Shown here: piece after piece, positions 1 through 64,000 of the stretch | Numbering within the stretch: the first letter of the stretch is position 1 | Layout: each line of letters starts with the position of its first letter | Source: Candidatus Peribacteria bacterium | GTDB taxonomy: Bacteria > Patescibacteriota > Gracilibacteria > Peribacterales > Peribacteraceae | Length of the DNA: 64,000 bases | Assembly (NCBI GenBank): GCA_023245935.1 | Contig: JAHFJM010000001.1 | Location: forward strand, 1 to 64,000 | Direction of reading: 5' to 3' | Translations under genes and position numbers: made by a program | The notes under the pieces: model-generated | Databases searched by the model: none | What the model saw: only the letters and a program-made list of their open reading frames with translations | Told to the model about the DNA's origin: nothing

Positions 1-150
1 CTCCACGTAGTACACGTCGCTACGCTCCGTGACTACATGGCACAGCCACTTACTCCGAATGAATCTTCTTCGACGTGTACGAAGTGCCCTGTAGCGATGC
101 GTCGTTCTAGTGAAACGTCTACTTCGGAAGCATCTGCTACTGGGGCATAA
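1..150 (+). CDS. C-terminal end of an unrecognised ORF (5' end outside window)
   Basis: The frame is open from the first base to a TAA at 148-150, giving 49 codons with no stop. The translated end is Ser/Thr-rich, with one Cys-x2-Cys pair. I recognise no family. The TAA lies one base before the ATG of the GIY-YIG gene, which would fit two genes in one transcript. So short a stretch could be open by chance, so the call is weak. Confidence 0.3.
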   Translation, partial: LHVVHVATLRDYMAQPLTPNESSSTCTKCPVAMRRSSETSTSEASATGA

Positions 151-151
151 T

Positions 152-409
152 ATGGTTATGTTTGTTGTCTATGTTCTTCGCAGCACTTCGAATCAACAGC
201 TCTACGTTGGATTTACAGAAGACTTCAAGGAACGCCTGAAAACACACAATGATGGGAGGGTGATTTCTACAAAAGCCCATCGTCCATGGAAGCCAATTTT
301 CCTTGAATGCTACATTGAAAAGGGTGATGCACTTCGTCGTGAACTCTACTTAAAAACAACAGCCGGAAAACGGGCATTAAAATTGATGCTGCGTGAAACA
401 TTGGAATAA
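152..409 (+). CDS. GIY-YIG domain protein (small endonuclease-like)
   Basis: This is a single-domain protein of 85 residues of the GIY-YIG superfamily, the small UvrC-N-like or YhbQ-like type. The GIY position reads VYVL near the N-terminus, and the YIG position reads YVG about 13 residues later. They are followed by the conserved Arg in DFKERLKTHN and a Glu in RRELYLKT, in family order. Family members are nucleases acting on DNA, but cellular roles of the stand-alone type are poorly defined. I chose the ATG at 152 because the domain starts at once. An in-frame start at 110 would add 14 unrelated residues. No Shine-Dalgarno sequence is visible. Confidence 0.85.
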   Translation: MVMFVVYVLRSTSNQQLYVGFTEDFKERLKTHNDGRVISTKAHRPWKPIFLECYIEKGDALRRELYLKTTAGKRALKLMLRETLE

Positions 410-484
410 TGCAAAAGAAAAATCCCACCCCACCACATCTCTTCTCTCCCGCAAGACATGAGTCGTGCGCGGGAAGGAGTTTTC

Positions 485-493
485 TGTTATACT
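485..493 (+). promoter_or_regulatory. extended -10 promoter for the gene at 542
   Basis: TGTTATACT is an extended -10 box (TGn followed by TATACT) about 48 bases before the ATG at 542. No convincing -35 is present, as is common for extended -10 promoters. The same 9-mer occurs upstream of the aldolase gene. Confidence 0.5.
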
Positions 494-541
494 GGTTGGA
501 TTTCAGAAAAAAATTACCACAAACATTCACACAAAAATCTC

Positions 542-901
542 ATGTCCATCGAAGCCTGCATTGCTCATGCGATCCACAAGGATCTCGATATCATCGAGGC
601 GCTTCCGGAAGTGTACGAACTTCCGATGGAACAGCTGGAACAGCATATCGACCACTACATTCACGGCCTCCAGCAGAATCTTGTGAAGGCGATCAAGACG
701 CTCGGCGAGCCCTACATCAAGGCAAAAGATGCCGCAGGGCTCTGCATCACCTGTCTTCGCGCAGGGGTCACGCTTCCACCGGAAATGATGCTCAAGATGT
801 GTCAGACGATCCTGCAGCTCAACGCCATCGAAGCACGCTTCATCGCAGACAACGCGGAAGGTGCGAGCGTCTACTACATGAAACTGACGATTAACGCTTA
901 G
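542..901 (+). CDS. hypothetical protein, 119 aa, helical
   Basis: I do not recognise this 119-residue protein. It is mixed acidic and hydrophobic, predicted mostly helical by eye, has four cysteines (two in CITC) and no signal peptide. The ATG at 542 is preferred over the in-frame ATG at 458 because the extended -10 box at 485-493 lies between them. It converges on rpsI, and the two reading frames overlap by 11 bases at their 3' ends. Such tight convergence argues that both stops are real. No function is assigned. Confidence 0.75.
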   Translation: MSIEACIAHAIHKDLDIIEALPEVYELPMEQLEQHIDHYIHGLQQNLVKAIKTLGEPYIKAKDAAGLCITCLRAGVTLPPEMMLKMCQTILQLNAIEARFIADNAEGASVYYMKLTINA

Positions 902-1289
902 CGAACTGCGGAGCTCTGCGTGCGCGGTGCAATCCCGGCTTCTTGCGTTCTTTGATGCGACTGTCGCGACGCAGGAACCCTGCATGCTTGAGGAGCGTTC
1001 TGAGTGCCGGATCCATCAGCACGAGTGCGCGGCTGATGCCGAGACGGATGGCATCGCTCTGGGCTACCTTGCCGCCGCCTTCGACGAAGGCTTCGATATC
1101 CACTTTCTTCGCATGCTCACTGAGCACCAGCGGGGAAAGAGCGTTTTCAGTGTGCGTCGAGAAGAAGTACTTGCCCGCGGCGTCTCCATTCACAGATACC
1201 TTGCCGACACCCTCCTGGAAGAGGCGCACGCGCGCAATCGCGCTCTTGCGCTTACCGAGACCGTAGTAGAAGGGGCGTGAGGTTGCCAT
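891..1289 (-). CDS. rpsI: 30S ribosomal protein uS9
   Basis: uS9 sits in the 30S head, and its C-terminal tail reaches the P-site tRNA. The 132-residue product has the family N-terminus FYYGLGKRKSAIARVRL and ends in PQFAKR, the usual basic tail with terminal Lys-Arg. Length is normal. It is the last gene of the long minus-strand ribosomal block, eight bases after the rplM stop, the usual L13-S9 pair. No terminator is obvious after it. Confidence 0.97.
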   Translation of the reverse strand: MATSRPFYYGLGKRKSAIARVRLFQEGVGKVSVNGDAAGKYFFSTHTENALSPLVLSEHAKKVDIEAFVEGGGKVAQSDAIRLGISRALVLMDPALRTLLKHAGFLRRDSRIKERKKPGLHRARRAPQFAKR

Positions 1290-1297
1290 AAAAAAGA

Positions 1298-1726
1298 TTA
1301 CGAGAGAGGAAGTGAAACCGGCTTGTGTGAGACGTACGTATGCTCCGGACCCACGAACACATGGAGCTGCTTCATCGTGTGATCGCGCGTTGCGTTCTTC
1401 GGGAGCATCCCGCGGATGGAGAGCTTGAGCGCTTTCGTCGGATCCTTCTCGTTCATGCGCTTCAGCGTGGTCTGGCGCAGGTGACCGAGGTAGCCCGTGT
1501 GATGGTAGTAGATCTTCTGCTCGACCTTGTCACCGGTGAATTTGATCTTATCGGCATTCAGAACGATCACGTGGTCTTTCGCGGGATAGTGAGCGACGTA
1601 GGAAGGACGGTGACGTCCGCGAAGGACGTTGGCAACACTCGTCGAGAGCCGACCGAGGATCTGGTCTGCAGCGTCAACGACGTACCATGCGGGACTCGTA
1701 GCCGGTTTTGGGAATGAAGTCTTCAT
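1298..1726 (-). CDS. rplM: 50S ribosomal protein uL13
   Basis: uL13 is an early-assembling 50S protein. The 142-residue product carries family motifs WYVVDAADQILGRLST, a basic centre, and RGMLPKN in its C-terminal third. An in-frame ATG at 1777 would add 17 residues overlapping rplQ. The ATG at 1726 leaves a seven-base gap after the rplQ stop and gives normal length, so it is preferred. The next gene is rpsI. Confidence 0.96.
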   Translation of the reverse strand: MKTSFPKPATSPAWYVVDAADQILGRLSTSVANVLRGRHRPSYVAHYPAKDHVIVLNADKIKFTGDKVEQKIYYHHTGYLGHLRQTTLKRMNEKDPTKALKLSIRGMLPKNATRDHTMKQLHVFVGPEHTYVSHKPVSLPLS

Positions 1727-1733
1727 GGGGAAA

Positions 1734-2153
1734 TTAAGCGGAAATCTTTTTGGAAGGAACTTTTTTGGGTGCAGCAACCTCGGTCACCGGCTCGGCTGCA
1801 TCAAGGAGGATCAGATCGGCGAGCAGCGCTCCGTCTCCGCCGCGAGTCCCGACCGGCACGACGCGACTGAAACCGGACGGACGACCTGCATACCTTTTCG
1901 AGAGCACTTCGATCACTTTGCGGCAGGCATTGTCATCAAACACGTACTGATTGATCTTGCGAATGGCGAGATCCTGTTTCTTCCCCTTTCCAATCGCAAT
2001 GACGCGATCAACGACACCCTTCACGACCTGCGCACGCTTCTTCGTGGTGCGAATGCGCTCGTAGAGCAGCACGGACGTGACCATGTTCTTGAGCATCAGT
2101 CTGGACTGATGGGGTTTCCTCGCGAGCCGTTTACTGTGATTACGATGACGCAT
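1734..2153 (-). CDS. rplQ: 50S ribosomal protein bL17
   Basis: bL17 lies near the polypeptide exit tunnel. The 139-residue product begins MRHRNHSKRLARKPHQSR, a diagnostic bL17 N-terminus, followed by the conserved LLYERIRTTKKRA helix. The last 20 or so residues are an Ala/Lys/Pro-rich tail not needed for the fold. It follows rpoA by 18 bases, the standard alpha-operon order. Confidence 0.97.
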   Translation of the reverse strand: MRHRNHSKRLARKPHQSRLMLKNMVTSVLLYERIRTTKKRAQVVKGVVDRVIAIGKGKKQDLAIRKINQYVFDDNACRKVIEVLSKRYAGRPSGFSRVVPVGTRGGDGALLADLILLDAAEPVTEVAAPKKVPSKKISA

Positions 2154-2171
2154 AGGGAGCGAGAGTGTAGC

Positions 2172-3152
2172 TTATTCTTCGGTTAATGTAAGGTTTCTTG
2201 TCGCGAGTGTCGCCTTCACTTCGTCGAGCGCCTTGCTGCCGAATCCCCGGAAATTACTGAGGGTGGCGGGAGAACACTTCACGAGCTGCTCGATCGAACC
2301 GACACCGGCATTGATGAGCGAGTTGAGGGTGCGAGGCGACAGGTTGAGGATTTCAATCGGGGTGTAGCTCTCCTTGGACGACGAACGATCCGCTTCCGGA
2401 GCGACCTGGCTCGTGCGCGTGAAGTCAGCCATGAATTCCTTCTCGACGGTCTCCTGATCAAGACTGAAGAAGTTGAAGTACTGCGAGAGGAGCTGGCTGC
2501 CGAAACGCACGGCTTCGTCTGCGGAGAGCGAACCGTTGGTCATGACTTCTATCACGAGTTTCTCGAGGTTCGTGCGCTGACCGACGCGGGTCGGCTCCAC
2601 TTCGAAACGCACGCGCTCGACGGGGCTGAAGATCGTATCGATGTGGATCAGACCCGGCTCGTTTCGCTTCTTATTGAGCTCGGAAGCCGACTGATACCCC
2701 ACTCCTTTCTCGACCGTGAGATCCATCTTGATGGATCCTCCTTTCTCGAGTCGCAGGATTTCGAGATCCGGATTCATGATTTCGATGTCGGAACTCGCCT
2801 TGATGTCGCCGGCAGTCAGCACTTTCGGTCCCTTCCCCTCGAGTACGACGACTTCGGAATCCTTGTGGTGTTTCTTGATCTTCACCTGCTTCAGATTCAG
2901 CGCAATATCGAGCACCGACTCACGCACGCCCTTGAGCGTGGTGTATTCGTGGTTTGCCCCGCTTACACGGAGCGAGCTGATCGCGGCACCGGGAAGACTG
3001 CTGAGGAGGATGCGACGCAGTGCATTGCCGAGCGTCATGCCATACCCCGGAGGCAGCGGTCCGACTGAGAAGACGACGTGAGCGGTGTCTCCCTTCTTCA
3101 CCTGCACGTGCGAAACCTTCGGGAGTCCGATCTCTTCCTGAATGATGTGCAT
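2172..3152 (-). CDS. rpoA: RNA polymerase alpha subunit
   Basis: Alpha dimerises to start RNA polymerase assembly. Its C-terminal domain contacts DNA and activators. The 326-residue product has both parts: the N-terminal dimerisation domain with MTLGNALRRILLSSLPG (about residues 39-55), and after a charged linker a C-terminal domain with two helix-hairpin-helix-like segments (about residues 255-320). Length is typical. It lies between rpsD and rplQ as in most bacteria. rpoB is 39 kb away in this window and rpoC is not seen. Confidence 0.98.
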   Translation of the reverse strand: MHIIQEEIGLPKVSHVQVKKGDTAHVVFSVGPLPPGYGMTLGNALRRILLSSLPGAAISSLRVSGANHEYTTLKGVRESVLDIALNLKQVKIKKHHKDSEVVVLEGKGPKVLTAGDIKASSDIEIMNPDLEILRLEKGGSIKMDLTVEKGVGYQSASELNKKRNEPGLIHIDTIFSPVERVRFEVEPTRVGQRTNLEKLVIEVMTNGSLSADEAVRFGSQLLSQYFNFFSLDQETVEKEFMADFTRTSQVAPEADRSSSKESYTPIEILNLSPRTLNSLINAGVGSIEQLVKCSPATLSNFRGFGSKALDEVKATLATRNLTLTEE

Positions 3153-3185
3153 AAAAGGTGGTAGGGAAACTGATAAGTTCGAAAA

Positions 3186-3809
3186 TTAGCGTGAGTAGAA
3201 ACCGATCACTTTGCGCATGTCGATGGACCCTTCGAAGTGCTTCTCATTGGTCGGGAGGGCTGTCACTACGAAACTGATCGTCGTCGGATCAGCCTTGATC
3301 CAATCCGGAGCGACGTACCTTTCATGAGCGGAGAGAATCGGAGGGAAGACAGGGGAGGACTTTCGCACAGCGCGTACTTGCACTTTGTCTCCGACACTCA
3401 CTTTGTACGAAGGGATCGTGACACGCACACCATTCACCGTGAACATGCCATGCGAGATGAACTGACGAGCCTGCATGCGGGTGGAAGCGTAGCCTGCGCG
3501 GAAGAGAGCGTTGTCGAGACGGCGCTCGAGGAGTGTCGACATCATGCTGTCGGTCTGACCGAGCGTTTGGCTTGCCTCTGCGTAAATCGCACGGAGACGC
3601 TTGTCGTGCACGCCGTACATGTAGGCGACTTTCTGCTTCTCAAGCAGTTGCTTGCCGTACTCCGAGATCTTCACTTTTCCCGTACGACTGGCTGCCTGCA
3701 TGCCCGGTGCGTACGGCTTCTTCTGGAGAATGCGATCGTACTTGTCGGCACCGTAGATATTTTGCCCCTGTCTGCGTACGCGCCGTGCTTTTGGACCTGT
3801 ATATCTCAT
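3186..3809 (-). CDS. rpsD: 30S ribosomal protein uS4
   Basis: uS4 nucleates 30S assembly by binding the five-way junction of 16S rRNA. The 207-residue product has the usual N-terminal half (MRYTGPKARRVRRQG) and an S4 RNA-binding domain around residues 95-155 (LERRLDNALFRAGYASTRMQ). Zinc cysteines found in some uS4 N-termini are absent. The ATG at 3809 is chosen; the frame stays open much further upstream but that part overlaps rpsK and is not uS4-like. Confidence 0.97.
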   Translation of the reverse strand: MRYTGPKARRVRRQGQNIYGADKYDRILQKKPYAPGMQAASRTGKVKISEYGKQLLEKQKVAYMYGVHDKRLRAIYAEASQTLGQTDSMMSTLLERRLDNALFRAGYASTRMQARQFISHGMFTVNGVRVTIPSYKVSVGDKVQVRAVRKSSPVFPPILSAHERYVAPDWIKADPTTISFVVTALPTNEKHFEGSIDMRKVIGFYSR

Positions 3810-3844
3810 GAGAGAAGTAAGAATGATGAAGTAAGAATTCCTTC

Positions 3845-4327
3845 TTAGACACGTCTTGGCTTGCACTGACGGCAACCGCCGTGGGCGATCGGCGTCGTAT
3901 CGATGATCGCATCGAAGTTCAGACCGGCAACCTGCAACCCGCGAATGGCTTGTTCGCGACCCGGACCGATCCCCTTCACCTCGATCTGCAATGATTGAAT
4001 CCCGAACGACGTCACCATGCTCATCGCGCGCTCCGCTGCGACTTTTGCGGCATAGGGAGTGGACTTCCTCGCACCCTTGAATCCGGAGGATCCGGCACTC
4101 GCCCATGCGAGCACGGAACCGTTCGGGTCGGTGATCGTCACGATGGTGTTGTTCTCCGTGGCACTGATGCACGCCCTCGCCTTCGGCACGCTGCGACGGG
4201 TCTTCTTCACCTTGCGCTTGCCCGCTGCCGGAGTAGCCGCGGCTGCATCGACCTTCGGAGTCTCGAGAGACGCGAGAACTTCTGCCGCTGTCTTTTTGGG
4301 AGCTGGTGGAGGAGTGAGGTCAGCCAT
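3845..4327 (-). CDS. rpsK: 30S ribosomal protein uS11 with N-terminal extension
   Basis: uS11 forms the 30S platform near the E site. The conserved body starts near residue 48 and holds ATENNTIVTITDPNGSVLAWAS and the end HGGCRQCKPRRV. Many bacteria end HNGCRPPKRRRV, so the Gln-Cys pair is a local variant. Residues 1-47 are an Ala/Pro/Lys-rich extension, making the protein 160 residues against about 130 in most bacteria. It starts six bases after the rpsM stop. Confidence 0.97.
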   Translation of the reverse strand: MADLTPPPAPKKTAAEVLASLETPKVDAAAATPAAGKRKVKKTRRSVPKARACISATENNTIVTITDPNGSVLAWASAGSSGFKGARKSTPYAAKVAAERAMSMVTSFGIQSLQIEVKGIGPGREQAIRGLQVAGLNFDAIIDTTPIAHGGCRQCKPRRV

Positions 4328-4333
4328 AAAAAA

Positions 4334-4714
4334 TTAGGTCTTGGTAAGAGTGGTGCGACCGGAGAGTCCTGTCTTGCGCTTGCCGCGTTTCGTTCTTGCA
4401 TTGCGACGGGATGTCTGACCGCGCACCGGAAGTTTCTTCTTGTGACGGTGTCCTCTCCACGTCCCGATATCCTGCAGACGCTTGATGTCGAGCGATACTT
4501 TGCGTGCGAGATCTCCTTCCGTCGGAATCTTCTCGACGAGCGTGCGGAGGAGCCCTTCTTGGGTTTCCGTCAGTTTGTCGGCAACGGTTGCCGGATCGAT
4601 CTTCGCACTTTTGAGAAGCGTCCTCGCCATCGGACGCCCGACACCCTTGATCGCCGTGAGGGCGATTTCGATGCGCTTCTGACCCGGGAGAACGACGCCT
4701 GAGATACGAACCAT
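4334..4714 (-). CDS. rpsM: 30S ribosomal protein uS13
   Basis: uS13 sits in the 30S head and touches the P-site tRNA and inter-subunit bridges. The 126-residue product begins MVRISGVVLPGQKRIEIALT and contains the helix-two-turn-helix and the basic tail RGQTSRRNARTKRGKRKT. The ATG at 4714 gives normal length. It lies 28 bases after the rpmJ stop in the usual infA-rpmJ-rpsM-rpsK-rpsD order. Confidence 0.97.
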   Translation of the reverse strand: MVRISGVVLPGQKRIEIALTAIKGVGRPMARTLLKSAKIDPATVADKLTETQEGLLRTLVEKIPTEGDLARKVSLDIKRLQDIGTWRGHRHKKKLPVRGQTSRRNARTKRGKRKTGLSGRTTLTKT

Positions 4715-4742
4715 AAAGACGAGGTGTTGAGTAAGAGAAAAA

Positions 4743-4856
4743 TTAGCCTTGGCGCTGCTTATGTCTTGGATTCGGGCACACGACGTAATTCGTGCCCTTG
4801 CGACGGACATGCTGACATTTGTCGCAACGCTTTTTGACGGAGGGGCTGACTTTCAT
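4743..4856 (-). CDS. rpmJ: 50S ribosomal protein bL36 (37 aa)
   Basis: This very short gene encodes a 37-residue bL36, a zinc-ribbon protein in domain VI of 23S rRNA. It reads [20 protein letters not shown] and then a Cys and a His, giving Cys11-x2-Cys14, Cys27 and His32, the classic zinc ligands. Its ATG overlaps the infA TGA in an ATGA arrangement at 4853-4856, so translation of the two is probably coupled. Position between infA and rpsM is canonical. Confidence 0.95.
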
Positions 4857-5197
4857 GATTGAGGGGTGGTGGAGCCCGCCTTCGCTTCGGAAGAAGCTTC
4901 GGTGGGTAAAGGAGAAACAACGGGAACCTCTTTCGGGCGAGCGGGAGCCGGGAAGCCGGCTGGATCGTCGGTGCGGAAACGGTAGACGATGCGACCCTTC
5001 TGCAGATCGTAGGGTGTCATCTCCACTCGAACGCGGTCACCGGGGAGAATGCGTACTTTGTTGACGCGCATGCGCCCCGCGAGGTGACAGAGGAGTGTGT
5101 GATCCTTCGCTTCTTCCGAGGTGATCCGAACTTGGAACGTGGTGTTGGGAAAGCACTCTGCAATGACGCCAACGAGCTCGATCACATCCTTGGACAC
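4853..5197 (-). CDS. infA: translation initiation factor IF-1 with long C-terminal tail, GTG start
   Basis: IF-1 is a small OB-fold protein that occupies the ribosomal A site during initiation. Residues 1 to about 73 form the fold, with [39 protein letters not shown] and [11 protein letters not shown]. About 40 further residues form a Pro/Ala/Glu-rich tail not present in the usual 72-residue protein. No ATG precedes the domain at a sensible position. The GTG at 5197 gives [12 protein letters not shown], matching the normal N-terminus. No Shine-Dalgarno is visible. The gene heads the alpha-operon segment, and TATACT at 5316-5321 (minus) is a possible -10. Confidence 0.9.
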
Positions 5198-5342
5198 CGA
5201 GGAAAAAGGGGAAGTAAAGCCGAGAGATGGTACAGAGTTCTGTACGCACGAGCAAGGCTTGAGTCTGGGAAAAGGGAGGGGTGTATCACAAAATGTGTTG
5301 CGAAAAATTGAAAGTAGTATATGAGGAAATTGAGAGGGGTAT

Positions 5343-5371
5343 TTGCAATATATTCGTAAAAAGAGTACAAT
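5343..5371 (+). promoter_or_regulatory. promoter of the 5400-10936 gene pair
   Basis: TTGCAA at 5343-5348 and TACAAT at 5366-5371 are separated by exactly 17 bases, upstream of the ATG at 5400. The same TACAAT box with a 17-base spacer precedes the second small-ORF/giant-protein pair at 26221. Confidence 0.6.
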
Positions 5372-5399
5372 TGTCAGATTTATTTCACACAAATACCAA

Positions 5400-5690
5400 A
5401 TGAGCGCTTCCCTCTTCCAGGAAAAAGTTCTCGGTTACTCGCATTTGCCTGATGCATTTCTGAAGGCACTTGCGAATGTCGCTGACCGTATTTCGGAAGA
5501 CAAGCGCACGGAGATCCTTGCAGAGCTCGATCACAGTGCGACGAGGGAACTCGATATTCTCGAGAAGGGCTACAAGATCATCGCAGAGGCGGAGAAGAAC
5601 CTTCGCAAAGATGTGGAGAGTGCGGAACACGAACAGGAACTGAGCAATGCCGATGCACTTCTGAATCAGTCTTCCAATCCTTCAGCATGA
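5400..5690 (+). CDS. small helical hypothetical protein, translationally coupled to giant protein
   Basis: This is a 96-residue, Glu/Ala/Leu-rich protein with no signal peptide. Its second half (about residues 35-85) has the heptad-like charge pattern of a coiled coil. I recognise no family. The ATG at 5400 is 28 bases after the -10 box. Its TGA overlaps the next ATG as ATGA (5687-5690), so the two proteins are probably made together. The pair divides the ribosomal block between map and infA. Confidence 0.75.
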   Translation: MSASLFQEKVLGYSHLPDAFLKALANVADRISEDKRTEILAELDHSATRELDILEKGYKIIAEAEKNLRKDVESAEHEQELSNADALLNQSSNPSA

Positions 5691-8600
5691 AGAATTTCTT
5701 CTTCGCAGAACAGCGGCTGATCGGGTTCACGGGTGAAGCGAAGCCTGATGAATCGTCACAGCTCAAGAAAGATCCTTTCGCACCCGAGACGGGTGAGATG
5801 AAAAAAGAAGACAAGGAAAAGGATGAAGCTATAGGAAGTAATAGAAACGAGGAGATCGCTCATGGCAAAAAGAAGTTGGAGGGAGTCACTGACCGATACA
5901 AAAAACTGTCACAGCAATTCTCCACTTTTAATGTTGATGGGAAAGCAAACAATGCTTTTCAAGAGAAATTCCGAGAGATTGATGCGGCAATCAAGGAGGT
6001 CCCTGCGCGGTTGGAGACCAATCACAAAGAAACGATAGAGAAGATTGATGCCATGCTTGCCGAGATTGATGTCTTCCTGAATACATTGAACAAGGGAACA
6101 ACCAAGCGACTCAATAAAATCCCAAGTCTGCAGCCGGCACCTCAAAAAGGTGCTGATGCGATTAGGCCCAACGCCAAAGGAACCCCTGCAGCTACTCCTG
6201 CAGCTCCGAAAGCAAAACCAACGACGGACTATGAGGAGCCAACGACAAAAGCTCCTGATGCGGCTGAATCTGAGCAATCAACGCTAATCGGATATGAGAA
6301 AGCAATGCCGAAACCATTTGAAGTAAACAAAGAGCCGACAAAGCCTGCAAAGCAGACCGAGCAAGCTCCGGAAGCAGACAAAAATTCCGACATCAAGAGT
6401 GCGATGGACAACCTCGTCTTCTTCCTGGGTGCACACGAATTTGATGACAATGCGAAGAGTGCCCTGGATCAGCTCAACGCAGGACTCGAAAAACGCAAGC
6501 TCTTGGACGGAAAATCCAAAGCTCTTGCGTCTGTCGGTCTCATGAAGGAAGGAAATGATGTCGATGGCAGACTGATGCGAACTCCGAAAACAAGAATCGT
6601 CGAGAATCCGAATAGTGGAAGTAAGTATGAGATTGGAACCGATATCGACTCGACAAAAGTTTGGGTTGCGGAAGTAAAGCAGGAAGGTGCCAAGCCCAAG
6701 TCGGCACCGAATACCGTGCCCAATACAATCAACCCATTGTTTGCATTGAGAAAAACAACCGTCAATGCAGCGAGACTGATCGCAACGCTGGAGAAAGAAG
6801 TGCAGAGCACATCAAATCCGATGGATCCTGCTCTCGTTGCAAAAATGAAACAGGCTCTTGCCGCGTATTGCGAAGCAGGGCTCAAGGAGTGGGGAGCACT
6901 TAAGAATCAGGTCAAAGACAGAGATGAAGGAAGAATGAAAGAACTGGAAACCGATGTCTTGATCAAGAAAGGAAGATTGATCGTTCTCAATAGTACGTTC
7001 CCCGACATCGCTCCGGCAGATCTTGCAAGCAATGCGCCGTCACTGCCTGCCACTCCGGAACCGAAGCCTGCAGGGAAGCCAGAATCGAATCAACCTTCAG
7101 CTGAACCGGTAGCACCCGCTTCGTCGCAGAATGCTCCGACAGCTGCAAAAGAGCAGAGCGAGAAAACGGATGAGTCTCCGTCGTCAGGACTTCGTCGTCC
7201 GAAGGACGTGATCACTGACAGCTTCCCGAAGAATCCGGAGGCATTCGTCAAACGTATGGAGGAGCTCCAAGAAAAAATCTGGAAGATGCAAGGAGAGAAG
7301 ATGGAGGCTCGGAAGACAAGGAATGACGTGAAAGTGCGTGATATAGGACATGATCTCTCGGCTCTCACAAAAGAATATTCAATGATGAACCAAGCCTTCC
7401 GCAAGAATACCGGAATGTCATTCGAGCGCTGGAAGAGTGATGACTCCGAGTACAATCAAGCGATTGCGGACAGAAAACGTCTGGAGAAGACTGGAGCATT
7501 CTCATCGGAAAGATTCAAGAAGGCTATGGCTGCGATGAATCCAGTTGTTCCTCAGGACGCTCCAAGCACGCCTGATGCAAATCCGAAAACAACACCTGAC
7601 GCTCCATCCGGAGCTCCGCAGGCAAAGGCGGATGCAAAGACGACACCAAACACTCCGAAAGCTGCTCCAAAAGGAACCGCTCCAGATACACCGGACGTTC
7701 CGAAAGCTACGCCAAAAGACAAAAAGACTGACACTCCGGATAAGCCACAAGAAGCACCGAAAACTAAAGGTCAAGCTCTTGGACGAGAAATGAAAGCTGC
7801 GCTCCAGAAAATGGAAAAAGCCGAAACGAAAGATGAAAAGTGGGAAGCGCTCCTGGAACTTCTCGCAGCCGCATTCAAGTATCTGGATGCACTCATTCAC
7901 GGAAGACTGAACGATGCCCACGACAGCAAGAACGCTCCCAAAGACACTCCGGAGCAGCTGAAATCGAAGGAGGTACATGCTCGTATTGCAGGAGAACTGA
8001 AAGCAAGAAGGGATGGAAAGCCTCTCGATGCACAGTTGACTGACATGGAAACGGAGAAGAAAAAAGAGCTCGCAATAACAGAGAATGACCTGAAGAAAAA
8101 TAAAACGGATACGGAAGAGGGTGAGAAGAAAGGTACCGAACTCGTTGCTCAGAAAACCGCTCTGGAAACAGAGCGAAAGAGTATGAAGAGTGATGATCCA
8201 AAAGCGGCGGCGTTGGATGCAAAGATCAAAGAATTTGGCGAACAGATCGTCCTCAATCAGGAAGCAGTCAAGAAACTCAAAGAGCGTCGTCCGGTGTTGC
8301 TCAAACAGGAAGAGCGACTTACGGAAGATCTGAAAGCGGTGAAGGAAATCAGCGAGGGAGTCGCGACGGTATTGAAGACACTCAAAGCAGGACTTGAGTT
8401 CCTTCTCAAAGAAAAAGCATTCGACAGTTACGCACTGAAGCTCTCACCCGAAGGCAATATTATGGTGAGCTTCGAAAATCCAACAGCAGGATTCTCTGAA
8501 AAAGTACAAGCAATAGGCGGAAAGGAGGAAGGGACTGCAGTGATAATCGACATCAGTAAGGTCGACACGGGGAAACTGGCACTACCGGTAAAGAATGCAC

Positions 8601-10936
8601 CGGGTGCAAGGAAAGAAGAGCCAGAAGACAAGATCGAAGCTCCTGCAGATGCGAAGAACCTCACGGTGCAGGAAATGGGTAAAGTGCTGAAGGACACTTG
8701 GACTGTCCTGAATGGAAAAATTGAACGAACGATGGCGAATATTCTTGAAGCCAAGAAAGACCTTGATGAAGTAAAGGCATCCGGTAATTGGTTCAGAAAA
8801 GGATGGGTCAGCAACGAAATCAAAACCAAAGAAACGAACTTCACTAAATCAACGGACGCGCTTGCAAAGCTGAATCAGTACAAAGCGAAGATCAGTCAGT
8901 ACGTCGATCCCTCCGGGGAAATCAAGAAGGATCTGAAACTCGATGAGAAGAAGGTTGCCGAGATCAACGACGTTCGAAAACAGCTCGGACTTCCTGCACT
9001 GCCACGGAACATGGTTGCGGATTATAAGGCATTCCAGGAAGAAGCAATTGCAAAGCACAAGGGTCGCGACAGGGAAATCGAGGTGGATTATGCGGCACTG
9101 AACAAGTCTCTACAGGAATCTGAAAAGGTACTACATGAGATCCAAGTGTGGGTTGAGAGAGCCGATACCGCTGCCGCTATCGGTGCATCAATTGCTGTGC
9201 CAGTCTGGGGTGCAGGAACCTATGCCGCAGTACGAAACCTCATGGACGTCTACGCAACAGGAGCCAAGCAGAAAGAAGAAGCACTGGCTGATTTCGCACT
9301 GATGTCATTCGCAGGTCTCGTCGGTGGTGCTGCGTCCGGAGTGACAAGCAAAGGAGTGGTTTCACTCGGAAAACTTGCTCCGGGAGCACAAAAAACGGTA
9401 ATGGCATGGGCACAGAAGAATGCTGCGTCTCTCTCCATGAGAGCAGCGCAGACATTCCTGGAGTACGGATCCAAGGCGGGACTGGGCGCAGTCTCCGGTG
9501 CCACGATGGCTGGCGTCGACTCTGGTGCACGCAATGCCTATGACGTTTCACATGGACGGAAGACCGAAGAACAAGCATGGGAAGAGACGAAGAGTGCCGT
9601 GAAATCCGGCGCGCTCACCGGTGCTCTGATGGGTGGAGCGATGCATGGAGTAGGAAAAGTTGCGAATCCGGCATGGGAAAAAACAAAAGCAGGAATGAAG
9701 AAAGGCGTGGAGAAGGTGAAGGCAAAAATAAAGTCTAAAGGTAAGCCAAAAGAGGAAAATCCTCCAAAAGATGACGAGTCTGGTGGAACCGCCAAGCCGA
9801 CCGATACACCTCCGGACACTCCTCCAAGCTCTCCCACAAGTACGCCAGAAACACCGGAAGCATCTGCAGGAGCTGCGCCTAAGAAGGAAGCACCGAAAGC
9901 AGCGCCCACCGCGCCTGCTGCAAGCCCAAGTGTCTGGAAAGAAGGTGAAAACTTCGCGCTGTTCCCCGGCATCACTCTCAAAGACGCATCCGGCAAACCA
10001 TTACCACATGGTGATTATAAGATCCTGCAATCCAGCAACTTTACGCCTCCGGGGAAGAGAGTACTGAACTATCGAGATGGCACTCCGGCAGGAAAGACAA
10101 TCATTGTGAATGAAAGTGATTTGAGTCAGATCCCGAAAACTCCTGCAGCGCCACCACCGCCTGCGATGAAGAATGCGCCAAAGGCAGCGCCTACGGCTGC
10201 TCCGTCAAAGCCCAGCGAATGGAAAGCGAATGATGGTTTTGCCATTTATAAAGGAAACTCGTTAAAAACAGCCGACGGAAGGACGCTTGCGAACGGTGAT
10301 TACCGAGTGGAGCCACGAACGCCTTCGACGCCTGCGGGCGAGACAATTGTCAGTCGGAGCGACGCTGGACGAACTGGAGAACGTATAGAATTCTCAGTGA
10401 GAACTGAGGATCTTGCTCGGATGCCGAAAACTCCTGCAGCACCACCTCCACCTGCAATGAAAAATGCACCAAAGACCGCATTTAAGTCGGAAGGAGAGAA
10501 TAAGCTGGATCAGCTTGTTGCACAGGAGAAGCAACTTCGTGCCGAAGTAGACAAATACAAGCCAGGAACATCGAATCCGAGTCTTGAGAAAAAACTAGAG
10601 GATGTTCGTAGTGACATAAAATTTTTACGTGGAATAAAAGCGGCTGGGAGAGCGCAGGTTGAACAGATTCTTTCTTCACCTTCCGCGTCCTTTAGCCAGA
10701 TTGAGGATAATATGATTACCTATCTGGCATTCCATGAGAACCCAAATATCGCACTTCTACAAAAACATATACCTACATTTACGAGCAGATTGAAAGAATT
10801 GGAAACAACCCTACTACCGAAGAGCAACCCATTAACAAAGGATGGGGTGATATTAGCGGCAGAGGCTCAGCATCTACCTAGTCTAATCTTAAAAATGCAG
10901 GAAATCATTGCCAATGGTATCAAGCACGGCAACTAA
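5687..10936 (+). CDS. giant multidomain hypothetical protein (1749 aa), coiled coils, Gly/Ala hydrophobic core, tandem C-terminal repeats
   Basis: I recognise no family for this 1749-residue protein. There is no cleavable signal peptide; it begins MKNFFFAEQRLIGF. Pro/Ala/Lys/Thr-rich linkers lie near residues 150-225, 440-500, 620-700 and 1355-1415. Long charged helical, probably coiled-coil stretches lie near 785-900 and 985-1155. A Gly/Ala-rich hydrophobic region at about 1158-1318 could insert in or lie on a membrane. Two tandem domains at about 1413-1498 and 1508-1595 share a W-K-x-x-x-x-F-A core, a G-D-Y motif and the closing segment PKTPAAPPPPAMKNAPK. A final helical part follows. Its start overlaps the small upstream gene, and its stop overlaps the convergent map gene by four bases. 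A surface or envelope scaffold is conceivable, but that is a guess. Confidence 0.92.
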   Translation: MKNFFFAEQRLIGFTGEAKPDESSQLKKDPFAPETGEMKKEDKEKDEAIGSNRNEEIAHGKKKLEGVTDRYKKLSQQFSTFNVDGKANNAFQEKFREIDAAIKEVPARLETNHKETIEKIDAMLAEIDVFLNTLNKGTTKRLNKIPSLQPAPQKGADAIRPNAKGTPAATPAAPKAKPTTDYEEPTTKAPDAAESEQSTLIGYEKAMPKPFEVNKEPTKPAKQTEQAPEADKNSDIKSAMDNLVFFLGAHEFDDNAKSALDQLNAGLEKRKLLDGKSKALASVGLMKEGNDVDGRLMRTPKTRIVENPNSGSKYEIGTDIDSTKVWVAEVKQEGAKPKSAPNTVPNTINPLFALRKTTVNAARLIATLEKEVQSTSNPMDPALVAKMKQALAAYCEAGLKEWGALKNQVKDRDEGRMKELETDVLIKKGRLIVLNSTFPDIAPADLASNAPSLPATPEPKPAGKPESNQPSAEPVAPASSQNAPTAAKEQSEKTDESPSSGLRRPKDVITDSFPKNPEAFVKRMEELQEKIWKMQGEKMEARKTRNDVKVRDIGHDLSALTKEYSMMNQAFRKNTGMSFERWKSDDSEYNQAIADRKRLEKTGAFSSERFKKAMAAMNPVVPQDAPSTPDANPKTTPDAPSGAPQAKADAKTTPNTPKAAPKGTAPDTPDVPKATPKDKKTDTPDKPQEAPKTKGQALGREMKAALQKMEKAETKDEKWEALLELLAAAFKYLDALIHGRLNDAHDSKNAPKDTPEQLKSKEVHARIAGELKARRDGKPLDAQLTDMETEKKKELAITENDLKKNKTDTEEGEKKGTELVAQKTALETERKSMKSDDPKAAALDAKIKEFGEQIVLNQEAVKKLKERRPVLLKQEERLTEDLKAVKEISEGVATVLKTLKAGLEFLLKEKAFDSYALKLSPEGNIMVSFENPTAGFSEKVQAIGGKEEGTAVIIDISKVDTGKLALPVKNAPGARKEEPEDKIEAPADAKNLTVQEMGKVLKDTWTVLNGKIERTMANILEAKKDLDEVKASGNWFRKGWVSNEIKTKETNFTKSTDALAKLNQYKAKISQYVDPSGEIKKDLKLDEKKVAEINDVRKQLGLPALPRNMVADYKAFQEEAIAKHKGRDREIEVDYAALNKSLQESEKVLHEIQVWVERADTAAAIGASIAVPVWGAGTYAAVRNLMDVYATGAKQKEEALADFALMSFAGLVGGAASGVTSKGVVSLGKLAPGAQKTVMAWAQKNAASLSMRAAQTFLEYGSKAGLGAVSGATMAGVDSGARNAYDVSHGRKTEEQAWEETKSAVKSGALTGALMGGAMHGVGKVANPAWEKTKAGMKKGVEKVKAKIKSKGKPKEENPPKDDESGGTAKPTDTPPDTPPSSPTSTPETPEASAGAAPKKEAPKAAPTAPAASPSVWKEGENFALFPGITLKDASGKPLPHGDYKILQSSNFTPPGKRVLNYRDGTPAGKTIIVNESDLSQIPKTPAAPPPPAMKNAPKAAPTAAPSKPSEWKANDGFAIYKGNSLKTADGRTLANGDYRVEPRTPSTPAGETIVSRSDAGRTGERIEFSVRTEDLARMPKTPAAPPPPAMKNAPKTAFKSEGENKLDQLVAQEKQLRAEVDKYKPGTSNPSLEKKLEDVRSDIKFLRGIKAAGRAQVEQILSSPSASFSQIEDNMITYLAFHENPNIALLQKHIPTFTSRLKELETTLLPKSNPLTKDGVILAAEAQHLPSLILKMQEIIANGIKHGN

Positions 10937-11694
10937 GCCACCACCTCACACCCCCCTTCGGTAATCAGCACCGAATGTTCGAAGTGACAGGAGAGACTCC
11001 GGTCTTTCGTGATCACCGTCCACTGGTCTTCAGCTGTAAATACGTCGGGTGAGCCCATCGCGGCGATCGGTTCAATCGCAATCATCGTACCGACGGGGAG
11101 CACCGGACCCGTGCCTGCTTTGCCGACGTTCGGAACATCGGGGAACTGATGCAGCGTCGTGCCAAGCCCGTGCCCTGTAAGCGTACGGACTGCGCTGTAG
11201 CCTGCTTTCTTGAGGTGCTGCTCGATATAGGAACTGATGTCTCCAACCTGCACACCCGCCTTCACAACGTTCGCAATCACGTCTTCAAGTGTCTGCGAGA
11301 CATGCGTCAAAAATTTCTGCGTCGACGGCTTGATGCGCCCCACCCCGACCGTGATGCAGGCATCGGTGTAGAGATCGTCAACGATCACTCCCCCATCGAG
11401 CGAAATAATATCCCCTTCCTTCAGGACTTTGTCGTCACGAGGAATACCGTGCACGACTTCTTCGTTGATCGAGGTACAGAGCGTGCCGGTGAAGCCGTAG
11501 TACCCGAGGAACGCCGGTCTTCCGCCCTTCGTGAGTATGAATTCCTCCGCCATCGCATCGAGCATCTTCGTCGTGACACCGGGCACCGCCGCCGCACCCA
11601 CGAGCTTCAGACAATCGCGAAGGATCGCTCCACCCTTGCGAATGGACGCCATTTCCTCAGGCGTGAAAATTTGGAAACGATTCGAGAAAGACAT
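10933..11694 (-). CDS. map: methionine aminopeptidase, type I
   Basis: The enzyme removes the N-terminal methionine from nascent proteins. The 253-residue product has the pita-bread fold motifs and all five metal ligands: Asp100 (SLDGG), Asp111 (YTDAC), His175 (GHGLG), Glu208 (AIEP) and Glu239 (FEHS). His82 in VHGIP is the conserved substrate-side histidine. Length matches type Ia enzymes without an N-terminal extension. It follows the two adenylate kinases on the same strand (secY-adk-map order). Confidence 0.97.
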   Translation of the reverse strand: MSFSNRFQIFTPEEMASIRKGGAILRDCLKLVGAAAVPGVTTKMLDAMAEEFILTKGGRPAFLGYYGFTGTLCTSINEEVVHGIPRDDKVLKEGDIISLDGGVIVDDLYTDACITVGVGRIKPSTQKFLTHVSQTLEDVIANVVKAGVQVGDISSYIEQHLKKAGYSAVRTLTGHGLGTTLHQFPDVPNVGKAGTGPVLPVGTMIAIEPIAAMGSPDVFTAEDQWTVITKDRSLSCHFEHSVLITEGGCEVVA

Positions 11695-11738
11695 GAAGGC
11701 ATACTATCAGAAACTCAGCTGTACGATTGTGCAGCCAG

Positions 11739-12461
11739 TTATGCGGGAATCGCAATAGACTCATCCTGCAAAGATCCGCTCAGCACCTGCTGGACGCGCG
11801 CGTAGACTGCCTGGATACTCTCATGAACCTCATCAGGATGTGCACGTGTCGGATCAAGCCCGGTATCACCATCCACATGGATCAATCTTCCCTGACGTCG
11901 AAATTCGTCGATCACCGGAACCGTCTCTTCGTAAAACGTGCGAATTCTCTTTTCAACAACCTCCGGCTTCGCATCATCTGCACGACCTTCAACTTTGGCA
12001 CGATAGGCGATATTTTTCCTTGCAGTTATGTCTGAGACAGCGATATGGAGCAACTTCGCATCACCACGACCGACCTCTGTAAGGGTCTGATCGAGTGCAT
12101 GCTTCTGCTTGAGTGTTCGAGGGATGCCGTCGAACATCACACGGGAGACACTGTCTCTCTGAAGAGTAAATTCCTGCACAATGCGCATCACAGTTTCCTG
12201 TGAAACCAATGCTCCGGTCTTCTGTGCTTCTCGCACCAACTGACCTAATTCTGTTTCCTGAGCTGCAATCTTGCGTAGCTGCGCACCCATATCGAACCCC
12301 GCATACTCGAAATCCTTTTGCAGCATCTTTCCCTGCGTTCCTTTACCCGAACCCTGTATGCCGGCAAGAATCAGAGTGTTTGGAGGTGTAATCACTGATT
12401 CATGGTGCCGTGCTTCAGCTACATGATGTGAATGGTGCGAGTGAAGATGGAGAGAATTCAT
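11739..12461 (-). CDS. adenylate kinase paralogue with His-rich N-terminus
   Basis: This is a second nucleoside-monophosphate kinase of adenylate kinase type next to adk. The P-loop GIQGSGKGTQ begins near residue 34. FDGIPR is the NMP-binding loop and EGRADD the short lid, as in the neighbouring adk. Before the P-loop is a 28-residue leader with eight histidines in the first 20 residues, and the C-terminus is longer than usual (240 residues in all). A TTGACA/TAATAT promoter at 12463-12492 ends one base before the ATG. If that promoter is used, transcription would begin inside the leader, and a GTG at codon 23 (VITPPNTL) would be the more likely start. Substrate may be AMP or another NMP. Confidence 0.9.
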   Translation of the reverse strand: MNSLHLHSHHSHHVAEARHHESVITPPNTLILAGIQGSGKGTQGKMLQKDFEYAGFDMGAQLRKIAAQETELGQLVREAQKTGALVSQETVMRIVQEFTLQRDSVSRVMFDGIPRTLKQKHALDQTLTEVGRGDAKLLHIAVSDITARKNIAYRAKVEGRADDAKPEVVEKRIRTFYEETVPVIDEFRRQGRLIHVDGDTGLDPTRAHPDEVHESIQAVYARVQQVLSGSLQDESIAIPA

Positions 12462-12462
12462 G

Positions 12463-12492
12463 ATATTAAAGAATAAAAGATAATAATGTCAA
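12463..12492 (-). promoter_or_regulatory. promoter in front of second adenylate kinase gene
   Basis: On the minus strand TTGACA (12487-12492) and TAATAT (12463-12468) are 18 bases apart in the 95-base gap after adk. The -10 box ends one base before the annotated ATG at 12461. Transcription would then start just past it, which questions that start codon. Confidence 0.5.
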
Positions 12493-12556
12493 ATAACCTG
12501 TCTTGCGGCAGGGTAAAGCATTTTCAGAGGAAAAGCAAGGGTAACCAGTCGCAGAC

Positions 12557-13117
12557 TTACGATACTTTCTGCTTCAAACTGTCATAAATATCGTCTACAG
12601 ATCCTTTTGCAACGATATCGATCACTTTTTCTGCTTTTTGATAGTGCTGGATTACCGGCATGGTTTTCTCGAGAAATGTGCTCATTCTGCGCTTAATAAT
12701 GTCTGTATTTGCATCATCCGCCCTTCCTTCCGCCTTTGCGCGCCCGAGAATGCGGTTTGTCGCCTCCTCCTGACTCAGGAGGAAATGAATGCACCGGAAA
12801 TCACGACCGGCAGCCTCCATAATCGCATCGAAATCACGCATCTGAGCATCGTCTCTGGGAATACCGTCGAAGAGAATCTTGGTGGATTTTGGACGAGCGG
12901 CAATCGCCTCTTTCACGACTTGCATGATGATCTCGTGAGGCACAAGGTGCCCTTGGTCGATGGTGCTCTTCACGAGATGACCCAGTTCGGATCCGGAGGC
13001 TGCGATCTTCCGAAGTTCTCCTCCCGCCTCGAAGATGTCGTAACCGAACTCAGCCGCAAGCTTCTTGGCTTGAGTTCCTTTGCCGCTGCCTTGAATGCCG
13101 AAAAAGACTAAATCCAT
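12557..13117 (-). CDS. adk: adenylate kinase
   Basis: Adenylate kinase interconverts ATP + AMP and 2 ADP. The 186-residue product starts directly with the P-loop (MDLVFFGIQGSGKGTQAKKL), has FDGIPR for the AMP site and GRAKAEGRADD for a short lid, so it is the short form without the zinc lid insertion. The usual GFPR is GIPR here and in the paralogue. It sits 22 bases after secY as in many bacteria. Confidence 0.95.
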   Translation of the reverse strand: MDLVFFGIQGSGKGTQAKKLAAEFGYDIFEAGGELRKIAASGSELGHLVKSTIDQGHLVPHEIIMQVVKEAIAARPKSTKILFDGIPRDDAQMRDFDAIMEAAGRDFRCIHFLLSQEEATNRILGRAKAEGRADDANTDIIKRRMSTFLEKTMPVIQHYQKAEKVIDIVAKGSVDDIYDSLKQKVS

Positions 13118-13139
13118 ATTGGATGGTAGTACTTCCAGA

Positions 13140-14420
13140 CTACACTAATTTCTCGTAGTCGTGTGCGAGCAGCTGCGCGTTCACCTGACGGATCAACTCG
13201 AGAACGACACCGACGATGATGATGAGCCCGGAACCGGAGACGATCAGATCCTGCGAACTGAGAGTGGAGTAGCGGGTGAAGATCAGCGGGATGATGGCAA
13301 CGATGCCGAGGAACACGCCTCCCCAGAGATTGAGGCGATTGCTGGTGCGCTCGAGCATCTTCGCGGTCTCAAGTCCCGGACGAACGCCCGGAATGAACCC
13401 TCCGCGCTTCTGAATGTTCTCGGCAAGTTCGGTCGGCTTGAAGGTGACGGAGACGTAGAAGTACGTGAAGACGATGACGAGCAGGAAGTAGAGAACCATG
13501 TAGAGAATCGACGGATGCTGGGAACTGAGATTCAGGTTGATGAAGTTCACGATCCCCTGAAAGCGAGGAGCGGTTTGCAGGAACTGTGCGATGATGCCCG
13601 GGAAGGTGATGAGCGAGATCGCAAAGATGATCGGCACCATTCCCGCCTGATTGAGGCGGATCGGAATATTGCCTTTCACACCGCGACCTGCACCCTGGTT
13701 CGCGTAGGTGATGGGAATGGCACGATGTGCATCGGTGAAGAGCACGACCGCGACGAGCATCGCGAGAGAGACGATCAGAAACAGGTAGAACGCACTCAAT
13801 TTATCTTGTCCGGCAATGAACATATTGGTGACGGTATTCGGCATGCCGGCGACGATACCCGTGAAGATCAGGAGTGAGATGCCGTTGCCGATCCCCTTCT
13901 CGGTGATCAGCTCTCCAAGCCACATCACGAAGATGCAACCGACGGAGACGAAGAGCATCGGCGCAAGAACGGCGGGGAAGGTGAGAGGAACAATGTTGCC
14001 GCTGCCGCCCCTGTTCAGGAGGAGCAGGAAACCGTAACTCTGCATGAATGCGAGAACAATGCTGAGCCAGCGTGTGTACGTGTTGATCTTCTGCTGCCCC
14101 TGAATGCCTTCCTTGCTGAGCGACTCCAGTTTCGGGAAGATCACCGTGCAGAGCTGCAGGATGATCGAGGCATTGATGTACGGAGAAAGACCGAGCAGTG
14201 CGATGGAGAAGTTCTTGATGGCGCCGCCGGTGAGTGTCGCGAAGATCCCGAGGGTGCCGCCCGCATTGCTGTTCTGGAGAAATTTCTGGAGGAGTGCCTT
14301 GTCCGAACCCGGAATGGTGATGTGTGAAATGACGCGGTACAGGAAGAGAATCGCGAGCGTGAACACGATGCGCTTGCGGAGATCGTTACTGCGCCAGAGC
14401 TGTCGGAGGTAGGTGAACAT
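13140..14420 (-). CDS. secY: protein translocase subunit SecY
   Basis: SecY is the channel of the general secretion pathway. The 426-residue product has about ten hydrophobic segments, the first at residues 18-37. Family motifs include GISLLIFTGI, a cytoplasmic loop with GRGVKGNIPIRLNQAGMVPI, and the TM9-10 region with GLETAKMLERTSNRLNLWGG. The stop lies 22 bases before adk, and it starts six bases after rplO. No secE or secG is seen in the window. Confidence 0.98.
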   Translation of the reverse strand: MFTYLRQLWRSNDLRKRIVFTLAILFLYRVISHITIPGSDKALLQKFLQNSNAGGTLGIFATLTGGAIKNFSIALLGLSPYINASIILQLCTVIFPKLESLSKEGIQGQQKINTYTRWLSIVLAFMQSYGFLLLLNRGGSGNIVPLTFPAVLAPMLFVSVGCIFVMWLGELITEKGIGNGISLLIFTGIVAGMPNTVTNMFIAGQDKLSAFYLFLIVSLAMLVAVVLFTDAHRAIPITYANQGAGRGVKGNIPIRLNQAGMVPIIFAISLITFPGIIAQFLQTAPRFQGIVNFINLNLSSQHPSILYMVLYFLLVIVFTYFYVSVTFKPTELAENIQKRGGFIPGVRPGLETAKMLERTSNRLNLWGGVFLGIVAIIPLIFTRYSTLSSQDLIVSGSGLIIIVGVVLELIRQVNAQLLAHDYEKLV

Positions 14421-14425
14421 AAACG

Positions 14426-14869
14426 CTACGCTCTCACAATCGTAATGGAGCCGCCCGCTTTCTCGACCGCTTCTTTTGCGGAGACGGAGACGGCGTAGAC
14501 GCTGAGGGCAAACTTCTTGGTCACTTTACCGCGTCCGAGGATCTTCACCGGCATCTTGCCGCTCACGATGCGGAGCGTCGCAAGCGTCTCTTTATCATGC
14601 GTTCCTGCGGGGACTTTCGCCTCGAGGGTATCGAGGTTCAAGACTTCGACTTCCACGCGTGACGGGCTGATGAAACCACCGAGTTTCGGTTGCCTTCGGA
14701 TGAGAGGCGTCTGTCCTCCTTCAAACCCCAGGCGGCGACCTTTACCCGTGCGGGACTGCTGACCTTTGGTACCGCGACCCGCGGTAGAGCCGCGACCGGA
14801 ACCGTTGCCGCGGGCGAACCTGCGACTGGTGTGCGTGGAACCCTTGTTTGGCTTGAGCGTGTGAAGCAT
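14426..14869 (-). CDS. rplO: 50S ribosomal protein uL15
   Basis: uL15 is a 50S protein with a long basic N-terminal extension threading into rRNA. The 147-residue product has LKPNKGSTHTSRRFARGNGS and GRGTKGQQSRTGKGRRLGFE, then the globular C-terminal domain. The ATG at 14869 is where similarity begins; the frame is open upstream but not uL15-like. In most bacteria uL30 lies before uL15; here no uL30 gene exists, and plus-strand genes separate rplO from rpsE. Confidence 0.97.
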   Translation of the reverse strand: MLHTLKPNKGSTHTSRRFARGNGSGRGSTAGRGTKGQQSRTGKGRRLGFEGGQTPLIRRQPKLGGFISPSRVEVEVLNLDTLEAKVPAGTHDKETLATLRIVSGKMPVKILGRGKVTKKFALSVYAVSVSAKEAVEKAGGSITIVRA

Positions 14870-14977
14870 ATAAGAAAACGATGCAGAGAGATCAAAACGC
14901 AGGGGAGTCTTTGTATGCCTCTGCGGACGAAGAGAGTACCGAGAAAAGGAGAGGAGGTAAAGGGAAAAGGAGCCCTC

Positions 14978-15007
14978 TTGACACACCCCAAAACCACTCT
15001 CTAAGAT
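14978..15007 (+). promoter_or_regulatory. consensus -35 promoter for candidate small RNA
   Basis: A perfect TTGACA (14978-14983) is followed after 18 bases by TAAGAT (15002-15007). Transcription should start near 15014. Downstream are three hairpins and a terminator but no convincing ORF. Confidence 0.5.
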
Positions 15008-15134
15008 ATGCCCGTGATTCATTCCCTGTCCCTTACGCTCAGTCTCTCCCTCCTGCTTACTGCGGGAAGGCGGCTGGCTGCGTAAGTGATTCGTCACAAA
15101 GCAGAGCCTCCTTCCCACGAGAGGCTGGTTTTTT
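15008..15134 (+). ncRNA. candidate structured small RNA (about 120 nt)
   Basis: Between a TTGACA promoter and an intrinsic terminator lies an RNA that can fold into three elements. The first is a long hairpin closed by CTTACGC (15032-15038) with GCGTAAG (15080-15086), with an inner helix CCTCCTGC (15049-15056) against GCGGGAAGG (15062-15070). The second is GTGA-TTCG-TCAC (15086-15097), a UUCG-type tetraloop. The third is the terminator. A 25-codon frame (15008-15085) also exists but would start before the expected transcription start. I could not match it to 6S, SRP, tmRNA or RNase P by eye. It could also be a leader attenuator for the ORF at 15166. Confidence 0.45.
15105..15134 (+). terminator. 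intrinsic terminator of candidate small RNA
   Basis: AGCCTC (15105-15110) pairs perfectly with GAGGCT (15121-15126), followed after GG by six T residues (15129-15134). Confidence 0.65.
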
Positions 15135-15135
15135 A

Positions 15136-15144
15136 TGTTATTAT
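15136..15144 (+). promoter_or_regulatory. extended -10 promoter for the ORF at 15166
   Basis: TGTTATTAT is an extended -10 element immediately after the T-tract of the terminator and 21 bases before the ATG at 15166. No -35 is visible. Confidence 0.4.
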
Positions 15145-15165
15145 TTCTCACTTCCAATTCTCCCC

Positions 15166-15339
15166 ATGAATCCCTCAACTGAGACACCGATGCAACAAGG
15201 AAACGACAACGTGAAGATCGATCGTGAACCATCCGTGCATGACAGCGTGTATCCGATCCACGCGATCATCGCTCACTGCGCGGCAGTGAGATCAAGAATT
15301 GAAGAAAGCAATGCAACGATCATCGATATTCCGGTCTAA
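15166..15339 (+). CDS. small hypothetical protein (57 aa) sharing a motif with its neighbour
   Basis: This is a 57-residue, hydrophilic protein of unknown function. Residues 34-41 read IIAHCAAVR, strikingly close to VIAHSAAVR in the 294-residue protein encoded next on the same strand. This suggests either gene duplication and decay or a shared small motif. It has its own possible extended -10 promoter. It belongs to a plus-strand island between rpsE and rplO. Confidence 0.55.
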   Translation: MNPSTETPMQQGNDNVKIDREPSVHDSVYPIHAIIAHCAAVRSRIEESNATIIDIPV

Positions 15340-15372
15340 ATTATTTATTTCACTTCATTTCCAATCACTTCT

Positions 15373-16257
15373 ATGTCTACCATCGATACTCAAGACCAAA
15401 GAAATATCGTCGTTGATGAACGCGGCAGAGAATCAAGCGCTCCTAACCCAAACGATGATAAGGTTCAAACCGAAGCACGATTACTTTCAGAACGTTCCAT
15501 GGCAAAGTTATGGAAACTTGGTTACGTAGAAGCACCAAGCCCTGAGGCAGTACAGGGGTATATCGAAAGCCAAGGATTCTATTTACAGAAACATCTGCCT
15601 AAGGGGGATGAAGTGCAATTCTATGTGGGGAAAGGCGATGGGAAAAAGATCGGCATCAAGATACGAAAAGTTCCTGCAAGTCCGGAACAATCAGATACTC
15701 AAGAGACAATGAAGGTCTATTCGAGAGTGAGTAAAAGAAGAAAGTGGAGGGGTGGAGGGACGTGGAAGTTACACGAAGTTCCAGACGTCGTTTCCGGGCT
15801 GACAGAAGCTGCCGATATTCGACCGGAGAGACTGGAAAGTTACTGCCTAGAACAGAGACCCACTCGACGCTCGAAAAGCCCGTGGGCGCATCGGGATGCA
15901 GGTGCCCATAATGCGGTGAGGACGCATGAGACACATCAGGATGTTCTCGAAGCTGCCAAAGTCCAACACGAGCCTCCATCCATCCGACCGTACTCGGAAA
16001 AGGATCAATGGAACGTTATCGCGCACTCCGCTGCAGTGCGATTCATTCAGCATGTCGTGGCAAATCCCGATACCGATCCCGAGGATGCCTTTCGGAGAGT
16101 ATTCGATACTGGATCCATCGATGCACTCAACGAGAGCGGCATCGTTCTGGCTCTCATTAACCTCTGCGGAGAGATGCGATCCTCACTGGCACCGGAGCAG
16201 TTTCAGAGGCTGGATATGATCAAGTCTGCTGCAGTTACACAGTTTTGCATGCGCTAG
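15373..16257 (+). CDS. hypothetical protein, 294 aa
   Basis: I recognise no family. The protein is soluble by composition, rich in Glu, Arg and Ser, with no signal peptide or membrane segment. Residues 1-40 look disordered, about 45-105 are mixed with a KGDEVQFYVGKGDGKKIGIK beta-like stretch, and a helical C-terminal part contains VIAHSAAVR near residue 218. That motif recurs in the 57-residue ORF just upstream. It begins 33 bases after that ORF. It is part of the island separating rpsE from rplO. Confidence 0.75.
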   Translation: MSTIDTQDQRNIVVDERGRESSAPNPNDDKVQTEARLLSERSMAKLWKLGYVEAPSPEAVQGYIESQGFYLQKHLPKGDEVQFYVGKGDGKKIGIKIRKVPASPEQSDTQETMKVYSRVSKRRKWRGGGTWKLHEVPDVVSGLTEAADIRPERLESYCLEQRPTRRSKSPWAHRDAGAHNAVRTHETHQDVLEAAKVQHEPPSIRPYSEKDQWNVIAHSAAVRFIQHVVANPDTDPEDAFRRVFDTGSIDALNESGIVLALINLCGEMRSSLAPEQFQRLDMIKSAAVTQFCMR

Positions 16258-16317
16258 CCCATTGACTTCCCGCATCACTTCCTCGAACATGCCTTCCAAA
16301 CTTTTCCCCTTCACGCT

Positions 16318-16698
16318 GTGAAAACCGTCATCGAACTGACCATCAACCTGCCGAATAATCCGGGAGCACTCGCACGTACCTCGGACGTCCTCCGGGCGGC
16401 AGATGTGAACATTGAGGCGCTATCTTGCACCGAGGGACCGAAGCAGACCCTCGTGCACCTCGTGGTGAACGATCCGGAGACGGCGAAGATCGTTCTCCGC
16501 CCGATCAGCGATGTGGTGGAGACCGAGATTGTCGCCTACAAAGTGAGCAACAAACCGGGTGCGATCGCCGATCTTGCACGCAAGTGCGCGGGTGGCGGCG
16601 TGAACATCAAACACATCTATGCGACGTCGCTCGGCAAAGAAGCGATGTGCTATGTCGATGTCGATGATCTGGAGAATGCGAAGAAGGCGCTGAAATAA
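16318..16698 (+). CDS. tandem ACT-domain protein
   Basis: The 126-residue protein consists of two ACT domains, about residues 2-70 and 71-126. Each opens with the beta-alpha signature: LTINLPNNPGALARTSDVL, then YKVSNKPGAIADLARKC. ACT pairs bind amino acids and regulate enzymes such as acetolactate synthase, but no biosynthetic gene is nearby, so the ligand is unknown. The start is GTG at 16318. The nearest upstream ATG is in another frame that ends at once. It converges with rpsE, 47 bases apart. Confidence 0.9.
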   Translation: MKTVIELTINLPNNPGALARTSDVLRAADVNIEALSCTEGPKQTLVHLVVNDPETAKIVLRPISDVVETEIVAYKVSNKPGAIADLARKCAGGGVNIKHIYATSLGKEAMCYVDVDDLENAKKALK

Positions 16699-16745
16699 GC
16701 CAAGTCCAAAGGGAGCGGCATGCTTGCCGCGTGTTTCAGGCATCA

Positions 16746-17414
16746 TTATCCTCTCGGTCCCTCGCCCATCTGCTTCTTGTCCTGTTCGTTCATCTTCACT
16801 TCCTTGATCGGAAGATTCGGACCGGACGGGATGTGAATGCCGAGATCCGCAGCGGATTTATTTGCCACTGATGCCGCACCGGACACTGCGACCGGAGCGC
16901 TGTCCGCTGCGACTGCCGCGCGGCTTCCACGAAGCATCGAAAGCGCTTTCATGGCTGCCTGAGCGTTCACGAGCTTATTACCGGTTCCAAAGCGCTTTGC
17001 GAGCGCGTCTTTCACGCCTGCAAGATCAAGAATGACACGCAGCGGTCCACCGGCGATGATTCCCGTTCCTTTGCTCGCAGGCATGAGACGGAGCTTCGCC
17101 GCCTTGTGCTTGATATTCACCTCGTGCGGAATCGTCGAGCCGTTCATCGGCACGATGATCATGTGACGCTTCGCATCGCGCTGCGCTTTCTGGATGGATG
17201 TCTGCACTTCTGTTGCTTTTCCGGTACCGAGACCGACCTTGCCTTTCTTGTTCCCGAGGACAACCACCGCGCGGAAGCGCATGCGGCGACCTCCCTTCAC
17301 GACACGCGTGACACGATCGATGGCAAGCGTGACATCTTCGTATTCGGACGGTTCGCGCTTCCTGTCGGAGCGACGATCGTTTTTCTTGCGGTCTGGACGG
17401 GAGGATTTAGCCAT
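16746..17414 (-). CDS. rpsE: 30S ribosomal protein uS5, extended
   Basis: uS5 helps form the mRNA entry channel and affects decoding accuracy. The S5 double-stranded-RNA-binding-like domain starts near residue 27 (YEDVTLAIDRVTRVVKGGRR), followed by the C-terminal domain with ASKGTGIIAGGPLR. At 222 residues it is longer than the usual 165-170 because of a Lys/Arg-rich N-terminus and a tail of about 45 residues. The ATG at 17414 follows the small ORF at 17420 by five bases. Confidence 0.97.
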   Translation of the reverse strand: MAKSSRPDRKKNDRRSDRKREPSEYEDVTLAIDRVTRVVKGGRRMRFRAVVVLGNKKGKVGLGTGKATEVQTSIQKAQRDAKRHMIIVPMNGSTIPHEVNIKHKAAKLRLMPASKGTGIIAGGPLRVILDLAGVKDALAKRFGTGNKLVNAQAAMKALSMLRGSRAAVAADSAPVAVSGAASVANKSAADLGIHIPSGPNLPIKEVKMNEQDKKQMGEGPRG

Positions 17415-17419
17415 GAAAA

Positions 17420-17704
17420 TCAGGAGTGAAGAAGAGTATGCGGAACGGAGAGTTGACCTTCGGCATTGTGCGCGGGAACTTTCCAATTGGCGATGACATC
17501 GCCCTCGAAATCCGGAGACAGGGCAGCGGCAGGGATTTCGAATGTCGCACTCACCTCACCGAGAGTCAGCAAAGCAGCCAAGCGCGAAGAATACGGGTTT
17601 GGAAAAGCCTCCTGATTGTTGTGCCCGACCTCCGTGAGATGCGCTGACAGATGATCGGTCAGTTCGGGTGTCGAAACGGTGATGGGAGCTTGGATTGATT
17701 GCAT
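17420..17704 (-). CDS. hypothetical protein inserted between rplR and rpsE
   Basis: A 94-residue ORF fills the gap between uL18 and uS5, which are adjacent in nearly all bacteria. It begins three bases after the rplR stop and ends five bases before rpsE, so it fits the operon exactly. The product (starts MQSIQAPITVSTPELTDHLS) is mildly acidic, unlike ribosomal proteins, with no signal peptide. I recognise no family. A ribosome-associated or assembly role is possible from position only. Confidence 0.65.
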   Translation of the reverse strand: MQSIQAPITVSTPELTDHLSAHLTEVGHNNQEAFPNPYSSRLAALLTLGEVSATFEIPAAALSPDFEGDVIANWKVPAHNAEGQLSVPHTLLHS

Positions 17705-17707
17705 GAA

Positions 17708-18043
17708 TTAAAACGTAAGTCCCGCAGCGCGTGCGGCTTCGGCTAAAGCTTTGATGCGTCCATGATACTTGCGACCGTTGCGGTCGAAGACAGCGGCGGT
17801 AATCTTGAGATCTTTCGCTTTCTTCGCGATCGTCTCGCCGACCTTCGTCGCCTCTTTCACGTTCTTGCCTTTCGTCGAGACAACGGCAGCGAGCGTCTTG
17901 CCGGCAGCATCATCGATCAGCTGCGCGTAGACACGCGTGAGCGAGCAGAAGACCGTGAGGCGCGGGCGCACAGCGCTGCCGATCACCTTGGAACGGATTC
18001 TGCGCTTGCGTGCTTGCCTGAGTTGGATCTTGGTTGGCTTCAT
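17708..18043 (-). CDS. rplR: 50S ribosomal protein uL18
   Basis: uL18 binds 5S rRNA in the central protuberance. The 111-residue product has the usual basic start KPTKIQLRQARKRRIRSKV, RPRLTVFCSLTRVYAQLIDD, and the ending FDRNGRKYHGRIKALAEAAR. Length is normal. It follows rplF by 16 bases. Confidence 0.97.
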   Translation of the reverse strand: MKPTKIQLRQARKRRIRSKVIGSAVRPRLTVFCSLTRVYAQLIDDAAGKTLAAVVSTKGKNVKEATKVGETIAKKAKDLKITAAVFDRNGRKYHGRIKALAEAARAAGLTF

Positions 18044-18059
18044 TGAAGAGGGTTAGAAA

Positions 18060-18620
18060 TTATGCAGCGGCGCCTTTTGCAGCGGCAGCCTTTCCTGCCT
18101 TGCGGCGAACCTGTTCGTCGGAATAACGAATGCCTTTGCCTTTATAGGGCTCTGGTGGGCGGAGAGAGCGGATGTCTGCGGCAACCTGACCCACGAGCTG
18201 CTTGTCGATGCCTTTGAAGGTCAGGATGTTCTTGTTCTTCTCATCCTGGATCACTTCGATCCCCTCAGGAAGAGCAAAATCGATCGGGTGGGAGTAACCG
18301 AGATTCAGGTTGAGCGTCTTCCCCTTGATCAGCGCCTTGTATCCGACTCCGACGATCTCGATCTTGCGCTCATGACCGTTACTGACACCGGAGATCATGT
18401 TGACGATCAGAGCACGCGTGAGTCCGTGACGAGCCTTCGCTTCCCCGTTCTCGAGGATGCGCTTCACGGTTGCAACGGAGCCGTCGACCGTGACATCCAC
18501 CTCGGGAAGCAGCGCGTACGTGAGTTCGCCCTTCGAACCCTTCACGTGGACAACGCGATTTTTGATCTCGACGGTGACGCCGCTTGGGATGCCGATGGCT
18601 TTCGCTCCAATACGAGACAT
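18060..18620 (-). CDS. rplF: 50S ribosomal protein uL6
   Basis: uL6 lies near the sarcin-ricin loop. The 186-residue product starts MSRIGAKAIGIPSGVTVEIK, has two alpha/beta repeats, and the conserved PPEPYKGKGIRYSDE near residue 155. A short Ala/Lys-rich tail follows. The ATG at 18620 is four bases after rpsH. A start further upstream would overlap rpsH. Confidence 0.97.
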   Translation of the reverse strand: MSRIGAKAIGIPSGVTVEIKNRVVHVKGSKGELTYALLPEVDVTVDGSVATVKRILENGEAKARHGLTRALIVNMISGVSNGHERKIEIVGVGYKALIKGKTLNLNLGYSHPIDFALPEGIEVIQDEKNKNILTFKGIDKQLVGQVAADIRSLRPPEPYKGKGIRYSDEQVRRKAGKAAAAKGAAA

Positions 18621-18624
18621 AAAG

Positions 18625-19011
18625 TTAGGAAACGGTGCAGAGAATTTCTCCACCGATGTTTTTTGCTCTGGCATCTTGATGGGTCAGCAGTCCGGAACTT
18701 GTCGAGATGATTGCCATCGAGCTGCCATGCAGGAGGGCGCGAATGCCATCCGCTCCCACATACTTGCGTCCACCGGGCGTGGAAATGCGCTTGAGGAGGA
18801 GTGCCGGACGATCCGTCTTGAAGGTCACGATGATTTCCTTCTCACTTCCCTCCCCCTCGACAACCACTGATTCGAGATATCCTTTCTCTTTCATCAGATC
18901 GCAGATTGCCTGCAAAATCCTGGACCACGGCGCGCTGCAATCGGTCCTGCGACCATGCTGAGCGTTGCGCATGCGGGTGATGAGATCGCCGATGGGGTCT
19001 GTGAGAGACAT
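18625..19011 (-). CDS. rpsH: 30S ribosomal protein uS8
   Basis: uS8 binds the central domain of 16S rRNA and in some bacteria represses its own operon. The 128-residue product has MSLTDPIGDLITRMRNAQ at the start and the C-terminal signature ISTSSGLLTHQDARAKNIGG, close to the usual STSKGIMTDREARKKNVGGE. Length is normal. Confidence 0.97.
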   Translation of the reverse strand: MSLTDPIGDLITRMRNAQHGRRTDCSAPWSRILQAICDLMKEKGYLESVVVEGEGSEKEIIVTFKTDRPALLLKRISTPGGRKYVGADGIRALLHGSSMAIISTSSGLLTHQDARAKNIGGEILCTVS

Positions 19012-19023
19012 GATGGAGGAGGA

Positions 19024-19248
19024 TTACCAGGAAGATTTTTTAATGCCGGGGATATCGCCGTTGATGGCGAGTTCACGGAAGCAGATACGGCACGTTCCGA
19101 AGAAACGCATGTAGCCACCCCTGCGACCGCAGAGCTTGCAGCGATTGTAGAGACGGGTTGGGAACTTCACTTTCTTGCCTGCCGCCCTGGCACGCTCTGC
19201 TTTCGCATGCCTGTCTTTCCAGCTGATGATGAGAGCGTCTCTGGCCAT
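19024..19248 (-). CDS. rpsN: 30S ribosomal protein uS14, zinc-binding type
   Basis: uS14 is a 30S head protein. The 74-residue product is the short zinc form: Cys37-x2-Cys40 ([10 protein letters not shown]) and Cys53-x2-Cys56 ([10 protein letters not shown]), and it ends in IPGIKKSSW, the family tail. It is about 13 residues longer than typical 61-residue zinc forms at the N-terminus. Confidence 0.97.
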
Positions 19249-19293
19249 AAAGGAGAAAAATCGGGGAGAAGCGGAGCGGAGAGTATCGCAGAA

Positions 19294-19875
19294 TTACGCC
19301 TTCTTTTCAACGGAACCTTTCTTCACGGGAGCCTTTTTGAAAGGCATACCGATATGTTTCAAGAGCGCCAAACCGCGCTCATCGGTGCCGGCATTCGTCG
19401 TGATCTGAATCTGCATGCCGAAGATTTTGTTGGCTTCCGGAGCAGGAAGTTCGGGGAAAATCGACTGATCAACGATGCCGATGGAAAAATTGCCGCGTCC
19501 GTCGAGTTTCATCGGATAGCCGCGGAAATCACGGATGCGGGGAAGGGCATAGTTGATCAAACGATCGAGGAAGTAATACATGCGCTTGCCACGGAGCGTG
19601 ACCATCATGGCAACGATCATGTTCTCCCGGATGTTGAAATCGCTGATGGATTTCTTCGCACGGCGAATCGCCGGCTTCTGACCTGTAATCGTCGTGAGTG
19701 ATTCAAGAATGAACTGCTGAATGTCTTTCGCAGAGTACTTTTTCTGACTCAAACCGGTGTTCACGATGACTTTGGTGATCCTCGGAAGAGCATGAATATT
19801 CTTCACCTTCAGTTCAGTCTTCAGCGCTTCCGCGATGTCAGTTTTCAGCCGTTTCTGGAGGGGAACGAATGCCAT
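19294..19875 (-). CDS. rplE: 50S ribosomal protein uL5
   Basis: uL5 binds 5S rRNA and touches P-site tRNA. The 193-residue product holds LPRITKVIVNTGLSQKKYSA, KKSISDFNIRENMIVAMMVT and the C-terminal DQSIFPELPAPEANKIFGMQ. A short Lys-rich tail follows. It starts three bases after rplX. Confidence 0.97.
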   Translation of the reverse strand: MAFVPLQKRLKTDIAEALKTELKVKNIHALPRITKVIVNTGLSQKKYSAKDIQQFILESLTTITGQKPAIRRAKKSISDFNIRENMIVAMMVTLRGKRMYYFLDRLINYALPRIRDFRGYPMKLDGRGNFSIGIVDQSIFPELPAPEANKIFGMQIQITTNAGTDERGLALLKHIGMPFKKAPVKKGSVEKKA

Positions 19876-19878
19876 AGA

Positions 19879-20382
19879 TTAAGAACCGCGACCGGCGGAA
19901 CGGGTGGGAATGGCGGCTTTGGCCGGACCTGTCTCTCCTTTCACACCTTCGGCAGCGGCATCCGCACCGAAGCCGACTTTGTTCCAGAATCCCGGCTTCT
20001 TCGTCTTCATGGCTGATGTGTCGGTTGCCGAAGCTTCTTTCTTTTCCTTCGGCGCGGCTTCGATCTTCGTTCTCGTAAGAGGAGTTCCGCTTTTCTTGGC
20101 AATGCGAACCTTCTGTCCGGTCTTCTGGTCGATTCTGTACCCGACGCGACTCGCCTTTCCGGTCTTGGGATCGACGATCTGAACGTTGCTGACGGAAATC
20201 GACGCTTCAAGACGCATTTTCTTTCCCTCCGATTGCGTCGTCTTCTTCACGTGCTTCGTCATGATATTGACGCCGCTCACGATGACACGATTCTGGGCGG
20301 CAAGCACACGCATGATCGTGCCTTTCTTGCCCTTGTCCTTGCCTGCGATAACGACGACGGAGTCGCCTTGAGAGAGCTTCAT
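19879..20382 (-). CDS. rplX: 50S ribosomal protein uL24 with C-terminal extension
   Basis: uL24 is an assembly initiator near the tunnel exit. The KOW motif is at the start (GDSVVVIAGKDKGKKGTIMR), followed by NIMTKHVKKTT and a family core to about residue 105. The remaining 60 residues are an Ala/Lys/Thr-rich extension with KPGFWNKVGFG in the middle, making 167 residues against about 105 in most bacteria. Confidence 0.97.
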   Translation of the reverse strand: MKLSQGDSVVVIAGKDKGKKGTIMRVLAAQNRVIVSGVNIMTKHVKKTTQSEGKKMRLEASISVSNVQIVDPKTGKASRVGYRIDQKTGQKVRIAKKSGTPLTRTKIEAAPKEKKEASATDTSAMKTKKPGFWNKVGFGADAAAEGVKGETGPAKAAIPTRSAGRGS

Positions 20383-20385
20383 AAA

Positions 20386-20754
20386 TTAGAGAACGTCAGG
20401 AGCCTGGGAAATAATTTTCTGATAACCGCTTGCGCGGAGTTCGCGGGCAATGGGACCGAAGACACGCGTGCCTTTGGGTTCTTTGTTGGCATCGATGATC
20501 ACGCAGGCATTGTCATCGAAACGAATGCCGCTGCCGTCTTTCCTGCGCTGCACATTGCGCGTCCGGACGATCACCGCACGCTCGACGGCATGCTGGCGAA
20601 CCGTCCCGCGGGGAGCCGCACTCTTGATGGCAACGACGATCACATCACCGATTCCGGCGTAGCGCCGCTTGCTGCCGCCGAGCACTTTGATGCACATGCA
20701 GGTCTTTGCACCCGTATTGTCGGCAACGTTGAGGACGGTCTGCTGCTGGATCAT
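20386..20754 (-). CDS. rplN: 50S ribosomal protein uL14
   Basis: uL14 contributes to an inter-subunit bridge. The 122-residue product begins [20 protein letters not shown] and contains [20 protein letters not shown] and [11 protein letters not shown], all diagnostic. Its ATG overlaps the rpsQ stop by four bases (ATGA). Confidence 0.98.
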
Positions 20755-21116
20755 TTTTTGAGAGAGGAAACCATGGACACCAAATCTTTTGCTTTCTTGA
20801 TTGTCTTTTCATACGTGGAATCGCGGTGATCGCGCTTCGTGTTCATTTCGATCGCCTCGGTCTTCATCTCCGACACTCTCGGAGCCTTCTTCAGGACTTC
20901 CGTCACTTTGAAACACTTGCGCTTGCTGAGGGGGCGACACTCCGAGATCGTCACCTCATCTCCAACCGCGAGATCGTGACCGTTCGTATCCGCGAGGAAT
21001 TTCTTGCTCACACGGTACCGCTTGTCGTACGTCGGATGCATGACGGCACGGTGGACGGTCACCGCGACGGTGTTCTGCATTTTTGCCGATGTCACGGTCC
21101 CTATTTTCGTACGCAT
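20751..21116 (-). CDS. rpsQ: 30S ribosomal protein uS17 with C-terminal extension
   Basis: uS17 is an OB-fold 30S protein. The core (residues 1-80) has [34 protein letters not shown] and [20 protein letters not shown]. About 40 further charged residues follow, giving 121 residues against about 85 normally. It starts one base after rpmC. Confidence 0.96.
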
Positions 21117-21117
21117 A

Positions 21118-21441
21118 TTATTTTGAGCGGGTAACTTTTACAGGCTTTTTGACGGTTTGGGAAGCCTTATTCTTGGGTTTCTCTGCTTTGAGTTCTTTCA
21201 CCGGATCCGATGACACCGATGGCTTCGAGGGTTGTACCGGGTTCTTCTCCATCTCCGTCAGTACCGTCTTCATCGTCGCAATTTCGCGGCGCTTCGACTT
21301 GTAGAGCGCATGGTTCTTCTCTTTCTGCATCTCGATGCCCATGCGCATCTTGGCGTACTCCGCGGTATGCAAAGCAATATCCTGACGAAGTTCTTCTTTC
21401 GTCATGCGGCGCAGCTCGGTGGTGGTGGAAGAAGTACTCAT
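21118..21441 (-). CDS. rpmC: 50S ribosomal protein uL29 with long tail
   Basis: uL29 sits at the tunnel exit next to uL23 and helps bind the signal recognition particle and trigger factor. The two-helix core is residues 8-66 ([20 protein letters not shown] and the second helix). Residues 67-107 form a Lys/Pro/Ser-rich tail. Its ATG overlaps the rplP stop as ATGA at 21438-21441. Confidence 0.93.
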
Positions 21442-21872
21442 ATGGCGAGGGCGTGCTTGTGAATGCTGACGATGAATTTGGTGGCAACGGGGAGTTTGTG
21501 ACCGCCGAGACGGAACGCTTCTTTCGCTTTCGCTTCAGGCAAACCATCCATCTCGAAGAGCATTGTTCCCGGCTTCACGACGGCGGCGTAGAACTCGACC
21601 GATCCCTTGCCGGATCCCATCGGCACCTCCGGAGATTTCCTCGTGATCGGCTTGTGCGGGAAAATGCGACACCACATTTTTCCTTCACGAGCGATTTCAT
21701 GGGTGATGGCGCGACGACATGCCTCAAGCTGTCGGGAGGTGATCTCTCCGGCTTCCTGACACTTGAGTCCGTACGTGCCGAACGCGAGCGTTGCTCCACG
21801 AGTCGCCTTGCCTGCGAACTGTCCGCGGCCGCGGTGGTGCTTGCGATATTTGGTGCGAATGGGTTGCAGCAT
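21438..21872 (-). CDS. rplP: 50S ribosomal protein uL16
   Basis: uL16 helps position A-site tRNA. The 144-residue product begins [20 protein letters not shown], with [20 protein letters not shown] and the [18 protein letters not shown] motif. The ATG at 21872 gives normal length; the frame is open upstream inside rpsC but is not uL16-like. Confidence 0.98.
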
Positions 21873-21876
21873 ATTT

Positions 21877-22548
21877 TTAGTGAGTATCGAGAGTAAGAGC
21901 GGCTGATTTCGCTTCCTGAATCTTCTTGAAGACCATGCCCTTGTAGACCCAGACCTGCACACCGATCGTGCCGTAGGTTGTCACGGCATGACGCGTGGCG
22001 AATTGAATATTCGCACGCAGTGTTTGGAGCGGTACGTTTCCTTCCTTGAAGGAATCCGTCCTCGCGATCTCGGCTCCGTTGAGGCGCCCGGACACTCCGA
22101 TCTTGACACCGATCAGTCCGGCTTGCATCGCACGTTCGATCGCCATCTTGCAAGCCCTCCTGTAGGGCATGCGGCGCTGAATCTGACCCTGAATGCTTTC
22201 GGCGATGCATACGGCATCGGCATCCGGATTCCGAATCTCCTGCACGTTCACTTCAAACGATCCTCCGAACTTCTTCTCCAGTTCCTTCCGGAGTTCTTCA
22301 ATCGCTGCTCCCTGCTTCCCGATGATCACGCCCGGCTTGCTCGTATGAAGGAGCACGGACGTCTTCTTCCCTCGCTCGATCTCGATGAGGCTCAGACCCG
22401 CATCAGGAAATTTCTTCTCGAGGAAGCGGCGGATACGCACATCGGCAAGGAACAACGTCTGGAACTTTTCCTTCGTTGCAAACCACGTGCTCGGCCACGA
22501 ATGCGTGATACCGATACGGAAGCCGTTGGGGTTTACTTTTTGACCCAT
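21877..22548 (-). CDS. rpsC: 30S ribosomal protein uS3
   Basis: uS3 lines the mRNA entry tunnel. The 223-residue product has [20 protein letters not shown], a KH type II domain with the GIIGKQG-like [20 protein letters not shown] near residue 75, and the C-terminal domain with [20 protein letters not shown]. Length is normal. Confidence 0.98.
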
Positions 22549-22549
22549 A

Positions 22550-22978
22550 TTATTTGGAAGGGGCGGAAGAAACAGATGTTTTCTTGGTTGGCTTGTTCAT
22601 GGGCTTCGCTTCGATTTTTTCAGCCGACTTCTTGCTCTTGACCTTCGTCTCTCCTGCGAATCCAAGCGTGATGGCAATATGACAAAGGAATTTCCGCAGC
22701 GGTCTGACTCTGCCTCTCGCCATCGGCGTGCCTCTCCGGTACGCAGTTCCCTGGTTCACGATCACGGTCTTGAGGATCATCGACTGCGCATTCTGCTTGA
22801 AATTGTGCTCGGCGTTCGCGACGGCGGAGCGGAGGACGGTTTCAAAGAGACGGGCGCTTTTCTTGCTCGTATTCCTGAGAAGCTCGGTGGCATCGGGCAC
22901 CGTCATTCCACGCACCATCTTGGCCATGATGTTGGCCTTCTTTGGAGCGAGCCGAGCGGATGTGTGGTGAGCGTGCAT
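22550..22978 (-). CDS. rplV: 50S ribosomal protein uL22 with C-terminal tail
   Basis: uL22 reaches into the exit tunnel through a beta-hairpin. The core is present: HTSARLAPKKANIMAKMVRG at the start and RPLRKFLCHIAITLG after the hairpin. About 30 Lys/Ala/Ser-rich residues follow, giving 142 residues. It begins 12 bases after rpsS. Confidence 0.96.
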   Translation of the reverse strand: MHAHHTSARLAPKKANIMAKMVRGMTVPDATELLRNTSKKSARLFETVLRSAVANAEHNFKQNAQSMILKTVIVNQGTAYRRGTPMARGRVRPLRKFLCHIAITLGFAGETKVKSKKSAEKIEAKPMNKPTKKTSVSSAPSK

Positions 22979-22990
22979 GAGAGTGAAAAA

Positions 22991-23311
22991 TTACTTGGCG
23001 GGTGCGGGAGCGGGTTTCGGAGCGGATGCGACAGCGGTTTCAGCCTTACTCATCTTGCCTCCGTGGATCCTAAACTTCGTCGTCCAGCTGAACTCTCCCA
23101 GTTTGTGACCCACCATTTGCTCCGTGACGTAGACGGGCGGGAACTCTTTGCCGTTGTGAACCGCGAAGGTGAATCCGACGAACTCGGGTGGAATGTCGCA
23201 GTCGCGAGCCCACGTTTTGATGATCTTCTTCTCCTGACTCTGGATCATTTTCATGACCTTCTTCAGGAGTTTGACATCAACGTAGGGGCCTTTTTTGAGG
23301 GAGCGTGTCAT
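22991..23311 (-). CDS. rpsS: 30S ribosomal protein uS19
   Basis: uS19 pairs with uS13 in the 30S head. The 106-residue product has [40 protein letters not shown] and [20 protein letters not shown]. The last 18 residues are an Ala/Pro/Lys tail. A 112-base gap, large for this block, separates it from rplB and may hold a 20-residue ORF. Confidence 0.97.
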
Positions 23312-23317
23312 GGGAGA

Positions 23318-23380
23318 TTAGAGAGCGGTCGTGGTAAGGATGAAAGCAATGGCGATGAGCGGGATGATGACTTGAACCAT
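23318..23380 (-). CDS. possible 20-residue hydrophobic microprotein between rplB and rpsS
   Basis: In the 112-base rplB-rpsS gap the minus strand encodes a 20-residue peptide starting MVQVIIPLIA and ending in a short Thr-rich stretch. It is uniformly hydrophobic, with no charged residue, and long enough for one membrane span. It begins 43 bases after rplB and stops six bases before rpsS. Most neighbouring gaps are under 20 bases, which makes the extra space notable. It could be chance. Confidence 0.3.
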   Translation of the reverse strand: MVQVIIPLIAIAFILTTTAL

Positions 23381-23423
23381 GGAATGTGGGGGAAGATTGT
23401 GGACGACAAGGAAGTGTACACTA

Positions 23424-24269
23424 TTATTTCTTTCTCTTCTTGATGCGACGACGGAGAATGAGACCGTCGCTCTTGCGGTGCGGGCGACGGGTCTTCACGC
23501 CGAGGGCATGCTTGCCCCACGGAGTCTTGGGGTACTTCAGACCGATCGGCGAGTGACCTTCTCCTCCTCCGTGCGGGTGATCGACGGCGTTCATGGACTT
23601 TCCAAGCACTTCCGGCTTCTTGCCGAGCCATCGATTGCGTCCTGCTTTTCCGATCGTGATGAGGTGGTGGTCGACGTTGCCGACCGTCCCGATGGTCGCA
23701 TAGCACGCGGCGCGGACTTTGCGCATTTCTCCGCTCGGAAGCTCGATGAGCGCGAAGGGCCCGTCGAGTCCCACGAGCACGGCGCTCGTACCGGCGGAAC
23801 GGACGATCTTGCCTCCCTGACCGATCTGAATTTCAACGTTGTAGACACGGTATCCGACCGGAACGTGCTCGAGCTTCATGCGGTTCCCCGGCTTTACTTT
23901 CGTGCGCTCGCCGCAGACGATTTCGTCCCCCGCTTTCAGCCCTTCCGGAGCCAGGACATAGCGTTTCTCGCCGTCCATGTAATGCACCAGTGCGATGTAC
24001 GCCGAGCGGTTCGGATCGTACTCGATCGCAGCAATACGCCCGACGATGCCGTGCTTATCGGTCTGCTTGAAATCGATCTGACGCAGGAGCCTCTTGTGTC
24101 CTCCGCCGCGGTGACGCACGGTCACGCGACCGAGGTTGTTGCGACCCGAGATGCGCTGCTTTCCCTTCGTCAGGGACTTTTCAGGACGCTTCTTGGTCAG
24201 GAGGGAGAAGTCGGCGATCGACATCTGCCGTCTGGCGTTGCTCGTTGGTTTCTGCTGGATGACAGGCAT
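23424..24269 (-). CDS. rplB: 50S ribosomal protein uL2
   Basis: uL2 is needed for subunit association and supports the peptidyl transferase centre. The 281-residue product has KSLTKGKQRISGRNNLGRVT, an SH3-like middle, and VDHPHGGGEGHSPIG with the conserved histidine loop. The C-terminus is a basic tail. Length is normal. Confidence 0.98.
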   Translation of the reverse strand: MPVIQQKPTSNARRQMSIADFSLLTKKRPEKSLTKGKQRISGRNNLGRVTVRHRGGGHKRLLRQIDFKQTDKHGIVGRIAAIEYDPNRSAYIALVHYMDGEKRYVLAPEGLKAGDEIVCGERTKVKPGNRMKLEHVPVGYRVYNVEIQIGQGGKIVRSAGTSAVLVGLDGPFALIELPSGEMRKVRAACYATIGTVGNVDHHLITIGKAGRNRWLGKKPEVLGKSMNAVDHPHGGGEGHSPIGLKYPKTPWGKHALGVKTRRPHRKSDGLILRRRIKKRKK

Positions 24270-24278
24270 GAGAGAGTG

Positions 24279-24578
24279 TTAGGCGAGTTGGAAGTTGGCG
24301 AGATCGAGAGGTCTGCTCTTCTTGGTGAGAGTGACGATCATACGTTTCTGGCGATGACGTTTCTCCATGATCTTTCCCTGACCGACGATGCGAGTTTTCG
24401 GAACGGTGCGCAGCACGCGGACGGAATCGATCTCGATATCGTAATGCTTCTTCAGCGCATTCTTCACATCGATCTTCGTGGCTTCAGGCTTGACGCGAAT
24501 CACGTATTTTCGCTCAAGCTTCAGCTTCTCCGCTTTCTCCGTGACGATGGGGCCGATGATGACAGAGGAGAGATGCAT
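24279..24578 (-). CDS. rplW: 50S ribosomal protein uL23
   Basis: uL23 is at the tunnel exit and docks trigger factor and SRP. The 99-residue product begins MHLSSVIIGPIVTEKAEKLK, with VIRVKPEATKIDVKNALKKH, the family core. It starts eight bases after rplD. Confidence 0.96.
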   Translation of the reverse strand: MHLSSVIIGPIVTEKAEKLKLERKYVIRVKPEATKIDVKNALKKHYDIEIDSVRVLRTVPKTRIVGQGKIMEKRHRQKRMIVTLTKKSRPLDLANFQLA

Positions 24579-24586
24579 AGTGAGGA

Positions 24587-25360
24587 TTAGGCTTTGGGTT
24601 TCTTGGAATCGGAGGCAGTTTTTGCAGTCTTCGGCTTCTTGACTGTTTTCGTCTTTTTTGCAACTTTTTTAGTCTCTTTCTTCTCCTCTCCGGAAGCAAC
24701 CTCCTCTTTCTTCGGCTTCGTGAGCACTCTCTCTTTCGTGAACGTGTCTTCCGCGACTTTCACGGCATCCGTCAGGAAGATGATGTTCCTCGACACGAGG
24801 AGATCTTCCGGATTCAGGTACTGTGCGAGGATGGTCTTCACGCGCGGGATGTTCCTCGCAGAGAGCTCCAGCCCGCGGTGACGCTTGTCCATCACGATCA
24901 CGATGCGACGACCAAGTTCGACCGGCAACTTCTTCAGAAGTGCCATGAAGGTCTTCGTCTTGATGTCCTCCGGGTAATTCTCAAGACCGATGATCGCTCC
25001 TTCTTTTGCACGCAGAGAAAGGCAAGAGAACAGTGCGGCCCTTCGCATCTTCTTCGGCATCTGCTTGATGAAATTCGCCTCATTCCTCGGACCGAACGCC
25101 TTGCCTCCACCTTTGAGGAGCGGGCTTCGGATCGGACCGCGGCGAGCTCTGCCGGTTCCCTTCTGCTGGAACATTTTCTTGGTGGAACCGACGACTTCTC
25201 CTCTGTGCTTCACGTGAGCGATGGGCTTCCTGCGGTTGCTCTGCTGACGCACGACGGCAAGGTGCATCAGCCCCGGATTGATCTTCGCCTCGAACATGGA
25301 AGAGGGAAGCTCCAGAGAGCTTTTTTTGATTCCCGTTGCTGAGTAGACATCGATCTTCAT
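24587..25360 (-). CDS. rplD: 50S ribosomal protein uL4 with Lys-rich tail
   Basis: uL4 extends a loop into the exit tunnel, and in some bacteria regulates the S10 operon. The loop region is intact: GEVVGSTKKMFQQKGTGRAR then RRGPIRSPLLKGGGKAFGPR. Residues 1-210 form the core. The last 45 or so residues are Lys/Glu/Thr-rich, making 257 residues against about 205 normally. Confidence 0.97.
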   Translation of the reverse strand: MKIDVYSATGIKKSSLELPSSMFEAKINPGLMHLAVVRQQSNRRKPIAHVKHRGEVVGSTKKMFQQKGTGRARRGPIRSPLLKGGGKAFGPRNEANFIKQMPKKMRRAALFSCLSLRAKEGAIIGLENYPEDIKTKTFMALLKKLPVELGRRIVIVMDKRHRGLELSARNIPRVKTILAQYLNPEDLLVSRNIIFLTDAVKVAEDTFTKERVLTKPKKEEVASGEEKKETKKVAKKTKTVKKPKTAKTASDSKKPKA

Positions 25361-25366
25361 AAAAAA

Positions 25367-25996
25367 TTATTTCTTGGAGGGAGTTGCTTTTATGACAGCG
25401 GGTTCGAGTGTGAGTGTGACAATCGTTCCATTCGGACCCGGAACCGGACCCTTCACGCCGATCACCTTGCGTCCTTCGTCACAGACGAGGACTTTCCGGT
25501 GTTTGACGGTGACGGTCTCCAGCCCCATGTGACCCGGCATTTTCTTGCCGGCATGAATGCGACCCGGCCACGTTCTCATACCCACGGAGCCCGGCTCTCT
25601 GATGAAGTGTGAGCCGTGACTGGCAGGACCTCCCGCGAAGTGGTGACGCTTCATGACACCTTGGAAACCCTTTCCTTTGCTGGTTCCGGTGATCGTCACG
25701 AGACTCTCGACCGGGAGTGCGGCAACCGTGAGCTTCTTCCCCTTTTCATACTCGGCAATCGAATCGACCGTGAACTCTTTCTCCTTGCGGTAGCGACTGA
25801 CCTCTTTCCCTTTCCTGGTCTTCACGATGCGGTGCCCCATCCCGAGAACGACAGCCTGGTAGCCGTCTTTCTCCTGCGTCTTCGTGCGGATCACCTCATT
25901 GTCATCGATCTGCAAATACGTCACGGGAACCGCTTCTCCGGTCGGGAGGAACACGCGAGACATGCCGATTTTGCGAGCAATAAGACCGAAAGCCAT
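25367..25996 (-). CDS. rplC: 50S ribosomal protein uL3
   Basis: uL3 reaches the peptidyl transferase centre. The 209-residue product begins MAFGLIARKIGMSRVFLPTG and contains TGTSKGKGFQGVMKRHHFAG and SVGMRTWPGRIHAGKKMPGH, diagnostic of the family. It is the first gene of the block: rpsJ, usually upstream, is absent from the window. A promoter lies at 26080-26108. Confidence 0.98.
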   Translation of the reverse strand: MAFGLIARKIGMSRVFLPTGEAVPVTYLQIDDNEVIRTKTQEKDGYQAVVLGMGHRIVKTRKGKEVSRYRKEKEFTVDSIAEYEKGKKLTVAALPVESLVTITGTSKGKGFQGVMKRHHFAGGPASHGSHFIREPGSVGMRTWPGRIHAGKKMPGHMGLETVTVKHRKVLVCDEGRKVIGVKGPVPGPNGTIVTLTLEPAVIKATPSKK

Positions 25997-26079
25997 AAAA
26001 ATACTTGGAGGTTCCATCGCATCCGTTTATCCCTCGATTCTTTGGGAGACGGATCGGAACGTAAGTTCGTAGCCGACGC

Positions 26080-26108
26080 ACTCTACGGACAGGAAGAAGG
26101 GGGGTCAA
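26080..26108 (-). promoter_or_regulatory. promoter of the ribosomal protein block (rplC onward)
   Basis: On the minus strand TTGACC (26103-26108) and TAGAGT (26080-26085) are 17 bases apart, leaving a leader of about 75 bases before rplC. Confidence 0.55.
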
Positions 26109-26129
26109 GGGAAATAGTGAGAAAAAGCT

Positions 26130-26161
26130 CCCCTCTCCCAAGCCTCGGCGAGGGAGAGGGG
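26130..26161 (+). repeat. REP-like inverted repeat, copy 1
   Basis: CCCCTCTCCC (26130-26139) and GGGAGAGGGG (26152-26161) form a perfect 10-bp inverted repeat, followed by a G-rich TTGGGGGTGAGG. A diverged copy with the same flanking C-rich block lies at 48589-48613. It sits between two divergent promoters. Confidence 0.6.
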
Positions 26162-26181
26162 TTGGGGGTGAGGCGAAGATA

Positions 26182-26210
26182 TTGAATAAAAACGGTTTTT
26201 GAGGTACAAT
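26182..26210 (+). promoter_or_regulatory. promoter of the 26221-29927 gene pair, nearly leaderless
   Basis: TTGAAT (26182-26187) and TACAAT (26205-26210) are 17 bases apart. The ATG at 26221 starts only 10 bases after the -10 box, so the 5' UTR should be about four bases. Confidence 0.6.
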
Positions 26211-26220
26211 AGAGAGATTT

Positions 26221-26520
26221 ATGGCTGAAGTTCTGCCAAAAACGGCTCGGTCTCAAGAAGATGAAAATCTTGGATCGAAACAATCCAGACAAAACGTCGA
26301 ATCTGTTCGCCATGGTATCGGATCCACAATAGGATCGATGATGCAGTGGACTGATAGGAAAATCGATAATGCTGCAATGAATATTGGAGACGCTGTTTTC
26401 GACGGGATAGAAGTAGGAATAAAAACATCTGTTGCCCGCTTATGGAATTGGAAAACAGATGATGCAACTCCATCAAAAAAAATATCAAATAACCGAATCT
26501 TTTTCTCCAGACGATTATGA
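26221..26520 (+). CDS. small hypothetical protein coupled to second giant protein
   Basis: This 99-residue protein is of unknown family, Lys/Arg- and Asp-rich with an amphipathic middle (VGIKTSVARLWNW) but no clear membrane span or signal peptide. Its TGA overlaps the ATG of the next gene as ATGA (26517-26520). The layout copies the pair at 5400/5687: a TACAAT promoter with 17-base spacer, a ~97-residue ORF, then an overlapping giant gene. The two small proteins are not obviously similar in sequence. Confidence 0.75.
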   Translation: MAEVLPKTARSQEDENLGSKQSRQNVESVRHGIGSTIGSMMQWTDRKIDNAAMNIGDAVFDGIEVGIKTSVARLWNWKTDDATPSKKISNNRIFFSRRL

Positions 26521-29500
26521 AAACAAATATCAACGATAATCATTTCGGCGGTGAGCACAGACTCTGTTATGAAACCGCACCGGAAGCAAATCTGCAGAAA
26601 CTTGCAGAGACGCTCTCCGCGATGCAGCAGTCAGTAGAGGCGCCAACTCCCACTGAAGCTCCTGCAGCAGCAGAAAAAAAGGCTGTGCGCACTGAAACAA
26701 CGGAAGCGAGAACGTCGATCAAACTTGATGTCGCAGCCTCGCAGCTGCCAAAAGTTGACGCTGCCCCAGTCGCGCCTCCTGCGAGCAAAGAGACTGCTCC
26801 AGAAAAAACAAAGGCATCCGCCAAGCCAGAGGAGGCAAAGGATCAAACGCTTTTGGGGCAAGCACAAAAAATGTTTGAGGATGGAAAAAATTATGTGATG
26901 GGCACGGACAAGAAACCTGAAATTCCGGCAAAAGAAGGAGAGCCAAAGCCGGAAGCGAAAGGAATTTGGGAAGGTGCCAAAAAAATATTCAATGACGTCA
27001 AAGACGATTTTCAGAAAAGCAGCCCCGGCGTAAAGGCAGCCTATATCCTCAGTGCTTTTGTCGGTTTTCTTGCTGCTCGTTGGGCCTGGCGTAAGGCGTT
27101 CGGAGACGGAGAAAAAGAAGGGTTTGTAAAAAGTTCAGGGAAATGGCTCGCCTCTCTCGGCGCTGCCGGAGCAGCCGTTATTGCAGGAAAATCGACAATG
27201 GACTGGTGGAATAAGAAGACAGCCTCACCATGGGCTCTCGCCGGAAATATGGTGAGCGATCTCTGGAAGTGGGCGAGTGGAGCAAAAGGTGGGGATGAAA
27301 CACCACCTCCAAATGGCTCAGGCAATGACAACCCACCCGCGGCAGGAAACGATGTCTTGGATGCAGTGCGGGATGGTGTAAAAGGAGCCGGAAAACAATT
27401 TGGGGAGACCGTACCTAAAGGCGTGAATCTTGCAGTGCGAGACGGAAAGTTTTGGGTTGATCTCTTCAATACAAATAATATGGATGAGGCAATGAAACTC
27501 GTGGCAAATGATGGTGCGACCCTCGCATACGAAAATGGTGAATTTATTATCTACGACCTCGCATGGCGTTCTGTCGTGAAGTTACCGATGTTAAGCTTGA
27601 GCAAAATGTATGACTGGAAAGCCAATGGAAAGAAGCCAGACGATTTCTGGGAAGTGTATGCAGCATCAGGAGTTTCCTACTTCTTGGGGAAGAATGCACT
27701 GACAGGAAATTTTAAGGCGTTCGTTCCTCTCACAAAAAAAGATATGGCATGGACTATTATGAAAATCGGATCGGGACCCGCAAACTTCGTGATTGATGGA
27801 GCAAAATTCCTAACAGTTCCAATGCAGTCCGGCGGCATGAGTGCAATGAAATTGCGTTACTTAAAGTACACACTGCCGGTGAAACTAAAGCGGTTCGCAA
27901 CTGATGGTCTTGTGTTCAGCACTTGGTTCCAGAACGAGAAGCGAATCATAAACGATATCGAGAAATGCGTTCAATATGCCGATGAAATTAAAATCATGGA
28001 ACAATTTGGACCCTCGAAGAACGGATTTACCCGTCTATTCACAGCAGCGGAAATAGAGTCTTCTAAATCTCTCAAGAATGCCATCGCACAAAAGGTGCAG
28101 GGCTTCCTAAGGAATATGACAGTGCAAGAAGATACTCCTGAAATTTTGAGGGAAATGAAGAAGATAGCGAATATGGGAGAAGGTGATGAGTTCTATCGAG
28201 AACTGGAAAAAGTACGTAGTCATGTCATGAGCACTGCTGCGGAGACTGCGAAAGCCGCAAAAGCGACAACTGAAGCAACTGAAACTGCAACAAGTGGAGG
28301 GAAAACTTCTGCAAAGAAAATGCAGCAAGCTCCCGATGCAAAAACGACTGCAGCGAACGGTAAGTCAGTCGTATCGGATGCGAAGACAGCGGGCAAAGCA
28401 ACCGAAGCAGTACCCGCAGAAGTGGGTGCGGTGCCTGGCGCACGTACTGCAACAGCGACAGCAGAAGGAATGTCGTCTGAAGCAAAAGTTGCATCAGGAA
28501 CATCCGAGGCTGCAGCCGATGTCTCGAAAGCTGCAAAGACCGGAAAAGTTGCCGCTGGTGAAAAAGCCGCCGTGGAAACTGCCGAGGAAGGAGGAAAAGT
28601 TCTCGGAAAATTGGAACAGGCAATCCGCACGAACCCGAAACTCGCAGCAATACTCGAGCATCTGAAGGTGAGTCCGAAAGGTTTCCTCACAGTTCTCAGG
28701 AATGCGAAAGCAATGAAGCTCGCGGGGAAAGCGTTACCGTATGCCGGAGCGGGTCTGCAGTGGTGGATCTACACGTTCATCGACGAGCCTGAGTGGGAGG
28801 CAAAACTGGAGAAGGAGACGGATCCCCTCAAAAAGAAGATCATCGAGAATGAAATGTTCTCCGCGAGAGTGAACTGGAAGCTCGATGCTGTCGGTACTCC
28901 TGCCGCACTCAGCGGTGCAGGATTGACACTACTCATCGGCAATCTGGTGCGACAGCAGACGAACGAAGGCATCGTCGAAGGATCGAAATACATGCTGCAG
29001 GATCGCAAGGAACTGACAGAGAAATCTCCGGGTGCCATCCTCGCAGAAATCCAGAAGAGCAGCCCGGGTTCAATGGTGACGTACGGTCAGCGAGCCGCCT
29101 CTCTCGGAGAATCCAAAGCATTCGAGAAAGGAAACACATCCGCACGCAGTGAAGCGTACGCAGCGTACTTCGAGAAAAATGTCGTGCTTCCGCCGGTCAC
29201 GGTGGATCTGCTGAGCGCAGCGGAATCCAAAGATCCGGCAAATGTCGAAAAGCGCCTGAAGATTCTGAATCAGGATCAGGACAAGTACTTCACGCAGTCG
29301 GCACTCTCGTACATCGCCAATGTGACGAAGAATACCTTCGCGATGGTCAGCCCCGATGAACTCCACAATGCAGAAATCTATGCGAAGAAATCGTGGCGGG
29401 ATTGGGTCCATGCGAGGACGGGACAGCCAAGCACTTTCACAAACCTCAGTGCGAGTGAGAAGCAGAAGCTCGTGTCAGAAACCGCAAGAAAAGAGAAGAC

Positions 29501-29927
29501 TGACCGCATCGCCGAGATGAAGAAACAGATCGAGAGCGGAGTGGCGACACGCGAAGCCATCTCATTCGCAATGCTCGAGAGCATCAACAACGATCTCTCA
29601 GTCGCAGAGAGCAAGATTCTCAGCAAAGACTACTCGAACTGGAGTGTTGCCAATTGGACAAATGAAAATGAAATGCAGCAGATTGCACGCGGTCAGTATC
29701 AGAAGAAGATCGGAGAGAAACTCAGACAAATTTCCTCGAGTGCTGCTCCCCTCACGGAACAAAGTTTCGATGCGGCGCGCCAGTTGGTTCTGAATATCCT
29801 GCAGCTGGATCCGGATGCGCTTGCGGTCGAAGGACTGAAGAGTACCGAGCGAGCGAAACTCGCTGAGAAAGGCAAAGATCCTGCGAGTATGACGATGGCA
29901 GGCATACTCTATGGCATGGCAGCCTGA
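26517..29927 (+). CDS. large Ala/Lys-rich membrane-associated hypothetical protein (1136 aa)
   Basis: I recognise no family. The N-terminus reads MKTNINDNHFGGEHRLCYET. The F-x2-E-x-R-L part matches the other giant protein (FFAEQRL). Residues about 40-160 are Pro/Ala/Lys-rich and probably disordered. Two hydrophobic stretches follow at about 171-190 and 205-222, and two more near 735-760 and 795-815, suggesting membrane association. Between residues 570 and 715 is a low-complexity Ala/Thr/Lys/Glu region. The C-terminal 300 residues are charged and helical. The gene is followed by the lysS promoter. Confidence 0.9.
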   Translation: MKTNINDNHFGGEHRLCYETAPEANLQKLAETLSAMQQSVEAPTPTEAPAAAEKKAVRTETTEARTSIKLDVAASQLPKVDAAPVAPPASKETAPEKTKASAKPEEAKDQTLLGQAQKMFEDGKNYVMGTDKKPEIPAKEGEPKPEAKGIWEGAKKIFNDVKDDFQKSSPGVKAAYILSAFVGFLAARWAWRKAFGDGEKEGFVKSSGKWLASLGAAGAAVIAGKSTMDWWNKKTASPWALAGNMVSDLWKWASGAKGGDETPPPNGSGNDNPPAAGNDVLDAVRDGVKGAGKQFGETVPKGVNLAVRDGKFWVDLFNTNNMDEAMKLVANDGATLAYENGEFIIYDLAWRSVVKLPMLSLSKMYDWKANGKKPDDFWEVYAASGVSYFLGKNALTGNFKAFVPLTKKDMAWTIMKIGSGPANFVIDGAKFLTVPMQSGGMSAMKLRYLKYTLPVKLKRFATDGLVFSTWFQNEKRIINDIEKCVQYADEIKIMEQFGPSKNGFTRLFTAAEIESSKSLKNAIAQKVQGFLRNMTVQEDTPEILREMKKIANMGEGDEFYRELEKVRSHVMSTAAETAKAAKATTEATETATSGGKTSAKKMQQAPDAKTTAANGKSVVSDAKTAGKATEAVPAEVGAVPGARTATATAEGMSSEAKVASGTSEAAADVSKAAKTGKVAAGEKAAVETAEEGGKVLGKLEQAIRTNPKLAAILEHLKVSPKGFLTVLRNAKAMKLAGKALPYAGAGLQWWIYTFIDEPEWEAKLEKETDPLKKKIIENEMFSARVNWKLDAVGTPAALSGAGLTLLIGNLVRQQTNEGIVEGSKYMLQDRKELTEKSPGAILAEIQKSSPGSMVTYGQRAASLGESKAFEKGNTSARSEAYAAYFEKNVVLPPVTVDLLSAAESKDPANVEKRLKILNQDQDKYFTQSALSYIANVTKNTFAMVSPDELHNAEIYAKKSWRDWVHARTGQPSTFTNLSASEKQKLVSETARKEKTDRIAEMKKQIESGVATREAISFAMLESINNDLSVAESKILSKDYSNWSVANWTNENEMQQIARGQYQKKIGEKLRQISSSAAPLTEQSFDAARQLVLNILQLDPDALAVEGLKSTERAKLAEKGKDPASMTMAGILYGMAA

Positions 29928-29977
29928 TGCATGGTTCGAGACGCACTCGCTACCACTCGTGCTCCTCACCATGACAA

Positions 29978-30007
29978 TTCAATAAGAGTTTCGAACCGTG
30001 ATATGCT
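29978..30007 (+). promoter_or_regulatory. lysS: promoter of lysS, apparently leaderless
   Basis: TTCAAT (29978-29983) and TATGCT (30002-30007, preceded by TGA, an extended -10) are 18 bases apart. Only six bases separate the -10 box from the ATG at 30014, so the transcript probably starts at or next to the start codon. Confidence 0.5.
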
Positions 30008-30013
30008 ATCCGC

Positions 30014-32164
30014 ATGGATCCCGTTCGCCATGCAAAAGCCGAGAAGCTTCGCGCACTGAAGCGCACGCCGTATGCGGCGAAGTTTGAACGCAGTCACACG
30101 CTGAAGGCGGGGCAAGAGAGCAAGGACGGAACGAAGGTAACGGTTGCCGGGCGAGTGATGCTCTTTCGCGAGATGGGAAAGCTGACGTTTGCGACGCTGC
30201 AGGATCAGACAGGGCGATTGCAGATTGCTTTCCGTGACGAGCAATTGGGCAATGATGAATACAAATTGCTGCAGAAACTCATCGACCTTGGTGACATCGT
30301 CGGTATCACCGGCGAGCGCTTCACGACGCAGAAAGGCGAACCGACGATTCTTGTGAAAGAGTGGCAGATGCTCAGCAAAGCACTCCGACAACCTCCGGAG
30401 AAATGGCATGGGATCAGCGACAGAGAGACTGCATACAGGCAGCGCTATCTCGACCTAACGAGCAATGAAGAAGCATTCGACCGATTCGTCTTCCGATCCA
30501 ATTTTATCAAAGCGATGCGAGAATTCTACTGGGAGAACGGGTTTACGGAGGTCGATCTCCCTGTCCTCGTGAACTCCGCATCGGGCGCACTGGCGACTCC
30601 TTTCTCAACGCATCATGCAGCGCTCGACCTCGATGTGTATTTGCGGATCGCACTCGAGACGCATCAGAAAGAATGTTTAATAGGAGGCTTCGACCGAACG
30701 TTTGCCTTGGGTCCCGTATTCAGGAATGAAGGCATGGACCCATCGCACCTTCAGGAATTTACGATGTGCGAGCACTACGCAAGTTACTGGGACTACGAAG
30801 ATAACATGCGCTTCACGGAAGAGATGCTCAGGACACTCCTTAAAAAGACGCTTGGCACGACGAAAGTAAAAATTCCGAATCGTGACGGAGCCCTGATCGA
30901 AGCGGATTTCAGTGGTGCATGGCCGCGTCTCAGCATGCGGGAAGTGATTCTGAAGGACTGTGGCATCGACTACGACACATGCGACACAGCTTCAGCCCTG
31001 AGGAAAGCCATAAAGGACAAGAAAATTCAGCTTGAAGTGGATATCGAAAATCTCGGTCGCGGCAACCTGATCGACCAGCTCTACAAGAAGGTCAGTCGTC
31101 CGAAGATTGTCTCACCGACATTCATCACGAAGCACCCGATCGATCTCTCCCCTCTCGCACGCAGGAATGACGAGAATCCTGCCATCACCGATCGCTTCCA
31201 ACTCGTCGTCGGTGGCTGGGAGATCGTGAATGCGTACAGCGAGCTTGTGGATCCTGTGGATCAGGCGAGCAGATTCGAATCACAAGCTTCAGCCAAGAAA
31301 GCAGGAGACGCTGATGCGCACGGCAAAGACGATGAGTTCGTGGAAGCCCTCGAGTACGGCTGCCCACCCTGCTCCGGCTGGGGCATGGGCATTGACCGCA
31401 TTGTTGCACTGCTTACGGCACAGGAGAACCTAAGGGACGTGGTGTTGTTTCCGTTGATGAAACCTCAAAAAGCTATGAGCGATGAGCTGAGAGCTTTGAG
31501 TAAAGCTGCTCCTCATAGCTCAAAGCTCATAGCTCAAAGCTCCTCAGAAAAATCTCTACCCGCAGCTAACTCAGCTCATTTATTACAACATGCCGACTAC
31601 GGTCATCTCCTTCCTGCCGCGCACGGCTTAATCGAAGCACATGCAGACCAGACGAAAGCACATCTCATCGCAACCGGTGCAGCCATGGAAGCACTCGCAA
31701 AGAAATTCGGAGGGGATGCGCAAACATGGCGCGTGGCAGGCATGCTGCATGACCTCGACTGGGACAAACTGCAGAAGGATGCCGAAGAACACTGTGGTAA
31801 TACGTTGGAACAACTGCTTGCGACGATCAAAGCACCCGCGGAACTGCTCGCCGATATCCGCGCTCACTATGCAGACAAGTACGGCGAAAAATATCCTCTC
31901 GATACGATGCTCCGGAAGTGTCTGTACTGCGTCGATGAGCTCACCGGATTCATCATTGCTGTCACGAAAGTGCGTCCGAGCAAGAAGATTGCCGATGTGG
32001 AAGTGAAGAGCGTGACGAAGAAACTGAAAGACAAAACATTTGCAGCACAAGTCAGTCGTGAACAGATAGGGAAGTGTCAGGAACTGCTTGGAATGGGGCT
32101 GGAGGAGATGGTCGCTCTTACGCTGGAGGCAATGAAGGGAGTTGCTGTAGAAATTGGATTATAG
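30014..32164 (+). CDS. lysS: lysyl-tRNA synthetase (class II) fused to a C-terminal HD domain
   Basis: The N-terminal 480 or so residues are class II LysRS, which charges tRNA-Lys. They include an anticodon-binding OB fold (about 40-135), motif 2 (FRNEGMDPSHLQEF) and motif 3 (GWGMGIDRIVALL). A low-complexity linker (about 486-525) follows. Then comes an HD-type phosphohydrolase domain of about 160 residues with His579-Asp580 in MLHDLDWD and upstream and downstream histidines (IEAHADQTKAHL, EEHCGN, IRAHYADKYG). Normal bacterial LysRS is about 500 residues; this one is 716. The linker is encoded by a degenerate 7-bp repeat element. The stand-alone relatives of this HD domain are uncharacterised hydrolases, so its substrate is unknown. 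Confidence 0.95.
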   Translation: MDPVRHAKAEKLRALKRTPYAAKFERSHTLKAGQESKDGTKVTVAGRVMLFREMGKLTFATLQDQTGRLQIAFRDEQLGNDEYKLLQKLIDLGDIVGITGERFTTQKGEPTILVKEWQMLSKALRQPPEKWHGISDRETAYRQRYLDLTSNEEAFDRFVFRSNFIKAMREFYWENGFTEVDLPVLVNSASGALATPFSTHHAALDLDVYLRIALETHQKECLIGGFDRTFALGPVFRNEGMDPSHLQEFTMCEHYASYWDYEDNMRFTEEMLRTLLKKTLGTTKVKIPNRDGALIEADFSGAWPRLSMREVILKDCGIDYDTCDTASALRKAIKDKKIQLEVDIENLGRGNLIDQLYKKVSRPKIVSPTFITKHPIDLSPLARRNDENPAITDRFQLVVGGWEIVNAYSELVDPVDQASRFESQASAKKAGDADAHGKDDEFVEALEYGCPPCSGWGMGIDRIVALLTAQENLRDVVLFPLMKPQKAMSDELRALSKAAPHSSKLIAQSSSEKSLPAANSAHLLQHADYGHLLPAAHGLIEAHADQTKAHLIATGAAMEALAKKFGGDAQTWRVAGMLHDLDWDKLQKDAEEHCGNTLEQLLATIKAPAELLADIRAHYADKYGEKYPLDTMLRKCLYCVDELTGFIIAVTKVRPSKKIADVEVKSVTKKLKDKTFAAQVSREQIGKCQELLGMGLEEMVALTLEAMKGVAVEIGL
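31470..31547 (+). repeat. heptad inverted-repeat element inside lysS
   Basis: The left arm (31471-31500) is built of degenerate GAGCTAT/GAGCTTT-like units. The right arm (about 31511-31543) has the complementary units CTCATAG and CTCAAAG in a 7-bp period. The arms can form a stem-loop. It is translated as the LysRS-HD linker. Confidence 0.65.
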
Positions 32165-32176
32165 TACGGTATATGT

Positions 32177-32362
32177 ATGAACAACACTCCTCCGTCCGAT
32201 CGATCATCCAATGGTGAATACCAAAGATTATCCAAGGTGCAGAAATCTGAAACACCTCAAGCCATTTCAGAAAAAAATCTGAAACTTCAGCAAGATTTGG
32301 CTGCTAATCAAATAGAAACACTGGTGGAAGGAGGTGCAAGTTCGATCAATGCCTTCATGTAA
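32177..32362 (+). CDS. small hypothetical protein, 61 aa
   Basis: This is a hydrophilic 61-residue ORF starting 12 bases after lysS on the same strand. It is Ser/Gln/Asn-rich with a helical stretch SEKNLKLQQDLAANQIETL, and no signal peptide or known motif. It may be co-transcribed with lysS. No function can be proposed. Confidence 0.5.
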   Translation: MNNTPPSDRSSNGEYQRLSKVQKSETPQAISEKNLKLQQDLAANQIETLVEGGASSINAFM

Positions 32363-32388
32363 TATTATTTTCTATCGTACATATTCCT

Positions 32389-32601
32389 ATGGCAACCGCA
32401 CTGGAAACAATGGATAGAGTCGATCATAACCTTGCTGATTTAGACCGTTTGATGACGGCAGGAGTGAGTGAACATGATGCAGAATCTTTCCTTGCATGGA
32501 GGGCAATGGAACTCGATGGAATGGAAACTGATTTTTCCAAGAAGAGGCTCCGTGAACTGCGACTGCAGTACGGTGAGAAACTTTTGGCACAGGTGAGGTA
32601 A
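32389..32601 (+). CDS. small hypothetical protein, 70 aa
   Basis: This acidic, helical 70-residue protein with alternating Asp/Glu and Leu/Met (HNLADLDRLMTAGVSEHDAE) is of no recognised family. It lies 26 bases after the 61-residue ORF. Its stop is one base from that of the convergent beta-CASP gene. The tight end-to-end packing supports it being a real gene. Confidence 0.55.
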   Translation: MATALETMDRVDHNLADLDRLMTAGVSEHDAESFLAWRAMELDGMETDFSKKRLRELRLQYGEKLLAQVR

Positions 32602-32602
32602 A

Positions 32603-34012
32603 TCAGGAGAGGATGTACTCCTTCTCCTTCTCCGGCATGACGATATCGATCGGTTTGGCTGCTGCGGTTCTTTCTGCGAGAGCAAACATTGCTTTTTCCT
32701 CTCCGTGCACGAGGAAGAGCTGCCGGAGTCCCGGAACGGCCTGAATGAAGCGATCCAGATCGTTCTTGTCCGCATGACCGGAGTACGCATTGATGTACTG
32801 AATCTCCGCTTTCTTCCTGACCACCTCATCGAAGATCTTCACATCCGTTGTGTCCGGATCCAGAAGCTTTCTGCCAAGCGTATTCTCCGCCATATAACCC
32901 ACGGCGAGGACGCAGTTCCGGGGATCTGCAAGCTCGTTCTTCAGATGATGACGGATGCGTCCCGCCTCGCACATACCCGAACCCGCCATCAGAATCATCG
33001 GACCGGGTCTGCCGTTCAACGCCTTACTCTCGTCTACGGACTCGGTGTACGTGACGAGAGAAAACTGAAAGGGATTGTGGGCGCGGCTCAGGAAACGATC
33101 GAACATATCCTGGTCGTAGCATTCCGGATGCTTCTTGAAAATTTCTGTCACCTTCGACGCAAGCGGGGAGTCGATGATGATCGGAATCGCGGGGATCTCT
33201 TTCTTGTCCCAGAGAATATGCAGGTCGTAGACAATCTCCTGCGTGCGCTCGAGAGAGAACGCGGGGATGAGGAGCTTGCCGCCGCGTGCTGCTGTTTTGA
33301 TGATCACTTCTTTCAGCTTGTCTCTGGCAGTCGTAATGCTGTCATGCTCGCGATCTCCATATGTGCTCTCGCAGATGAGGTAATCCACCGCAGGCATCGA
33401 CTCCGGATCTCTGATAATCGGAAGCGTGTTCCTGCCGATATCGCCGGAGAAACCGATCCTGACCGTCTTTCCCGCACCGTTTTCCACTTCCAGAAGCATC
33501 ATGGCGGAGCCGAGGATGTGACCGGCTTCGAAGAACTGGCAGGTGATCCCCGGGACGACCTGAAATCTCTCATGGAGATCGCGTCCCACGAAGAGATCCA
33601 TACATTCGGTCGCATCTTTCTGGGTGTAGAGGGGACCTTCGGTCGACAGCATGGATTTGTCGAGATGCTTGCGAAAAAATTCATCATCTTTCTCTTGAAT
33701 ATACGCGCTATCGAGAAGCATCACGGCAGACAAATCCTGCGTCGCATGCGTTGCGTAAATCGGACCTGCAAAGCCGAGCTTATACAGAAGCGGTAAACGC
33801 GCTGCATGATCAGCATGAGCGTGACTCAGAACCACGGCATCGATATCCGTCTTCGGCTTGAAATTGAACGTCGCATTCTTGACAGCGGACTCGCTGCGCT
33901 TGCCCTGAAACATCCCGCAATCCAGCAGGATGCGCTTATCTCCGATTTGAATTTCGTGACACGTGCCCGTCACTTCTCGCGCGGCACCGTGGGAGATGAG
34001 TTTGATATCCAT
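32603..34012 (-). CDS. beta-CASP metallo-beta-lactamase-fold RNase
   Basis: This 469-residue protein belongs to the metallo-beta-lactamase/beta-CASP group related to CPSF73 and bacterial RNA-processing exonucleases. The zinc motif HxHxDH is His64, His66, Asp68, His69 (LSHAHADH). Further ligands come from FFEAGHILGS, GFSGDIGR and the C-terminal YSGHADKND. The beta-CASP insert includes GSGMCEAGRIRHHL. Relatives cut RNA 3' of cleavage signals or act as ribonucleases. The exact substrate here is unknown. It follows the pseudouridine synthase gene by 41 bases. Confidence 0.93.
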   Translation of the reverse strand: MDIKLISHGAAREVTGTCHEIQIGDKRILLDCGMFQGKRSESAVKNATFNFKPKTDIDAVVLSHAHADHAARLPLLYKLGFAGPIYATHATQDLSAVMLLDSAYIQEKDDEFFRKHLDKSMLSTEGPLYTQKDATECMDLFVGRDLHERFQVVPGITCQFFEAGHILGSAMMLLEVENGAGKTVRIGFSGDIGRNTLPIIRDPESMPAVDYLICESTYGDREHDSITTARDKLKEVIIKTAARGGKLLIPAFSLERTQEIVYDLHILWDKKEIPAIPIIIDSPLASKVTEIFKKHPECYDQDMFDRFLSRAHNPFQFSLVTYTESVDESKALNGRPGPMILMAGSGMCEAGRIRHHLKNELADPRNCVLAVGYMAENTLGRKLLDPDTTDVKIFDEVVRKKAEIQYINAYSGHADKNDLDRFIQAVPGLRQLFLVHGEEKAMFALAERTAAAKPIDIVMPEKEKEYILS

Positions 34013-34053
34013 GGTTTGGATTATGAACGTGCAAGAAAAAAATAGACAGTGCC

Positions 34054-34827
34054 TTACAGCCCAACGGATCTCAACAAATCCTTCTTCTCCCCTCTCGTCA
34101 GTACCCGTACGCTTCCGATCGGCAATTTCTCATCGATCAGCGTCATGATGCGTATGCGCTTCAGGTCTTTCACGGTATAGCCGACATGCTGACACATGCG
34201 CCGTATCTGCCTGTTCTTCCCTTCCGTCAGAATAATGCGAATCACGTTCGGTTTTATTTTTTTGCAGAAGAGAGGTTTCGTCTTGTGTCCATCCATCTCG
34301 AAACCCTCCTCGATTTTTTTGCACGAGAGAGGATCGATGGGACGATCCAGCACGACCTCGTATTCTTTCTCATGCTGAAAAGACGGGTGCGTGAGGCGGT
34401 AGGCAAGCACGCCGTCATTCGTGAAGAGAAGCAGCCCTGAAGAATCTTTATCGAGTCTCCCGACCGGAAAAATCTTCCCCTGCAGTTCTTTCGGTAAAGC
34501 ATCGCGGACGGAGGGAACATACGTCACTACGGGAGTGATCTTGGGTACGGCAGCTTTCTTCAGCTTTTTTTCGCTCTCAGGCGCTTCTCTATCGATATTC
34601 GTTGTCTCGACACCCACCGGCTTATTCATCACGTAATACAGCATTTCTATGCGATCCTGAAGGACTTTGCCATCCACCTCGATCTGATCTTTGTTGGGAT
34701 CTGCTTTTTGCCCGAGTATCGCTACTTCTCCGTTCACTTTCACCAAGCCTGCCAAAATGTACTCTTCTGCTTTTCGACGAGACGCAATCCCACGTGCAGA
34801 CAATATTTTTTGTAAACGCTCAAGCAT
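34054..34827 (-). CDS. RsuA/RluB/RluE/RluF-family pseudouridine synthase
   Basis: The enzyme makes pseudouridine in rRNA. An S4 RNA-binding domain spans residues 1-50 (LQKILSARGIASRRKAEEYI), and the catalytic domain follows with Asp126 in GRLDKDSSGLLLF and the end motif EGKNRQIRRMC. A charged stretch at about 80-103 (ESEKKLKKAAV) is an insertion. Which rRNA uridine is modified cannot be told from the sequence. It is downstream of two small ORFs and upstream of the beta-CASP gene. Confidence 0.93.
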   Translation of the reverse strand: MLERLQKILSARGIASRRKAEEYILAGLVKVNGEVAILGQKADPNKDQIEVDGKVLQDRIEMLYYVMNKPVGVETTNIDREAPESEKKLKKAAVPKITPVVTYVPSVRDALPKELQGKIFPVGRLDKDSSGLLLFTNDGVLAYRLTHPSFQHEKEYEVVLDRPIDPLSCKKIEEGFEMDGHKTKPLFCKKIKPNVIRIILTEGKNRQIRRMCQHVGYTVKDLKRIRIMTLIDEKLPIGSVRVLTRGEKKDLLRSVGL

Positions 34828-34841
34828 ACGGGCAGTGTAGC

Positions 34842-35066
34842 TTAGTTACTTTCTGCATTGCCTGCCTGCACTCTGCTCGCATGACCGACGATTGCCTCAT
34901 TGACCTGCAACTGCCGTGCCTGTCTGAAGAAATCGAGAGTTTTACTGACACCGAACGTGCCGTGTATTCCCGCTTCCAACGAAGCATCCCTTCCGCGCAA
35001 TGCTTCACGCGAAGGCTGAGTGCGTGAAACGCCGTCACCGCCTGCATCGGGAACATGAAGTTTCAT
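34842..35066 (-). CDS. small hypothetical protein, 74 aa
   Basis: This 74-residue hydrophilic protein (starts MKLHVPDAGGDGVSRTQPSR) lies between the 84-residue ORF and the pseudouridine synthase, with gaps of 5 and 14 bases, so the three look like one transcript. Another open frame of similar length exists on the same strand. I prefer this one for its spacing and more balanced composition. No family is recognised. Confidence 0.5.
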   Translation of the reverse strand: MKLHVPDAGGDGVSRTQPSREALRGRDASLEAGIHGTFGVSKTLDFFRQARQLQVNEAIVGHASRVQAGNAESN

Positions 35067-35071
35067 GGAGA

Positions 35072-35326
35072 CTAGGCTGCTGCCTCTTCCAGTTTCTTTG
35101 CCAAATCGGGGAGTCTGGCATGCAAAGCGTCCTTGATGTCCGGATGCCTCCCAAGCGCTCTCGTCAGCAAGTCAATTCGTGCCGACTCGTTGGAAATATT
35201 ATGAGTGACAAGGCTTGCGAGGGCATCCACTCTCCCTTCAGGCGTGAATGTCACTGTTTGCGGTTCCGGCAATGCATTGCGGTCAGAATGTCCGATTGTT
35301 TCACCGAGCCTTGCAAAGGAAGACAT
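35072..35326 (-). CDS. small hypothetical protein, 84 aa
   Basis: This soluble, helical 84-residue protein (MSSFARLGETIGHSDRN start, ending LPDLAKKLEEAAA) has no known motif. A strong promoter (TTGACA-16-TAGAAT) ends 32 bases upstream of the ATG. It is the first gene of the minus-strand group running to the beta-CASP nuclease. Confidence 0.7.
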   Translation of the reverse strand: MSSFARLGETIGHSDRNALPEPQTVTFTPEGRVDALASLVTHNISNESARIDLLTRALGRHPDIKDALHARLPDLAKKLEEAAA

Positions 35327-35358
35327 TGTTTAGGGTTGAAAAAATAAAAGTTGACGGG

Positions 35359-35386
35359 ATTCTAGTGAAAAAAAATCCTCTGTCAA
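35359..35386 (-). promoter_or_regulatory. promoter of the 35326-32603 gene group
   Basis: On the minus strand TTGACA (35381-35386) and TAGAAT (35359-35364) are 16 bases apart. The same TAGAAT with 16-base spacer is seen at 40959-40986. Confidence 0.65.
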
Positions 35387-35452
35387 ATAACCCTCACACG
35401 AGGGTTGATTCTGCTCCAGAAGATGCGGTAAAAGCCGATACGGCAACTTGGT

Positions 35453-35749
35453 TCAGAGATCGATACCCGTGAGGAAGCCGATTGTTTCGGTCACCAATTC
35501 CTTCCCAAGCCTCTTCGCCATTTCCAGACGAGTTTCTTCCTGCTGATCATCAACATGACTGGATTTTTCAACAACTCTGGTCGTATAGCCAGCGGATATC
35601 CCCGACATCGGGCTCTCACGCTTCGGCTCTTCCCCCTCCCCAGAGCCTACGGCTGTGAGCACGGGCGGTTTGCGCGGCGGAACGGAATCTTGTAACTGCG
35701 AAGCTGTTTGTAGTTCTGGAACTTCAGAGAATGAGTGAGGTGAACTCAT
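35453..35749 (-). CDS. small hypothetical protein, 98 aa
   Basis: This Ser/Pro/Glu-rich 98-residue protein has a probably disordered first half and a helical end (EETRLEMAKRLGKELVTETI). The ATG at 35749 gives MSSPHSFSEVPEL; an in-frame ATG lies two codons upstream. It lies downstream of the 5S gene on the same strand, after the rRNA terminator. An AACCCTC/GAGGGTT hairpin follows it. No family is recognised. Confidence 0.6.
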   Translation of the reverse strand: MSSPHSFSEVPELQTASQLQDSVPPRKPPVLTAVGSGEGEEPKRESPMSGISAGYTTRVVEKSSHVDDQQEETRLEMAKRLGKELVTETIGFLTGIDL

Positions 35750-35823
35750 ACACAAATAATCCTCTCAGCAGCAAAGACAGGCAAGCTTTTGAAGCCTCCT
35801 TCTTCAATTTTCGCTTGCGCAGC

Positions 35824-35856
35824 AAAAAAGCCGCCGAAGACCGGCTCCGCCGGTCT
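35824..35856 (-). terminator. rRNA operon terminator
   Basis: On the minus strand AGACCGGC and GCCGGTCT (35838-35845/35849-35856) form an 8-bp stem, followed after GGCGGC by a run of six T (complement of 35824-35829). A second hairpin, CGTGA...TCACG (35883-35910), lies between it and the 5S gene. Confidence 0.65.
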
Positions 35857-35924
35857 GGAGGCGCTCCGTTTCAGGGAGAGCCCGTGAGAGGGACGAAGTC
35901 CCTTTCACGATATCAACACTCTGT

Positions 35925-36038
35925 CTTGGCGCCGATCTACTCTTGCATAGCGCATGCCATACTACCATCGACGCGCCCGAGCTTCACTGCCGTGTTCGGA
36001 ATGGGAACGGGTGTTTCCCCGGGGCCATAGGCACCAAG
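35925..36038 (-). rRNA. rrf: 5S ribosomal RNA
   Basis: The 114-base sequence on the minus strand starts CTTGGTGCC and ends GGCGCCAAG, which pair as helix I. It contains the conserved CCCGTTCCCATTCCGAACAC loop and AAGCTCGGGCG. It lies 144 bases after the 23S gene and is followed by an intrinsic terminator. Confidence 0.95.
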
Positions 36039-36302
36039 ACGGAATGTTGGTAAAAGAACGATCACAATCACAATACGAGAGCAAATTCGTGGAGAATATC
36101 CACGGATTGCCCGCCTTGCCCTGTACCGGAGCCCGAAGGCGACTGGTACGGGGTGTGACGTGTGAACAGCACAGAAAATAAATGTATATGTTCAATCTCC
36201 CGTTAGTACTACTCGGCTGAATGCATTGCTGCACGTACACCTGTAGCCTATCTACCTCGTAGTCTGCGAGGGGGATTATGGGGACAATCAATCTTGAGAT
36301 GA

Positions 36303-36333
<31 letters not shown>

Positions 36334-36392
36334 TCGACCAAACATAGCTACCCTGCACTGCCGCTGACGCGACAACAGGTACACCAGAGGTT

Positions 36393-36424
<32 letters not shown>

Positions 36425-36465
36425 GTTCTCGCAATTGTCCAATTGATCACGGAGGATAGAGGCCA

Positions 36466-36510
<45 letters not shown>

Positions 36511-36523
36511 TGGCGAACAGCCA

Positions 36524-36582
<59 letters not shown>

Positions 36583-36899
36583 GATTCGTCGCTATGGGCG
36601 CTTGGAATCAATCAGCCTGTTATCCCTAGAGTAACTTTTATCCGTTGAGCGATGTCCCACCCACGTGGTAAAGAGCACGTTAAATGCTCGGACACCGGAT
36701 CACTATCACCAGCTTTCGCTCCTGATCGACATGTTCGTCTCACAGTCAGGCTACCTTGTGCGATTACACGACGACGCCGATTTCCATCCGGCGCTAGGTA
36801 ACCATTGCGCGCCTCCGTTACTTTTTAGGAGGCAACCGCCCCAGTTAAACTGCCCAGCAAACAATGTCCCTATGGCTGTAGAAAAACTTGGGATGTAGC

Positions 36900-37060
36900 T
36901 CGTTTCTGAGCAAATGAGAGGTGGGGTAGGTTGGGTATGTGGGGTACGTTTGGTAGGTTTGTGCAACTTGTGCACCTACCGTACCTACCGTACCTACCAA
37001 ACCTACCGTACTTTCAAATCTATCTAAACAACTACACTCTAAATTCTTCTAAAGCCATAG
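36900..37060 (-). repeat. repeat-rich expansion segment in 23S rRNA (near helix 79)
   Basis: Between the arms CCTATGGC and GCCATAGG, where E. coli has a short loop, lie about 160 extra bases. A 9-bp period (GGTAGGTAC units) forms one arm and a degenerate complementary series the other, with GTGCA-ACT-TGTGCAC near the apex. No intron core motifs are seen, so it probably stays in the mature rRNA. Confidence 0.6.
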
Positions 37061-37372
37061 GTGAGTGACGTTCAAACACGAGGGTGGTATCTCAACGGCC
37101 CCTCCACGGAAACCAAAGTCTCCGCTTCAAAGGGTCCCACCTATCCTGCGCACGTAAATAAACGGCACAATGCCAGCCTACAGTAAAGCTTCATAGGGTC
37201 TTTTCGTCCTACCGTGATTCACCAGGCATTTTTACCTGGTCTGCAATTTCACCGGGCCTTGCGTCGAGACAGTGCCCCCACCGTGATACCATTCGTGCGG
37301 GTCGGAACTTCGTTATTGGTTCCTCTCGGTGGTTAACCGAGAACTCTGTTTGAAAGCAGAGCGCACAACCTT

Positions 37373-37445
37373 GAATTATGAAGTATGAATTACGAATTAT
37401 GGTTTCTTCTTCGTGCATAATTCATAATTCTTGATTCGTAATTCA
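37373..37445 (-). repeat. heptad inverted-repeat element in the intron
   Basis: Degenerate 7-bp units GAATTAT/GAAGTAT/GAATTAC (37373-37401) are followed by complementary CATAATT/CATAATTC units (37415-37445). They form a hairpin in the 3' peripheral part of the intron. The architecture is the same as in lysS and femX. Confidence 0.6.
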
Positions 37446-37512
37446 CGTATGTTTTTTAACAGGCAGACGAATTTCTGCCACCCAGTATCGCTACTGGGAT
37501 CGGACTATATCA

Positions 37513-37809
37513 TCACCGTGAACCCGAAGGCATCAGCCTGAGTGGTTCATGGGCGTCGCGTGTAGTCTCTGAGGGTCTTATCGCACCTACTAAATGCGTG
37601 GTTGCTTCTACAAGAGATCGAATTTCTTCATGCAACTCACGCTGTCTTTCCGAACTTACCCCGCTTTCTAATTCTCTTCTGATCTCTGCCCATCGCTGGG
37701 CAATACCAGAAGGAGGAGATCCCATATTCTTGTCGACTTCACGCATTGATGACAATGCGGGGACTTCAGACTTGGGATGCTCGCCGGAGAAAAATGGAAT
37801 TCTAATCAT
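37513..37809 (-). CDS. intron-encoded small ORF, not a recognisable homing endonuclease
   Basis: This 98-residue frame in the same orientation as the intron begins MIRIPFFSGEHPKSEVPALS and has a charged helical centre (AEIRRELESGVSSERQRELH). It lacks LAGLIDADG, HNH and GIY-YIG motifs, and at 98 residues would be short for most intron endonucleases. Its 3' part runs through the conserved P7 core, which constrains its sequence. It resembles the other short lineage-specific ORFs here. It could be chance. Confidence 0.4.
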   Translation of the reverse strand: MIRIPFFSGEHPKSEVPALSSMREVDKNMGSPPSGIAQRWAEIRRELESGVSSERQRELHEEIRSLVEATTHLVGAIRPSETTRDAHEPLRLMPSGSR

Positions 37810-38155
37810 AGGTTATGATAATTTCCTGCTGATTGTCCGCAGGAGACAGATTGTTACATGGACAATTTTACTTGTCAATGTACTGCTCCATTCTCGGATA
37901 TTCCAGCATATAGCGACGTTTCTCACTATGAATGGTTTCGACTAGTAGTTACTGTCTCTAAAAAATTTCGTCTTGGAACTGATCTTCACAGACAGAGTCT
38001 GTGTTAATTGAAAGAGATTTCGCAATCTTTTAAGTCCGCTCTACACCTTACGGCTAGAGCACCCTGCAATGAATTGCAGGGGACTTCACCAAACATACAC
38101 TGCTGATTCCTTAGTGCTGCACCTTGCGATGCATGCGGGCAAGTGTCTTGCGACC

Positions 38156-38202
<47 letters not shown>

Positions 38203-40327
38203 GCGTTCGCTAGGGCTTAGATCGGAGGCGTGAACCCCCTCACGTGACCTTCTAGCACTGGCCAGGCATCAGCCCCTATACATTGCCTTACGGCTTCGCA
38301 GGGACCTGTGTTTTTGGTAAACAGTCGCAGGGACTCTTTCGCTGCGGCCCCATGTAAACATGGGGCAGTCCTTATCCCGAAGTTACGGACGCTATTTTGC
38401 AGAGTTCCTTAACGCAAGTTGTCCCGATCACCTTGGTCTACTCGACCATCCCACCAGTGTTGGTTTACGGTACGGTCTCATGTGTCTCTCAGAGCGACGG
38501 TTTTCTTGGAAGCTGAAACAGTCAGACTCAGCCGCACAAGTGCGGGTTATCGGTTGGCGCTCGACTCGAACCGGGGATTTGCCTCCGGCTCTCAACGTTT
38601 CGCGCTTTCCACGTCCAGTCAATGCAGACGTTCTGGTGTTCCGTCTCCGTCACGCCTCTCTTAGATCCGAGTCATCGTTCCAAACTGACATACTCCCTCT
38701 TGCGAGGGAACAGAGGCCGGCTCGGCTTTCAAACTCTTCTCTTGGGCGATACACACGAGGTGCAGGAATATTCACCTGCTGTCCATCGGCTACGCTTTTC
38801 AGCCTCACCTTAGGTCCGACTAACCCCACGCCGATCGACGTTGCGTGGGAAACCTTGGGAATTCGGCGGGCAGGGTTTTCACCTGCCTTGTGGTTACTCA
38901 TACCAACAGTCTCACTTCTCTCCGCTCCACAGCACCTTACAGTACTGCTTCACTGCTGAAGAGAACGCTCCTCTACTGCGCCTCACGTTCGAAAACGTGC
39001 GGCACTCGCTGCGTCGGTTATCAGTTTAATCCCGGGAATCTTCGGCGCGCTATCGCAATCGACCAGTGAGCTGTTACGCTTTCTTTAAAGGATGGCTGCT
39101 TCTAAGCAAACCTCCTGGTTGTTTATGCGATGGCACTTCCTTTCATATACTTAACTGATATTGGGGACCTTAGCAAACGATCTGGGCTGTTGCCCTCTCG
39201 ACGATGGCACTTCGCTGTCACCGTCTCACTCCCGTAACAATTAGAAGCAGGTATTCGGAGTTTGTCAGGATTTGGTAGGCCTAGAAGGCCCCCGCATCGA
39301 AACAGTAGCTCTACCCCCTGCTGTGCATTACGAGGCTGTTCCAAAAAACATTTCGAGGAGAACCAGCTATCTCCGGGTTCGGTAAGCTTTTCACTCCAAT
39401 CCACAAGTCATCCCAATGTCTTGCGATACATTATGGTTCGGACCTCCAGCTATCTTTCGATAGCCTTCATCCTGCTCATGGATAGCTCACCCGGTTTCGG
39501 GTCTAGTCCCAGCGACAAACGCCATATTTAAGACTCGCTTTCGCTACGGCTTCGGCTGATACTGCCTTAGCCACGCCGCTGAGAACTAAGTCGTTGGTTC
39601 ATTAGGCAAAAGGAATGCCGTCACCCCTTGCGGGGCTCCGACTCTTTGTTCGCATCACATTTCAGAAACTATTTCATCCCCCTTTCGGGGTGCTTTTCAC
39701 CTTTCCCTCACGGTACTATCCGCTATTGATCTCTGCACCTGTTTAGCCTTGGATGGTGGTCCACCCGGATTCGGGCCGGATTTCACGTGTCCGACCTTAC
39801 TCAGGAATCCTCCACCGTGCACTTCTGTTTCGGCTACGGGGCTCTCACCCTGTGTCGCCGACCGTTCCAGGTCGTTCGCCTACAGTTATGCAATCGGGTT
39901 TCGAAGGTCCTACAACCCCCACAAATAAATTTGCGGGTTTGGGCTATTGCCTGTTCGCTCGCCACTACTGGGGCAATCTCGTTTGATTTCTTTTCCCCCG
40001 TTACTGAGATGTTTCAGTTCACGGAGTATACCTTCCCGCGTGAGCGGGATCATAAACTATTATGTCTATGGGGTTTCCCCATTCGGAAATCTTCGGCTGG
40101 TAGCGCCTGCCTAGCGGCTGACCGAAGCTTATCGCAGCTGGCCACGTCCTTCATCGGAGTACAGAGTCGAGGCATCCGTGTGATGCGTTGAGTAACATAT
40201 ACATTCGAGACTCTTACTTCCCTCCTTGCGGAGGAAGGCAAAAGTGAAATTGTGCTGTTCACGCATCACTGAGCGGGCAATACGTAGATACGTATTGTCG
40301 CGCGTCATGCGCAAACAAATTTATTGA

Positions 40328-40372
40328 ATCATGATCATTTTTATACCAACCGATGGTGTCAATGATCATGAT
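40328..40372 (-). promoter_or_regulatory. 23S rRNA promoter embedded in a perfect inverted repeat
   Basis: On the minus strand TTGACA (40357-40362) and AATGAT (40334-40339) are 17 bases apart. Both are overlapped by the arms of a perfect 12-bp inverted repeat, ATCATGATCATT (40328-40339) and AATGATCATGAT (40361-40372), with 21 bases between. This looks like a regulatory site or an RNA/DNA hairpin at the rRNA promoter. Confidence 0.55.
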
Positions 40373-40404
40373 GGGCAGGGTCACCCGCAGAAACCCTTCG
40401 ACTC

Positions 40405-40487
40405 GTTTGGCTGATGCCAAACTCGCTCAGGGTTATTTTCACGCGCGACGCGCTGAAAATAAAAACGGGTGGCTCGCGCGCACCCGT
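40405..40487 (-). terminator. terminator and hairpin cluster after the 40622-40924 gene
   Basis: On the minus strand ACGGGTG/CACCCGT (40481-40487 and 40465-40471) is followed by TTTTATTTT, a good intrinsic terminator. Two more palindromes follow: TTATTTTCA/TGAAAATAA (40433-40462) and GTTTGGC/GCCAAAC (40405-40422). The interval 40204-40621 otherwise holds only the 23S promoter and leader. Confidence 0.55.
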
Positions 40488-40621
40488 AGAATCACAGCTC
40501 AGAGAGCGATTGATGCTACGGGTACGAGCGGGAAAGATGCATAGTGCTGAGGCATTGTACTCAGAGAAAAACCTCGGTCAAGAAGAAAAACAGGAAAAAT
40601 GAGGAGAGAAGCTTACAGATT

Positions 40622-40924
40622 CTAATCCTTCACCGATGCACCAGCTCTGCAAAGATTAATATCTTCTCCCGTAGCAAATATATCGGGACGCTGTGCACGG
40701 ATGCGATTGCCTATTACGTGAGAAAACTCACTCACATGGTGAGCGACTTCTCGAATAGCTACATGTGACAATTCTTCACGCTTCATTTTTTCGAGACATA
40801 CATCGGCAAGATTTCTGTTGTGCTGGTCTCGTTCAGACTGAGAACCATCGTATTTAATATGTTGACCGACCCAATCAATCGTATCGTGGACGGCATCGGC
40901 GTGTGGGGAAGACGAAGGGGGCAT
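40622..40924 (-). CDS. small hypothetical protein, 100 aa
   Basis: This is a His- and Asp-rich 100-residue protein with a helical middle (LADVCLEKMKREELSHVAIR). No known motif or signal peptide is seen. A promoter with a TAGAAT -10 box lies 34 bases upstream, and an intrinsic terminator follows about 135 bases downstream. It is a monocistronic unit between the 23S gene and the toxin-antitoxin pair. Confidence 0.65.
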   Translation of the reverse strand: MPPSSSPHADAVHDTIDWVGQHIKYDGSQSERDQHNRNLADVCLEKMKREELSHVAIREVAHHVSEFSHVIGNRIRAQRPDIFATGEDINLCRAGASVKD

Positions 40925-40958
40925 GGTTTGGAGGTGAGGAAGTAGAGAATGGAGACGG

Positions 40959-40986
40959 ATTCTAACGATCTGAAAACGTTTGTCCA
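40959..40986 (-). promoter_or_regulatory. promoter of the 40622-40924 gene
   Basis: On the minus strand TGGACA (40981-40986) and TAGAAT (40959-40964) are 16 bases apart. Confidence 0.55.
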
Positions 40987-41028
40987 GAAAGAAAACTTCG
41001 CTCCAAAATTTGGTGGAGTTTTTCCTTC

Positions 41029-41328
41029 TCAGGCTGCAATTTTTCGCAGTTCATCATGATTGCAGAGACGCAAAAGAAGAAGCTCCAAACGCTCTTCAAC
41101 GATCTCGTAGACCAAAAGCAAGTCATGATCGATATGGCATTCGCGCAGAGATTTGAGACGCCCCCTCAGCGTGTGATCGCGAAAAGAAGCAGGCAATTCC
41201 CGGCGCTCCTGTAGAAAGAGCAAAGCCAACCGAAGTTTCGGCAAAAGTTTGGCAGCCTTTCCGCTATGGAGAAAACGCCCGAGGTCACGTTCGTACCGAG
41301 GTCGCGTGACGATGGTCAGCAGTTGCAT
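41029..41328 (-). CDS. YafQ/RelE-type mRNA interferase toxin
   Basis: This 99-residue RelE-superfamily toxin is closest to YafQ, which cuts mRNA on the ribosome. The YafQ-like order of residues is present: RDHTLRGRLKSLRECHIDHD, then LLLVYEI, and the late histidine of LCNHDELRKIAA. The usual C-terminal DLF is DEL. The ATG at 41328 lies within the antitoxin gene, a 44-base overlap that favours coupled translation. It is likely repressed with its antitoxin through the operator at 41609-41635. Confidence 0.88.
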   Translation of the reverse strand: MQLLTIVTRPRYERDLGRFLHSGKAAKLLPKLRLALLFLQERRELPASFRDHTLRGRLKSLRECHIDHDLLLVYEIVEERLELLLLRLCNHDELRKIAA

Positions 41329-41593
41329 AGGCGGAGCGGAAAAGGTTGTCGACATTCTTGTAGCGTTTGACTTCTTTGCCTGCTCGCGCTGCATGCGAGT
41401 CTTGCAGCAGTGCTTCCTCCTCCTCAACGCTGAATCCGTTTTCCGTGAGAATCTGGAGCGGAACGCCATCGGTGATGCAAATTTGATGAATGAACAAACG
41501 CACAACCTGACTGAGATCGAGCCCCAGTTGAGCCAAAATTTTCTGTGCTCGCTTCTTGTGCTTCTCGTCGAGACGGACATGGAGTGTGGTCAT
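41285..41593 (-). CDS. DinJ/RelB-type antitoxin
   Basis: The 102-residue antitoxin begins with a ribbon-helix-helix DNA-binding segment (MTTLHVRLDEKHKKRAQKIL, then LGLDLSQVVRLFIHQI), as in DinJ/RelB. A charged C-terminal part should wrap the toxin. The gene precedes and overlaps the toxin gene. The start is six bases after a TATCAT -10 box, so the mRNA is probably leaderless. Confidence 0.88.
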   Translation of the reverse strand: MTTLHVRLDEKHKKRAQKILAQLGLDLSQVVRLFIHQICITDGVPLQILTENGFSVEEEEALLQDSHAARAGKEVKRYKNVDNLFRSAYATADHRHATSVRT

Positions 41594-41599
41594 GGTTCC

Positions 41600-41635
41600 A
41601 TGATACTTTTTTGTGTAAACAATGTCAACACAAAA
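41600..41635 (-). promoter_or_regulatory. toxin-antitoxin promoter with operator
   Basis: On the minus strand TTGACA (41623-41628) and TATCAT (41600-41605) are 17 bases apart. TTTTGTGT (41609-41616) and ACACAAAA (41628-41635) form a perfect 8-bp inverted repeat spanning the spacer and -35 box, a good site for autorepression. Confidence 0.65.
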
Positions 41636-41672
41636 GTTGGAATGCTTTTACGTACGGAATTGCAAGGAAAAT

Positions 41673-42221
41673 TCAATCATGACGAGTTCTACGCCTATCA
41701 GGTCGTGATAGCAGATGAAAAAATGGCAACCTTGTGAAACTGTGAACCCCAACAGAACGTCCTGCTTCCGTATCAAAATATGAAAGACGCATATAGCCAC
41801 CTTCCCGACGACCTCTGTCTACCTGCCAACCTGGAGCTGCCGCGATATCTCCTTTCACTTCAATTCCCCACTCTCGACTTTTCAAATAATCCTGGATTCC
41901 TTTTACTAACACCTTTGTTGCTCGTTCTCCTTTAAGTTTCAAAAACTCTGCCTGCGCCAATTCCAATTCATTTTTTCCATTTCCTTTGATTGCTTCAAGC
42001 GCTTGGAAAATTTTCTCTTGCTTCGGTGTAAGGCGCGAATCTTCTTGAAGAATTTTTCCCTTTCCAAGCAGAAGTGTACGCAATTCCTCAATCACTTTTT
42101 GCTGGGCATCGATAATTCGCTGCTGTTCATCACTTTTTTCCTGAAGCACAAGAACGTGCCCTTCAAGACTTGCGATCCTCTGCTCAATCGCGCCAGCCGG
42201 AGAATTTGATGAACCAGACAT
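41673..42221 (-). CDS. hypothetical coiled-coil protein, 182 aa
   Basis: The N-terminal 60 residues form a likely coiled coil (IEQRIASLEGHVLVLQEKSD and on). A helical middle follows (LTPKQEKIFQALEAIKGNGK), then a beta-like C-terminal part with GWQVDRGRREGGYMRLSYFD. No family is recognised. A near-consensus promoter (TTGACA-17-TATTAT) ends 17 bases before its ATG. The gene occupies the place after rpoB where rpoC would be expected, but is unrelated to it. Confidence 0.75.
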   Translation of the reverse strand: MSGSSNSPAGAIEQRIASLEGHVLVLQEKSDEQQRIIDAQQKVIEELRTLLLGKGKILQEDSRLTPKQEKIFQALEAIKGNGKNELELAQAEFLKLKGERATKVLVKGIQDYLKSREWGIEVKGDIAAAPGWQVDRGRREGGYMRLSYFDTEAGRSVGVHSFTRLPFFHLLSRPDRRRTRHD

Positions 42222-42238
42222 AAATATACAAGAAATTC

Positions 42239-42267
42239 ATAATAAAACTAAAGTATATTTATGTCAA
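42239..42267 (-). promoter_or_regulatory. promoter of the 41673-42221 gene
   Basis: On the minus strand TTGACA (42262-42267) and TATTAT (42239-42244) are 17 bases apart, directly after the rpoB terminator. Confidence 0.7.
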
Positions 42268-42268
42268 C

Positions 42269-42292
42269 AAAAAAACCCCGCTTTCGCAGGGC
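42269..42292 (-). terminator. intrinsic terminator of rpoB
   Basis: On the minus strand CCCTGC-GAAA-GCGGGG is followed by seven T (complement of 42269-42275). It lies 40-60 bases after the rpoB stop and shows that rpoB is not co-transcribed with a downstream rpoC. Confidence 0.8.
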
Positions 42293-42330
42293 TCTTTTCT
42301 CAGCCCGCGGCCAAGGATGGCCGCACTGAT

Positions 42331-45300
42331 TTATTTCTTCTTGGCCTCAACCTCATCATCGTCGCTTTCGACCGCTTCTTTCATTTCATCTTTCGCAGTC
42401 TCGGCTTCGATATCACCTTCTTCGATCCCCTTCTTGATCTCGTCGGGGTCTTCTTCGTCGAGGTTCAGGTCGGAGATTTTATCCGTGGAAGGAATGAGTT
42501 CTTCCGTCTCCTGCTCTTCATCGAAACGGGTCTTGAGCTTCACCACTTCAGCCTCACCTTCGGCAAGCTGCACAACCGGAGCTTCTGCAGGGACTTCGTC
42601 CGCAAACTTCAGGAGATCGACCTTGAGACCGAGTGCCTGGAGCTCTTTCACGAGAACGTTGAAGGATTCCGGAGTGGACGGCTTCTTGATGGTCTCGCCT
42701 TTCACGATCGACTCGTACGCCTTGCTGCGACCGACGACGTCATCGGACTTGATCGTGAGCATTTCCTGCAGCGTATGTGCAGCACCGTACGCTTCGAGTG
42801 CCCACACTTCCATTTCTCCGAAACGCTGACCTCCATGCTGCGCCTTGCCTCCGAGAGGCTGCTGCGTGACGAGGGAGTACGGTCCGACCGAACGAGCGTG
42901 GATCTTGTCTTCGACCAAGTGCAGAAGTTTCAGCATGTACACCTGACCGATCGTGGTCTCGTGTGCGAACGGTTCGCCCGTGCGACCGTCGAAGAGCTGG
43001 ATCTTGCCGGTATCCGGCAACTTCGCGAGTTTCAGGAATTGGAGAATCTGATCCGTGGAAATACCGTTCAACGCCGGCGTTGCGATTTTGAAACCGAGCA
43101 CCTGCGCCGCCCATCCGAGATGCGTCTCGAGGATCTGACCGATGTTCATGCGGGAGCTCACACCGAGCGGGTTGAGGATGATATCGACGTAGCGACCATC
43201 CGCGAGGAAGGGCATGTCCTCTTTGGCAACGATGCGTGCGACCACGCCTTTGTTTCCGTGACGACCCGCCATCTTGTCACCGACTTGGATCTTTCTGGTC
43301 TGTGCCACGAAGACTTTGATCTGCTTGATGACACCGGTCGGCAATTCGTCCCCTTCGGATCGATCGAAAATATGCACGTCGACGACTTTTCCTCCGGCTC
43401 CACCCGGCAAACGCAGCGAACTGTCCTTCACATCTTTCGCTTTGTCACCGAAGATCGCCTGGAGAATGCGTTCCTCCGGCGTGAGTTCGGTTTCTCCCTT
43501 CGGCGTGATCTTGCCGACGAGGATGTCGCCCTCGTGCACGGTTGCACCGATTCTGACGATACCGTCGACATCGAGATCTTTCAGCTTTCCCTCACCGACG
43601 TTCGGGATGTCGCGTGTAACGGTTTCTGATCCAAGCTTCGTATCACGGACATCCGTGATGTAGGACTCGATGTGAATCGAATCGAAGTGACCCTGCTCCA
43701 CGATGCGATCGGAAATGATGATGGCGTCCTCGAAGTTGTATCCACCCCATGACATGTACGCGACGAGCAAGTTCTGACCGAGAGCAAGCTCTCCTCCTTC
43801 GACGGCGGAACCGTCTGCCAGCACTTCGCCGGCGCGGACTTTCTGTCCCGACTCGATGCGCGGACGCATGTGGAAACACGTGCCCTGGTTGCTCCTGGCA
43901 AAGTTGTCGAGCGGATGGGTGACCTTCCGACCCGAGTGATAGAGAAGAACGATCTCGCGAGCATCGACTGTAAGCACTTCACCGTCCTCCTGCGCGAGGA
44001 GCACATGACCGGAAGCCCTGGCAGCGACGCTTTCCATACCGGTACCGACGAGCGGAGCATGCGGCTTGATGAGCGGAACAGCCTGGCGTTGCATGTTCGT
44101 ACCCATGGACGCGCGGGTGTTATCGTCATGCTCGAGGAATGGGATGAGCGATGTGGAGACCGAGAGAATCTGCTTCGGAGAAATATCGGAATGCGTGACA
44201 TCGCGAACGTGCGCGAGCACCGGCTCGCCTTTCTTGCGTGCGTGAACGCGAGTGGCAAGGAGCTCATTCAAGCCGTTGATCTTGCTGTTCGCTTCGGCAA
44301 TCGTCAGGTGACGCTCACGATCCGCATCGATGTAAATTTCTTTCGGAACGATGAATGCGCGCACCGGAATATCCTTCAGATCCTGAGACTTGAGGAGGGA
44401 AATCACTTTGGATGCGAGTTGCTTCGTATCAATGGTATCGCCTTCTTTCGCGAGAACTTTGTGACCGTCGCGAACGGTGACATCGATCATGCGACCGACG
44501 AGGGCATCCGCATCCGGTTTCACGGAGTGCTTCACTTCGTAGTACGGCGTCTCGAGGAATCCGTACTCGTTCACTTTCGCATAGGATGCCAAGTGGACAA
44601 CGAGACCGATGTTCGGGCCTTCCGGAGTGGCAATCGGACAGATGCGACCGTAGTGACTGGGGTGCACGTCGCGGACGTCGAAGCTGGCGCGCTCACGGGA
44701 GAGTCCGCCCGGACCCATCGCGGAAAGACGGCGCTTGTGCGCGAGTTCCGAGAGCGGGTTCGTCTGATCCATGAACTGCGACAGCTGCGAACTCGCGAAG
44801 AACTCGCGGAGTGCCGCCGTGATCGGACGACAGTTGATGAGCTGGGTCGGCGTGATTGTCTCGAGATCCATCACCGTCATACGGTCTTTCATGATGCGCT
44901 CCGTGCGCATGAGACCGACACGGTACTTGTTCTGCACGAGTTCACCGACGGAGCGAACGCGTCTGTTTGAGAGGTGATCGATATCATCCGGGGTTCCCTC
45001 GCCATTGTTCAGACGCACGAGTTCCTTGAGAATTTCGACGAAATCGCTGACCTGGAAGACGCGGTGTGCTTCGTCGTTGGGCGTCGTGAATCCGAAACGG
45101 CGATTCAGTTTATAGCGTGCGATATTCCCCATGTCGTACTTCTTGAAATCGAAGAACAGCGCATCGATGAGGGACTTCGCATTCTCCGCCGTCGCGAGAT
45201 CTCCGGGGCGAATCTTGCGGTAGATGCTCTGGTACGCCTCGTCGACGGTGCGGATGCTGTCTTTCTCAAGGGTTGCGAGAATGTAATCCTTCTCCGACTT

Positions 45301-46344
45301 CACGACATCCTTGAAGAGATCGATGATATCGCTGTCATTCTTGTATCCGAAGACTCTGAGGAGCTGGGTGACGGGAATCTTGCGCTTGCGATCGATCTTG
45401 CACGTGACAATGCCTCTGCGATCGGTCTCGATCTCCATCCAGACGCCGCGTTTCGGAATGATCTTCGCCGCATGGTGCTTGGGAAACTCCGTCATTGAAG
45501 AGAAGAACACGCCGGGAGACCTGACGAGCTGACTGACGACCACGCGCTCGATGCCGCCAACGACGAACGTGCCGTTGTCAGTCATCAGCGGAATGCTGCC
45601 GAGGAATACATCCTGTTCCTTGATTTCTCCGGTCTCTTTGTTGATGAGCTGGACATGCGCTTTCATCGCGGCCTCGTAGCTGAGGTTTCTGCGCTTGCAG
45701 GTGGCGGGATCGTACTTCGGTCGGTCGAATGTGTGACCGAGGAAGTTCAGTTCCATTTTCTTGCTGGAGAAGTCGGTGATCGGGCTCACTTCCTTCAGGA
45801 GCTCCGCAAGACCCTCCGTCAGGAACCAACGGTAACTGTGAATCTGTACTTCGATGAGGGATCGCATCATCTCGATCGAGTCGTCCTTCGTGAGGAATAC
45901 GCGCCCTCCAATCGTCATTCTCGGCTTCAAATCGGAACCGACATCTTTGAGGGACGGTGGCATGCGCTCGGAACTCGTGAGTTTGAACGATGTGTGCTGT
46001 GCGAGAATCGCCTCCTCAACATCGTAGGCATAGTCGCGCTTGCGAGCAGTCTTTTTAGACAGGAGCGGCTTCTTTGCTTCGGACACGAGCATCTTCGATG
46101 CAATCTTCGTCTGTCCCGGTTTGATCACCGCCTTCTGCATCTGCTTCTGGGGCTTACTTGTGATGTGTTTCGGCTGAGGAGCAGCGTGCTTCGCTTTCGC
46201 CACAACTTTCTTCTGCGCATGAACCGGCTTCTTCGCAGAAGCTTTCTTTGGAGCAATTTTCTTCGCGACCGGTTTTTTCTTCGGAGCCGGCTTTGGAGTT
46301 TTCTTCTTCGGAGCGGACTTCTTGGGTTTGGTTTTCTTCGCCAT
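42331..46344 (-). CDS. rpoB: RNA polymerase beta subunit with basic N-terminal and acidic C-terminal tails
   Basis: The 1337-residue beta subunit forms half of the polymerase active-site cleft. Landmarks include the rifampicin region SSQLSQFMDQTNPLSELAHK with wild-type Asp, His and Ser at the usual resistance positions, YMSWGGYNFEDAI, and GDKMAGRHGNKGVV. Residues 1 to about 95 are an added histone-H1-like Lys/Ala/Pro tail. The last 85 or so residues are rich in Asp and Glu. rpoC is not adjacent: a terminator and another gene follow. rplL is not upstream either. The ATG at 46344 starts the Lys-rich tail. TTCAAT-16-TAAGAT around 46470-46500 (minus) is a possible promoter. Confidence 0.98.
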   Translation of the reverse strand: MAKKTKPKKSAPKKKTPKPAPKKKPVAKKIAPKKASAKKPVHAQKKVVAKAKHAAPQPKHITSKPQKQMQKAVIKPGQTKIASKMLVSEAKKPLLSKKTARKRDYAYDVEEAILAQHTSFKLTSSERMPPSLKDVGSDLKPRMTIGGRVFLTKDDSIEMMRSLIEVQIHSYRWFLTEGLAELLKEVSPITDFSSKKMELNFLGHTFDRPKYDPATCKRRNLSYEAAMKAHVQLINKETGEIKEQDVFLGSIPLMTDNGTFVVGGIERVVVSQLVRSPGVFFSSMTEFPKHHAAKIIPKRGVWMEIETDRRGIVTCKIDRKRKIPVTQLLRVFGYKNDSDIIDLFKDVVKSEKDYILATLEKDSIRTVDEAYQSIYRKIRPGDLATAENAKSLIDALFFDFKKYDMGNIARYKLNRRFGFTTPNDEAHRVFQVSDFVEILKELVRLNNGEGTPDDIDHLSNRRVRSVGELVQNKYRVGLMRTERIMKDRMTVMDLETITPTQLINCRPITAALREFFASSQLSQFMDQTNPLSELAHKRRLSAMGPGGLSRERASFDVRDVHPSHYGRICPIATPEGPNIGLVVHLASYAKVNEYGFLETPYYEVKHSVKPDADALVGRMIDVTVRDGHKVLAKEGDTIDTKQLASKVISLLKSQDLKDIPVRAFIVPKEIYIDADRERHLTIAEANSKINGLNELLATRVHARKKGEPVLAHVRDVTHSDISPKQILSVSTSLIPFLEHDDNTRASMGTNMQRQAVPLIKPHAPLVGTGMESVAARASGHVLLAQEDGEVLTVDAREIVLLYHSGRKVTHPLDNFARSNQGTCFHMRPRIESGQKVRAGEVLADGSAVEGGELALGQNLLVAYMSWGGYNFEDAIIISDRIVEQGHFDSIHIESYITDVRDTKLGSETVTRDIPNVGEGKLKDLDVDGIVRIGATVHEGDILVGKITPKGETELTPEERILQAIFGDKAKDVKDSSLRLPGGAGGKVVDVHIFDRSEGDELPTGVIKQIKVFVAQTRKIQVGDKMAGRHGNKGVVARIVAKEDMPFLADGRYVDIILNPLGVSSRMNIGQILETHLGWAAQVLGFKIATPALNGISTDQILQFLKLAKLPDTGKIQLFDGRTGEPFAHETTIGQVYMLKLLHLVEDKIHARSVGPYSLVTQQPLGGKAQHGGQRFGEMEVWALEAYGAAHTLQEMLTIKSDDVVGRSKAYESIVKGETIKKPSTPESFNVLVKELQALGLKVDLLKFADEVPAEAPVVQLAEGEAEVVKLKTRFDEEQETEELIPSTDKISDLNLDEEDPDEIKKGIEEGDIEAETAKDEMKEAVESDDDEVEAKKK

Positions 46345-46530
46345 AGGGGGAGGGTTAAGGATGAGGGCTAGGGTTGGGACACAACAAAACACCGCGCAAT
46401 CATCCCAAACAGACAAAAGGGAAGACTGCACAGCTCTCAAAACACAATCGGAAGCCGCTGTGACGAAAGGATCTTATTGAGCTTTTCGCTCAATTGAAAG
46501 CGAAGATTCCATCGTGTGCTTTGTGTTCTA

Positions 46531-46559
46531 TTGATAAATTACAATAAATATTGTATAAT
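46531..46559 (+). promoter_or_regulatory. promoter of the 46588 gene
   Basis: TTGATA (46531-46536) and a perfect TATAAT (46554-46559) are 17 bases apart in an AT-rich tract. ATATTGT (from 46549) and ACAATAT (46581-46587) form an inverted repeat around the start region. Confidence 0.65.
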
Positions 46560-46587
46560 ATACATATTATTATTTACAATACAATAT

Positions 46588-46854
46588 ATGAGTCATCTAC
46601 AAGGACCACATTTTTCTACCGCTGAGTTTGAAGCAATCCCCGAGCTAGAGGCTCAACTTCTTCAGCAGAGTCCAAATCTCAGAGAAGCTGTCGAGTTCAA
46701 GGCAGGCTTCCTCGATCAGAACGAATATCTTGAATGGCTCATGGGAGAAGTGACTCACAGAGTCTACAAAGTTACGAACCACAGCTCTCCGCGCAGAGAA
46801 AGAGGCAGTGGAGGTCGGAAGGCAGGTGCGCATAGCGAGGGAAAGCATCGCTAG
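46588..46854 (+). CDS. small hypothetical protein, 88 aa
   Basis: This 88-residue protein has an acidic helical first half (FSTAEFEAIPELEAQLLQQS) and a basic, Gly/Arg-rich end. The ATG at 46588 lies 28 bases after a perfect TATAAT. An upstream in-frame start would overlap the promoter. It converges on the superoxide dismutase gene with an 11-base gap. No family is recognised. Confidence 0.6.
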   Translation: MSHLQGPHFSTAEFEAIPELEAQLLQQSPNLREAVEFKAGFLDQNEYLEWLMGEVTHRVYKVTNHSSPRRERGSGGRKAGAHSEGKHR

Positions 46855-46865
46855 AAGCACGCTCT

Positions 46866-47477
46866 CTACGCACACGCATCGATGTACCGCTGTTCGACTT
46901 CTTTCCAGTTCACAACGTTCCAGAATGCTTTCACGTAGTCCGGGCGCCGGTTTTGATAATTCAAATAGTACGCATGCTCCCAGACATCGAGCCCGAGAAT
47001 TGGTGTCTTGCCCTCGGTGACGGGGTTATCCTGATTGGGTGTGCTTTGAATGGAGAGATGTTTTCCGTCAACGACAAGCCATGCCCAGCCGGAACCAAAA
47101 CGTGATGCTGCTGCGGCGGCAAACTGTTCCTTGAATGCATCGACACTGCCGAAGGTTTTCTTGATGGCTTCCAACAATGCGCCTTGAGGCTCAGTACCAT
47201 TTGCCGGAGCGAGTATCTGCCAGAAGAACGAGTGATTCAGATGTCCGCCTCCGTGATTGCGAACAGCGCCGCGTATGTCCTCGGGGATCATCTCCAGATC
47301 GGCAACGAGTTCTTCCACTGACTTCTCGTGAAGTTCCGGATGCTTATCCAAAGCTTTGTTCAGGTTATCGATGTATGCCTGATGATGCTTCGTGAAGTGA
47401 ATCTCCATCGTCTTGGCATCGATATGCGGCTCAAGAGCGGTGAAGGCGTAGGGGAGTGTCGGAAGAGCGTGAGCCAT
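46866..47477 (-). CDS. sodA: superoxide dismutase (Fe/Mn)
   Basis: The enzyme dismutates superoxide to oxygen and hydrogen peroxide. The 203-residue product has the four metal ligands His27, His82, Asp164 and His168 (LDVWEHAYY), and [11 protein letters not shown] around the second ligand, which resembles manganese forms more than iron forms. Metal choice cannot be settled from sequence. No signal peptide is present, so it is cytoplasmic. An extended -10 (TGCTATACT) precedes it, overlapping a heptad repeat. Confidence 0.96.
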
Positions 47478-47502
47478 GATTTTTTTGGTGGAAATTATTT
47501 GG

Positions 47503-47511
47503 AGTATAGCA
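47503..47511 (-). promoter_or_regulatory. extended -10 promoter of sodA
   Basis: TGCTATACT on the minus strand lies 25 bases before the sodA ATG. The position of a -35 box is taken up by the heptad repeat at 47511-47546. Confidence 0.5.
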
Positions 47512-47546
47512 GCTTTGAGCTATGAGTTATGAGCTATGAGCTTTAA
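47511..47546 (+). repeat. heptad repeat between sodA and femX
   Basis: Units GAGCTAT, GAGTTAT, GAGCTAT and GAGCTTT follow one another in a 7-bp period. The run overlaps the first possible start codon of the FemAB gene. Confidence 0.65.
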
Positions 47547-48564
47547 GATTTTCATGATGCGGGTACGAACACTCACCAGCGGCGAAGATCTAAGACGATA
47601 CAGCGAGTGGGTTCTTACGCATCCGCAGGGAAACCTGTGGCAATCGCTCGAGTGGAAACGGTATCAGGAAAGCCTCGGTCGATTAGTGAAGATCTATGTT
47701 ACAGAAGAAGCAGAACACATCACCGCATCGGCAATGGTTATGATTGACCGTACTGTTTTCGGACTCAGTACATGGGATATTCCGAGAGGACCACTTTCCA
47801 GCTATGAGCTATTAGCTATGAGTGATGAGAAAAAGATACTATTCCTCGAATATATCTTCCAAGAAGCAAAGAAAGACCGATGCTTTGCTCTCTATCTCTC
47901 TCCGCCTCCCTCACTCAAAGCTCAAAGCTCAAAGCTCAAAGCTTCGCCACGCTGCGAACAACTGGAATCAACGATCGTCATCGACGTGAGCCAATCGGAA
48001 GACTCTATTCTGACTCAAATGCATCAAAAGGCTCGATATAACATCAAAACTGCGCGAAGACACGGCGTGGCTGTCTCAGAGCACACTGGAGATGATCAAA
48101 AAGCACTGGATTCGCTTTATACGCTGCTAACGCAGACCGCAGCTCGCGATGGCTTCACCCATCTACCGAAGTCGCATTACGAGGCATTTCTGAAGCATCT
48201 CGAAGGAAGTTTTTTCCTGATGGCTTGGCACAACCAAAAACCTGTCGCCGGACTACTGGGAGTTATGTGGAAGGATCTTGGTTTCTACTACTACGGCGCA
48301 TCGTCCTATGAGCATCGGCAGCTCATGGCTCCGTACCTGCTCCAGTGGGAAGCGATGTTGCACTGCAAAAAAGCGGGATGTACCCGCTATGACTTGCTCG
48401 GAATTGCTCCGGAGGGAACCGGTAGCGATAACCCGTGGGCGGGAATCACTGAATTCAAGCGCAAATTTGGCGGGACGATTGTGAACTATCCGCAAGAACA
48501 GATGATCGTACTGAAGCCGATGACGAAGAAGCTGCTGGAGTGGAAGAGGAAGGTGGTTGACTGA
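47536..48564 (+). CDS. FemAB/FemX-family aminoacyl-tRNA-dependent peptidoglycan bridge enzyme
   Basis: Family members use aminoacyl-tRNA to add the first residues of the peptidoglycan cross-bridge at the inner membrane face. This 342-residue product has the FemAB double GNAT fold: QSLEWKRYQESLG near the start, QMHQKARYNIKTARRHGVAV at the centre, YYYGASSYEHRQLMAPYLLQ, and FKRKFGG near the end. ATGs at 47536, 47554 and 47557 are possible; the first lies inside a heptad repeat, and MRVRTLTSGEDL at 47557 is the more natural start. Two more heptad arrays are translated inside it as extra residues. Confidence 0.88.
   Translation: MSFKIFMMRVRTLTSGEDLRRYSEWVLTHPQGNLWQSLEWKRYQESLGRLVKIYVTEEAEHITASAMVMIDRTVFGLSTWDIPRGPLSSYELLAMSDEKKILFLEYIFQEAKKDRCFALYLSPPPSLKAQSSKLKASPRCEQLESTIVIDVSQSEDSILTQMHQKARYNIKTARRHGVAVSEHTGDDQKALDSLYTLLTQTAARDGFTHLPKSHYEAFLKHLEGSFFLMAWHNQKPVAGLLGVMWKDLGFYYYGASSYEHRQLMAPYLLQWEAMLHCKKAGCTRYDLLGIAPEGTGSDNPWAGITEFKRKFGGTIVNYPQEQMIVLKPMTKKLLEWKRKVVD
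47800..47945 (+). repeat. heptad inverted-repeat arms inside femX
   Basis: The left arm (47800-47829) contains AGCTATGAGCTATTAGCTAT-like units. The right arm (47913-47941) contains four CTCAAAG units in a strict 7-bp period. The arms are roughly complementary and about 85 bases apart. They encode the segments SSYELLAMSDEKK and SLKAQSSKLKASP. Confidence 0.6.
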
Positions 48565-48588
48565 GCCACTAACGGTCCTCACCCCCGT

Positions 48589-48668
48589 CCCCTCTCCAAC
48601 GGCCAGAGAGGGGTGACTCGTGCTTTTCTTAAAACAAATCTTCCTCTCTTCGCCACAGCGGAGAGAGG
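48589..48668 (+). repeat. REP-like inverted repeats, copies 2 and 3
   Basis: CCCCTCTC (48589-48596) with GAGAGGGG (48606-48613) and CCTCTCT (48643-48649) with AGAGAGG (48662-48668) form two hairpins in the 207-base gap between femX and the S-layer gene. The first shares its core and C-rich flank with the inverted repeat at 26130-26161. Confidence 0.55.
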
Positions 48669-48705
48669 TGGCTCCGCAGAGCCGGAGTGAGGATTGCTGT
48701 ATACC

Positions 48706-48734
48706 AAAAAGACCTCCCATTTCTGGGAGGTCTT
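48706..48734 (-). terminator. intrinsic terminator of the S-layer gene
   Basis: On the minus strand AAGACCTCCCA-GAAA-TGGGAGGTCTT is an 11-bp perfect stem with a GAAA loop followed by T residues. It lies about 40 bases after the S-layer stop codon. Confidence 0.85.
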
Positions 48735-48771
48735 GTGGTTTCGGATGCGACCGAAAGGAGATCAAGCGAAA

Positions 48772-51700
48772 CTAGCCGTTGTAGCTGGTTCCGTTGATGC
48801 TCGTGTCCGGATACTCAACCCACTTGAGGATCGTCGTCGTGCTGTTGTCCTTGTCGAGCCACGAGATGTGGGAATCGGCAGAAGTAAAGGCACTCGAGAG
48901 AGGATCCGTGAAGCCCTGGAGCGAGACCTGGAGGGTCGACGTCGAGGAGTTGCTGATCTTGCCGTTTGTCACGTTCGCCTCAAGGACGAAGGTGGCATCG
49001 GAACCCGGATCAATTTCCGTGTTCACCACGGACTGAGTCGGGATCGCGGCACAAGTGATGATCAAGCTGGAACCGGAAGCGGTTGCAACGTTGGCGGTGC
49101 AGGGGCTCTTTGCCGACTGGTCAGCCTTGTTGTAGATCTTGAACTCAGTCGATGTGCGGGCAGCCTGGCTCGTGCCGGCTGTACCGAGCATCACGTTCGT
49201 GGCATTGACGTTGAAGATCACACCGGAGAGCGTGAACTTGTTCGTGCCGTTCTTCAGGTTGTTTGCGGCAGCCGTGGAGAACTTGAACTGAGCGATCTGG
49301 CGCTGTGTTCCGGTCGGAACAGCAGTGCCGTTGGCATTCGGATCAGCATTCGTGATCGACGTGATCTTCGCGAGCACAACGTTGTTGACGTTGGACTTGA
49401 TGATCGTGTTCGAAGCAGCGGAGCTGACACCGATGAATACCTCACCCGCAGCGGTGCTATTGCCATCGTTTCCACTCAAGTTATTGCTCGAGAGTGCACC
49501 GCGTGCGCGGACGGAGCCCGTCGCAGTGGTACCCGGTCGATCAAGCTTGAGAGCGATACCGGTGCCGGAGATGGCACCATCGACGTCCGTGCGCATTCTC
49601 GGACGGATCAAGATGTTCGTGTTGCTTCCTTTCGGAACAATGAACTCCTGATTCTTCATCTTGGCACACATGGACTCGGCGAGGACGGCGTCTGTTCCGC
49701 AACCCGCTGGGGTGGCGATTGCAAACGGAGTCGTGGCACCGACCTTGTAGAGCTCAAGACGGTCGACGTTCTTCGCGAGCGTACCGGTCGTGACTCCGCC
49801 GGAACCCGTGAAGACGAGGTCTGTCACGTCGATGTCCTCATACTCAGAGTGGAACTGCAAGCGGAGGATTTCATCGGCGAGCGTACCGCCAAGGAGCTGG
49901 CGAGAACGGACCGGCGTCGAAGACTTGGTGACGTACAGATCACCCTGAGAGCGCAGCGTGTAAAGAGTTGCGTACTGCGTCTGAACCTGGATCTCAGCCG
50001 TGGAACCACCGTTGGTGAAGCTGCTGTTTGTGGAAACAGCCGTACCAGCCGGGTTCTTTGCCTGGATACCGGAGAGTGAACTGCCATCGTTGACTTGCTC
50101 TGCCTGGATAAACGTCGCACCCGTGTCGAAGCGAATCGACAGGATCGGAGTTGTTCCGGAGAGAGAAGCCGAGATGTCAGAGTGAATTTCGAAGATGATC
50201 GACTTCTGCTTCGGAATGACGTATCCGCCACCCGTCAGCTTGTCGAACGTGAGCTGGCTGCTCTGAGAAGAAACACCTTTCTGGAGGATCGTGTCGACGA
50301 CACCGTCGTCGTTCGTGTCGACCCAGAGAGTGTAGTTCTGACCATTCACCAGGCTGGAGCTCGATGCTGCAGCGAAGATGAGGTTGGTGACCAGAATGTC
50401 TGCTGCTTCGGAAGCGCGACCCTCAAAGCGGAAGAGGTTCACGTTCTTGGCGTTCGAGACAGTCGTGTCCGTGAGAGCCGTGACCTTACCAGTGACGGTG
50501 AGGCCTGCGGTCTTGATCTCCTGGAAGTTACCCGTGATGGTTCCACCTGGGCGGAAGTCACCGACGCGGTCATTCGTGGAGAGACCCTTGATCTTCATCT
50601 GGTAGGACGTAACGGTGGAAGCAAAGAAGCCACCCATCGTACAACCGGTCGTGTTTGCGACGAGATCATTCGACGTGTTGAGCTTGTGCGTTGCCTCTCC
50701 ACAGATGTGGATGCGGAACTTGTCACCGTTGCCCGGAGCAGCGAGAGAGCTGATACCGGAGTTGTCGATGAAGTTGACGCGGAATTCGTACTTCTGCTTG
50801 CCCGTGACCGTGAAGTCATCGAAGCGGTAGACCTGGAAAGCACCGGAACCGGAGACACCCGTAGCGTCCGTACCGAAATCGGAGGACGTCGTCAGGCGGA
50901 CACCGGAGATGGTGCGACCGGAGGTCGTGTTTCTGAGTTCGACTTTCTCGAGTGCCTCATTGATGGCATCGCCTGCAGCCGGAGCTGCACGACCAACGAC
51001 GAAAGCAGCACCTGTGGAAGTCGTTCCCTGCACGAGGATGAAGAGGTTTTCGACATCGATATCCTCACCACCCGTCTCGAACCAGACGTTCGCGATCACA
51101 GCGTTCTTGTCCTTCCTCGTGAACTGCTGCGTGACCGGACCGTCGATACTGATCGTGAATTGACCTGCATCGATCGTGACCGTACCCGGGAGGGTAGAGG
51201 TCTCCGTCGGAAGGGTGATCGATGAGCCGTAGAGCTGACCGTTCACACCGTATCCGTAGAGAGAACCGACAGCGAAGATGTCGCCCGTCTCATCAAAGTG
51301 AATCTTGATGTTCTTGGCGGCACCTCCTGCAATATCGGAGACAACGTTCATCGTGATCCTGTCACCCTCGAGCACCGTGAACGGTGGGTCGAAGACGAGC
51401 GTGGCGTAGTCACCAACCGTCGAAGTGACAGTCTTCGTGAGTACGGTTCCGTCGGAACGGCGGATTGCGATGTTCGTGTAATCACCGTCTCCAGCCGTTC
51501 CATCATTCTGGATCGTCATGGAGTAGATGGTCTGATCTTCGGCAGCGTCGAGCGAAAGCTCCCACTTGCCGATGGTTGCACCCTTGTCACCGACTTTAAT
51601 ATTCGTCGGAGTGACGGAGCGGTAAGCAATCGTCACAACACCGGAGGACACGGCAGCCACGCGGAAGGCCTTACCCTTGAGAGGGAAGTTGCCTGTCACT

Positions 51701-53058
51701 GCTTTGGCATTGCTGGAGAAGTCCGTCGGGAGTTCGACAGTCAGAGAGTGCTCACTGGAGACCGTTGCGGTCGTCGTGAGGTCACCCGCGAGCTGGATCG
51801 TCACCGTCTTGCCGGACTTGACAACGAGCGGCTTGGTGAAGCGGAGCGTCGCGGTGTAGCTCTGAGAGTCGATCGTGCGCTTGCGGGTCACGCGAGCACC
51901 GTCAACAACGGCGTAGACACCGGAGAAATCGTCGCTACTACCGAAGCCTTCATGCAGAACCGTGAGGTTCTCAAGAACGACGTCATCGCTCGTGGCGGTG
52001 AGGTCGATGCTCGTGAAGACAACGCCCTGAGCTCCCTTCGGGATCGTGTCACCGACCGGGTTCTTGGCGGACAAGGTAGCCTCGAGGTTTCCGTTACCGA
52101 GAACGACAGAGGTGTACCCCGTGAATGTCTGGGAACTGGAGAATTTCTTACCGTCCGTCGTGAGCATGTCAACGACAGTTGCGGTGTACGTGTGACCGGC
52201 GTCCAAAGCGGAAGTGAGAGTCACTTCGACTGTGTCCTTGCTGGTCAATTTGACAGAATCGACTGGGATCTCGGGCGAACCCGTGATCGTGTAGTGCGTC
52301 TTGTCCTTGGCTGCAGTCTCGTCGAGGGAAACGTTGAACGTGAGCTCAACGACCATAGCGGAGATTGCGGTTGCAGACTTGACCATTGGCGTAGAAACAG
52401 CGGATGTACCACAGTCCTTGCCGTAGGTCAGACCGAGATCCACGCGGTGCAACATGACCGTCATTTCTGCGCGGTTCATATTGTCGCTTGGACGAACGCG
52501 ACCCGTGGAATCGTCACCCTGAAGGACACAGTGGTCTGCAGCGGTCTGAATGTCAGCCGTGTACCACTTTCCTGCCGGGTTATCGACGAACTGGGCGGCA
52601 GCACCAGCAGACTCGAGACCGAAGGCGCGGACGATGATCGCCGCAGCTTCAGCACGGTTGATGTTGGCAGCCGGGCGGGCGTAGCAAGGGTGCTTGCCGT
52701 AGCAAGAACCGTCACCGCGAACCCAACCCTCTTTACCGGCCTCCTCGAAGTACTTGTAGTACCAGGCGCCGGTGGCGACGTCATCGAAGCTCGGCGTTGC
52801 CGGAGCTGTATTGATGACACCACCATTCAGCTCGACGACGAGCTTGATGAACTCTGCGCGGTTCGCGTTATCCGTACCGCGGAACTTTGTCTGTGCGGCA
52901 TCGAGGTAGCCGGCGTCAACGAACGCCTTGACTGCACCCTCGTACCAAACGCCTGCGGGGACATCGGAGTAAGCAGCCAATGCCGTCGCAACTTGCGACA
53001 ACATGATGGCAGCAGCCGACACGCCTGCGAACGTTTTCTTCAAAGAAGAAATGTTCAT
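48772..53058 (-). CDS. S-layer protein with three SLH domains
   Basis: This 1428-residue exported protein is probably the main surface-layer protein. Residues 1-29 form a signal peptide (SLKKTFAGVSAAAIMLSQVA, cut after ALA or ALAA). Three SLH domains follow at about 30-79, 90-146 and 156-208, each with NRAE at its end; SLH domains anchor proteins to pyruvylated cell-wall polymers. The rest is Thr/Ser/Val-rich beta structure, starting with an Ig-like domain at about 225-320. Cysteines are scarce. A promoter with a leader of about 135 bases and a strong terminator frame it as a single-gene unit. The ATG at 53058 starts the signal peptide. Confidence 0.94.
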   Translation of the reverse strand: MNISSLKKTFAGVSAAAIMLSQVATALAAYSDVPAGVWYEGAVKAFVDAGYLDAAQTKFRGTDNANRAEFIKLVVELNGGVINTAPATPSFDDVATGAWYYKYFEEAGKEGWVRGDGSCYGKHPCYARPAANINRAEAAAIIVRAFGLESAGAAAQFVDNPAGKWYTADIQTAADHCVLQGDDSTGRVRPSDNMNRAEMTVMLHRVDLGLTYGKDCGTSAVSTPMVKSATAISAMVVELTFNVSLDETAAKDKTHYTITGSPEIPVDSVKLTSKDTVEVTLTSALDAGHTYTATVVDMLTTDGKKFSSSQTFTGYTSVVLGNGNLEATLSAKNPVGDTIPKGAQGVVFTSIDLTATSDDVVLENLTVLHEGFGSSDDFSGVYAVVDGARVTRKRTIDSQSYTATLRFTKPLVVKSGKTVTIQLAGDLTTTATVSSEHSLTVELPTDFSSNAKAVTGNFPLKGKAFRVAAVSSGVVTIAYRSVTPTNIKVGDKGATIGKWELSLDAAEDQTIYSMTIQNDGTAGDGDYTNIAIRRSDGTVLTKTVTSTVGDYATLVFDPPFTVLEGDRITMNVVSDIAGGAAKNIKIHFDETGDIFAVGSLYGYGVNGQLYGSSITLPTETSTLPGTVTIDAGQFTISIDGPVTQQFTRKDKNAVIANVWFETGGEDIDVENLFILVQGTTSTGAAFVVGRAAPAAGDAINEALEKVELRNTTSGRTISGVRLTTSSDFGTDATGVSGSGAFQVYRFDDFTVTGKQKYEFRVNFIDNSGISSLAAPGNGDKFRIHICGEATHKLNTSNDLVANTTGCTMGGFFASTVTSYQMKIKGLSTNDRVGDFRPGGTITGNFQEIKTAGLTVTGKVTALTDTTVSNAKNVNLFRFEGRASEAADILVTNLIFAAASSSSLVNGQNYTLWVDTNDDGVVDTILQKGVSSQSSQLTFDKLTGGGYVIPKQKSIIFEIHSDISASLSGTTPILSIRFDTGATFIQAEQVNDGSSLSGIQAKNPAGTAVSTNSSFTNGGSTAEIQVQTQYATLYTLRSQGDLYVTKSSTPVRSRQLLGGTLADEILRLQFHSEYEDIDVTDLVFTGSGGVTTGTLAKNVDRLELYKVGATTPFAIATPAGCGTDAVLAESMCAKMKNQEFIVPKGSNTNILIRPRMRTDVDGAISGTGIALKLDRPGTTATGSVRARGALSSNNLSGNDGNSTAAGEVFIGVSSAASNTIIKSNVNNVVLAKITSITNADPNANGTAVPTGTQRQIAQFKFSTAAANNLKNGTNKFTLSGVIFNVNATNVMLGTAGTSQAARTSTEFKIYNKADQSAKSPCTANVATASGSSLIITCAAIPTQSVVNTEIDPGSDATFVLEANVTNGKISNSSTSTLQVSLQGFTDPLSSAFTSADSHISWLDKDNSTTTILKWVEYPDTSINGTSYNG

Positions 53059-53163
53059 ATAAATAAGGTGTAGGAAGAAAAGAGAAATAAAAAGCAATGG
53101 AAATACCCCTAGAGCACGCCTTCGTTGGCATGCGGTTGTCGTCGTACTGATGGTCTTCCTTTC

Positions 53164-53227
53164 GTCCCTGCAAGCAGGGATACGGAAAACATCTCATTAA
53201 CTATAAAGAGGATAGTCGAACCGACAA
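53164..53227 (-). promoter_or_regulatory. S-layer promoter and leader hairpin
   Basis: On the minus strand TTGTCG (53222-53227) and TATAGT (53200-53205) are 16 bases apart. The mRNA would begin near 53193 with a 135-base leader containing the hairpin TCCCTG-CTTG-CAGGGA (53164-53179). The stretch 53228-53386 holds two further perfect palindromes, CTCCTTAGAGTCTAAGGAG and CCGCCTAAGGCGG, and no gene. Confidence 0.5.
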
Positions 53228-53386
53228 CGCAGATAGTCACTCTCTAAGCACGATTCGCCCTCCTTAGAGTCTAAGGAGAAGCGTCTGTGAAACTCCGGAA
53301 CATCCGCCTAAGGCGGAGTGGAGTGGCCGATACGTGAATGAGCGTGCACGGATACAGGCGCTTTCTGAAGCCTGATCGGGAAGATC

Positions 53387-53602
53387 CTACTGGCCAGAGC
53401 CCTGTTTAGGCAAGACCTGCAGGCTCTCCTGCGTGTACTTATGGAAACGCAGCTTTGCATGAATTGTTACAAGTTTCTTGGTGGCACTGTTAGGCTTATC
53501 TACGCCAAATATCCGCTGTAGACTGCGGAGAAAACGACGAAAGTGACGTACAAATTGGGCATGGCAGATTTCTGAATTGGATTGATCAAAGATAGTGTTC
53601 AT
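53387..53602 (-). CDS. small basic hypothetical protein, 71 aa
   Basis: A 71-residue, Arg/Lys/His-rich protein (VRHFRRFLRSLQRIFGVDKP in the middle) lies upstream of the S-layer gene on the same strand. No signal peptide or known motif is seen. An ATTATAA-like AT-rich box lies just before its ATG. Positive charge and lack of hydrophobic segments would suit nucleic-acid binding, but that is only a guess. Confidence 0.5.
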   Translation of the reverse strand: MNTIFDQSNSEICHAQFVRHFRRFLRSLQRIFGVDKPNSATKKLVTIHAKLRFHKYTQESLQVLPKQGSGQ

Positions 53603-53663
53603 GTTGTTTTTATAATTGCGTCTGTGAACGAACTGATTTGAATAGTGAAAAAAAGATAACTTC

Positions 53664-53896
53664 TTGACAAGTTGAGTAGACTAGATCATGATCTTTTGGC
53701 TTACTGAAGCCAAAAGATTACTGTATAGCGAGAAAGCAAACAGACAGGGCATGTTTGAGAGCGATACAGCGTTGAGGAGACTTCACTTCGGGGAATGTAT
53801 CGTTTGCCGGCATGAACCGCGTATAAGCGAAAAGAATGAGAAGGCTGACAAATAGACATTATTGCCCTTTCTTTTTGCGCGAAAAAGAAAGGGCAA
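53664..53896 (+). ncRNA. candidate structured RNA upstream of cysS (plus strand)
   Basis: A consensus TTGACA (53664-53669) with CATGAT 17 bases on (53687-53692) is followed at once by a perfect hairpin CTTTTGGCTT-ACTG-AAGCCAAAAG (53693-53716). Then come nested helices GCAAAC/GTTTGC (53736-53741, 53802-53807) and CGATACA/TGTATCG (53762-53768, 53796-53802), and a perfect 15-bp palindrome (53862-53896). No ORF of note lies here. No T-tract follows the last hairpin, so the 3' end is unclear. The family is unknown. Confidence 0.35.
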
Positions 53897-53904
53897 AAGA
53901 AAAC

Positions 53905-53949
53905 GCGTGCGCCAACTCCCGCCAGCAGTCCCCCACCTGTGGCGCACGC
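53905..53949 (+). repeat. 10-bp perfect inverted repeat
   Basis: GCGTGCGCCA (53905-53914) pairs with TGGCGCACGC (53940-53949). It directly follows the 15-bp palindrome TTGCCCTTTCTTTTT/AAAAAGAAAGGGCAA. The two palindromes in tandem look like a compact intergenic element. Confidence 0.5.
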
Positions 53950-54065
53950 CTACCCTTTGGATGTTTCTATTTTTATAACTGACATGAAACCACGATTGCA
54001 GAATTACTTACATGAGCGTTTATATTCTGAAGAGAAAAGTACAGTTAGGAGGGTAATGGGGGTTT

Positions 54066-54164
54066 GGGGGAGATAGGGAATCCCCACAGGGGACTGCGCA
54101 GCAAGCCTTTCGCTGTGGCTCAAGTGCTTGCTGCTGGGAGCCGAACAAGGTTCCCTGCTCCCCC
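54066..54164 (-). ncRNA. candidate structured RNA or 3' UTR element after cysS
   Basis: The closing stem is GGGGGAG/CTCCCCC (54066-54072, 54158-54164) plus AGGGAA/TTCCCT (54075-54080, 54151-54156). Inside are a perfect 9-bp stem GCAGCAAGC/GCTTGCTGC (54098-54106, 54126-54134) and a small TCCCC/GGGGA hairpin. GGGAGCC can instead pair with GGTTCCC, competing with the closing stem. Stem, bubble with side hairpin and terminal stem recall 6S RNA, but it is only about 100 bases. The strand is uncertain. Confidence 0.35.
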
Positions 54165-54205
54165 AAGAAAGGAATCGTAAACAACATCAATGATTAATCG
54201 AAGTT

Positions 54206-55690
54206 TTATAACTTCTTTATTTTTTGCTCCTTCATCTCATCCCTCACTTCATACCCCAATTTTTTTATTGCATCCCGCAGTCGATCAGATTCTTGAAAAT
54301 CTTTTTTCGCACGAGCTGCTGCACGCGCATCGACAAGTGCCCGTACAGCAGAAGGAATCGCCTCAGCAATCTCCGACTCGAAGCAACCGAACGTATCGCG
54401 AATTTTCTGAATGAATTTCTGTAATGCAATTTTTGTCGGCTCATCAGGCGTGATCGATGCGTTCATTTTGCGCATGCAATTATGAATGACAGCGAGTGCA
54501 CCAGAAACGTTCAGATCCGTATCCATTGCAACGGAAAATTCATCATCAAATTCCTGAATATCGTTCACCGAAACCGATGGCAATTTTGCACCCGGTTTTA
54601 CAACGGGTGCGTACGCACCAACGCCTCCTTTTTTCATCCATTCAAGAATCGAACGCCTCGAATCGCGTGCCTGACCCAATCCTTCCCACGAGAACTTCAG
54701 ATTCGTTCTGTAGTGCACCGAAAGAAGGTAATAGCGAAGATCGAGAGGTGAATATCCCTTTTCAACCACTGCAGGAACACTTAACACGTTGCCAAGGCTC
54801 TTTGACATTTTCTCGCCTGCAAGGTCGATACGCCTCTTGTGGAGCCAGAATCGTGCGAATGGTTCCTTGAGACCGAAAGCGCAATCGCTCTGCGCAATCT
54901 CGCACTCATGGTGCGGGAAGATATTGTCTTCACCGCCGGTATGAAGATCGATCTCCTCCCCAAGAATTTTTGCACTCATCGCGGAGCATTCGATATGCCA
55001 GCCGGGGAAACCGGATGCAGGATCCTCTCCCTCTGTCTCTGTGCGCTGACCCGTTTGGAATGACCAACGAAGAAGATGATGACCGTTCGTTCCTACGCAT
55101 TTTTTCCAGAGCGCAAAATCCGCCGGGTGACGCTTCGCTTCGTCGACTTTGATGCGTGCGCCTGCATCGAGTTTGTCGAGCGTATTTCCGGAGAGCTTTC
55201 CGTACGGTTCAAACGTTTCCACGGAGAAATAGAAGCCGTCCGGAGTTTCGTACGCGTTCCCCTTCTCCAGAAGAGTGTTGATGATCGCAAGCATCTCCGG
55301 AATGTACTCCGTCGCACGCGGACGAGCCTCGGGCTCACGAATGTTGAGCGCTTTCTCGTCTTCCAGATACTGCTGCGTATACCTCTTCGCAATCGCAAGA
55401 GGATCGGTCTTCTCCTGCTTCGCCTGCTTCTCAACTTTGTCTTCACCGTCATCACGGTCGGCAATCAGATGTCCGACATCCGTAATGTTCTTCACGTGCT
55501 TCACTTTGTAGCCATGTCCAACCTCCAACCAACGTCGCAGCAAATCCGCCATCAGGAAAGAGGAGTAATTTCCGATGTGCGGGCGACCGTAGACAGTCGG
55601 ACCGCAGGTATACATCGTCACGACACCCGGCTTCAGGGGTTTGAAGTCCTCCTCATGCTTACTGAAGGTGTTGTAAAGGCGGAGAGGCAT
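54206..55690 (-). CDS. cysS: cysteinyl-tRNA synthetase
   Basis: This class I synthetase charges tRNA-Cys. The 494-residue product has the HIGH-type motif in YTCGPTVYGRPHIGN, zinc-site residues (Cys in YTCGP, GWHIECS and HHECE) and KMSKS in LAGEKMSKSLGN, followed by the C-terminal helical anticodon domain. The ATG at 55690 (MPLRLYNTFSK) gives the normal start; an in-frame ATG lies six codons upstream. It begins 10 bases after the aldolase stop on the same strand. Confidence 0.97.
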   Translation of the reverse strand: MPLRLYNTFSKHEEDFKPLKPGVVTMYTCGPTVYGRPHIGNYSSFLMADLLRRWLEVGHGYKVKHVKNITDVGHLIADRDDGEDKVEKQAKQEKTDPLAIAKRYTQQYLEDEKALNIREPEARPRATEYIPEMLAIINTLLEKGNAYETPDGFYFSVETFEPYGKLSGNTLDKLDAGARIKVDEAKRHPADFALWKKCVGTNGHHLLRWSFQTGQRTETEGEDPASGFPGWHIECSAMSAKILGEEIDLHTGGEDNIFPHHECEIAQSDCAFGLKEPFARFWLHKRRIDLAGEKMSKSLGNVLSVPAVVEKGYSPLDLRYYLLSVHYRTNLKFSWEGLGQARDSRRSILEWMKKGGVGAYAPVVKPGAKLPSVSVNDIQEFDDEFSVAMDTDLNVSGALAVIHNCMRKMNASITPDEPTKIALQKFIQKIRDTFGCFESEIAEAIPSAVRALVDARAAARAKKDFQESDRLRDAIKKLGYEVRDEMKEQKIKKL

Positions 55691-55700
55691 ACGTGGTAGG

Positions 55701-56774
55701 TTACGCAACCGTCACCTCTTTGCAGAGGTACACCGACTGAATGGCATTGAGGATCTCGATACCGTCTTTCTTCGGCTTCTGGAAGGCTTTGCGACCGGAA
55801 ATGAGACCGGTACCGCCTGCGCGCTTGTTGATGACGGCAGTCGCGACTGCGGCGGCGAGATCGTTCTTCCCGGATTCGCCGCCGGAGTTGATGAGACCGA
55901 TTCTGCCCATGTACCCGTTTGCCACCTGGTAACGACAGAGATCGATCGGATGATCGGAACAGAGCTCTGTGTACATGCGCTCGTCGAGTTTTCCGTAACT
56001 GCTGTTTCCCGTATTCAACGCCTTGAAACCGCCATTCAACGTCGGCAGTTTCTGCTTCACGATATCGGCTTCGATCGTCACACCGAGGTGGTTCGCCTGC
56101 CCCGTGAGATCGGCGGCATTGTGATAATCTTTTCCATCGATCTTGAACCCGCTGTTTCGGAGGTAGCACCAGAGCACCGTGAACATGCCGAGGGCATGTG
56201 CTTCGCGGAAGGCTTTTGCGACCTCCACAATCTGGCGGCCGCTGTCGGCGGATCCAAAGTAGATCGTCGCACCGACACCGAGCGCGCCCATGTTCTTCGC
56301 CTCTTCGACCGTCCCGAACATGATCTGCTCGAACTTGTTCGGATGCGTGAGGAGTTCGTTGTGATTGATTTTGACGATGAAGGGAATTTTTTCAGCATAT
56401 TTCTTTGCGACGATTCCAAGAACTCCGAACGTGGAAGCAACAGCATTACATCCTCCATCGATGGCTAATTTCACGATGTTTTCCGGATCGAAGTAATCAG
56501 GATTCTTCGCAAAACTTGCGCCTCCCGAGTGCTCGATGCCCTGGTCGACGGGAAGAATCGACAGGTACCCCGTTCCCTTCAAATTACCCGTATCCATCAT
56601 CTGCTGAAGGCTCTTCTGCGTTGCCGCACTCCTGTCCGACTGGCTGAAAATATCCTTCACGAACGAACCCCGCGGAAGATGAAGGCGCTCTTTTCCGATC
56701 TTCGGATTTGAGAAACCGAGGAGGGAATCGGACTGGTCACCGAGAGCGGATTGGATCTGGGAGAAAGAGAGCAT
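55701..56774 (-). CDS. fbaB: fructose-bisphosphate aldolase class I (FbaB/DhnA type)
   Basis: Aldolase of the archaeal-type class I family splits fructose 1,6-bisphosphate through a Schiff base, without metal. The 357-residue product has [38 protein letters not shown] and the C-terminal [12 protein letters not shown], as in E. coli FbaB. It is the only glycolytic enzyme in the window. The ATG at 56774 follows an extended -10 box by 22 bases. cysS is downstream. Confidence 0.93.
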
Positions 56775-56796
56775 GGGGGCGGGGGAGATTGATTTG

Positions 56797-56805
56797 AGTA
56801 TAACA
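56797..56805 (-). promoter_or_regulatory. extended -10 promoter of the aldolase gene
   Basis: TGTTATACT on the minus strand, the same 9-mer as at 485-493, lies 22 bases before the ATG at 56774. Confidence 0.55.
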
Positions 56806-56839
56806 TGCAATAAATAATACTTCGATTTTCAGAGGTTCC

Positions 56840-58084
56840 TTATTTCTTCTTCATCACCACCCACTGCTGTCCTATTCCAAACAGTGTGGATACTCCCCAG
56901 TACAGAGACACCGCGACCGGGAACTTGAGAGCGAAGAAACCGATCATGAACGGAAGAATGTAGGTCATGATCGTCTGCTGATCCATATCGATCAACGGTT
57001 TTTTCCCTGCAGGCTTCACGACGATTTCATTCGCCGGCTTCTTCTTCCTGCCGAGCATCATCCGCATCTGGACAAACTGCAATGCAACGAGGAGTACCGG
57101 AAAAACGACGTAACTCGGCTTCAGGAGATCGAATCCGAACAAACTGTTGCCCAGATAATTCGCAGGAAGATGGCTGTAGAACGAGTACAGAAGATGCTGC
57201 GACGTCGCGATCGTCACGCCGTTCTTGATGACATAGAAGAGTCCGATGAGGATGGGGAACTGCAGCAGCGTCGGCAGACACGATTGCAGCGGATTGATCT
57301 TCTGTTCCTTCCAAAGTTTCATCGTCTCTTCCTGAATGCGTTTCATATCGCCCGGATATTTTTTCTTGATCTCCTCCATCTGCGGCTGAATATCCTGGAT
57401 TTTCTTCTGTCCCTGCAGCGCATGCTGATTCGGGACGAGCAGCAGAATCTTCACGAGAATCGTCAGGACAATAATGGCAAGACCGAGATTGTGTCCCGGC
57501 ATGAACGATGCGATGAAGAGAAGACCGTTGAAGAGCGGCTTCGTCACGAACGTGCGGAAGACTTTGGTGATGAATCCCGGCTCCACGACGGAGAACGCAG
57601 CGGAAAGACGCGCGCCTGTTCCCGCCTGTACAAAGTCATCCGGCAGATCGAGAGTGGCTTCGTAATCACCCGTACGCTCGAATAAGACATACTTCCAGCC
57701 TGCAAGGCTGATGGTTGCCGTCCCGTGAGCTTTCACGGAACTCAGCTCCGTGCACGGAAGCACCGAGCTGTTTGCGATGAGATCGGAGCGGTTTTCACTG
57801 CCATCGGAACGGTGCTCGATGTAGGCAATGTCGACCGGAGGTTGGGGGCAACGAGCAGGGAGCGGAAGATCTTTGTCCGTATCGTTTCGGATCAGTATCA
57901 CCGGATCATTGCCGACACTCACGTGCTTGCTCTGAGCGGAAAGAGTCACCGAGGGCTTCTTCTGTTCCGCCGAACCGAACTGCCTCGGAAAGAAATGCGA
58001 GAGAGCCGCATTCGTCACAAAATAGATCACGAGGAAGATCGCAATGAATTCGAGAATCGATGTCTTGGACTTCTGATCAGCCAC
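56840..58084 (-). CDS. yidC: membrane protein insertase YidC
   Basis: YidC inserts and folds inner-membrane proteins. After an N-terminal membrane anchor (ILEFIAIFLVIYFVTNAALS) comes a reduced periplasmic domain of about 150 residues, then the conserved five-helix core with GHNLGLAIIVLTILVKILLL, the cytoplasmic hairpin IQDIQPQMEEIKKKYPGD, and LYWGVSTLFGIGQQWVV. The GTG at 58084 (VADQKSK...) is preferred. An ATG at 58123 would overlap rnpA by 47 bases. It overlaps rnpA by eight bases as given. Confidence 0.95.
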   Translation of the reverse strand: MADQKSKTSILEFIAIFLVIYFVTNAALSHFFPRQFGSAEQKKPSVTLSAQSKHVSVGNDPVILIRNDTDKDLPLPARCPQPPVDIAYIEHRSDGSENRSDLIANSSVLPCTELSSVKAHGTATISLAGWKYVLFERTGDYEATLDLPDDFVQAGTGARLSAAFSVVEPGFITKVFRTFVTKPLFNGLLFIASFMPGHNLGLAIIVLTILVKILLLVPNQHALQGQKKIQDIQPQMEEIKKKYPGDMKRIQEETMKLWKEQKINPLQSCLPTLLQFPILIGLFYVIKNGVTIATSQHLLYSFYSHLPANYLGNSLFGFDLLKPSYVVFPVLLVALQFVQMRMMLGRKKKPANEIVVKPAGKKPLIDMDQQTIMTYILPFMIGFFALKFPVAVSLYWGVSTLFGIGQQWVVMKKK

Positions 58085-58478
58085 GTGAAGAGAGGAAAGA
58101 AAGAAGGTGCTTGGCGTCGGCAAGAATCTCGCCGAAAGGCGAAGATAGGCTAGAGGAACGAGGGAGGATCAGCAACTGTGCGGAGAGTTGGGGACGGGGG
58201 TTGGGGACTGGGGTTTGGGTGAAGGCTTGGGGAGTATCTCGAAGCGTGATTCGCAGAGCTTCTCTGCAACGACGGCGCATGCGATTGCGTTTGACTGCAG
58301 ACTTATGAAGCCTTGTTGAAGTAAGAATGCCCACAAAAATTGCGGGGGGCGTCGTGTCCGGAAGATTTCTCGGAAGCCCATGCAGAATACGCACTTGCAT
58401 GTGTTTCCCCCTCCAGAGAATGCCTTTGGTTTTCACACGCTCGCAGACTTTGCGACCGGAGAGGCGACGAAGTTTCAT
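58077..58478 (-). CDS. rnpA: ribonuclease P protein component
   Basis: RnpA binds the RNA subunit of RNase P and helps mature tRNA 5' ends. The 133-residue product has the family signature TSTRLHKSAVKRNRMRRRCR with the RNR core and an N-terminal LSGRKVCERVKTKG. The C-terminal 35 residues are extra. The gene order rnpA-yidC is standard, but rpmH, normally upstream, is not found in the 75 bases before it. Confidence 0.9.
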   Translation of the reverse strand: MKLRRLSGRKVCERVKTKGILWRGKHMQVRILHGLPRNLPDTTPPAIFVGILTSTRLHKSAVKRNRMRRRCREALRITLRDTPQAFTQTPVPNPRPQLSAQLLILPRSSSLSSPFGEILADAKHLLSFLSSRG

Positions 58479-58552
58479 TGCGTAACAGCATAGAGCGAAT
58501 AGTTCGCTCACCGCTACCCGCTTCTAGATTTTTGTTCTATTCTCCGTCATGC

Positions 58553-58849
58553 ATGACCTCCCTCACCAAAGAACAGGTTCTCCATATCGCGAAGCTTGCA
58601 CGACTCACTCTGACGTCAGACGAAGTCACCAACATGACAAAGGAACTTTCCTCGATTTTGGGGTATGTTGAAGTCTTAAACGAGGTAAATACATCCAACG
58701 TTGAGCCGACGGCACAAGTCACAGGACTGAAGAACGCTTTGCGGGAAGATACGGTGCACGCAAGCGAAGCGACGCCCGACAGTCTCCTCGCCGCCTCCCC
58801 TCTTCCGATCGTCGAGCACCAGATACAGGCTCCGCATGCACACGGATAA
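58553..58849 (+). CDS. gatC: Asp-tRNA(Asn)/Glu-tRNA(Gln) amidotransferase subunit C
   Basis: GatC is the small helical subunit that stabilises GatA in the tRNA-dependent amidotransferase. The 98-residue product has SLTKEQVLHIAKLARLTLTS and the C-terminal LREDTVHASEATPDSLLAAS, both conserved. Another ATG four bases upstream is in a different frame. It is followed by gatA after two bases. gatB is not in the window. Confidence 0.93.
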   Translation: MTSLTKEQVLHIAKLARLTLTSDEVTNMTKELSSILGYVEVLNEVNTSNVEPTAQVTGLKNALREDTVHASEATPDSLLAASPLPIVEHQIQAPHAHG

Positions 58850-58851
58850 TC

Positions 58852-60309
58852 ATGCTCTCCGCTCTCACCATCTCACAGGCGCATGACAAACTGAAGAAGA
58901 AAGAAATTTCTTCGGTCGAACTGACAACATCCTGCATCGAACGCATCGAGTCGGTCGACAAGAAACTGAATGCAGTCGTGCATCGAAATTTCGACCGAGC
59001 CCTGATCGAAGCCAAAAAAATTGATACAGCAGGTAAATTTGATACGCCGCTTACAGGCATCCCCTACCTCGCAAAAGACGTGTACTGCGAAGCGGGCATT
59101 CCAACGACGGCCTGCTCAAACATGCTTCGAAATAAAGATTATATTCCACCATTCGACTCGACGACGACGAAACGGTTGAAAGCAGCCGGAGCCATCAGTA
59201 TCGGAAAGACAAACACCGATGAGTTTACGATGGGCGCCTCGACGGAAACTTCCTGTTACGGTGTCACCAGAAATCCATGGGATACAAGTCGAGTTGCCGG
59301 AGGATCCTCAGGAGGATCTGCTGCTGCAGTTTCTGCAGATGAAGCACTCTTCGCACTCGGCACCGACACGGGAGGATCGATCAGACAACCGGCAAGCTTC
59401 TGCGGTATTTCCGGCATTCGGCCGACATACGGTCGCACCAGCCGTTACGGCGTGATGAGTATGGCGAGTTCTCTCGACACCATCGGACCGATGTGCAAAT
59501 CGATTGAGGATCTTGCGATTGTTCTCGAAGCAATTGCAGGAAAAGACATGATGGACGGAACAACGTCGGAAAAACCTGTAGAACCTTATAGCAAGCTTCT
59601 CAGGAAAGACGTACAGGGCCTAAGGATAGGGCTCCCGAAGGAATATTTTATCGACGGTATCCACCCTGACGTGGAGCAATGTGTACGTGCGGCAACCGAG
59701 ACAATGAAGAGTCTCGGAGCCAAGATTGTCGATATCTCATTGCCACATACGAAGTACGCCGTCGCGACGTACTACATCCTCTGCCCCTGCGAGGTGAGCT
59801 CGAATATGGCACGGTACGACGGAATCCGGTACGGGCACACGCCGAACAAGCCGAAAGATCTGATCGATTACTACCAACGTGCAAGAAGCGAGGGCTTCGG
59901 TGCGGAAGTGAAGCGTCGCATCATGATTGGAACGTACGCGCTGTCCGCCGGATACTACGATGCGTACTATGTGAAGGCGCAAAAAGTACGAACACTCATC
60001 CGGAAAGATTTTGATGACGCATTTTCAAAGGTTGATCTTATCCTGTCACCCGTCTCACCTCACACGGCTTTCACCATCGGCGCCAATAGCAATGATCCGG
60101 TTGCGATGTATCTGGAGGACGTCTTTACAATTGCACAAGTGATGGCAGGCATTCCATGCCTCTCAGTCCCCTGCGGGTACAGTAAGGAAGGGCTTCCGAT
60201 AGGGCTCCAGATGATGGGACCGCAGTGGGGGGAAGCAGGGCTCCTCAGTGCCGCATACGCGTATCAGAACGCAACGGAATGGCAGAGAAAAAAACCTCAC
60301 GTATCTTAA
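58852..60309 (+). CDS. gatA: Asp-tRNA(Asn)/Glu-tRNA(Gln) amidotransferase subunit A
   Basis: GatA is the amidase that frees ammonia from glutamine for transamidation of mischarged Glu-tRNA(Gln) or Asp-tRNA(Asn). The 485-residue product shows the Ser-Ser-Lys amidase triad: Lys in IPYLAKDVYC, the Gly/Ser-rich RVAGGSSGGSAAAV, and the nucleophile Ser in DTGGSIRQPASF. Length is normal. Its stop overlaps the convergent surface-protein gene by four bases. gatB must be elsewhere. Confidence 0.97.
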   Translation: MLSALTISQAHDKLKKKEISSVELTTSCIERIESVDKKLNAVVHRNFDRALIEAKKIDTAGKFDTPLTGIPYLAKDVYCEAGIPTTACSNMLRNKDYIPPFDSTTTKRLKAAGAISIGKTNTDEFTMGASTETSCYGVTRNPWDTSRVAGGSSGGSAAAVSADEALFALGTDTGGSIRQPASFCGISGIRPTYGRTSRYGVMSMASSLDTIGPMCKSIEDLAIVLEAIAGKDMMDGTTSEKPVEPYSKLLRKDVQGLRIGLPKEYFIDGIHPDVEQCVRAATETMKSLGAKIVDISLPHTKYAVATYYILCPCEVSSNMARYDGIRYGHTPNKPKDLIDYYQRARSEGFGAEVKRRIMIGTYALSAGYYDAYYVKAQKVRTLIRKDFDDAFSKVDLILSPVSPHTAFTIGANSNDPVAMYLEDVFTIAQVMAGIPCLSVPCGYSKEGLPIGLQMMGPQWGEAGLLSAAYAYQNATEWQRKKPHVS

Positions 60310-61814
60310 AAGGCACCCGGGACATCCGCTGAATACACCTTGCCGCTGTCGAAGACCGTTCCGAACATCCAGAGCCGATTCTTGAATGAAAGAATTGTGT
60401 GATATCGCAGAGGCAGCCAACAGGGGCTGATGGATGACTTGCCCCAATGGATGCCGTCAAGCGACGAGAGAACCGTTTTGAAGCAATCAGGATGCGAGAT
60501 CGTAGCGGCTGCAGAAGGCGCATTTCCGATGGCAAGGAGGTACTTGCCATGAACGACGAGCATGCCGGGGTTTGCCACGTACTGATCCGTCGTGAGCCAC
60601 GCCGGAAGAATGCTCTTTGACTGCAAACCGCCGCCTGCTCCATCATCGGAACTCAGAACGGAACGACCGTTGATCATCCACGCCTTACCCAGAAACGTCA
60701 CCATGGAACTCCCAAAAAGGGATCCGACAGGCTTCCATGAAGACTCTGCATTCGCAAGGGAGTGAATTTTTGTGTTACCGATAAAGAGTTTTCCGTTCAG
60801 GACATAGAGCGATTGGTTATGGACATACAGATCGCCCGGAGTTTCCGGACCGTCCTGCCATGTGACACCGTCTGACGAATGCAATGTTCTGTGAATGTAA
60901 CAACTTGTCTGCGATCCGCAATTCGACCCTCCGACGATCCAGAGTTCTCCGTTCCATTCGATGGCACCGGCACCGTAGACGCTGTAGGGAAGCGTCCCCA
61001 CCTGAGACCACTCCTTGCCGTCGGAGGTCGCATACACTTTGTTCATGATGCCGGCACCCGCCGGATCGTATCCCCCGATCGCCCACATTTTCCCAAGGGC
61101 GACGGCGAATGTGAAATCCCGTGTCGTCGAAGGAATGGAAGGTTCGGCAGTCCATGGCAGTGAAAGTGGTGGCGGAGCGTTCTCGACAACGCAAAGATTG
61201 CTGCAGCCGTCGCCGTTGTTCGTATTTCCATCGTCGCACTCCTCGGTATTCTCAAGAGTATTGCTGCCGCATCCGACGATGCGGTGACAGCCGCCGTCGC
61301 AACCAAGCGTGCCGTCACACTGTTCTCCCGATTCCACTTTGTTGTTGCCACAGACGGGAGCAATCGTACAGACGCTCGGGCTCCCGCCGGAACAGAGAAA
61401 CCGGGGTTCGACTGCACACTGAGGGCTGCAACCATCGCCGCTCGCCGCGTTCCCGTCGTCACACTGCTCACTCGATTCGACCGTACCATTGCCGCAGACG
61501 GCACTGAGGAATGAGCGGATGCTCTGGATCAGCAGCCTGAGATCGCTGCGATCGGTCGTGCCACTTGAATCAAGATCATACGCAAGGTCATGAACCGCCA
61601 TTGCACGGATCATGTTCGAGACAGCTTTGCGCATTTCACGAACCGAGAGGGTGCCATTATGATCAGTATCCGCGAGGGTCAGCACACGATCGTCGGTGAG
61701 GGAACCCTTGAGAACATGCGTTGAAGACGAGAATGTGAAGATCAGTCCGATCGTTGCAAGAAGTACCAGAGAAATCAGAACAAGCCGAGAGCGGAGGAGA
61801 ATCGAGAAAGTCAT
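60306..61814 (-). CDS. surface protein: dockerin-like, DUF4215 Cys-rich repeats, kelch-like propeller
   Basis: The 502-residue product starts with a membrane anchor or signal (LRSRLVLISLVLLATIGLIF). Next come two EF-hand-like calcium loops (ADTDHNGTLS and DLDSSGTTDRSDL), as in dockerin-type domains. Three Cys-rich repeats of the kind CGNGTVESSEQCDDGN...GDGCSPQC (DUF4215/Myxococcus Cys-rich type) span about residues 108-225. The C-terminal part has repeated W-x-x-G-G motifs (WAIGGYDP, WIVGGSN), suggesting a kelch-type beta-propeller. It is probably displayed on the cell surface. The start equals that of its paralogue at 61857. Confidence 0.85.
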   Translation of the reverse strand: MTFSILLRSRLVLISLVLLATIGLIFTFSSSTHVLKGSLTDDRVLTLADTDHNGTLSVREMRKAVSNMIRAMAVHDLAYDLDSSGTTDRSDLRLLIQSIRSFLSAVCGNGTVESSEQCDDGNAASGDGCSPQCAVEPRFLCSGGSPSVCTIAPVCGNNKVESGEQCDGTLGCDGGCHRIVGCGSNTLENTEECDDGNTNNGDGCSNLCVVENAPPPLSLPWTAEPSIPSTTRDFTFAVALGKMWAIGGYDPAGAGIMNKVYATSDGKEWSQVGTLPYSVYGAGAIEWNGELWIVGGSNCGSQTSCYIHRTLHSSDGVTWQDGPETPGDLYVHNQSLYVLNGKLFIGNTKIHSLANAESSWKPVGSLFGSSMVTFLGKAWMINGRSVLSSDDGAGGGLQSKSILPAWLTTDQYVANPGMLVVHGKYLLAIGNAPSAAATISHPDCFKTVLSSLDGIHWGKSSISPCWLPLRYHTILSFKNRLWMFGTVFDSGKVYSADVPGAF

Positions 61815-61856
61815 AGAGATCGTTGTTTTTTGCATAAAATAATCTCCACAGTATTA

Positions 61857-63422
61857 CTAGCAACCAGAGACAATCTCTGACGTATTGTTCTGAAGATTAG
61901 GATCGTAAAGATCCGTCTCTACCGTTGCTCTCGGACCTCCGCATGCTATGCTATGATGGTCGAAAGCTGCCCACTCGACGATGCTCTGACCAGGTGAGAT
62001 CACTGATCCCTTGCTATCGTAGATGAATACTCCGTTCTGAATATAGCCTCCAGGCGTAGATTCCGGTAGAAAGAGTGTCCATCCGGGAGGAACTGGCATG
62101 GAAACCTTGTAAGAGGCAGACGCAGGACCATCATTGGTCACCACCATCCCGAAAACCAGTTCATCGCCACTTCTTGAAAAGCCAAATTTGACCGATAGAT
62201 CAGCTGTATGTTGAGGATCTTCATACACGCATTCTGCGCTGCAACGATCACCGTTCTGGATATTATGATCATCACATTGTTCCGTACCTTCTTTAATCCC
62301 GTCTCCGCAGGTGGGGTTCCTCCCGCATCTATTGCTACAGGCATCATCATTGATCGTATTGCCGTCATCGCATGCTTCACCTGGTTCGACGATGCTGTTA
62401 CCACAGAGGTAACACCGATTCGGCTGTTCATTCGTGCATGAATAGGAAGGTTCGAAAGCACACGCAGAGCTGCAACCGTCACCGTCAGCGATATTCCCGT
62501 CATCACACTTTTCCAGGGCCTCTCTCACGCCATTGCCGCAGATGGGAATCGTACAGGCATTTGAACAAGTGTAGGGGGTGCTCATTGGATCACACTGCTC
62601 GCCTTCCTGCACAATGCCGTCACCGCAACGCGGAGTGGCGCACGCATTCGTACACGCATCATCGTTCACCTGATTCCCATCATCACATGTTTCGTGAGAG
62701 TCCTTTATTCCATCTCCGCAGACAATTTTCTCGCAGTCGTCATTGCAGGCCGGCTTGCCGACATCGTTGCCATCGCATTGCTCATGACCGATCCAAACGA
62801 TCTGATCGCCGCAGACAGGTTTCTTGCATGCAATCGTACAATCGTCGGTAGAAATCTGGTTCCCGTCATCACACTGCTCGTCATTTGAGATCTGAGGAAT
62901 CCCATCACCGCAGAATGGAAGTGAGCAACGATTTGAGCAAGCATCGTCATTGATGGTATTGCCATCATCACACGCTTCGGAAGAACCCTGTCTCACGCCA
63001 TCGCCACAGACAGGACGCTTGCAGAGATTGCTGCAACTATCGTCGTTATCCTGGTTGCCATCATCACACTGCTCGTCGAATTCCTTACGCGAATTCCCGC
63101 AGACTGCATTCAAGTAGAGACGCATGCTTTGGATAAGCAATTTGAGATCCATGCGATCTGTGACACCGCTCCGGTTCAAATCGTACGTCAGATCATGCGT
63201 CGCAATCGCACGAATCATTCCCGAGATCACTTTGCGCATCTCTTTTGCAGACATCGATCCGTCCTTCGGAGTGGTATCGGCAAGGACAAGAACACGATCG
63301 TCAGTAAGGTTCCCCTGAAGAATATGCATTGATGGCGAGACTGCGAAGATGAATCCGACTGTCGCAAGCAGAGTCAGAGAAATCAGAACGAGCCGGGAGC
63401 GGAAGATGTGAGGAATGGTCAT
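61857..63422 (-). CDS. surface protein: dockerin-like domain and nine DUF4215 Cys-rich repeats
   Basis: The 521-residue paralogue of the previous gene has the same anchor (FRSRLVLISLTLLATVGFIF) and a dockerin-like domain (DLNRSGVTDRMDLKLLIQSM). I count nine Cys-rich repeats such as CGDGIKDSHETCDDGNQVND, at about residues 108-395. The C-terminal 120 residues form a DUF11-like or Ig-like domain (FGMVVTNDGPASASYKVSMP). Many Asp residues in the repeats suggest calcium binding. ATG at 63422 is chosen by comparison with its paralogue. It starts 42 bases upstream of the previous gene. Confidence 0.85.
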   Translation of the reverse strand: MTIPHIFRSRLVLISLTLLATVGFIFAVSPSMHILQGNLTDDRVLVLADTTPKDGSMSAKEMRKVISGMIRAIATHDLTYDLNRSGVTDRMDLKLLIQSMRLYLNAVCGNSRKEFDEQCDDGNQDNDDSCSNLCKRPVCGDGVRQGSSEACDDGNTINDDACSNRCSLPFCGDGIPQISNDEQCDDGNQISTDDCTIACKKPVCGDQIVWIGHEQCDGNDVGKPACNDDCEKIVCGDGIKDSHETCDDGNQVNDDACTNACATPRCGDGIVQEGEQCDPMSTPYTCSNACTIPICGNGVREALEKCDDGNIADGDGCSSACAFEPSYSCTNEQPNRCYLCGNSIVEPGEACDDGNTINDDACSNRCGRNPTCGDGIKEGTEQCDDHNIQNGDRCSAECVYEDPQHTADLSVKFGFSRSGDELVFGMVVTNDGPASASYKVSMPVPPGWTLFLPESTPGGYIQNGVFIYDSKGSVISPGQSIVEWAAFDHHSIACGGPRATVETDLYDPNLQNNTSEIVSGC

Positions 63423-63528
63423 GGAGATCGTTGTTTCTTTTACAAGAAACAATCCTCTTATTTTAGCAGAAATAAGGCAAAAAAACAATATTCAGACCGG
63501 CATAACCGGAAGAGGAACTCCCACACTG

Positions 63529-64000
63529 TTAGCAGGCGAAAAATGGATCCGATGTATTGTTTTTGAGGTACGGATCATAGAGACCTGGCGCAGGCTTCAC
63601 GGTTGCTTGCATACCAGGCCCCCCATCATCCAAGTTGCATGATGTGCCATGGGTATCGAAGTTCACCTGTAGGGAGATGCCCTGACCGGGAAGTCTCGAT
63701 TGCGTATCGCTATAAGTGAATACTCCGTTCTGAAGGGAAAGACCCGGGTTTGAATTCGAGCCGAGCGTCCATGTGGAAGGAACAGGCATCGAAATAGTGT
63801 AGGTGGCATTCGCAGGACCGCCGTTATAGACCGTGATCCCGAAGGTCTCCCCCTCAGCGCTTCCTACCCTACCAAGCGTCACGGATAGGTCTGCCGTATG
63901 CGCAGGATCTTCAATCGCACACGCTGCGCTGCAGCCGTCACCATTGGTGACGTTCCCGTCATCACACTTCTCCGTTCCCTCCCTCAAACCGTCGCCACAG
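63529..64000 (-). CDS. third DUF4215 surface protein, C-terminal part (5' end outside window)
   Basis: The open frame continues past the window end. It begins within a Cys-rich repeat (CGDGLREGTEKCDDGNVTNG) and ends with the same C-terminal domain as its neighbour (FGITVYNGGPANATYTISMP, then LYDPYLKNNTS). The shared end motif NNTSxxxxxxC in both proteins marks clear paralogy. Only about 157 residues are visible. Confidence 0.85.
   Translation of the reverse strand, partial: CGDGLREGTEKCDDGNVTNGDGCSAACAIEDPAHTADLSVTLGRVGSAEGETFGITVYNGGPANATYTISMPVPSTWTLGSNSNPGLSLQNGVFTYSDTQSRLPGQGISLQVNFDTHGTSCNLDDGGPGMQATVKPAPGLYDPYLKNNTSDPFFAC

Follow-up and report, generated by a model that had tools for sequence, protein, structure and literature searches.

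Two gene pairs in the ribosomal gene region

The window analysed here spans 64,000 nt at the beginning of contig 6 in a Candidatus Peribacteria genome (G000) of 1.2 Mb. It contains two gene pairs, cassettes A and B, each formed by a small ORF and an overlapping gene for a giant protein.

5343..5371, + strand: promoter A, TTGCAA-17-TACAAT (hexamers TTGCAA at 5343-5348 and TACAAT at 5366-5371, 17 nt apart)
5400..5690, + strand: SmallA, a helical protein of 96 aa with its start at ATG; a TTG start at 5343 would give a longer frame
5687..10936, + strand: GiantA, 1749 aa, starting inside the ATGA of SmallA (overlap 5687-5690)
26128..26173, no strand assigned: GC-rich palindrome directly 5' of promoter B; 0 expected in shuffles
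26182..26210, + strand: promoter B, TTGAAT-17-TACAAT (TTGAAT at 26182-26187, 17 nt, TACAAT at 26205-26210)
26221..26520, + strand: SmallB, a Gly-containing amphipathic protein of 99 aa, atypical in composition (GC 40%)
26517..29927, + strand: GiantB, 1136 aa, starting inside the ATGA of SmallB (26517-26520)

Cassette A occupies the map/infA junction and is read in the direction opposite to the ribosomal genes; GiantA converges with map (10933-11694, - strand), and the 3' ends of the two genes share 4 nt. Cassette B is flanked by rplC (- strand) and lysS (+ strand). Reading of the sequence confirmed the coordinates, promoters, ATGA overlaps and giant lengths of 1749 and 1136 aa given in a preliminary description of this DNA. 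No significant match in Pfam, NCBIfam, PHROGs or PADLOC was found for SmallA, GiantA, SmallB or GiantB. Since the PADLOC models match none of these four window proteins, an anti-phage defence system was rejected.

Matches to the two promoter patterns are not in excess over shuffled DNA (5 vs 3.4 and 4 vs 3.1). The sister species G001 retains promoter A, in the form TTGCGA-17-TATAAT, despite the diverged flanking DNA. The palindrome upstream of promoter B, CTCCCCTCTCCC...GGGAGAGGGGTTGGGGGTGAGG, has a second, partial copy at 48577-48598, and a comparable G-rich stretch apparently stands before a 1094-aa giant of genome G022 (L016, about 80-250).

Recurrence of the small gene and of the E-x-R-L tag

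In Candidatus Peribacteria, genes of the small and giant type are a recurrent interruption of ribosomal and RNA-polymerase operons. At the map/infA site, a small gene and a giant gene are present in G001 and G002, which belong to the same genus as G000; giants are also found there in G027 and G022, and none in other genera. In G066 the order secY-adk-map-infA-rpsM is uninterrupted, with a map-infA gap of about 126 nt, and thus represents the empty site. SmallA and the small protein of G001 align with a score of 63, reached by 0 of 1000 shuffles. The first 16 or so residues of the giant are also retained (FFFAEQRLIGFTG in G000 vs FSTKEQRLLGFSG in G001), and the bodies of the two giants have no similarity; the promoter, the small protein and this N-terminal tag are what the two loci have in common. 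The ribosomal protein L3 is 95% identical between these genomes, so the giant body has been either replaced or diverged extremely fast.

A two-sequence SmallA profile was searched against 74 genomes of the same family. It found 14 loci in 13 genomes and nine genera (E from 1.6e-52 to 0.0023), counts that are not phylogenetically independent. Several of the loci compared in this work are cut by the end of a MAG contig. With leave-one-out profiles the SmallA members score 40-109 bits, and shuffled sequences at most 12. The conserved positions are F6, R36, L43 and E73. Seven of the 14 loci adjoin rpoC, followed in G030 by rpsL, rpsG and fusA. The large ORF directly 3' of the SmallA homologue has E-x-R-[LM] near its N-terminus in 12 of 14 cases, the exceptions being G029 and G032. 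The proposed two-gene unit therefore recurs, and the findings that would speak against it, homologues without the small ORF or a motif that is not conserved, were not what we observed for cassette A. The exact ATGA overlap is found in G000 and G084, and in G066 for another giant. It is not what is conserved; tight spacing is, with most pairs ranging between 20 nt of overlap and about 40 nt apart.

The tags of the two giants in the window are located as follows.

5708..5719, + strand: EQRL, residues 8-11 of GiantA
26553..26564, + strand: EHRL, residues 13-16 of GiantB (from the translation)

The tags downstream of SmallA homologues are EHRL (four), EQRL (three), ERRL (two), EARL, ESRL and ESRM, all within about 30 residues of the N-terminus. 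The strict form E-x-R-L is present in 11 of these 14 ORFs and in 8 of 642 other ORFs, so that it is not a matter of chance (naive P about 4e-19, relatedness ignored); at least three of the eight background ORFs (741, 468 and 308 aa) may be of the same kind. Position +4 after the tag start is L, I or V in 18 of 25 tagged N-termini; as this position was outside the search pattern, the preference independently indicates that the motif is real. The preliminary description had given the motif as F-x2-E-x-R-L. Its E-x-R-L part is conserved, whereas only four of the 25 N-termini have F at -3, and the conserved core is thus E-x-R-L-[LIV]. In the second copy of G007 the first ATG, GTG or TTG comes only after the tag, so that a non-standard start was assumed. 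The DNA pattern for E-x-R-L-x-[FY] is uninformative alone (81 matches in G000 vs 68 in the control).

A second small family, unrelated to SmallA, consists of proteins of 120 aa in G022 and 114 aa in G030 (score 131 vs a shuffled maximum of 59). It too stands before tagged ORFs, with ENRL and EARF.

Bodies of the giants and the B and C families

The tagged proteins with complete ends are about 600 to 1749 aa long, and BLAST detects no similarity among their bodies apart from that between close relatives and that between carriers of the A domain. The recognizable parts of the GiantA body are the following.

8600..9832, + strand: A domain (aa 972-1382), 410 residues, Gly/Ala-rich, helical
9929..10153, + strand: repeat 1 (aa 1415-1489), 42% identical to repeat 2, predicted SH3-like barrel
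10214..10444, + strand: repeat 2 (aa 1510-1586), a repeat of ~75 residues

The A domain is strong in G022, G014 and G027 (E<1e-160) and weaker in G060 (E 1e-46) and G062 (1e-52), with three further borderline cases; none was found outside family f1. For the GiantA repeat, AlphaFold2 predicts an SH3/Tudor-like beta barrel (pLDDT 77), and a Foldseek search of the PDB gave no significant fold match (best E 0.59). Identity with lysostaphin SH3b was rejected, as the sequence match reaches only E 0.1. A hydropathy window detects no clear transmembrane segment in GiantA.

Long helical proteins with hydrophobic Gly/Ala blocks, encoded after small ORFs, could also be expected from remnants of phages or other mobile elements, namely tape-measure or ejection proteins with small chaperones. 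Matches of the pairs and their cluster neighbours to PHROGs are, in contrast, weak and scattered, none better than E about 0.006. Tail, capsid or integrase genes were not found nearby, no pairs were seen inside prophages, and the pairs are single copies at fixed housekeeping loci. A phage origin is extremely improbable.

The C-termini of other tagged giants differ. A 1090-aa protein of G007 (L174, 4035-7307), adjoining rpoC, ends in a domain similar to C13 peptidases (legumain/caspase-like); at E 2.7e-4 the match narrowly misses the Pfam cut-off. It contains 'FGAHGG' (His-Gly) and 'FVNTDACFTGG' (Asp-Ala-Cys), which we take to be the His motif and the Cys motif, respectively, of clan CD peptidases. 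A 602-aa tagged protein of G030 has a sub-threshold match to Tachylectin.

GiantB contains two features of a different type.

27021..27185, + strand: weakly hydrophobic hairpin (aa ~169-223)
28440..29903, + strand: B domain (aa 642-1129), present in 36 of the 74 genomes of the family

The B domain of ~480 residues is characterized by N-x-x-R-x-x-A-Y-x-A-Y-F ... P-x-E-L-x-x-A-x-x-Y-A. The 36 genomes represent 24 of 40 genera and have one or two copies apiece, and the proteins that contain the domain are about 1100-1850 aa long. When the first alignment was searched across the class, it gave 0 matches outside the family. Many relatives of GiantB have stronger N-terminal hydrophobic hairpins at about aa 145-215, as judged by a hydropathy window only. 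GiantB is a member of a second, membrane-associated family, in which part of the members carry the tag and the small partner is different. An AlphaFold2 model of GiantB built with three sequences was not interpretable (mean pLDDT 32).

The B giants have two usual homes: a cluster beside a PD-(D/E)XK-like gene, a PAP2-like gene and the prolyl-tRNA synthetase gene, and the arrangement rplS-csaB-[140 aa]-[200 aa]-giant-lepA (neighbours named by reading of sequences). In G000 the PD-(D/E)XK site (L184, G000:C5:43000-62000, at 10085-12242) holds only ORFs of 366 and 62 aa, and no B copy besides GiantB was found in this genome. GiantB has therefore apparently been relocated to rplC/lysS, and it appears to have moved together with a small ORF.

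A small ORF stands just upstream of about 15 B- and C-type giants, about six of which are tagged. These ORFs are typically Gly-rich, of 65-98 aa, and most form a recognizable family. SmallB resembles them in position and character; homology was not demonstrated, as its score against this family is not above shuffles, and its similarity to a small ORF of G026 is marginal (11 of 1000 shuffles). The C giants (L046 7624-13017, L048 4315-9588, L024 1568-7165) are not detectably related to A or B and follow small ORFs of 68, 166 and 68 aa, respectively. They occupy rplC/lysS in G027 and G066, and the PD-(D/E)XK site in G029.

The two cassettes of the window had been suggested to be paralogous. This was ruled out for the giants by comparison of the A and B profiles (hhalign probability below 1%), and for the small proteins homology could not be demonstrated: SmallB scores below shuffled sequence against both small families, with -0.2 bits on the SmallA model, and SmallB-like models give SmallA no more than 3 bits. 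A match (L002/L146) near G000:C6:203000 was spurious. The likeness of the cassettes could come from two independent lineage-specific ORFans, alike by chance or through an insertion-tolerant locus, with the small ORFs being unrelated leader peptides for translational coupling. The lack of homology between GiantA and GiantB is consistent with this, as is the presence of different genes or none at the locus in other genera. However, SmallA is a family with conserved positions in nine genera, always just before a large ORF, and the enrichment of the tag is far above background. Independent ORFans are improbable as an overall explanation, being disfavoured for cassette A and possible for SmallB.

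The giants could also be cytoskeleton-like components inside the cell, where the small protein and the tag would nucleate a helical or disordered scaffold in the cytoplasm or at the inner membrane. Such a role would agree with the long coiled or disordered stretches, the N-terminal hydrophobic hairpin of the B giants and the N-termini, which by eye have no evident hydrophobic signal peptide. Divergence of the bodies could be accommodated, because disordered scaffolds are weakly constrained; replacement of whole bodies between close species argues in the opposite direction, as does the apparent cysteine-protease domain at the C-terminus of the G007 protein. The hints of C13/caspase-like, Tachylectin and SH3-like domains speak for functional ends that vary rather than for a uniform scaffold. 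The codon adaptation index (CAI) of the giants is 0.56-0.60, compared with 0.70-0.75 for ribosomal genes (0.70-0.77 when the SLH genes are added), and does not suggest an abundant structural role. The envelope scaffolds of the preliminary description were not substantiated, with hairpins in the B type only and codon usage below that of ribosomal genes. We consider a scaffold somewhat unlikely.

Two long genes on the - strand of the window (42331-46440 and 48772-53097) have CAI values of 0.75-0.77, equal to or above those of ribosomal genes; by eye, one product is Lys/Ala-rich and the other contains SLH-like repeats.

A possible polymorphic system and its relation to known ones

The small partner and tagged giant look like an undescribed system of Candidatus Peribacteria. 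From the sequence features we suggest, with a probability of about 0.45, a family-specific two-gene polymorphic system in which a small helical partner or adaptor guides a tagged giant to the envelope or outside. The first gene would encode the small helical protein of about 100 aa. The second would encode a large protein whose N-terminal tag, E-x-R-L-[LIV], stays constant while the body behind it is replaced rapidly; that body combines disordered linkers with Gly/Ala-rich helical blocks and C-terminal domains of variable type. The small protein could be a dedicated chaperone, adaptor or anchor that binds the tag region while the giant is being translated from their common mRNA. It would then target the giant either to the membrane or to the cell exterior, and the variable body may function there in attachment, competition or proteolysis. 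If the small protein handles the tagged N-terminus, the bodies would be freely exchangeable, as in polymorphic secreted proteins.

This proposed system resembles polymorphic toxins and adhesins in its constant N-terminus and variable body and C-terminus; in contrast to them, the pairs include no immunity gene and no known delivery domain. Candidatus Peribacter riflensis has large strain-variable proteins, very large ones being those that differ most among related genomes of its class, and the giants highlighted there are Cys-rich with signal peptides, according to the consulted part of the account (PMC4736985). GiantA and GiantB, in contrast, have 1 and 2 Cys, respectively, and, judged by eye, no evident signal peptide. 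Neither an E-x-R-L tag nor a small partner appears in that part of the account.

Substrates of type VII secretion combine a helical N-terminus with helical partners into a composite signal and vary at their C-termini (PMC10730906). The likeness to LXG proteins of type VIIb is a small helical protein gene just before the gene of a large protein with a constant N-terminal and a variable C-terminal part (PMC10730906). The pairs could accordingly be a type VII-like export pair, in which the small protein and the giant N-terminus form such a signal as in LXG toxins. Gene order and partner size are the same, and GiantA has weak WXG100 matches at aa 57-126 (E 0.66 and 0.12). However, the constant N-terminal part of the giants is the short E-x-R-L tag only, and no WXG100 or LXG match was obtained for 12 SmallA members. 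The best score for EssC (TIGR03928) in the genome is 100.6 bits, for one 778-aa FtsK-like ORF, against a cut-off of 778.4, which weakens this reading. No immunity gene is visible, the next genes being map and lysS. Type VII-like export is highly unlikely.

LEPR-8K, or LEPR-XLL (NCBIfam NF012209), is a short N-terminal E-x-R-L-L-like motif of very large proteins. The giants described here are similar to these proteins in carrying a short E-x-R-L-like motif at the N-terminus; to our knowledge, the LEPR-8K definition includes no small partner. Membership was rejected, as the 24-position NF012209 model gave no match in G000 at E<=10.

No transport machine linked to the pairs was found. We speculate that E-x-R-L could be an N-terminal sorting tag that, together with the small adaptor, routes polymorphic giants through or onto the envelope in a way unlike known secretion. 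We regard this extension of the polymorphic system as unlikely; if true, the sorting route would include giants with protease or lectin-like ends. The prevailing view is that bacteria of the candidate phyla live on other cells, and few of the proteins that they use for contact have been identified. Homology searches miss giants of this kind because their bodies are unrelated; the short tag and small partner provide a handle on the whole class of these fast-evolving proteins.

The ribosomal region of the window contains other unusual genes. A 294-aa ORF (15373-16257, + strand) is located on the opposite strand within the ribosomal block, between the genes at 14426-15232 and 16746-17486. Two neighbouring adenylate-kinase-like genes (11739-12461 and 12557-13117, - strand) are located between map and secY, and the former has an unusual His-rich segment at its start.
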